Virus record (IMG/VR): IMGVR_UViG_3300018906_000009
Location: 1-25,252 of that record
Strand: one strand, 5' to 3'
From: a virus
DNA: 25,252 nt
Of this stretch, positions 1 through 25,252 are shown piece by piece (the first letter of the stretch is position 1; every line of letters starts with the position of its first letter). The notes under the pieces are model-generated. The model was not told where the DNA came from, did no database searches, and saw only the letters and a list, made by a program, of their open reading frames with translations. Both the position numbers and the translations under genes were made by a program.

Positions 1-389
1 GCTGGTTGGTATGGGACAAGCGTGAAGATATGACAAGCAACAACTTTGCGGATGGTGAGATGGCGTGGACAAGCCAATCTACACCAGTGCGAATCTTTCG
101 CCATCTTTGGAATGGCATGATTAAAGCCTCCGAACAAGGGCAGAGGCGAGTCCATCCCACTCAAAAACCGATCGCTCTTTGTGAGTGGACATTTGAAAAA
201 TACGGCAAGCCCAACGACCTAATCTTTGATCCATTCCTCGGTAGCGCTCCATCAATCATTGCTGCTCAAAAGATGGAAGGCGATCGCACCGTCTACGGTT
301 TTGAACTGAGCGAGGCATATTGCGAAGTGGTGTTGAGGCGCGTCGAGTCCTTCACAGGACAGACAGCAGAGCTAGTGGGCACACTCTAA
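1..389 (+). CDS. DNA methyltransferase, C-terminal part (N6_N4_Mtase type), cut by the window edge
   Basis: This is the C-terminal ~128 codons of a site-specific DNA amino-methyltransferase. The reading frame is open to the left edge (first full codon at 3), so the true start lies outside; the TTG at 6 is probably internal. Visible motifs are HPTQKP at 151-168, FDPFLGSAPS (the SAM-binding FxGxG loop, here reading F-L-G-S-A) at 226-255, and a closing GFELSEAYCEVVLRR helix. The order HPTQKP then DPFxGS places the SAM motif near the C terminus, as in beta/gamma-type phage adenine or N4-cytosine methyltransferases. Expected role: modification of phage DNA against host restriction, or mimicry of a host methylation pattern. 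The recognition sequence cannot be read. It ends 30 bases before the terminase genes and probably belongs to the same transcript. Confidence 0.9.
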   Translation, partial: WLVWDKREDMTSNNFADGEMAWTSQSTPVRIFRHLWNGMIKASEQGQRRVHPTQKPIALCEWTFEKYGKPNDLIFDPFLGSAPSIIAAQKMEGDRTVYGFELSEAYCEVVLRRVESFTGQTAELVGTL

Positions 390-419
390 ACAACTGGAAC
401 TTATAAGAACTGGAACAAT

Positions 420-926
420 ATGGCAGGCGGAAAAGCAGCAGCGAAAAAACTAGAACTAGCAGAGCGTCGGCAGACGGCACTCTCTTTGCGTAAATCCGGC
501 GCGTCATTCCGTGCGATCGCCGCTCACATCTCAACTATTCCTGGCAACGAAGGTTATTCTGAGGGGCGTGCCCATGCCGATGTCTCTGCCTGCCTCAAAG
601 AGATCAATGAAAAGACCAGCCTTGACACGGAAGAGTATCGATCGCTGGAACTAGAGCGACTGGACACGGCACAACTAGCGATCGCCAAAAAGGTGCAGGC
701 AGGTGATTTGGGTTCCATCGATCGCTGGCTACGCATCTCTGAGCGTCGTGCCGCTCTGTTGGGTCTAGATTCTCCTGTCCGACTTAAAATTGAGCAAGGC
801 GTTGAAGCTGAATTATCTGCGTTTCTGAACTCCCTTGAAAGCTGCCTCCCCACAGAAATCTATCAACAAGTCCTCACAGCCGTCGCTACTGTCGAGACTC
901 GCGCAGCAACGGCTAGCAGAAATTGA
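420..926 (+). CDS. probable terminase small subunit
   Basis: A 168-residue protein directly upstream of the large terminase, the usual place of the DNA-recognising small subunit. It has a basic N terminus (MAGGKAAAKKLELAERR), then a predicted helix-turn-helix around residues 17-40 (RQTALSLRKSGASFRAIAAHI). A charged helical middle follows (residues ~70-120, including LELERLDTAQLAIAKKVQAGDLG and RISERRAALLGLD). The C terminus is rich in L and E (ELSAFLNSLESCLP). The pattern HTH, helical oligomerisation region, short C-terminal tail fits TerS proteins that bind pac/cos and load the large subunit. The start ATG at 420 follows a weak GGAAC. The 3' end overlaps the long open frame of the large subunit by 92 bases, which is unusually much. 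Assignment rests on position and HTH, not on a diagnostic motif. Confidence 0.65.
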   Translation: MAGGKAAAKKLELAERRQTALSLRKSGASFRAIAAHISTIPGNEGYSEGRAHADVSACLKEINEKTSLDTEEYRSLELERLDTAQLAIAKKVQAGDLGSIDRWLRISERRAALLGLDSPVRLKIEQGVEAELSAFLNSLESCLPTEIYQQVLTAVATVETRAATASRN

Positions 927-2454
927 AGCAGAGAAAGAGCGCTCTGTCCTTGGCAAGGTCTTACAAGAGAAAGCTGACCAACTGATCGCCATTGGTGCTT
1001 TCGTGTCTCTGTGGGCAATTTTTGCCCCAATGGTCAACATCCAGACATCAGGCACAGTACAACCGTTTGACCCGTATGGCTTCCAGGTTGACCTGATTCA
1101 GACGATCGAAGAGAACCAAAACACCGTCATCTGCAAATCACGGCAGATGGGCATCTCAGAAACCATCTGCTGCTGGCTATTGATGCGATCGCTCACTGAA
1201 CCGGGCTTTAGCGCGGTCGTGTTCAGCAAAACTCAGGCGGATTCTTCGGAGCTAGGTAGACGTATCCGTGAGATGGCAATTTCACTTGGTTCGCTCTGTC
1301 CACAGTTGTCTTCTGAAAGCGCTACCAAACTAGCCTTCAAGCGTCTCGGTCGCATCCATTTCCTACCTGTTACGGCTCGCGCTGCCCGTGGTATTCCATC
1401 TGTTTCTGTCGTGCTGTTTGATGAGGCAGGCTTTATCGACGGCATTGACGGAGTGTATCAGGCTGCCATGCCAACCCTTTCCATGCTAGGCGATCGCGGT
1501 AAGGTCATCTTCAACTCTACGCCCAACGGAAAAACAGGCTTGTTTTATCGCTTGCTTTCAGGTGGTGTTGATGAACCTGCCAGAGTCCGAGATGCACTGG
1601 ATCAAATCCGGTTGCCGGTTCCCTCTAACAACATCGTGCCGTTCAGTCGTAGCAATCGACCCAATACGCGATCGTGGGTGCATCGCAAATGGGCGAAGGT
1701 GTTTCTGCATTGGCGGGCACATCCGGTCTATGGTTCTGATCCTGAATGGGCTGAGAAGACCAGGATTGAACGGCAGCTTACTGAAACGCAATGGAATCAA
1801 GAATATGAACTTGACTTTGCAGAAGGGCAACGATCGGTCTTTAAGCTCGACCTGTTTGAAGTCGCTGAGTCCGATACTTTTGCTGAACCAAAATGGCAGC
1901 ATCAATACTTAGTCGGCATCGATCCATCATTCGGGGGCGATGACTTCTATACCGTGCGTGTGTGGGATGTGACCTGTTTCCCGTACACATTGGCAGCAGA
2001 GTTCAAAGAGAACCGTAAGAGCAAAGACTATTACATCGCCAGGACGATCGACTGCATTGAACCGTATGAGCCATCCCTGATCGCAGTAGAGACTAACTCA
2101 GGTGGAGCACTGTATCAGCAAGAGTTGATTAAAGAGCGCCCTGAGTGGTTGGTGGAAGGCGTGAACATGAACAACGCTAGCAAGATTCTACACACCGATC
2201 GCCTGGTTCTGCTGCTAGAACGCAACCAACTTCAAGCCCCGGCTGAAGCGCTAGAGGAGTATAAACACTTTGTTGAATCGATCGACGGTAGCACACGCAG
2301 ACGAGAAGCGGAATCAGGACACCACGACGATTCAGTGATGGCGGATGCCGTTGCTTTTGCCAAATTGGATGCCATGCCACCGCTGCCAGATTACACAGCA
2401 TCAAGCGCTGACGATCGCCCAGTCTATGACGTTTTAAGCGAAATCGGCATCTAA
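835..2454 (+). CDS. terminase large subunit (ATPase-nuclease)
   Basis: The DNA-packaging motor, which pumps phage DNA through the portal and cuts it. The N-terminal ATPase has a Walker A-like loop CKSRQMGIS (residues 100-108), Walker B VVLFDEAGF with D196-E197, and a coupling-motif candidate FNSTPNGKTG (~225). The C-terminal RNase H-like nuclease shows VGIDPSFGG (D363), AVETNSGG (E419) and HHDDSVMAD (D498/D499), the expected acidic cluster. The length of 539 is normal for Terminase_6-type phage enzymes. The start is uncertain: the frame opens with TTG at 835 without a clear ribosome site and overlaps the small subunit by 92 bases. The only later canonical-type starts are GTG near 1003 and ATG near 1030, the latter being very close to the ATPase fold. 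The frame and motifs are intact. Confidence 0.95.
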   Translation: MKAASPQKSINKSSQPSLLSRLAQQRLAEIEAEKERSVLGKVLQEKADQLIAIGAFVSLWAIFAPMVNIQTSGTVQPFDPYGFQVDLIQTIEENQNTVICKSRQMGISETICCWLLMRSLTEPGFSAVVFSKTQADSSELGRRIREMAISLGSLCPQLSSESATKLAFKRLGRIHFLPVTARAARGIPSVSVVLFDEAGFIDGIDGVYQAAMPTLSMLGDRGKVIFNSTPNGKTGLFYRLLSGGVDEPARVRDALDQIRLPVPSNNIVPFSRSNRPNTRSWVHRKWAKVFLHWRAHPVYGSDPEWAEKTRIERQLTETQWNQEYELDFAEGQRSVFKLDLFEVAESDTFAEPKWQHQYLVGIDPSFGGDDFYTVRVWDVTCFPYTLAAEFKENRKSKDYYIARTIDCIEPYEPSLIAVETNSGGALYQQELIKERPEWLVEGVNMNNASKILHTDRLVLLLERNQLQAPAEALEEYKHFVESIDGSTRRREAESGHHDDSVMADAVAFAKLDAMPPLPDYTASSADDRPVYDVLSEIGI

Positions 2455-2489
2455 GGCTACAATCAACTCATTGACAAGCGAACCGCTTC

Positions 2490-5400
2490 ATGTCTTTAGA
2501 TTTACAGACAAAGATCAATATTGTCGAAAGCGATCCACTGCTGGCGTATTCGTTCAGAGCGGGTCCCGAACCGCATGATGAGTTTTTGGCACTGCGGATT
2601 GGTGACGACTACCAAAGCTATGCCCGAATGCGGCGTGATCCACACGTCCGCGCACAGCTATCGAAACGCTTACAAGCCCTGCTCAGTCGGCGTGTCATTG
2701 TCGAAGGCAAGAACAAGAAGGCAACTGCGATCGCTCAGGACATTCTCAACAAGTACCTGAGCTATGAAGCCATCTGTTCCATGCTCAAGTCCACAGGTGA
2801 CCTAATCGGCTTCGCCGTGCTGCGAATGGACTGGGAGCCGATCGGTGGTTACATTCTGCCTAGGTTTGAGTTTGTCCCACAGAACCGTTTCAGCTTTGCC
2901 TATGCCATGCCCGACGATCGCACCATTCCGATCGCGGATGGTAGTGACCTCGACCCACGTACCGAGATCTCATTGGTGCATGGCTATGAATTACGCCTGC
3001 TGACCAAGGCTCATCCACTACAGGGTGAACGCTGCCCCAAAGGGCGGTTTCTGACCTACACGTTTGAAGGCGACGGTTCACCGTGGGGGCTGGGCTTAGG
3101 CTACAGCATCTTCCCTTGGTGGACAGTCAAAAAGCAGGCGATGAAAGCTTGGTTATTGCACAGCGATCGCATTGGTTCCCCGCCTGTGCTGGGCACCAAG
3201 CCTGACAAGGCGAATGAGAAAAGTGAGGAGCAGAAAAAAGCAGATATTAAGTTTGAGCGCTTCTTGCGTGCCATTAGCCCTAACGGTTGGGCGAATATGC
3301 CACACGGCTACAGTGCTGAGATGCTAGAGGATTCCAGCAGTAGCCCCGATGTGCACCAACGACTGATTGAAGTAGCAGACGCACAGATCAGCAAAGCGGT
3401 GCTGGGTGAGGTTGCGTTTAGCGAAAAGGCGACAGGCAGCTATGGCGCTAACGAATCGCAGGTAGCCGATCGCGAATCCTCCATGATCGACGCTGACTGC
3501 AACCTGCTCGATGAGCAACTACAGCAGCAGCTATGGACAGAGATCCAACGGCTCAACTACCCTGACCAGGAAGGGGCGCTAGTAAGGCGAGAGACGATCG
3601 CGGATAAGCGGCAGATTGCGGCGGATGCTGAACACCAGGCAGCGCTGAAAGATCGCGTCGATCGTGACAAGACAATGCAGGAGATGGGCTATCGCGTCAA
3701 GCCGGATGCCGTCAAAAAAGTCTATGGCGATGAGTACGTAGACACGTCGATCGCTAAGGATTCTGAAGGCGAGGAACAGAAGCAGGCGCTAATCAGTATC
3801 TTGCAGGTGGGTGGCACTACAGCGCTAATGACGTTCCTCTCTGGGTTCAGCCAGTCAGGTCTGAGCAAAGAGAATGCGATCGCCGTTCTGACTGCGGTGT
3901 TCGGTGTGACAGCTGAAGTAGCAGAGTCGATGCTACCTGAACCGTCTGCACCAGAATCGGCGGCACCCGCTAGCGTTAATGATGCATTGACTACGGCACT
4001 CGCATCAACAACGATCGACCAGTCAGAGACGCATGACTACCGGGCGATCGTTGATTCGATCATCCCTTATCAAGGCTTGAGTATTGGCGTACAGCATCCA
4101 TCGGGAAGCGTGCGGTTTCCTCGTGCTGCCTACGCCAAGAAGTTGCGGTGTGGTTATGGGCATCTGCGAGGGTATTACCAGGACGGGCGATCGCTCAAAG
4201 GTTTCATTCATCCATCACTACTCAATGGTGAGACAGGTGGCAAGTTGTGGCTGCTGCTGCAAGACGATGGCGAAGCGGTACAGACCAAGTTTATGGCGGG
4301 ATGGGGCACGAAGGAGGAAGCAGAAGCGGCTTACGCTCAAGAGATGCCATCTGATTGGCTAACGGACATATGGGAAGCAACACCGGATGACTTAGCAGGC
4401 TTTAGGCGATCGGAGTTTGGCGAGACGGTGGCTGAGGTGCTGGAGTTTGCTGCTGCTAAAGCACCGCGCAAGTGCAAGCCGACCAGCGTTAGTTGCGGTA
4501 ACTCGTGCCAAAGGGCAGGTAGCAAATGTAAAAATAAACCCAGTCCTGAAGGTGAGAAAGGGTTAGACCTGGCTGCTAAATCTGTGAGTGAGGCTAAGGG
4601 CAAGAAACCGAAAGCGGAGTCAAAGCCGAAGGCAGAGAAAAAGCCTAAAGCAGAGAAGAAATCGACAAAGGAAAGTAAGCCAGAAACGGTTGACAACTCT
4701 ACAAACAATGGAGTCATCAAAGCAAAAGAGGGTGATCTTAACCCGGTCAAACTGACTGCTGATGAAATGGTTAGCTTGTCCGATCGCTTAGACAGTATTG
4801 ACACTAGCGCCAACGGTGACAGGGTTGGAGCGGCTTGGGCTAAAATACAAGGGTTTGATGGTAAACCAGAGCTTTCTTCCAAAGCAGATATGGATGCAGC
4901 TATAGCTAGGGGTGAAACGGCAACTTATAGAGGTGTAGCGCTTGAGAGTCACGCTAAACAGCTTCAGTCTGGTGAGTTGTTTGTTGGCGGCGGTTTATTT
5001 GGCGACTCCATCTATACGGCAGTTGATGTACCTCCAGGCTTGGGCTATAAGACAGCCAGTGGCTATGCAGGCGAAGGCTCAACAGTTGTCAGGATGTCGA
5101 TTAAGCCTGGGTTGAAAATCGTCAAGCACGAAGACTTGATCAAAGAAATGGAAGATGCATCAAATGATTTCAAGGAGAAAAAAGCACCGCAAATTGTTCA
5201 GAAAGAAACCGAGCGGCTAAACAAGGCTGTCAGTTTGAAAAAAGTTGACAGCAAAACAGATGCTATATCGATTGATGGTACTGATGCTGGCAGAGTTAAA
5301 AAAATAGGCAAGTTTTATCGCACAATTCCGCCCGGTTCTAACCGTGAAGAGGATGCCAAATTCAAAACACCTGAGGAGGCTCAAGAGTTTTTGAAGAAGC

Positions 5401-5609
5401 GGAAAATATCAGAACTAGCAGAATTGAAAGCGAATAAAGTGTACGACAACTTTTTTCTTAATGAAGGTACATACGCTTCTGCTCGTGGCTATGACGGCTA
5501 TAGTATCGCCAACACAAAAGACGGCAAGACACCTCTGGCTGACTACACAATGATTACTAACAGGACAGCTTTAAGAATGCAGTCCGAACTACTGAGTAAG
5601 CAGTCATGA
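2490..5609 (+). CDS. DUF935/Mu gp29-like portal protein fused to an InPase-like and an ADP-ribosyltransferase-like region
   Basis: A 1039-residue protein, about twice the usual portal length. Residues 1 to ~430 read as a DUF935 (Mu gp29) portal: MRRDPHVRAQLSKRLQALL, FVPQNRFSF, a KAWLLHSDRIGSPPVLG stretch and QISKAVLGE. The portal forms the ring through which DNA enters and leaves the head. After a Pro/Ala linker (~475-505), residues ~530-640 (GYGHLRGYYQDGRS at 555-568, then KFMAGWGTKEEAEAAY) resemble the pyrophosphatase-like InPase domains of phage polyvalent proteins. A cysteine knot-like motif follows (C662, C669, C673, C680), then a Lys/Ala/Pro linker with KPKAE repeats (~700-735). The C-terminal ~280 residues resemble phage-borne ADP-ribosyltransferases: TYRGV (R814), FGDSIYTAVD (837-846), VVRMSIKPGLKIV, and a late ARGYDGYSI (998-1006). 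The portal call is firm; the InPase-like and ART-like calls are by pattern only, and the catalytic glutamate was not identified. Confidence 0.88.
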   Translation: MSLDLQTKINIVESDPLLAYSFRAGPEPHDEFLALRIGDDYQSYARMRRDPHVRAQLSKRLQALLSRRVIVEGKNKKATAIAQDILNKYLSYEAICSMLKSTGDLIGFAVLRMDWEPIGGYILPRFEFVPQNRFSFAYAMPDDRTIPIADGSDLDPRTEISLVHGYELRLLTKAHPLQGERCPKGRFLTYTFEGDGSPWGLGLGYSIFPWWTVKKQAMKAWLLHSDRIGSPPVLGTKPDKANEKSEEQKKADIKFERFLRAISPNGWANMPHGYSAEMLEDSSSSPDVHQRLIEVADAQISKAVLGEVAFSEKATGSYGANESQVADRESSMIDADCNLLDEQLQQQLWTEIQRLNYPDQEGALVRRETIADKRQIAADAEHQAALKDRVDRDKTMQEMGYRVKPDAVKKVYGDEYVDTSIAKDSEGEEQKQALISILQVGGTTALMTFLSGFSQSGLSKENAIAVLTAVFGVTAEVAESMLPEPSAPESAAPASVNDALTTALASTTIDQSETHDYRAIVDSIIPYQGLSIGVQHPSGSVRFPRAAYAKKLRCGYGHLRGYYQDGRSLKGFIHPSLLNGETGGKLWLLLQDDGEAVQTKFMAGWGTKEEAEAAYAQEMPSDWLTDIWEATPDDLAGFRRSEFGETVAEVLEFAAAKAPRKCKPTSVSCGNSCQRAGSKCKNKPSPEGEKGLDLAAKSVSEAKGKKPKAESKPKAEKKPKAEKKSTKESKPETVDNSTNNGVIKAKEGDLNPVKLTADEMVSLSDRLDSIDTSANGDRVGAAWAKIQGFDGKPELSSKADMDAAIARGETATYRGVALESHAKQLQSGELFVGGGLFGDSIYTAVDVPPGLGYKTASGYAGEGSTVVRMSIKPGLKIVKHEDLIKEMEDASNDFKEKKAPQIVQKETERLNKAVSLKKVDSKTDAISIDGTDAGRVKKIGKFYRTIPPGSNREEDAKFKTPEEAQEFLKKRKISELAELKANKVYDNFFLNEGTYASARGYDGYSIANTKDGKTPLADYTMITNRTALRMQSELLSKQS

Positions 5610-5806
5610 GCAAAGCCATAGCTTTTACCACATTAAGCCAGAGAGTAGGCAGAGTTATGATTGCTCCTGTTTTTAGGCAGTTGAATTTTGATAATTTAGC
5701 CAACTACTTCAAAATTATTGGTGTGATTAATAACACAGATTTTTTTGAGAACCTACCCAAAGACATTCAGGAATTGATTGAACAAGCAGAGCGGGAGGTT
5801 GGCTAA
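5606..5806 (+). CDS. small protein translationally coupled to the portal-ART gene, unknown function
   Basis: A 66-residue protein whose ATG lies inside the ATGA that ends the portal fusion gene, so it is probably translated by re-initiation. No family was recognised. It has an N-terminal half with mixed polar/hydrophobic residues (VGRVMIAPVFRQLNFDNL) and an amphipathic, acidic C-terminal helix (LPKDIQELIEQAEREVG). There is no signal peptide or cysteine. The base composition is more AT-rich than that of its neighbours, matching the 3' end of the portal gene (from ~4550 on), which suggests the two arrived together. A small, stoichiometrically coupled gene straight after an ADP-ribosyltransferase-like domain could be a chaperone or immunity factor for it; this is inference from position only. 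Confidence 0.6.
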   Translation: MSKAIAFTTLSQRVGRVMIAPVFRQLNFDNLANYFKIIGVINNTDFFENLPKDIQELIEQAEREVG

Positions 5807-6226
5807 GTGGCGACACCCGATATCCTCACCCCCGAACAACTCGATCGCGCCATTCCCGCACTACTCAAGCTAGCGTTACAGTCAGGCGATCGCGCTTACA
5901 CTGACCCCATCGATCGCTTTGACCCAGCACCATCGGCAGACAACAACTGGCTGATGCAGGATGATGGCAGCTTTGCGGGCGTGTTTGTGGACGATCAACC
6001 GGATGGCACTGAGAAGCGAGTACGGTTCGTTTGTACTAAAGGCACTGACGGATGGGAGACTGAGACTGAGTTAGATGGTGGCAGTGAGTTTGCCGAAGCG
6101 ATCTCACTATCAGGCGACACTGACTTATTAGATGATGCCGAATGGGATGCGTTAGCAGCGGGGGTGAGTGACCCAAATGTGATCAGTGAGGCAATGGAGG
6201 CGATCGCACTGTTGGATAACCAATGA
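5807..6226 (+). CDS. acidic hypothetical phage protein
   Basis: A 139-residue protein starting with GTG immediately after the stop of the preceding gene, with GGGAGG about 10 bases upstream. No domain was recognised. It is strongly acidic, with many D/E (DRFDPAPSADN, DDGSFAGVFVDDQPDG, ELDGGSEFAEA, DTDLLDDAEWDAL) and few basic residues. The middle segment (DNNWLMQDDGSFAGVFVDD, then VRFVCTKGTDGWETETEL) has a beta-strand look. It sits between the portal and the minor head protein genes in the Mu-like head block, where small non-conserved genes are common. It could be a structural accessory or a nucleic acid-mimicking acidic protein; neither can be shown. HIP1 sites are frequent in the gene, so its base use is host-like. 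Confidence 0.65.
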   Translation: MATPDILTPEQLDRAIPALLKLALQSGDRAYTDPIDRFDPAPSADNNWLMQDDGSFAGVFVDDQPDGTEKRVRFVCTKGTDGWETETELDGGSEFAEAISLSGDTDLLDDAEWDALAAGVSDPNVISEAMEAIALLDNQ

Positions 6227-6450
6227 ACAAATCTGAATGGATCGAAACGGTTTGCTATCCGCCTAAACACGTTGGTTGGTATTTTGTGCGTAGAAACGAT
6301 GATGACGTTGTTCGGATCGCAACGATCGCGAAAGCGGATGGCTGCGTTTATTGGCAACCACCCAATACGTCTTTAAGGCTGCCACTGGACGAGTATCACT
6401 ACTGGTGTCCCGTTATTTTCCCATCAGGTGGCTATGACCGCACTGCTTGA
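6223..6450 (+). CDS. small hypothetical protein, DUF551-like pattern
   Basis: A 75-residue protein coupled to the previous gene by an ATGA overlap. The layout W-I-E near the N terminus, P-P-K, a GWYFVRR strand, a central acidic turn (NDDD), then EYHYWCPVIFP near the end resembles the small W/P-rich DUF551-type phage proteins that end in a 'HW-x-P-x-P' segment, but the match is loose. The role of such proteins is unknown. The 3' end overlaps the next gene by 17-23 bases, so the whole head block appears translationally coupled here. Confidence 0.55.
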   Translation: MNKSEWIETVCYPPKHVGWYFVRRNDDDVVRIATIAKADGCVYWQPPNTSLRLPLDEYHYWCPVIFPSGGYDRTA

Positions 6451-8305
6451 GTTTGCCATCAGTACCGAGTACAAATTTGAAGCAGCTACCGGGCGGTTTC
6501 GATACATTAGTGGAGCCGCTAAAGGCAAGTTTGCACCTAGAGAAGCAGTCCTTAACCTCACTAGGGCGACCGTTGAGGCTCAGTCACGCGAGCTGGTAGC
6601 ACTGGGCGATCGCCTTTCCAGTGGTAAAGTCACTTTGAAGGAGTTTCAGGTAGAAGCGGCGACGTTGCTGCGGCAGATCCACATCGGGCAAACCACGATC
6701 GCGAAAAATGGATTAGACAAGGTAACGGCTAAGGATTGGCTTGCCACAGCAAGAACTCTGAAGACTCTCTATTACCGGGGCAAGGATAGTGAGACAGGCA
6801 AACCCTATGGACTCAAGCATTTAAGCGCTGAGATAGCTGCAGGCACCGTCTCACCCGCTCAACTGGCAGCAAGGCTAAAGATGTATGCCAACAGCGGTGG
6901 CATCTCTTACTGGGCATCCTGGAGACAAGCAGAGAAGGATGAAGGTAGAGCATATGGCATCCGTAAACTTGGTGCTACTGACGATCACTGCCCTGACTGT
7001 ATGGCGTATGCAGCGATGTTACCGAGGGCGATCGAGAAAGTGACTCTACCCAAAACAAAGTGCCAGTGCCGTGCAAACTGCCTATGTACAATCGTGGGTC
7101 TGACCGCGACTCAAGCTAATGCCATGACAGGGCGCACTGACTACAGCGAGTTCGCCATCAAGCGTGATGCTAAAGGACGCTTTGCAAAAACAAATGGCGT
7201 CAAGTCGTCTGCTCTGAGCCAGCGCGAACAGCAGATCGAGCTATTGGCTGATGGTGGTTATAAAAGCCGACTGAGGGTATTTGATGAGAGCGATCGCAAA
7301 TACCAAAAACTGAGCGGTGAAGGAAAGACCTACAATCAGCTTAAAGACAAACGTGGCAAGGAATATGCTGATCAAGCGCTCGAAAAGCATCTCAAAAAGC
7401 TGGCAAGAGAAGAAGCAGTTTTTACGGTTGGCAAAGGTGAGGCGACTTTAGAGCACGATCGCATCAAGCGTAAAGGCTCTGCCACCGAAAAGGCAGAACT
7501 AGAAGCTTTTCAGTACTTCCATACTGAGAGCGAATATACGGCATTGTCTGTATGGAAAGCCGAAAATCCTGAAGCATCTAAAACGCTGGTCAGTCGCCAT
7601 CAAAAGGAAAAAGAGCTAAACGCCACTTTTGACCACGATGCGATCATGGCGCGTGGAAAAGCGGCAGCAGCAACCTACGAACAAGAGGCAAGCAAAACAT
7701 TAGACTTGCATCGCAAGGCAGCAGCAGCAGCCAAGTTAAAAGACTCACTTTTGGCGCGTGGGCAATCGCGAGAGGAGTCACTGAAGCAAGTCGCTCAAAT
7801 CCAAACGACAGGACTAACGGAAAGAGATAAAGTCACAGCTTTGTCAGCCGCTATAGAATTTTATCAACTAAGTGGCGGTGAGGGGAAAACAACGCTGGAA
7901 CGTTTTGAGCGTACAGACTCACGCGCTTATGCAAACCGTGCCGATCGCTCCATCAATGTGGGCAGCGATACTCGCAAGGATGTCATCTGGCACGAAATGG
8001 GACATCATCTGGAATTTGAAAACCCACGCATCGCTAAAGCGGCTAGGGAATGGCGCGATCGACGAGCCACAGGAGAAGAAAAGACACTAAATGAAATCAC
8101 AGGCAAAAAGCACTTCAACCCTACAGAACGAGCGTTACCTGGGGACTACATCACACCATACGTCGGTAAAACGTATTATGGTGGAGCGACCGAAGTTGTT
8201 TCTATGGGGATGCAATTCTTTGCCCACCCGCAAACGATGGTCTACTTCCACAACAAAGCGCCTGATCACTTTTATTTTATCTTAGGACTATTAAACCGTG
8301 ATTAA
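6428..8305 (+). CDS. Mu gpF/gp30-like minor head protein with C-terminal HExxH metallopeptidase-like domain
   Basis: A 625-residue protein in the position of the Mu F minor head gene. Residues 1 to ~230 carry the phage head morphogenesis features: a helical region, SYWASWRQAEKDEGRAYG, then paired cysteines C188-x2-C191 and C212-x-C214-x3-C218-x-C220, typical of Mu gpF-like zinc-binding cores. A long, charged, helical linker (~245-480) follows. Residues ~490-620 contain WHEMGHHLEF, a zinc HExxH motif (H522, E523, H526), and 66 residues later ATEVVSMG with E589 as a candidate third zinc ligand, the arrangement of gluzincin-type peptidases. GTG at 6428 is the longest start, but ATG at 6434 sits closer to a usual distance from AGG at 6426-6428. 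gpF-like proteins join head and portal; the peptidase-like end could process capsid proteins or act after DNA entry. Confidence 0.82.
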   Translation: MAMTALLEFAISTEYKFEAATGRFRYISGAAKGKFAPREAVLNLTRATVEAQSRELVALGDRLSSGKVTLKEFQVEAATLLRQIHIGQTTIAKNGLDKVTAKDWLATARTLKTLYYRGKDSETGKPYGLKHLSAEIAAGTVSPAQLAARLKMYANSGGISYWASWRQAEKDEGRAYGIRKLGATDDHCPDCMAYAAMLPRAIEKVTLPKTKCQCRANCLCTIVGLTATQANAMTGRTDYSEFAIKRDAKGRFAKTNGVKSSALSQREQQIELLADGGYKSRLRVFDESDRKYQKLSGEGKTYNQLKDKRGKEYADQALEKHLKKLAREEAVFTVGKGEATLEHDRIKRKGSATEKAELEAFQYFHTESEYTALSVWKAENPEASKTLVSRHQKEKELNATFDHDAIMARGKAAAATYEQEASKTLDLHRKAAAAAKLKDSLLARGQSREESLKQVAQIQTTGLTERDKVTALSAAIEFYQLSGGEGKTTLERFERTDSRAYANRADRSINVGSDTRKDVIWHEMGHHLEFENPRIAKAAREWRDRRATGEEKTLNEITGKKHFNPTERALPGDYITPYVGKTYYGGATEVVSMGMQFFAHPQTMVYFHNKAPDHFYFILGLLNRD

Positions 8306-8591
8306 GTACGCTCTGGCAATCAATGGAAACCCCGCATCAGTAGCAGTTGACAGCAACGACCCTAATGCGTCTGCATCCATCCAAATTACAGGCGATGATG
8401 GCACTTTTGCTGAGTGGCTGGCATTACAATGTGGCGCTTTTGGGCATTTAATCGGAGAGTCTACCAGCCCGATCGACCTGGATTATGCGCTGTCTACAGC
8501 AGACGCTCAACAGTGGCAGCCAACACTTTTAGAAGGGCGCGAGATGGTTGCAAACTATAAGCCTTACCTACCAGATGGGGCGGTGTCTTAA
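8298..8591 (+). CDS. small hypothetical protein coupled to the metallopeptidase-like gene
   Basis: A 97-residue protein with a GTG start that overlaps the 3' end of the minor head gene by 8 bases. No family was recognised. It begins with a beta-like segment (VIKYALAINGNPASVAVD), has an acidic centre (SNDPNASASIQITGDDG), a hydrophobic-aromatic patch (AEWLALQCGAFGHLIGE) and a short C terminus (MVANYKPYLPDG). There is no signal peptide or transmembrane segment. It repeats the arrangement seen after the portal fusion, a small gene overlapping the stop of a gene with an enzyme-like C-terminal domain, so an accessory or protective role toward the HExxH domain is possible but unproven. Confidence 0.6.
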   Translation: MIKYALAINGNPASVAVDSNDPNASASIQITGDDGTFAEWLALQCGAFGHLIGESTSPIDLDYALSTADAQQWQPTLLEGREMVANYKPYLPDGAVS

Positions 8592-8623
8592 TGTCTAACT
8601 CATACGGCAGAGTGGGCGGCTAA
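8591..8623 (+). other. ten-codon mini reading frame bridging two head genes
   Basis: The preceding gene ends in TAATG; the ATG inside it (8591) opens a 10-codon frame (MSNSYGRVGG) that stops exactly before the ATG of the gpG-like gene at 8624. The arrangement stop/start, mini-frame, stop, start could relay ribosomes from one gene to the next, since the gpG-like gene has only a weak ribosome site (GGGCGG at 8614-8619). It may equally be chance. Confidence 0.25.
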
Positions 8624-9142
8624 ATGGCTAACCAATTCTTTAACGTCAAGGTTGATACCTCAGCCTCTACCGTGTTCGGTCGCATGGCAGCGAAGCTACA
8701 GGGTACAGCGCCACTGATGAGTACGATCGCAGGCATCCTGAACAACTACGAAGATGATCTATTTGAGCAAGAGCGATCGCCCAGTGGTCAACCGTGGGCA
8801 CCGTTAGCACCTTCGACTATCAATCAGCGTGAACGTAAGGGTTTGGTGCCACTGAAGAAACTACAGGCAACGGGCAAGGGCAAGAGTGGGATCAGGGCGA
8901 TCGTTGCTTCGGGCAATCGAGTGCAGTTGACCGTCTCTGAGGACTATATGCAGTACAACAACGATGGTACGCGGCGGATACCGGCAAGGCGCTTCATACC
9001 ATCTCAGATGGAATTAGAGAGCGGTATCCTCGGTGGGCAGATTCGAGCGGCAACAGAGGCTTATCTGACACAGGGGCTAGGCGCTTTTATTGGTGGAGAG
9101 ATTGCGCGAACTCCTGGCTTTATTCGTGGATTGCGGGGCTAG
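8624..9142 (+). CDS. virion morphogenesis protein, Mu gpG-like (Phage_tail_S family)
   Basis: A 172-residue protein with the hallmarks of the phage virion morphogenesis family (PF05069; Mu gpG, P2 gpS). These are a helical N terminus, then FEQERSPSGQPWAPLAPSTI (residues ~47-66), a basic KKLQATGKGK segment, a beta stretch with NRVQLTVSEDYMQYNNDG, and the conserved RRIPARRFIP near residues 117-126. These proteins act at the head-tail junction or in tail completion, and in Mu-like phages the gene follows gpF, as here. The C terminus is Gly-rich and ends in RGLRG. The 3' end overlaps the last 23 bases of the convergent minus-strand cassette, and the late operon is interrupted straight after it. 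Confidence 0.88.
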   Translation: MANQFFNVKVDTSASTVFGRMAAKLQGTAPLMSTIAGILNNYEDDLFEQERSPSGQPWAPLAPSTINQRERKGLVPLKKLQATGKGKSGIRAIVASGNRVQLTVSEDYMQYNNDGTRRIPARRFIPSQMELESGILGGQIRAATEAYLTQGLGAFIGGEIARTPGFIRGLRG

Positions 9143-9323
9143 TACGGATTTGTAAATCTTTTAACAATCGCCGCTGATGATCTGCCAGTGATCTTATAAG
9201 TTTAGACGCATCATTGGCTTCAAAGGCACTCCTACACAAAGCTGTTGGAGGTTTTAACTCGTCTGTAATATTCGTTTCTTTGCTCGACTCATCCCGAATG
9301 GGCACTGTTTTACTTTTGTGCAT
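9120..9323 (-). CDS. hypothetical small protein, third gene of the minus-strand cassette
   Basis: A 67-residue protein, last of three overlapping minus-strand genes. It is hydrophilic and charged (SKETNITDELKPP; a C-terminal LIRSLADHQRRLLKDLQIR helix) and matches no family I know. Its ATG (9321-9323) overlaps the stop of the previous gene by 14 bases, and a TAGG lies about 8 bases upstream on the coding strand. The 3' end overlaps the convergent gpG-like gene by 23 bases. Support comes from the ordered overlaps with a recognisable regulator gene, not from homology, so it could still be a chance frame. Confidence 0.4.
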   Translation of the reverse strand: MHKSKTVPIRDESSKETNITDELKPPTALCRSAFEANDASKLIRSLADHQRRLLKDLQIRTSPAIHE

Positions 9324-9513
9324 TTGACAACCTAAATTTGAGCCAATCCCAAAAAGAAGCTGGACGTTTTACAACTAGCATTTGCATACGCCTTGCTGTC
9401 ACAACCTCATTCTCACTGATTTGTAGTTCAGAGCTGATTATCCTACCAGTGCAAACATGATCGTGTTTGAAGAATTGAAAGCCTAAGCCCGATCGCTGTG
9501 CTGTGATTCTCAT
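9310..9513 (-). CDS. hypothetical small protein, second gene of the minus-strand cassette
   Basis: A 67-residue protein coupled to the upstream XRE regulator by an ATGA overlap (9510-9513 on the reverse strand). It is mildly basic, with a central SELQISENEVVTARRMQMLVV segment and an aromatic C-terminal helix (ASFWDWLKFRLSNAQK). No family was recognised. Its place directly after a HipB-like regulator is where a toxin or partner gene would be expected, but it does not look like HipA, RelE or another toxin I can name. The overlap makes a real gene likely. Confidence 0.45.
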   Translation of the reverse strand: MRITAQRSGLGFQFFKHDHVCTGRIISSELQISENEVVTARRMQMLVVKRPASFWDWLKFRLSNAQK

Positions 9514-9764
9514 ATAAAAGCATCCGGTTTTAACAGTACAAAAACATCATCTAACCGCAACGCTAACTGCAATTCAGGCAACACACTCAGACACACACCT
9601 GTCTCGCCATATTCAATCCGTTGAATGAAACGCCGATCGCGCCCGATCGCTGCTCCAAGCTCCACTTGCGATAGCCCTAACGTTCCACGTCTAGCGGCAA
9701 TATTCGCGCCAATGACTTTCTCAGCGGTGGGGATGGACTTTAGTTTGCGTGGCTGCGTCTGCAT
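9510..9764 (-). CDS. XRE-family helix-turn-helix regulator (HipB-like)
   Basis: An 84-residue DNA-binding protein. The HTH_3 fold is visible: VIGANIAARRGTLGLSQVELGAAIG (helices 1-2, with the LSQVELGAAIG signature) and RDRRFIQRIEYGETGVCLSVLPELQLALRL (recognition helix and helices 4-5). The tail resembles HipB/Y4mF-type antitoxin-repressors. A basic N-terminal arm (QTQPRKLKS) could add minor-groove contacts. It is the first gene of a minus-strand cassette placed inside the + strand late operon. The ATG at 9762-9764 lies 3 bases from a perfect inverted repeat that is the obvious autoregulatory operator. It may be a lysogeny-expressed moron regulator, or the antitoxin of a small TA pair; its targets are unknown. 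Confidence 0.85.
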   Translation of the reverse strand: MQTQPRKLKSIPTAEKVIGANIAARRGTLGLSQVELGAAIGRDRRFIQRIEYGETGVCLSVLPELQLALRLDDVFVLLKPDAFI

Positions 9765-9767
9765 AGT

Positions 9768-9778
9768 GGCATTATGCC
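9768..9778. promoter_or_regulatory. candidate operator, perfect inverted repeat
   Basis: GGCATTATGCC is a perfect palindrome with 5-base arms around one T. It starts 3 bases upstream of the XRE regulator start codon and about 100 bases upstream of the + strand protease-scaffold gene. Size and position fit an autoregulatory operator of the HTH_3 protein. Binding is inferred. Confidence 0.45.
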
Positions 9779-9793
9779 CTATCTAAGGGCGGT

Positions 9794-9823
9794 TTGACTG
9801 TAGCGTGTGCTTTTTCAATACAT
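9794..9823 (+). promoter_or_regulatory. possible promoter restarting the late operon
   Basis: TTGACT at 9794-9799 is a good -35 element. Downstream at 17-18 bases there is only a weak -10 (AATACA or ATACAT, 9817-9823). It lies after the divergent cassette, where transcription of protease, scaffold and capsid would profit from a fresh start. The weak -10 keeps confidence low; an activator-dependent late promoter is possible. Confidence 0.3.
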
Positions 9824-9828
9824 ACATT

Positions 9829-9909
9829 ATGACCGTTGGCAAGATTGTAGAAAGCCTTTCTGCGATCGCCCATGCCATCGGCACTTTTGCCCACAATCAA
9901 ACTGGTTAG
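9829..9909 (+). other. short reading frame overlapping the protease start
   Basis: A 26-codon frame (MTVGKIVESLSAIAHAIG...) begins at 9829 and ends at 9909, inside the protease-scaffold gene in another frame. The protease ATG at 9872 has no visible Shine-Dalgarno sequence, so this leader-like frame could deliver ribosomes to it. There is no homology support. Confidence 0.2.
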
Positions 9910-11392
9910 CGCCAAGCAAGTGCCTGTTTTCCGACTTGGAAAGCAGGTCGATTCTAATGGGATTGAGAAAGTATGGTCGCCTGCTGAATTAGATGAGGCG
10001 ATCGCCGCTTACAACGAGGTTGCCGCGAAAGCCGATCATGAAGCGCCCGTACTACATGGGCATCGTGGCAAGCACGCTTTTGGCTGGATCGAGAAAGCCT
10101 ACCGAGTTGGCGAAACAGTCTTTTGCGACCTCAAGAACGTGGTTGAAAGCTTTGCTCAGAACGTCAATAGCAAGCTACATCCCAAGCGTTCCATCAGCTT
10201 TTATCCACCTAATCACCCCAACAACCCTACACCGGGACGGTTGAACATCAATCACTTGGCTTACCTACCTGCTGAAGGTGAGGTAAATCCGGCTGTCAAG
10301 GGTCTACCCGATCACGCCTTTTCAGATGCAGAACTAGATGCCTGCATTGAGTACGAGTTTGCCGATTACAACTTTGGCGCGTGGATTGGTGGCAATCCAC
10401 TAGAAGCGGTTGCCAACCTGTTTCAGTCGTTGCGCGATCGCACCATCGAAGAAGACGACCTGGAAACAGCAGACAAATTATTTCCAGTAATGGCGATCGA
10501 TGCCATCAAAACAGCAGCCAACCAGCAATGGGCAACGGTTGACCAAGTTTTGAACATGATGCAGACCTTGCAAATGCAGGTCGATCGCCTGATTTTTCAA
10601 TCATCTGAACCCAAAGCGGAGTATGCCGAAATGAATTTGAAACAGATGGCGAAGGACAAAGGCGTGACTGCCGTTAAAGGCATTTCACCTGTGGACTTGC
10701 CCAAGATCTTGGCTGGCGATCTGGAACCGGATGACGAACAGATGAGCGCCCTGGCATCGGCAATGGGCATCGGCAAAGACGCACTTAAAAAAATGATGAC
10801 TGGAGGCAAAACCAAGGCAACTGATATGAGCGAACAACAAACCGAACAAGTTTCACAGGCTGATTTTGCAGAGTTAACTACTACCGTGCAAACGTTGCAA
10901 GCCGAACTTGCGGCGACACGCACTCAGGCAACGGCAACGGCTGAAGAGAACCGGCTATTGAAGGCAGAACGTGAAAACGATCGCATTGCCAGTTTTGTCG
11001 AAAAGCTAGTTGGCGATCGTAAGCTTCGCTCCACCGAAAAAGATGCGGTCATTCAGGAATTGAAATGGTTGCCTAATGACAACCCTGTGGAATTTTCCGA
11101 AGGTGGCGCAACGGTCAGCAAGACACCACGACAAGCCAAGATGGATCGCCTTGCCGCCTCTGCTGAATTGTATTCAGTGCGAAATATGCCCACAGGTCCA
11201 GAGTTCGACCCGACTCAGTTCAGTGAGCAGCAGAAAGCTTACGGGCTAGACATTGACTACGACACTGAATCAATCAAGCAAGACCGACTGATCCGAGCAA
11301 AGCAGGCAGAGATGGTCAAGCAAACTGGGCGACCCGTTGAATATGCCGAAGCCATGGGCGTACTCGTCAGCACTGGCGTACTCATTTCTTAG
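9872..11392 (+). CDS. head maturation protease fused to scaffold, Mu I/Z-like
   Basis: A 506-residue protein just upstream of the decoration and capsid genes. Residues ~1-150 resemble Mu gpI-type capsid proteases: APVLHGHRGKHAFGWIEKAY (H63 and H66 region), SKLHPKRSISFYPP with the candidate catalytic serine in RSISFY (~107-112), and NHLAYLPAEGEVNPAVKGLP (~124-143). The histidine plus RS-x-SF layout is shared by this fold, though the catalytic set is not certain. The C-terminal two-thirds is helical and Gln/Glu-rich, with a coiled coil (TTVQTLQAELAATRTQATATAEENRLLKAERE, ~335-370), typical of a scaffold that shapes the procapsid and is then cleaved. A nested start at codon 254 may give free scaffold. 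There is no ribosome site at the first ATG. Confidence 0.83.
   Translation: MPSALLPTIKLVSAKQVPVFRLGKQVDSNGIEKVWSPAELDEAIAAYNEVAAKADHEAPVLHGHRGKHAFGWIEKAYRVGETVFCDLKNVVESFAQNVNSKLHPKRSISFYPPNHPNNPTPGRLNINHLAYLPAEGEVNPAVKGLPDHAFSDAELDACIEYEFADYNFGAWIGGNPLEAVANLFQSLRDRTIEEDDLETADKLFPVMAIDAIKTAANQQWATVDQVLNMMQTLQMQVDRLIFQSSEPKAEYAEMNLKQMAKDKGVTAVKGISPVDLPKILAGDLEPDDEQMSALASAMGIGKDALKKMMTGGKTKATDMSEQQTEQVSQADFAELTTTVQTLQAELAATRTQATATAEENRLLKAERENDRIASFVEKLVGDRKLRSTEKDAVIQELKWLPNDNPVEFSEGGATVSKTPRQAKMDRLAASAELYSVRNMPTGPEFDPTQFSEQQKAYGLDIDYDTESIKQDRLIRAKQAEMVKQTGRPVEYAEAMGVLVSTGVLIS
10631..11392 (+). CDS. candidate nested scaffold protein, internal start in the protease-scaffold gene
   Basis: Codon 254 of the protease-scaffold gene is ATG (10631), preceded by GGAG at 10618-10621 with a 9-base spacer, a better ribosome site than that of the full-length gene. 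Initiation here would give a 253-residue protein starting MNLKQMAKDKG that holds all of the predicted coiled-coil scaffold and none of the protease. In Mu and lambda the scaffold is made from an in-frame internal start of the protease gene, so this is the expected arrangement. The start itself is an inference. Confidence 0.5.
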   Translation: MNLKQMAKDKGVTAVKGISPVDLPKILAGDLEPDDEQMSALASAMGIGKDALKKMMTGGKTKATDMSEQQTEQVSQADFAELTTTVQTLQAELAATRTQATATAEENRLLKAERENDRIASFVEKLVGDRKLRSTEKDAVIQELKWLPNDNPVEFSEGGATVSKTPRQAKMDRLAASAELYSVRNMPTGPEFDPTQFSEQQKAYGLDIDYDTESIKQDRLIRAKQAEMVKQTGRPVEYAEAMGVLVSTGVLIS

Positions 11393-11403
11393 GAAAAATT
11401 ACC

Positions 11404-11760
11404 ATGCCAAATTCTCAGCAAACTACTGTCGTCTCGACTGTTGTAGCGACAGGGACAATCTTACCGAAGCGGGGTGTGTCACGTCTTGCGGCTCAGGCAA
11501 CTGCTAATCAACCCATCATCGGTTTTTCTGATCACAAGGTCGAAGTCGATGAAGCCTTGCGACTCAATGAAGGTCCCACATCAATGGCGGAAAGTGGAGC
11601 CGCGATCGACGGCACAGAACGCCGCTTAATCATGGATGCTCAAGGGCGCGTCATCCCGTGGACAACGGGTGGCGTTGTTGCTGCATTGCTACAGCCTGGG
11701 CAGACCGCAACTGCTGCGGGTGAGTCGATCGAAGTCCGACCAGTTGTAAACCAAGCGTAG
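11404..11760 (+). CDS. DUF2190-like capsid decoration protein
   Basis: A 118-residue protein between the scaffold and major capsid genes. It is small, Ala/Thr/Val-rich and beta-like, with VSTVVATGTILPKRGVSRLAA at the N terminus, IIGFSDHKVEVDEALRLNEGP in the middle and a VIPWTTGGVVAALLQPGQTATAAGE segment near the end. This is the pattern of DUF2190 proteins, which cap or cement HK97-type capsids. The segment 'G(V)AALLQPGQTATAAGESIEV' is the most family-like part. AGGA at 11391-11394 lies 9 bases before the ATG. There are no cysteines. Position and pattern agree; the exact copy number or site on the capsid cannot be read. Confidence 0.75.
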   Translation: MPNSQQTTVVSTVVATGTILPKRGVSRLAAQATANQPIIGFSDHKVEVDEALRLNEGPTSMAESGAAIDGTERRLIMDAQGRVIPWTTGGVVAALLQPGQTATAAGESIEVRPVVNQA

Positions 11761-11772
11761 GAGGAACCCTGA

Positions 11773-12777
11773 ATGCCCGTTGATTATTCGTTGACAGCGG
11801 CTAGAGCAGGGGTATCACTACCGCTGACTAATCTAGCCCAAGGCTTTACCCAGTCGTCCTTTGTGATGCGCCTACTCTACCCATTAGTGGAAGTAGGGAC
11901 ATACGGCGGGACGACATTGCAATTTGACGAGTCTGCATACGAGCCTGCCACCGACGATCGCGCCGATGACACGCCGTACCCTGAAGTACAAAGCAACTAC
12001 GAAGGTAAACCTTTTAAGTTGAACACCAAGGGTCTGAGTTACCGAGTGGGAGACAAACGCCGCAAAGAAATGGAAAATCTGCGGATCAACTGGGGGCAAA
12101 TCGCCACTACCACGTTGATGACCAAAGCAGGCTTGAACCACGAAATTGAAGGCGCGATCAAAGCAACGACCTTAGCCAATTACGCCACTACCAACCGCTT
12201 AACGTTGGCTCCTGGTAGTCGCTTTGGCGATGTCAACCCTGACCCCATCATTCGCTCTTCTATTTCTGCCATCTCGGATCAGATCAGCGATGTTACCAAC
12301 TTGGTGGGCGTGATGGGTCGGCGCGTGTTTGATGTACTAGCAGGCAAGTACGCCACTAACTTTACCAGCACCAGTCCCGGCGTACAGCAGCAGTTGACGC
12401 TGGACACACTCGCAAACATTTACGGCTTCAGAAAGCTCGGCATTTGTGACGCGATCGCCAAGGTTGGTGGGGTCAAGACCAAAGTTTTTGGCAATGACTT
12501 TGTGATCGGTGTTGCCAATCCAGCCGCCATTCCATCTGGCTCTAGTGACGCTGGATTGCCCATCCCTTACGTCACCAACGGCACGGTAAACGCCATGACC
12601 GCAGCGTTTGGCTATACCTACGTGATGCAGAACCAGCCCCGGATGTACGCGCCGTGGGAAGACCTGGAGCGAAGAGCGCTTGTCTATCAATTGGACTTCG
12701 ATCGCGCAGTTGTAAACACCGGGGTTGGTTCAGATGGACTAATCACTCACGGCTTCTTAATTAAATCCGCAGTGTAG
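11773..12777 (+). CDS. major capsid protein
   Basis: A 334-residue protein with the strongest ribosome site in the window (AGGAGG at 11759-11764, 8-base spacer), as expected for the most abundant virion protein. It shows the usual order of a phage coat protein. An N-terminal arm (SLTAARAGVSLPLTNLAQGF) leads to a beta-rich region with FDESAYEPATDDRADDTPYP and GLSYRVGDKRRKEMENL. A long spine-like helix (INWGQIATTTLMTKAGLNHEIEGAI) and a P-domain-like middle with VFDVLAGKYATN follow. The C-terminal part includes FVIGVANPAA, PRMYAPWEDLERRALVYQLDFDRAVVNT and GFLIKSAV. Position after protease-scaffold and decoration protein settles the call. The HK97 fold is inferred. The length is typical of Mu-like and related capsid proteins, and there is no sign of truncation. 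Confidence 0.9.
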   Translation: MPVDYSLTAARAGVSLPLTNLAQGFTQSSFVMRLLYPLVEVGTYGGTTLQFDESAYEPATDDRADDTPYPEVQSNYEGKPFKLNTKGLSYRVGDKRRKEMENLRINWGQIATTTLMTKAGLNHEIEGAIKATTLANYATTNRLTLAPGSRFGDVNPDPIIRSSISAISDQISDVTNLVGVMGRRVFDVLAGKYATNFTSTSPGVQQQLTLDTLANIYGFRKLGICDAIAKVGGVKTKVFGNDFVIGVANPAAIPSGSSDAGLPIPYVTNGTVNAMTAAFGYTYVMQNQPRMYAPWEDLERRALVYQLDFDRAVVNTGVGSDGLITHGFLIKSAV

Positions 12778-12788
12778 GAGCAAGATAA

Positions 12789-13139
12789 ATGCCAGAAAAA
12801 CCGATGAAGTACAAGGTTGTTGCAGGTCCACTTTCTGTCAACAACAAACCAGTAGAGAATGACAAAACCGTTGACCTGCTACCGTCCACCGCCAAAGAGT
12901 TGGTTGAAGCCAAGGTGATCGAGTTGGTTGGTGAAGGCACCCCACCACCGGAAGAGATACCCAAGATCAATCTCAACACAGCAGGCGAGGAAGAACTGAT
13001 CGCGCTCGACCATATTGGCAAGGCTACAGCCCAAAAGCTGATTGCAGCAAGACCGATCGCCGCGTTGGAAGACGCTCAAAAAGTATTGGGTTTGAAGCCA
13101 GAACAATGGAGTGCGATCGCTCCACGCTTGATGGTGTAG
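12789..13139 (+). CDS. Mu gp35-position protein with helix-hairpin-helix domain
   Basis: A 116-residue, two-part protein. Residues 1 to ~47 (MKYKVVAGPLSVNNKPVEN then LLPSTAKELVEAKVIELVG) look like the small beta-barrel N domain of gp35-type phage proteins coded after the capsid gene. A Pro/Glu hinge (EGTPPPEEIPK) leads to a ComEA-like helix-hairpin-helix domain: INLNTAGEEELIALDHIGKATAQKLIAARP, then LEDAQKVLGLKPEQWSAIAPRL. The INLNTA start and the hIGKxxAxKhI hairpin are the family signatures for non-specific DNA backbone binding. AGGAG (12776-12780) precedes the ATG by 8 bases. In this place, between capsid and connector, a role in holding packaged DNA at the portal or in capsid decoration is plausible but not shown. 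Confidence 0.78.
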   Translation: MPEKPMKYKVVAGPLSVNNKPVENDKTVDLLPSTAKELVEAKVIELVGEGTPPPEEIPKINLNTAGEEELIALDHIGKATAQKLIAARPIAALEDAQKVLGLKPEQWSAIAPRLMV

Positions 13140-13142
13140 CGC

Positions 13143-13580
13143 ATGGCTTACTGCACCATAGACGACATGATTGCGCTGTTTGAAGAACTCGAAATCGTCG
13201 AGGCTTCAAACCTACGGGAAGCGCGGGAACGTGACCCCAATGCAGTCAAAATTCAAGCGGCGATCGACGGTGCCGTTGGCATTATTGATGGCTATCTGAT
13301 GCGTCGGTATGGTTTGCCTGTAAGCACTCCAACAGAGATTGCTGGAACGCTCAAGATTCATTGTTTGAATATTGCCCGCAATCTACTGGATGGCAGCACT
13401 GTAGAAGTCAAAGAAAAAGCAGACGGCGCGATCGCGTGGCTCAAGCTTTTCACTGATCCTGCTACGACTGGCTATGGCGATCCAGCACCAGGCGTGCAAG
13501 AGGGTGAAGGGGTTGGCAGCGTTAACTCTGAAACGCCTTGCTATTTCTGGGATACCGACACGGTAGGAGCGTTGTTCTGA
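13143..13580 (+). CDS. head-tail connector protein, Mu gp36-like (DUF1320)
   Basis: A 145-residue protein fitting DUF1320. It opens with YCTIDDMIALFEELEIVEAS (a 'Y-x-T-x-x-D-h' opening helix), then AAIDGAVGIIDGYLMRRYGLPV (~40-61), the most conserved part, then helical LKIHCLNIARNLLDG and ADGAIAWLKLF, and a disordered Gly-rich C terminus (GYGDPAPGVQEGEGVGS). In Mu-like phages this adaptor gene follows the capsid block and its product sits below the portal, joining head and tail. The order capsid, gp35, gp36, gp37 is kept here. It begins 4 bases after the preceding stop, with no clear Shine-Dalgarno sequence, so coupling is likely. Confidence 0.88.
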   Translation: MAYCTIDDMIALFEELEIVEASNLREARERDPNAVKIQAAIDGAVGIIDGYLMRRYGLPVSTPTEIAGTLKIHCLNIARNLLDGSTVEVKEKADGAIAWLKLFTDPATTGYGDPAPGVQEGEGVGSVNSETPCYFWDTDTVGALF

Positions 13581-14011
13581 TGCTCCTAAGCAAGATTGAG
13601 AGCGCGATCGCACAACGTTTGAAACCATTGGAGCGTGAAAACCTCAAGGTCATTGTCTTCCCCGACGATCCTAAAGAGTTAAAACTACCTGCCTTCAATC
13701 GGATCATCGTGCGTTATCTCAGCGAAAGTTTAACGCCCCCACAAACATTCAACCCGCACGCCCCTTGCTATCAGCAGCGCTTTTTGGAGTTCCAGGTTTT
13801 CATCCAATACCAGGACTTGAGAGCCAAAAAAGGGTTGGGTGTGACGGACTTGATGGATCAGATCCGCGATCGCTTGACCTTTTTCAAGCCGGTGCCGGAT
13901 GGCAAATGGCTGTACCAATCTAGCGGCGGGTTCAGTGAATTATTTCAAGACTTTTGGGCGTACACAATGAACTTCACATTGCCCTATCCCTACACAAAAC
14001 AACCGGAGTAA
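13580..14011 (+). CDS. Mu gp37-like (DUF1834) head-tail or tail completion protein
   Basis: A 143-residue protein starting at an ATG that overlaps the preceding TGA (TGATG), with AGGAG upstream at 13565-13569; a longer in-frame start at 13538 would run deep into the previous gene and is less likely. The sequence MLLSKIESAIAQRLKPL, then LKVIVFPDD, PAFNRIIVRYLS, FLEFQVFIQYQDLRAK and LMDQIRDRLTFFKP fits the gp37/DUF1834 and related minor tail terminator pattern: an N-terminal helix, then a strand-helix-strand core with 'F-x-V-x-h-x-Y-x-D-L'. Such proteins close the tail tube or join it to the head. The C terminus is LPYPYTKQPE. Confidence 0.8.
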   Translation: MLLSKIESAIAQRLKPLERENLKVIVFPDDPKELKLPAFNRIIVRYLSESLTPPQTFNPHAPCYQQRFLEFQVFIQYQDLRAKKGLGVTDLMDQIRDRLTFFKPVPDGKWLYQSSGGFSELFQDFWAYTMNFTLPYPYTKQPE

Positions 14012-14015
14012 ATAG

Positions 14016-14795
14016 ATGGCATTACTGTATGGCATGGGCAGATTCGTGATAGAAACGGTGGGTCTTACACCTAACATCTTGGTTCCAGCCGAACCCGTTA
14101 CCTTTTCGATGAATGTCGATTCCGAGGATCAAGAATCGCTTAAATGGAAAGACGGTATCAAAGTAGCGGCGGGTGCTGCTACGACCAAAGTCACGTACAC
14201 CTTGCAGTTCAACGTGCAGGCGGCTACATGGTTCGTCATGCAACTTGCGACTGGTGAACTAGCGCAAACGACCGCTTCTGCCAGCCTTAAAGATGTTAAG
14301 TATGGCACTGTGCCACTAACCGCGCCCTATGAGATTGCAGATGAGGCGTTGACGACTCAGAATGTACTAGTGAGCATTACCACCTCTGGCGCATGGGGCA
14401 AGGCGCGACCATTGACGCTGACCGCAGCAGAGGCGACAGCGCCAGCAACCGCTAACGAAGTGCAGGTGAAAACCTCTGCACCTAAAAAATTGGTGTTTGA
14501 TGCGACTGCTGCTGGAGCACCGATCGCCTATCGCGTTTTGAATACTTACACAAGCCTCTCTAGTATTGGCGTTGAAGCTTCAGCCGTCACGTTGAGCGCC
14601 TTTGGCTTTGCAGGCATTGCTTATGGCGACGAAGAAAAGTACCGAATTGATGTACCGCGCATGGTGAACATCGGCCGACCGACGATTGAAGTTAACGATG
14701 TGACTGAACTCGAATTTAACTACAAGCTGATTACCACTGGAGCCGATCGCCTGCCATTCAAGATGTATGACATCACTGGCGTTGTCTTGCCGTAA
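14016..14795 (+). CDS. virion structural protein, possible tail tube protein
   Basis: A 259-residue, beta-rich protein directly after the gp37-like gene, where the tail tube or sheath would be expected. It has alternating hydrophobic strands (VTFSMNVDSEDQESLKWKDGIKVAAGAATTKVTYTLQFNVQ, quoted only as the region at residues ~30-70), an Ala/Thr-rich middle (LTLTAAEATAPATANEVQV) and a C-terminal strand set ending FKMYDITGVVLP. The features 'TKVTYTLQFNVQ' and 'ITTGADRLPFKMYDITG' are the kind seen in tail tube proteins, but no family motif is decisive. If it is the tube protein it is the only tail-shaft gene in the window. It could also be a fibre-anchoring structural protein. Confidence 0.45.
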   Translation: MALLYGMGRFVIETVGLTPNILVPAEPVTFSMNVDSEDQESLKWKDGIKVAAGAATTKVTYTLQFNVQAATWFVMQLATGELAQTTASASLKDVKYGTVPLTAPYEIADEALTTQNVLVSITTSGAWGKARPLTLTAAEATAPATANEVQVKTSAPKKLVFDATAAGAPIAYRVLNTYTSLSSIGVEASAVTLSAFGFAGIAYGDEEKYRIDVPRMVNIGRPTIEVNDVTELEFNYKLITTGADRLPFKMYDITGVVLP

Positions 14796-14801
14796 CCGCA
14801 A

Positions 14802-14912
14802 ATGTCCTTCCCGCCTACCAATCTAGCCACAGCCGATCGCGCCCTCACTTGCAATAGGAGAGTTAACGGGATGGACGTTCAGTTGAGACGGTTGAGCGCT
14901 GAGGTGGTCTGA
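14802..14912 (+). CDS. short reading frame coupled to the giant fibre gene
   Basis: A 36-codon frame (MSFPPTNLATADRALTCNRR...) whose stop overlaps the ATG of the 1926-residue protein (TGATG at 14910-14914). An internal ATG at 14871 is preceded by AGGAG at 14856-14860 with a 10-base spacer and would make only 13 residues. No homology is recognised; it may be a leader that couples translation to the fibre gene. The fibre gene also has its own GAGG at 14901-14904. Confidence 0.35.
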   Translation: MSFPPTNLATADRALTCNRRVNGMDVQLRRLSAEVV

Positions 14913-17900
14913 TGGCAGTACTCTTTGACGATCAAATTAGTCGCGCTGCCGCTGCCGCCCAAACCGTCGCCAATGGTGACGTTTACACGATCCAGGGGGA
15001 TTGCCTGACTGCTGGCACTGCTGCTATTGCCAACCGCTATCTAGGAGCGATCACAGTATCAGAAGGAACGCTATTGGTTGATGGCGATGTTTCCGAAATT
15101 GGTGTTGCCAACACAACAAACGCAACCGTAGGACAGTCGATCGCAGGTGGCACGAGTGGCGCTACTGCTGTAATCACGCAGTTGATTAGCTCGACTCGGA
15201 TCAAATATCGCGCTACAAATAATCTTGCTTTTAGTAACGGCGAAACAATTTCAGGCGGTAGTTTTAGCGCTGCTGCAAACACCGCTCCATCACTCAGTAC
15301 TCTGATGGTTTTGGGCAACCAGGGCACAGCCATCACGACGCAAACGCGAGGCAGCATCAAAACGCGAGGCTTGTGGTATCAGCTTGGAGTGAGCAACGGC
15401 ACAGCAAATCAAACGTTTACAAGTCCGTTTCCCGCTAACGCCGTTCTTCCCGCTGTCTGGGTTCAGATCGGCTTTACTGTCACGATTCAAAGCACTGCAA
15501 CCCTATCCTCTAGACATTTATTCAGCAACGGGCAGACTGTAAAACTGGTCGGTGGCCTAACGGGGACAGGTTTTAACGATGCGACAATTTATTATGTCGT
15601 TAGCTCCGATCAGTCTGGGCTGACTGGCGACTTCGGCTCTAGCTTTTCGCTTGCGCTCACAAAAAACGGGACAGCGATCGCGGCAACAGGTGCCGCTAGC
15701 GCAACGGTATTGGCAGCCGGGACAACCTTTAGTTGCACGAACGGCTCAACAACCCTGACCAGTAGCGCTGGGCATTCCTACGCTGTAAACGATGCTCTTT
15801 CGGTTGTCGCTTCTGTCGGTGGGTTTAATGCGCGGTACACCTACTATGTGGTGGCAACTAGCGGTAATGATTTTGCTCTTTCGCTCACAAGGGGCGGAAC
15901 GCCGATCGCGGCGACTGCAAGCGGTACGGGCGAAACCCTTCCTGGCAATGCGTTCACTCGATGGCTCAATGTTGTCGATCGCAACCTGACGGCCTTCGGC
16001 AATGGTGCCAATCATGGTGAGTTTTGCAAACAGACGATCGGCGCAACCTCAATCACCTTTGGAGACGAAGGCACAAGCGTTAGCACGACGGCAACCTTTA
16101 CCAATGGTTCAACAACGATCACGACCGGTGCGGCTCACGGTCGAGCGATCGGTGATGTTGTTCGTCTGACGACTACCGGAACCCTGGCAGGTAACTTTGC
16201 TACAGCGACCGATTATTATGTCTTGACGGTGCCATCGACGACAAGCTTGACGGTTTCCACACTGCCGATCAACAGCGCGATCGCTGCTTCAGGTACAGGC
16301 ACAGGCACCCATACACTAATACCGCAGATTGGTGGCAGAATCCCGCCGAACGGAGCGCTGATTCGTTGTCAAAACATTTTGCTAGGCAATACATCGTCTG
16401 GCACGGCACCAGTACCACAGCTACCTGCAACAGCATCGTACTGGTTGCTCAACACCAGTTCTTTTGGGCAGATCTCGTTAGAGCGATCGATCCTTTGTGG
16501 GTTTTTAATCGATATAGCGAACCCCACCACCCTGTTGATGCAAGGGGTGAGCGTTTTTGGTTATATGCAGGTTTCTAACACTGGCACCAGAGGCGTTATT
16601 AACAATTTTGCCTTAACCAATAACAACGCATTATCCCCGACGATCGCTTTCTCACTGGCTTCAACCGATCTAGATTTGAGCGATGCATCTGCTCTCAGCA
16701 CAAACAACACCACGGCTCAAATTCAATCGGCTCAGGGCACTACAATCAATCGCTGTAACTTCAACAACACGCGATCGAACTCGACTGCCACAGCGCTTAA
16801 TATATCGAGTGTCCAAAATATTGTCATTACAAATAGCCGCTTCATTGGGGCTAACCTAAAGTTTGCCAATTATACGAATGTTACGGTCCTATATCCTTTT
16901 ACCTCAAGCAACAATGCTAATGCGGTCAATCAAAACAATAGTCAATCTTGCTATCAGGTAACGGCAAACGGTTCAAACCTGCTGATTAACTATCCGTGGT
17001 ATGGCTCACCGTTTGGCGATCGATTAATTCAAATTGATGCCGCCGTGTTCACGGTACGGCTCGCAAACTTTGGCACGTCAAACCGCAACTATAGCCTGCT
17101 GAACAACACTAACGTGGTCGTGGCTGCAACCGCAGCACTGTCTACGATCGAGTCGCTAAGACTCACTAACTTTTTTGTGACAAACGCTAGAAATGCTTAT
17201 TTGTCGCAACCCAATAACGCCACCATCAAGAATTTGCAGATCAAAGGCGGCGGGTCTGTTTCGTCCGGTTTTGATGCTGCAAGAGTCAAAGCTGGTTTTG
17301 TTTTAGGCTGGCGAAATGGCTATTTTGGTTCGGTTTATGGCACTTTTACGGCTTTTGCTGGTGTACATTTTTTTCAGCGCATTGCTGACAACACAAACTT
17401 AGAGCTAGCGCTACTTTTCTTTGAAAAGATCGCTAGCGATTATTACAGCAATCTCAGCTACACGATTACAGCAGGCGCGCCAACATTTGCAAGCGGTGGC
17501 AACGGCACCCTGAATATGATTACTGGCGATCAGATCCGGTATCTGACACCATTCCCGATCTACAAATTTACGGCGCTGGCTTCGATCGCAACCAGCACGA
17601 CCGGGACGATCGACTTTCAGTACAGAATCGCCGCTGGCAAAGCTGCGCCATCGGGCGCTTTTAAGGCGATGTCCTCCTCCAACCTGGCTGCCGAAACAGT
17701 TTCAGCGACGACAGGTTTCAGGATCGAAATTCAGATCACTTGCACCGCCACGGGCACGGTTTCGGGTTTTAGACTATTAGGCGCGACATCGCTAACGGCT
17801 CAAGCCGCTTATAGCTACCCAGCCAGCACAGCCTCGATCGTCGTGACGGGCATTGTTCCCGATAGTACGATCGGGTTGTTTGATGAGAGCAATAATTTAA

Positions 17901-20692
17901 TCGAAGCCGCGATCGTCCCTGGCACGTCTTACACGTTTGCGCCAATTGATTTTGATACGCCTGTCGCCTACACCTATAAATTACGGCGTTATGGCTATTA
18001 CGAATACAGCGCGACCATTTTGCTGGCAGACGGCACGACGATCGATCCAGCGATTCAGTTGGTGAATCCGCTGACATCTTTATCGAGTGCAGCTGCTGCG
18101 GCGTTAACAGGCATCAGTGTCGATCATAATACTCAAACCATTACCCAAACAGCAAACAGAACGCTATCGGAATTAAGAGACTATCTCCAATACGATGCAA
18201 CACTGCTCACGAACATCGGCAGAGCGATTCCTTACACAACAATAAATGGCACTGATCTAACACTGACTTATAGCTATAGTCGTTCAAGCTGCGCTTTGAC
18301 TGGTACCGGTAGCCTGAGTCTGCCCACCAAAACCGCCACAATCACAGGGGATACGAGTAGCGGGCAACTACCCGTTACAGATTCTACGGGTTTGCGCTTC
18401 CGAGTCTATGGGTTGCCAGCCAGTAATAATCCGGTGATGCGATCGAAGCGAGTCAGCAACTCAGTCATCACCAACCCTGCCATTAACAGTAATGGGGAGG
18501 CTTATTTCACGATCGCGCTCGGGGAGGATTATCAACTGAGGGCAGACGCGATCGGCTATAACGCTTCAGGGTTTATCACGATCAACAGCAATAGCGCCAC
18601 CTCTGTACAAATCAGTCTCGCTCAAGTTCTGGATGCTAACGGCGCTCCAGTTTATGGGCAGGGTATAGCAGGCGAAAAGGCGTTGATCACGTTCAACCCT
18701 GCGACTCTGACCATCTCGATCGCTTACTCTGCCTTATACCCCACGATCAGCCTGTTCAGTGCCTTCGACAAAATCGAAGAATTGCTAGCGACGACCACGG
18801 CGATTGAATTTACAGCTCATCCCATTTACAACAACGGGACGATCTTCTTCCCGCGTGACATTCTGACCAATGCGGCAAACCCAGCACGGATTCAGGCGGA
18901 TTCAGGTAATACGGGCACCCCGACGCTGACGTTTCAGATTGTTGACCAGGCCAGCACGACTCCTTACAACCTGTTCAACTTCTCGAACGGGAAATTTATC
19001 AACTACCCGACGACTGTTAATGTGGCCCAGGTGCAGGGGGATGGATCGTTTACGGTCAGCGATCGGACTCAACTGACGGCACTCAATGCCACACTTGCTA
19101 CTTCAGGCGTGTTTAGCACAGCAGCATTAGCCAATGCGCCTACAGGTTCCGGTGGAGGTGGCAGTGGTTTAGACGCAGCAGGCGTGAGAGCAGCGATCGG
19201 TCTAGCTGCTGCAAATCTGGATACTCAACTGACCAGCATCAACACAAATATCGATCAGATCCCTACAACTGATTACGCTCCAAACATTACTGCTATCAAA
19301 GCAAAAACGGATCAGTTGAGTTTTACAACAGCGAATCGGGTTGATAGTACAGCCGTTGCGGTCAGCGACAAAACAGGCTTTAGTCTTGCCACCACTCAGG
19401 CGTTTAATCTCACTGGCAACATCACCGGCAATCTTTCAGGCAGCGTGGGCAGTGTGACGAATGCGGTGAGCCTGCCTGCCATCCCGAACAACTGGATCAC
19501 GGCAGCGGGTGTAGCGACAGACGCGATCGACGCTGACGCTTTAGCGACCTCTGCTATCACTGAGATTCAAGCAGGGCTGTCAACCTATGCAGGCAGTGAC
19601 ACTTCAGGCGTGACGACCTTGCTGGGCAGGCTCACCAGTGGTCGAGCGACAAACCTGGACAACCTCAACGCTTCAGTTGCAGCTTTACCAACACTAAGCC
19701 AAATTGAAGCCTCTACGGTTTTGTTTAAGGCGAGTAGCTATACCGCTCCCGCGAACAGCTCAATCCTGAGTGCGATCGGCGCTATCCCGACGACTCCTTT
19801 ACTTGCCAACGATGGCAGGCTTAATAATTTAGATGCAACTATCAGCAGTCGCCAAGCCTCCTTTACCTATATTGCTCCAAACAACGCTGGTATCGCCTCA
19901 ATTCAAAGCACACTGGCAGCAATTCAGGGCACGACCTTCAACACCGCTACGGACAGCCTGGAAGCCATCAGAGATAGGGGTGATACGGCGTGGACTACCG
20001 CAACCGGGTTCAGTACATTCAACCCAGCTACCCAGACCGTAACGCTAGCAGTCGCCCCACCGACCGCCAATCAGATTGCCGCTGCGGTTGAGTCGGCTCT
20101 AGCAGATGATTTTGCAGGCGTAACGATCGACCTTACACCAGTACTAAACGCGATCGACCCACTCCCAACACTCACAGAGATTGAGGCTTCGACCGTACTG
20201 TTTAAGGTGAGCAACTATACGGCACCCAACAACACCGCGATCGCAGCTATCAAAGCTAAAACAGATAATCTACCCACATCGCCTGCCTCTACCAGCGATG
20301 TACAGGTAACAGTGAGCGGTGGCTTTACCAACGACGATCGCGCCACACTGGGCAGTATTCCAACAGATAAGATTGGCTATGCCTTGACAGGGGCAGAAAA
20401 GACCGCAGTGGCGATCGCGGTTGAAACTCAGTTAAGCAGCGAGTTCAACGCCATACCCAACGCTTTAGAAATCCGACAGGAGTTAGACGCGAATAGCACG
20501 AGACTAAGCGCGATCGCTGCTAACGCTGAACTCTCCAGACAAGGCGTTAGCAATCGGTACAAGATTGATGAGGCAAACAACACAGGCACTCTGTACGATG
20601 ATGATGGGGTTACACCGTTAGTGGTCCACACCCTCACAGATAAAGACGGCAACCCTGCGAGCGAGTCCACCTACGAACGGGTGCCCCAGTAA
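14912..20692 (+). CDS. giant tail fibre/adhesin with beta repeats and fibre-type C-terminal repeats
   Basis: A 1926-residue virion protein, rich in T, S, N, A and G. Residues ~190-470 hold three related beta-rich modules of the form 'sNGstTLTtsagHsyavGDvV...ATxYYVV...sfsLalTxxGtpIAAt' (about 190-265, 273-345, 396-470). Residues ~500-775 look like a right-handed beta-helix, with many short strands and N/S/T turns (LNISSVQNIVITNSRFIGANL). Residues ~960-1055 resemble an Ig-like or carboxypeptidase-regulatory-like domain. After a GSGGGGSG hinge (~1411), the last 515 residues carry fibre-type repeats: SVGSVTNAVSLPAIPNNWITA, IEASTVLFKxSxYTAPxN (1597 and 1757) and AIKAKTDxL (1461 and 1779). Likely role: binding the host surface, possibly with glycan recognition by the beta-helix. 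No catalytic site was identified. Confidence 0.8.
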   Translation: MAVLFDDQISRAAAAAQTVANGDVYTIQGDCLTAGTAAIANRYLGAITVSEGTLLVDGDVSEIGVANTTNATVGQSIAGGTSGATAVITQLISSTRIKYRATNNLAFSNGETISGGSFSAAANTAPSLSTLMVLGNQGTAITTQTRGSIKTRGLWYQLGVSNGTANQTFTSPFPANAVLPAVWVQIGFTVTIQSTATLSSRHLFSNGQTVKLVGGLTGTGFNDATIYYVVSSDQSGLTGDFGSSFSLALTKNGTAIAATGAASATVLAAGTTFSCTNGSTTLTSSAGHSYAVNDALSVVASVGGFNARYTYYVVATSGNDFALSLTRGGTPIAATASGTGETLPGNAFTRWLNVVDRNLTAFGNGANHGEFCKQTIGATSITFGDEGTSVSTTATFTNGSTTITTGAAHGRAIGDVVRLTTTGTLAGNFATATDYYVLTVPSTTSLTVSTLPINSAIAASGTGTGTHTLIPQIGGRIPPNGALIRCQNILLGNTSSGTAPVPQLPATASYWLLNTSSFGQISLERSILCGFLIDIANPTTLLMQGVSVFGYMQVSNTGTRGVINNFALTNNNALSPTIAFSLASTDLDLSDASALSTNNTTAQIQSAQGTTINRCNFNNTRSNSTATALNISSVQNIVITNSRFIGANLKFANYTNVTVLYPFTSSNNANAVNQNNSQSCYQVTANGSNLLINYPWYGSPFGDRLIQIDAAVFTVRLANFGTSNRNYSLLNNTNVVVAATAALSTIESLRLTNFFVTNARNAYLSQPNNATIKNLQIKGGGSVSSGFDAARVKAGFVLGWRNGYFGSVYGTFTAFAGVHFFQRIADNTNLELALLFFEKIASDYYSNLSYTITAGAPTFASGGNGTLNMITGDQIRYLTPFPIYKFTALASIATSTTGTIDFQYRIAAGKAAPSGAFKAMSSSNLAAETVSATTGFRIEIQITCTATGTVSGFRLLGATSLTAQAAYSYPASTASIVVTGIVPDSTIGLFDESNNLIEAAIVPGTSYTFAPIDFDTPVAYTYKLRRYGYYEYSATILLADGTTIDPAIQLVNPLTSLSSAAAAALTGISVDHNTQTITQTANRTLSELRDYLQYDATLLTNIGRAIPYTTINGTDLTLTYSYSRSSCALTGTGSLSLPTKTATITGDTSSGQLPVTDSTGLRFRVYGLPASNNPVMRSKRVSNSVITNPAINSNGEAYFTIALGEDYQLRADAIGYNASGFITINSNSATSVQISLAQVLDANGAPVYGQGIAGEKALITFNPATLTISIAYSALYPTISLFSAFDKIEELLATTTAIEFTAHPIYNNGTIFFPRDILTNAANPARIQADSGNTGTPTLTFQIVDQASTTPYNLFNFSNGKFINYPTTVNVAQVQGDGSFTVSDRTQLTALNATLATSGVFSTAALANAPTGSGGGGSGLDAAGVRAAIGLAAANLDTQLTSINTNIDQIPTTDYAPNITAIKAKTDQLSFTTANRVDSTAVAVSDKTGFSLATTQAFNLTGNITGNLSGSVGSVTNAVSLPAIPNNWITAAGVATDAIDADALATSAITEIQAGLSTYAGSDTSGVTTLLGRLTSGRATNLDNLNASVAALPTLSQIEASTVLFKASSYTAPANSSILSAIGAIPTTPLLANDGRLNNLDATISSRQASFTYIAPNNAGIASIQSTLAAIQGTTFNTATDSLEAIRDRGDTAWTTATGFSTFNPATQTVTLAVAPPTANQIAAAVESALADDFAGVTIDLTPVLNAIDPLPTLTEIEASTVLFKVSNYTAPNNTAIAAIKAKTDNLPTSPASTSDVQVTVSGGFTNDDRATLGSIPTDKIGYALTGAEKTAVAIAVETQLSSEFNAIPNALEIRQELDANSTRLSAIAANAELSRQGVSNRYKIDEANNTGTLYDDDGVTPLVVHTLTDKDGNPASESTYERVPQ
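15484..16320 (+). repeat. three diverged beta-rich protein modules in the fibre N-terminal region
   Basis: Three related modules share an 'xxATfxNGsTtITtxxaHxxxxGDxVxL' start, a 'TxYYVh' centre and an 'hAASGTGTxT' end. The second (from codon 273) and third (from codon 396) match best; the first (from ~190) is more diverged. They arose by duplication of a structural module within the gene. Confidence 0.6.
19703..20275 (+). repeat. duplicated ~160-residue segment in the fibre C-terminal region
   Basis: The string IEASTVLFK with a following YTAP(A/N)N appears at codons ~1597 and ~1757, each introduced by LPTL(S/T). A related YIAPNNAGIASI lies between, and AIKAKTD appears at ~1461 and ~1779. This shows internal duplication of a fibre shaft unit. 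Confidence 0.6.
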
Positions 20693-21000
20693 TGTTTCCT
20701 ACAGGCATCAACCCTAGAGGCACTAACGCAGGCTTCCCGCTGGGCATCAACCCAACAACGCTGCTACGGGTCCTGATCGAATGCATTACCGTCACGTTCC
20801 TGGCTCAGTCGATCGCCGCTCTCACCTTCACGGAAACGATCGCCGCTCTCACCTTCACCCCTGACGCTGGCAGTTCACTACTCTTTACCTCGTCTAGCGC
20901 TGCACTCACATGGACTACCACAGAAAGCGCTTTAAGCTTCCTCAATTCGATCGAACCGGAGTTAACATTCAATGCCCTCACCAGTTGCCCCACGCCCTGA
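20692..21000 (+). CDS. small fibre-associated hypothetical protein with 9-residue repeats
   Basis: A 102-residue protein whose ATG overlaps the stop of the giant fibre gene (TAATG). It starts with a repeated GINPxGTNAGFPLGINP motif and continues with a run of near-identical 9-residue units (AQSIAALTF, TETIAALTF), followed by looser SSAALTWT and ESALSFL copies and ELTFN. The alternating small/hydrophobic/Thr pattern suggests a beta-solenoid-like or strand-repeat extension. The family is unknown. By position it could be a fibre tip, chaperone or collar component. Its 3' end overlaps the next gene by 29 bases. Confidence 0.6.
   Translation: MFPTGINPRGTNAGFPLGINPTTLLRVLIECITVTFLAQSIAALTFTETIAALTFTPDAGSSLLFTSSSAALTWTTTESALSFLNSIEPELTFNALTSCPTP
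20810..20858 (+). repeat. 27-base tandem repeat, exact over 22 bases
   Basis: Two copies beginning CGATCGCCGCTCTCACC start at 20810 and 20837, identical over 22 bases and offset by 27 bases. They encode the units AQSIAALTF and TETIAALTF. The identity at DNA level shows a recent duplication; the HIP1-like core CGATCG is inside each copy. Confidence 0.85.
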
Positions 21001-21385
21001 TCTGACCGTTGGCGATCCTTATACCGTCCCAGGATTTACCGTGGTGATCAATGGCAGCGCGATCGCTGAAACGACATCAGTTAAAGCGGCGATCGTCTCA
21101 CCAGCGCTCTCACCCACTGCTGATGATGTAACCCTGGTGCCAGCGATTGCCTGCACTGTGACTGCACCAAGTAGCGGCATCTGGACGGCAACTTTTAGCG
21201 CTGAAGCAACCAAGGGGCTTTTAGATAACCCGCTGAATCTGGGCAGTAAATTAGTCAAGTCAGTGCGAGGGGCGATCGACGAGGCTACGGGCTACGGCAC
21301 TGCCAAGCTAGAGATTCAGATCGGTTCGCCCTATTTCGTGACTTGGCACTCGACCATTACGATCGGTAAAGGTTTGATTGCCTGA
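20972..21385 (+). CDS. small beta-rich protein, last gene of the late operon
   Basis: A 137-residue protein, predicted mostly beta: TVGDPYTVPGFTVVINGSAIAETTSVKAAIVSP, a Thr/Val-rich CTVTAPSSGIWTATFSAEATKGLLDN middle, and LEIQIGSPYFVTWHSTITIGKGLIA at the end (these segments describe residues ~10-42, ~57-82 and ~112-137). The 'IWTATFSAEATKGL' part resembles the immunoglobulin-like or BppU-type N-terminal domains attached to phage fibres and baseplates. It overlaps the previous gene by 29 bases and ends just before a hairpin that probably terminates the transcript. A fibre or fibre-anchoring role is likely by context; no specific function is known. Confidence 0.65.
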   Translation: MPSPVAPRPDLTVGDPYTVPGFTVVINGSAIAETTSVKAAIVSPALSPTADDVTLVPAIACTVTAPSSGIWTATFSAEATKGLLDNPLNLGSKLVKSVRGAIDEATGYGTAKLEIQIGSPYFVTWHSTITIGKGLIA

Positions 21386-21390
21386 TGGTT

Positions 21391-21425
21391 GGGGCGATCG
21401 TACTCTCGCCCCTCTCTCGTTCCAT
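21391..21425 (+). terminator. probable terminator of the late operon
   Basis: GGGGCGA (21391-21397) pairs with TCGCCCC (21406-21412) over 7 GC-rich base pairs around an 8-base loop, 6 bases after the last late gene. The tail (TCTCTCGTTCC) is T/C-rich, without a long T run. Position and stem strength favour termination, possibly imperfect. Confidence 0.5.
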
Positions 21426-21570
21426 CCCACCCTACCGCTAGCCGAGAGGCGTTACTGATGGGGTAGCAGCCAGTGCGATCGTCCTTTCATTCTACGTCAG
21501 AGAGCCGCGATCACACTGTCGCGCATTCAGCAGCATTTCAGCAAGCTGTTTTTTGTAAACCCTGAAACAA

Positions 21571-21630
21571 GGGCGAATAAAGGGGATCGAACCTACGATG
21601 TGTGGATGACAAATCCGCACAATAAGCCCT
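21571..21630 (-). other. tRNA 3'-half-like sequence, candidate attachment core
   Basis: On the reverse strand this reads an anticodon-arm-like hairpin followed by GGTTCGATCCC (21583-21593), an exact match to a tRNA T-loop/B box. Tyrosine integrases commonly use tRNA 3' halves as the crossover site. The T stem does not pair properly and no acceptor or D arm is visible, so this is not a functional tRNA. The att role is inferred from its position next to the integrase. Confidence 0.35.
21600..21620 (+). repeat. 8-bp hairpin in the integrase upstream region
   Basis: GTGTGGAT (21600-21607) and ATCCGCAC (21613-21620) pair over 8 base pairs, one of them a G-T wobble, around loop GACAA. It pairs better as + strand RNA than as reverse strand RNA. 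It is either part of the tRNA-like remnant or a separate structured element. Confidence 0.5.
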
Positions 21631-21749
21631 ATCACAATCGACCTTTCAGAATAAAGGTGGCTGTAAAGCTTCTATAGCGGTCTTTCAATGAAACCTGTAA
21701 AGGTCTATGCTTGCCCATGTAAGATGCAAAATCAGCAAAAGATCAGCAA

Positions 21750-22841
21750 ATGGTTTTTGACAGCAAAGCCGAGATCGCTCGCCTTAATGCGGTTTTCAGG
21801 TCTGAGAAAAACGGAGCAACGATCGAGCAAATTGGCGATCGTCTGTACATACGTGGCACTTTCCCACCCAAGCCGAGAGATGCCCGCCGTGAGCCATACT
21901 TTCAGAGGATAGCACTAGGAATATATGCCAACGCTTCTGGGGTGAAACGGGCAAAAGAAGAAGTTAAACGCATTAGCAGCGATTTGGCGATGGGGCGCTT
22001 TAGCTGGGACGCATACCTCAAGAAGACACTCAGCAATCAAACTGTTGCTGACTGGGTGAAGGAGCTTGAAAAACAGTATTTTCAACAACGCAAGCGATCG
22101 CCTAAGACTCAGACGACCTGGGATAAAGATTATGCAACGTCGCTAAAAAAGCTGCCCCAGGAGAAAGCTTTGACTGTAGCCGTTTTGCTGGAGGCGATCG
22201 CCAAAACTGACCCAGACACTAAAACCCGCAAACGTGTCTGCATGGCTTTTAGCCGTTTAGCAAAGTTGGCAGGGATTGAGCTAGACGTAACTCAACTAAA
22301 AGGTAACTATTCGCCTTCGGGGGTGCAGTCGCGAGACTTGCCAAGTGACGCTCTGATCTTAGAATGGCGCGACAGGATTGAAGATCCGGCTTGGCAGTGG
22401 GTCTACGGCATGATGGCGACTTACGGGCTGAGAAATCATGAAGTCTTTCTGATTGACGTAGAGAGCCTGCGTGATGCACCTGGAGCTTTGACCGTACTCG
22501 ATGGGAAGACAGGCGGACGAAGGGTTTATCCTTGCCCTGCGGAGTGGTGGCAGAAATGGGAGTTGTGGAAGGTACAGCAGCCAGCGGTCACTGGCAAAAA
22601 TCATTCGGCGCTAGGGAAGCGTGTAACGCAATACTTTAGCCGACATGAAACCCCTTTCCCGCCTTACGCTCTAAGACATTGTTGGGCAGTGAGGACGGCA
22701 GTCATGGGCTTAGATCCGTCGATTTCAGCCAAGATGATGGGTCATAACCTTCTTGTGCATAATCGTACCTACCACAGGTTTCTCAATGAAAGCCACTTAC
22801 AAACAGCATGGGAAGCGGTGCAAAGACCTAAGAACGAGTAG
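21750..22841 (+). CDS. tyrosine recombinase integrase
   Basis: A 363-residue phage integrase that would recombine attP with the host attB. The N-terminal ~90 residues form an arm-binding-like region with RLYIRGTFPP and YFQRIALGIYANASGVKRAKEE. A core-binding helical domain (~105-195) follows. The catalytic domain has Arg I in YGLRNHEV (R228), Lys in LDGKTGGRR (K253), box II YALRH (Y306, R309, H310), MGH (H332) and the nucleophile in NRTYHRF (Y341). The usual first histidine of box II (HxLR) is a tyrosine here, a change known from other phage integrases. The ATG at 21750 is the only good start, since a stop lies in frame at 21720; there is no clear ribosome site. The 3' end overlaps the convergent endonuclease-like gene by 14 bases. 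Confidence 0.93.
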   Translation: MVFDSKAEIARLNAVFRSEKNGATIEQIGDRLYIRGTFPPKPRDARREPYFQRIALGIYANASGVKRAKEEVKRISSDLAMGRFSWDAYLKKTLSNQTVADWVKELEKQYFQQRKRSPKTQTTWDKDYATSLKKLPQEKALTVAVLLEAIAKTDPDTKTRKRVCMAFSRLAKLAGIELDVTQLKGNYSPSGVQSRDLPSDALILEWRDRIEDPAWQWVYGMMATYGLRNHEVFLIDVESLRDAPGALTVLDGKTGGRRVYPCPAEWWQKWELWKVQQPAVTGKNHSALGKRVTQYFSRHETPFPPYALRHCWAVRTAVMGLDPSISAKMMGHNLLVHNRTYHRFLNESHLQTAWEAVQRPKNE

Positions 22842-23637
22842 TAAACGCTCTTTCAACACTCCAACCCCACAAGTAAAGCCTACCCCACAAAACGTTTTGC
22901 TTTATACACAAATCTCTTGCCCACTGATTTAGACTTTGGGATTTGCCATTCCATTCAATCAGTTTTATTTGAGCAGGTTTTTGATTTAAAGCCTTCTCCA
23001 AGTCCCACCCTTTATCAATTCTGTATTTCAATGTTGTAGAAGTAACACCAAGACTTTCAGCCCATTCAGCTAACGTCTTTGTACAGCCCTGAAACTCAAT
23101 CAATCGATTATTTCGCCTATTTCTGCCCTGCGTTTTTGCCGTTGCCCATCGACAATTGTCTGGACTATAAGACTTTTCATTGTCTTCCCTATCAAGAGTG
23201 TAGCCGACAGGAGGATCTCCCATGTCAGCATAAAAATTCTCAAAACTTTCTACCCATCGATCGCAAACAGTAATGCCCCTGCCACCGTAATCTTTCCAAC
23301 GTGACCTATTGGGACTGTTGCACCTTACAAGCATTGCTATCCAATGCTTGTGTGCCTGAGTGTGGGATAAGCCATGAGTTCTTAACCCTTTTCCGCGATC
23401 GCATCCGCAAGATTTAATAGACTTTTTTCTTAAATGCTTGCCACTTACAGAATGAGTTTTACCACAATCGCATTGACAGCGCCATTTAATTTTGCCGTCG
23501 TTAGTTCTACCATCTTCAAAAAGAACGACAAGCATACCAAATCGATTGCCAGTCAAATCTATGCGATTGTGATTTCTACCATCCACCATTGTTGTAAACA
23601 TGTTAGGACATACTTGCATTATAGCAATAGATACCAC
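22828..23637 (-). CDS. zinc-ribbon/HNH-like endonuclease-type protein
   Basis: A 269-residue protein of the phage HNH/AP2-like group. A four-cysteine ribbon is visible at C56-x-C58 and C77-x-C79 (CQCDCG ... KSCGC). Then comes KHWIAMLVRCNSPNRSRWKDYGGRGITVCDRW, the conserved 'RC-N-P ... YGGRGI-x-VC-x-RW' block (~95-130), and TLDREDNEKSYSPDNCRWAT (~145-165), an HNH-like loop in which the usual H is R. The C-terminal 100 residues carry two similar helix-turn-helix-like segments (KTLAEWAESLGVTSTTLKYRI; QSLNQWARDLCIKQNVLWGRL), NUMOD-like DNA-binding repeats. Members are often mobile or homing endonuclease-like genes. The start could be the ATG at codon 17. It is the last gene of the minus-strand operon and its stop lies inside the integrase gene. 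Confidence 0.8.
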   Translation of the reverse strand: MVSIAIMQVCPNMFTTMVDGRNHNRIDLTGNRFGMLVVLFEDGRTNDGKIKWRCQCDCGKTHSVSGKHLRKKSIKSCGCDRGKGLRTHGLSHTQAHKHWIAMLVRCNSPNRSRWKDYGGRGITVCDRWVESFENFYADMGDPPVGYTLDREDNEKSYSPDNCRWATAKTQGRNRRNNRLIEFQGCTKTLAEWAESLGVTSTTLKYRIDKGWDLEKALNQKPAQIKLIEWNGKSQSLNQWARDLCIKQNVLWGRLYLWGWSVERAFTTRS

Positions 23638-23640
23638 TAG

Positions 23641-23988
23641 TTAACTGACTCTGCGTAATTTAGCAGGCGATCGCTTTTCTGGCTCCGTTTCAAAATACTT
23701 TCGCACTGACGACACTCTGATCAGCCAGTTCGATCGAGAGCCGTCGCTAGTGTTAATAAAATGCACGCCATGCTTGAACCGACCATCAACACAACGGTCC
23801 TTTAGCATCTCAACAGAAATACCAGAACCTAAAGCGTGAGCAGCGTCAGCTAAAGCAACCCACTTGTTTTCATCGTCTGCCTTCTTCCGTTGGCGCATCG
23901 CTTCAAGCGCTGACTGTGCTGCAAGTGTTGCGGCTTGCGCTGCCTGCATTGCAGTCTCAAGAATAATCAAATGCTCGTTAGTGTCCAT
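23641..23988 (-). CDS. small DNA-binding protein, possible excisionase
   Basis: A 115-residue protein with an Ala/Gln-rich N-terminal coiled coil (AMQAAQAATLAAQSALEAMRQRKKAD, ~12-38) followed by a winged-helix-like domain: WVALADAAHALGSGISVEMLKDRC, then KHGVHFINTSDGSRSNWLIRVSSVRKYFE. The layout 'W-V-x-hxxAA...G...hxxxI/hKxxhxxGrhK.GxHF...G...wxIxhxxhxxhh' is that of excisionase/MerR-like phage DNA-binding proteins, and it lies close to the integrase on the converging operon, as Xis genes often do. The coiled coil suggests that it acts as an oligomer. It overlaps the upstream gene by 11 bases and precedes the endonuclease-like gene by 3. A general phage repressor or accessory role is also possible. 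Confidence 0.6.
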   Translation of the reverse strand: MDTNEHLIILETAMQAAQAATLAAQSALEAMRQRKKADDENKWVALADAAHALGSGISVEMLKDRCVDGRFKHGVHFINTSDGSRSNWLIRVSSVRKYFETEPEKRSPAKLRRVS

Positions 23989-24337
23989 TCTCTTTAACCT
24001 CCATCTCTAAGCCGTGTGTTCTCAACTTCTCTGCCAATTCATGAAGGGCGATCGCAGTCTCAACTTTCTGCTGCGAACCCTGCACCTCGAGCCAATCCGC
24101 AACCTGTGCGATCGCCCTTGCCTCTATTTCTTGTCGCATCCTGAGAATGTCGATCGCTAGCTCCTTCCCTTTCGCGTCTTGATCTCTAAGAGCACATTCG
24201 TAACCCAGTGCAATCCATCGTTTCTCTTCAGCAGTAGCAGGAGCGATCGGGCTGTCGTAAAGTGCATCACGGCGATCGGCGTGGGCTAGCAGCAGAATGA
24301 TGCCCGCACAGGTTAAGAGAGTGAGGAGGATTAGCAT
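23978..24337 (-). CDS. membrane-anchored helical protein, unknown function
   Basis: A 119-residue protein with an N-terminal hydrophobic segment (LILLTLLTCAGIILLLA, residues 2-18) followed by charged residues HADRR, so it is probably a single-pass or signal-anchor protein with the rest outside the membrane core. The remainder is helical and acidic/amphipathic (EEKRWIALGYECALRDQDAKGKELAIDILRMRQEIEARA; AIALHELAEKLRTHGLEMEV, quoted as regions ~37-75 and ~95-114). The shape of a short anchor plus long helix recalls inner-membrane spanins, but no lysis enzyme is in the window and no family is recognised. It overlaps both neighbours, by 7 bases upstream and 11 downstream. Confidence 0.55.
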   Translation of the reverse strand: MLILLTLLTCAGIILLLAHADRRDALYDSPIAPATAEEKRWIALGYECALRDQDAKGKELAIDILRMRQEIEARAIAQVADWLEVQGSQQKVETAIALHELAEKLRTHGLEMEVKENGH

Positions 24338-24522
24338 GGGCGATCGCCCTCCTCTCTCAAACCAAGCCGATCGCGTCTGTCACGAAACTCCCAGAGTGCC
24401 AATAGGAGAACGATGCCACCATAAACAGCGACGGCAATGATAAAGGCGATGCCAAGTGCGATCGCCGCCAGAATCACTGTGAGGATGGCGTGGAAGAACA
24501 AGTGGAAAATTAACATCGGCAT
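24331..24522 (-). CDS. small membrane protein, holin-like in shape only
   Basis: A 63-residue protein that is hydrophobic from residue 3 to about 46 (LIFHLFFHAILTVILAA; IALGIAFIIAVAVYGGIVLLLAL), enough for two membrane helices or one long one, followed by a strongly charged tail (WEFRDRRDRLGLREEGDR). Size, two membrane helices and a charged tail match small holins, but many small phage membrane proteins look alike and no endolysin is next to it. The gene starts 2 bases after the MazG-like gene ends and overlaps the next gene by 7 bases, so it belongs to the minus-strand operon. Confidence 0.55.
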   Translation of the reverse strand: MPMLIFHLFFHAILTVILAAIALGIAFIIAVAVYGGIVLLLALWEFRDRRDRLGLREEGDRPC

Positions 24523-24524
24523 GG

Positions 24525-25106
24525 TTAAATGCTCTCCTCAAGTGCTTTATTCAAGCGTTGAGCTTCACGGTTAAAAGCTGTTCCGCCATGCCGCGATCGC
24601 AGCTTTTCGATGTTTGCTTTAAGAACAACTTCTAAAGGGATATCAAAATACTTCAGGATGCAAAGCAGTATATGAAATATGCACTGCATCGTAATTTGAG
24701 CTTCTTTCCTGTCTAAGCTTTCTTCATTAAAAAGATGATTCAGCATAACTTGCGACATGCGCCCAGTCTCAGAACTCAAATACAATGCAGACCTTGGTAA
24801 CACAATCGGAGCGTCTGCAAACTCAATTAAAGTAAGCTGAGTTTGTCGGGCGATCAGAATACGATCACACTCAAGCCTTTGCATCAGAGCAAACCAATAC
24901 CAAGCCAAGTCGCCAGCCTCTTTAATTAAATTCACTCGGTTAAAGAGATCGCCATGATAAAGATGTTTTTTCAGTGCGTCGGTTACTTCACCCGCTTCGC
25001 CAGATAAACCTATTGTGAAGTTAGCTAGTAAGTCACGATCGCTCAGTTCTTTAGATTCAGCGAAACCCCGTACATGGTCGTCAAATTCTTGTAAAGCGTT
25101 AGACAT
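24525..25106 (-). CDS. MazG-like nucleotide pyrophosphohydrolase with a degenerate second repeat
   Basis: A 193-residue all-alpha NTP pyrophosphohydrolase-like protein. The first half holds the MazG metal motif ExxE...ExxD: GLSGEAGEVTDALKKHLYH (E37, E40) and LIKEAGDLAWYWF (E63, D66). The second half repeats the same pattern, ALYLSSETGRMSQVMLNHLF, then a hydrophobic helix ITMQCIFHILLCILKYFDI, but only the first glutamate (E113) is kept; R116 and non-acidic residues replace the others. It ends in the typical ANIEKLRSRHGGTAF tail. Viral MazG proteins hydrolyse NTPs/dNTPs or alarmones and are common in cyanophages, where they may alter host nucleotide or stress metabolism. A good AAGGAG lies ~10 bases before the ATG. 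Confidence 0.83.
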   Translation of the reverse strand: MSNALQEFDDHVRGFAESKELSDRDLLANFTIGLSGEAGEVTDALKKHLYHGDLFNRVNLIKEAGDLAWYWFALMQRLECDRILIARQTQLTLIEFADAPIVLPRSALYLSSETGRMSQVMLNHLFNEESLDRKEAQITMQCIFHILLCILKYFDIPLEVVLKANIEKLRSRHGGTAFNREAQRLNKALEESI

Positions 25107-25117
25107 TTTCAGTCTCC

Positions 25118-25216
25118 TTAAAGTGGGTTATGCCATTGATCAACGATGCCTTGCGCGATCGCCCCTACTCCCAAATCCTCGACTGTTGGCTTTTCATGCT
25201 GCTTTTCTCTCTTCAC
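25118..25216 (-). CDS. short reading frame upstream of the MazG-like gene
   Basis: A 32-codon frame with a GTG start (reads VKREKQHEKPTVEDLG..., ending DQWHNPL) that stops just before the ribosome site of the MazG-like gene. It overlaps the end of another frame that enters from the right edge. No homology is recognised; the ribosome site is weak (AAAAGG two bases before GTG is too close). Confidence 0.3.
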   Translation of the reverse strand: MKREKQHEKPTVEDLGVGAIAQGIVDQWHNPL

Positions 25217-25252
25217 TGCCTTTTAGATGTTCGTCCCATGTGGTGGCGGCTC
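25194..25252 (-). CDS. possible 3' end of a gene entering from the right edge
   Basis: On the minus strand a frame open to the window edge reads AATTWDEHLKGSEERKAA and stops at 25194-25196. The WDEHLKGSEE stretch looks protein-like, and the following short frame starts inside it. With 18 codons visible no function can be given, and it could be chance. Confidence 0.3.
   Translation of the reverse strand, partial: AATTWDEHLKGSEERKAA

Follow-up and report, generated by a model that had tools for sequence, protein, structure and literature searches.

Where are the remaining tail genes of a phage whose late operon runs from terminase to integrase without a recognizable tape measure? The question is raised by IMGVR_UViG_3300018906_000009, and "the window" below means the whole of this IMG/VR record (25,252 bases), which is classed as linear and has no end repeats. 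Since the window is a linear fragment of this kind, a gene absent from it need not be absent from the element. Its relatives reach about 36-37 kb (the contig L012 is 36 kb and the complete Leptolyngbya phage Lsp-JY19 is 37.4 kb), implying that roughly a third of the element is probably missing from the record. In the window, a rightward-reading late operon that contains a Mu-type head module leads to an integrase, which is followed by leftward early-type genes, among them an HNH endonuclease (22828..23637, minus strand; PHROG 374, 1.3e-67) and a MazG-like pyrophosphohydrolase (24525..25106, minus strand; family match). At the left end an N6/N4 DNA methyltransferase gene is truncated, leaving its C-terminal part (3..389, plus strand; Pfam PF01555, 1.2e-12; PHROG DNA methyltransferase).

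From capsid to tube

All genes of the late operon are on the plus strand. A putative small terminase subunit with a helix-turn-helix (420..926; weak HTH_38; PHROG 645, 1.8e-21) precedes the large subunit TerL (835..2454; Terminase_6N, 7e-6; Terminase_6C). These are followed by a Mu-type portal with a long C-terminal extension (2490..5609; Portal_Mu, 2.3e-56), a minor head-type protein with an extra C-terminal domain (6428..8305; PHROG 24776, 3e-47; minor head PHROG 19443), a virion morphogenesis or neck protein of the Mu gpG type (8624..9142; Phage_tail_S, 1e-8; PHROG 26 neck), and a head maturation protease with scaffold (9872..11392; PHROG 976, 7.7e-56). Next are a gp35-like head protein (11404..11760), which is 43% identical to the protein at the equivalent position in Nodularia phage vB_NpeS-2AV2 (2AV2), the major capsid protein (11773..12777; PHROG 1005, 1.3e-34; 46.6% identical to the 2AV2 capsid), and a helix-hairpin-helix protein in the interval between capsid and gp36 (12789..13139; HHH_3, 1.2e-9). 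The module continues with a head-tail adaptor of the Mu Gp36 family (13143..13580; PF07030, 1.1e-13; 52% identical to gp36 of L069) and a Mu Gp37 family protein at the tail-terminator position (ATG at 13580, to 14011; PF09646, 1.4e-9; homologous to the equivalently placed 2AV2 protein, 4e-8). Thus Mu-type portal, protease, capsid, Gp36, and Gp37 are all present and in order, as judged by Pfam, PHROG, and the comparison with 2AV2.

The C-terminal 305 residues of the portal (window 4690-5609) are 90% identical to positions 10001-10915 of L021 (IMGVR_UViG_2910170622_000001), a 109-kb contig otherwise unrelated to the window, where they form the end of a 1633-residue protein. This sequence evidence points to a domain that was exchanged recently and became joined to a head protein, and that by eye looks like an ADP-ribosyltransferase. 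L021, which came up in the portal search, was rejected as a relative of the element, as this domain is all they have in common. A small XRE-type HTH regulator (window 9510-9764, minus strand) is found directly before the protease and has equivalents in the sister contig described below and in Nodularia phages.

Immediately after Gp37 is a gene for a 259-residue protein (14016..14795). Its homologues share 99% identity in the sister contig, 39% in G412 (= L026), 35% in L069, and 29-30% in G308, L012, and L014; another, in G420, is detected by profile. In every locus found the homologue is directly 3' of Gp37, and in six of them (L069, G412, G420, G308, L012, and L014) it clusters with a chaperone and/or tape measure gene. 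Because of this constant position and clustering, there is little doubt that the 259-residue protein is the tail tube (major tail) protein, a function assigned from homology and synteny. AlphaFold models built with five and then seven homologues gave pLDDT values of 39 and 44 without a reliable fold match and were not used as evidence; the low confidence is probably due to too few sequences. The tube proteins of the Nodularia phages are not detectably similar to it, as seen for the annotated 2AV2 major tail protein in both sequence and profile comparison, and the tube profile has no meaningful match among the sequences of solved structures. As Gp37 occupies the usual place of the tail terminator, the window has two core long-tail genes in addition to fibres. 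The statement of an earlier sequence-only reading that this operon lacks a tail is therefore too strong.

The same reading had noted the absence of tape measure, sheath, lysozyme, and baseplate proteins, and this stands. None of these families is found in the main ORFs of the window by Pfam or PHROGs. The tape measure is also missing from a six-frame search of the window with a profile of the relatives' tape measures, and tblastn of the window with six relatives' tape measures, one chaperone, and one hub protein gave no match. Where a sheath gene might follow Gp37, the window has the tube and fibre genes instead; L004 is the only relative with a sheath. A search of IMG/VR for the element's tail block with two tape-measure queries returned no contig from the sample of the sister contig (3300041964), and a search of cyanobacterial genomes with TerL, capsid, and tube returned no closer complete prophage.

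Beyond the tube is a fibre cassette. It begins with a 1926-residue beta-rich protein (14912..20692), a tail fibre or receptor-binding protein similar in composition to the 2AV2 fibre. Helix-favouring windows make up 14% of it, compared with 59-75% in three known tape measures. The possibility that this protein is the tape measure was rejected on these grounds, and its earlier description as a fibre is upheld. Two small ORFs follow, one without a family match (20692..21000) and the other the last before the integrase (20972..21385). The latter is in the position of a BppU-like gene in the sister contig; despite the equivalent place there is no significant similarity between the two. The tyrosine integrase itself (21750..22841; Phage_integrase, 2e-4, which is under Pfam's cut-off; PHROG 1, 2e-11) belongs to a family common in cyanobacteria; within one order, 33 of 36 genomes have a relative. 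ORF coordinates together with Pfam and PHROG matches confirm the order capsid, gp36, gp37, 259-residue protein, 1926-residue protein, two small ORFs, and integrase that had been read from the sequence. The terminator placed before the integrase does not hold up: terminator-like matches around it are no better than chance, and between 21385 and 21750 none stands out. A tRNA-like stretch at about 21575-21635 was considered as an attachment site and rejected, as it has no Rfam match and contains no tRNA; no copy of it (allowing up to two mismatches) occurs in 36 genomes. One relative of the integrase is encoded on L057 (NZ_CP046059.1), a 17-kb Microcystis plasmid that also encodes a VapE-domain protein. 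VapE-domain genes are often seen in phage satellites.

The left edge of a sister contig

The sister contig of the window is G001 (IMGVR_UViG_3300041964_000051). Its capsid and tube proteins are 99% identical to those of the window, pieces of the minor head-type protein are 93-96% identical, and the head-to-tube module is common to both. At the DNA level the two are about 90% identical over several blocks that extend from TerL to base 14899 of the window, where similarity ends sharply, 13 bases 5' of the start codon of the fibre gene. Past the tube G001 has a different set of fibre genes, with the BppU-like gene last before the integrase. Its integrase, which has GIY-YIG and Arm domains, is also of a different type and unrelated to that of the window. 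There is no tape measure between tube and integrase in G001 either. An integrase thus terminates the late operon twice, in two elements whose right arms differ. A second mosaic junction is found near the terminases, where the small subunits differ (window 420-926, G001 990-1517) and homology returns inside TerL. Several frameshifts occur in TerL, portal, a 625-residue head gene, and gp36 of G001 (L005, L002), representing either decay or sequencing error.

The left edge of G001 bears on the missing genes. Here the minus strand has a 97-residue gene whose stop codon overlaps (ATGA) the start of the next gene. Of this next gene, about 1 kb upstream of the terminase, 20 codons remain before the contig ends (bases 60-1, minus strand), encoding MTIQWIEFPPVAEFQDRHGK. 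This peptide matches the N-termini of the tail assembly chaperones of L069 (MEWISFAPTAEFEDRAG, score 59) and G412 (AVEFFEFAPAAEFVDRTG, score 48). The best score among 1085 control ORFs is 23 (with the L069 chaperone itself excluded), and none of 20,000 shuffles attained 59 or 48. An HMM of chaperone N-termini gives MTIQWIEFPPVAEFQDRHGK an E value of 5e-4, the top match in the two contigs; with a profile of the entire chaperone the value is 0.58, which is what a stretch of 20 residues would be expected to give. Note that these genes are called chaperones from their place directly before the tape measure and from their mutual similarity, and that no family model recognizes them. The simplest reading of this edge is that the tail block of G001 begins at this point and is read leftwards past the end of the contig, away from the terminase operon. 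A complete tail module directly flanking the window had been named as the observation that would count against the earlier reading. What the sister element offers is part of this: a chaperone-like gene does start upstream of the terminase, with 20 codons of it visible, and no tape measure is seen for G001 or for the window's own element. The left edges of the two contigs are not alike, the methyltransferase of the window reading towards the terminase and the genes of G001 diverging from it. The tail block of the window may therefore lie elsewhere.

Arrangements of the tail block in relatives

In L069 (tube 35%, gp36 52%, and gp37 48% identical to those of the window) and G412 the order is gp36-gp37-tube-chaperone-tape measure on one strand. 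For G412 a PHROG match (7e-27) and tblastn matches to annotated tape measures confirm the last of these genes. The tape measures of L069 and G412 have 1240 to at least 1360 residues, and across the loci of the tube's relatives those that are complete, or almost, have about 1225-1360. G420 has the order gp37-tube-fibre genes-chaperone-tape measure, a BppU-like gene and a collagen-like fibre being found between tube and chaperone, and so provides a precedent for a fibre cassette directly 3' of the tube. G308, L012, L013, and L014 have chaperone, tape measure, and hub as an inverted block, convergent with the tube gene. This suggests, from gene order in G308 (L009) and these three contigs, that the tail block may have been inverted or relocated more than once. 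G308 and G420, both cyanobacterial transposable prophages, and contigs L012, L014, L026, and L069 all have a tail tube and Gp37 homologous to those of the window. Unlike the window, however, all six have a visible tape measure, their tail block being downstream or inverted. G308 and G420 also carry transposase-type genes, as read from sequence, whereas the window has a tyrosine integrase.

Another example of a tape measure distant from the tube is found in cultured phages. 2AV2 and vB_NspS-kac65v151 are siphoviruses of the genus Ravarandavirus with genomes of 139-147 kb; 2AV2 was described as a member of the Siphoviridae (PMC5210698) and is the closest cultured relative of the window by capsid. 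Its protease, gp35, capsid, gp36, and gp37 are homologous to and colinear with those of the window. In both phages the major tail protein is at 26 kb and is soon followed by a long fibre-like gene (beta-rich in 2AV2), while the annotated tape measure is far from the tube, at 124-134 kb in 2AV2 and 123-133 kb in kac65v151. In 2AV2 this is about 98 kb past the major tail protein, or about 13 kb upstream of the portal if the record is circularly permuted. A displaced tape measure thus already occurs among siphoviruses with this head module. Two differences are that the tape measure of the Nodularia phages is on the same strand as the head genes and that no tyrosine integrase is seen beside their fibres, unlike in the window. 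The 1526-residue gp073 and the 806-residue gp043 of 2AV2 had also been checked as tape measure candidates and were superseded by the annotated gene at 124 kb.

Lsp-JY19 and the B3-like Mu-headed siphophages have, as does the window, a Mu-type portal and capsid followed by connectors and a tail tube. In Lsp-JY19, unlike the window, the chaperone and tape measure closely follow the tube; its capsid is only 23% identical. L004, a prophage contig of Leptolyngbyaceae CSU_1_4, has a capsid 62-64% identical to that of the window and a homologous protease and gp35, yet by eye its genes after gp37 are those of a contractile tail (sheath, tube, and tape measure).

A probable displaced tail block and its alternatives

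The best explanation of these comparisons is a temperate cyanobacterial siphophage that has a Mu-type head module and is covered incompletely by the window, its tail block being displaced to a position beyond the contig end. We give this reading a probability of about 85%. Gene order and the incompleteness of the contig, rather than a tailless or parasitic particle, very probably account for the apparent lack of a tail. A displaced tail block, one of the options raised by the sequence-only reading, is supported for the lineage by the opposite-strand chaperone start in G001 and by the distance between tape measure and tube in the closest cultured siphophages. For the window itself it is likely, and the block would be located on the part of the element outside the record.

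In the arrangement we propose, one late operon would begin with the terminase, continue with portal, capsid, neck, and tail-terminator genes, and reach the tail tube and fibres before ending at the integrase. A second block would hold the chaperone, tape measure, hub, and remaining distal tail genes, and in this lineage would have moved away from the tube gene; in G001 it would begin about 1 kb upstream of the terminase in the opposite direction. The tail would be an ordinary non-contractile one, with its length set by the chaperone and tape measure. The 259-residue protein would polymerize into the tube and Gp37 would cap it. The gpG-type neck protein and Gp36 would connect this tail to the head, and the 1926-residue protein and its partners would bind the host.

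Of the alternatives, the one that survives best, though it is improbable, is that the tail block was lost by deletion at the junction of tube and fibre, in a decayed prophage or in a chimera produced by recombination or assembly. The sharp end of homology 13 bases before the fibre gene counts in its favour, as do the frameshifts in TerL, portal, and head genes of G001. The structural ORFs of the window are intact, however, and a coherent fibre cassette and integrase are found past the junction in both contigs. G420 also has a fibre cassette at this spot.

A somewhat smaller probability, one that makes the idea quite unlikely, is given to a capsid-forming satellite that would make head, neck, tail tube, and fibres itself but obtain its tape measure and baseplate from a helper. 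Capsid-forming PICIs encode capsid, portal, connectors, terminase, and HNH endonuclease (PMC10690885). The window is like them in having its own copies of all these and an integrase. A fibre gene is also present, and in both the window and G001 the interval from tube to integrase has no tail genes beyond fibres. These islands depend on the tails of their helpers, yet the window has, besides capsid and packaging genes, tail genes of its own (tail tube, the tail-terminator-type gene Gp37, and fibre). The relatives of its tube are found in long-tail clusters with a tape measure, and a tail assembly chaperone starts at the edge of G001. The earlier suggestion of a head-only satellite that borrows tails thus finds no support. 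If the satellite reading were true, the helper would set the length of the tail and the satellite its own host range.

Least probable of all, and likewise without support as first proposed, is a minimal or short podovirus-like tail for which tube and fibre would suffice: the tube does adjoin the fibre with nothing between, but its relatives are found in clusters with long tape measures, the Mu-type order of gp36, gp37, and tube belongs to long tails, the 1926-residue protein is not like a tape measure, and no short-tail (podovirus) families are found in the window by Pfam or PHROG, where a tail tube homologue is present.

For cyanophages in general the case is a caution that single contigs of these mosaic genomes are unsafe for calling satellites or tailless particles. 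In this group the tape-measure block may be found immediately after the tube, at that place but inverted, or across the terminase, as the edge of G001 and the Nodularia phages indicate. That the head-to-tube operon is separate from a tail block able to move, and that fibre and integrase cassettes are exchanged right after the tube, would be a small but useful insight into the genome architecture of cyanophages.
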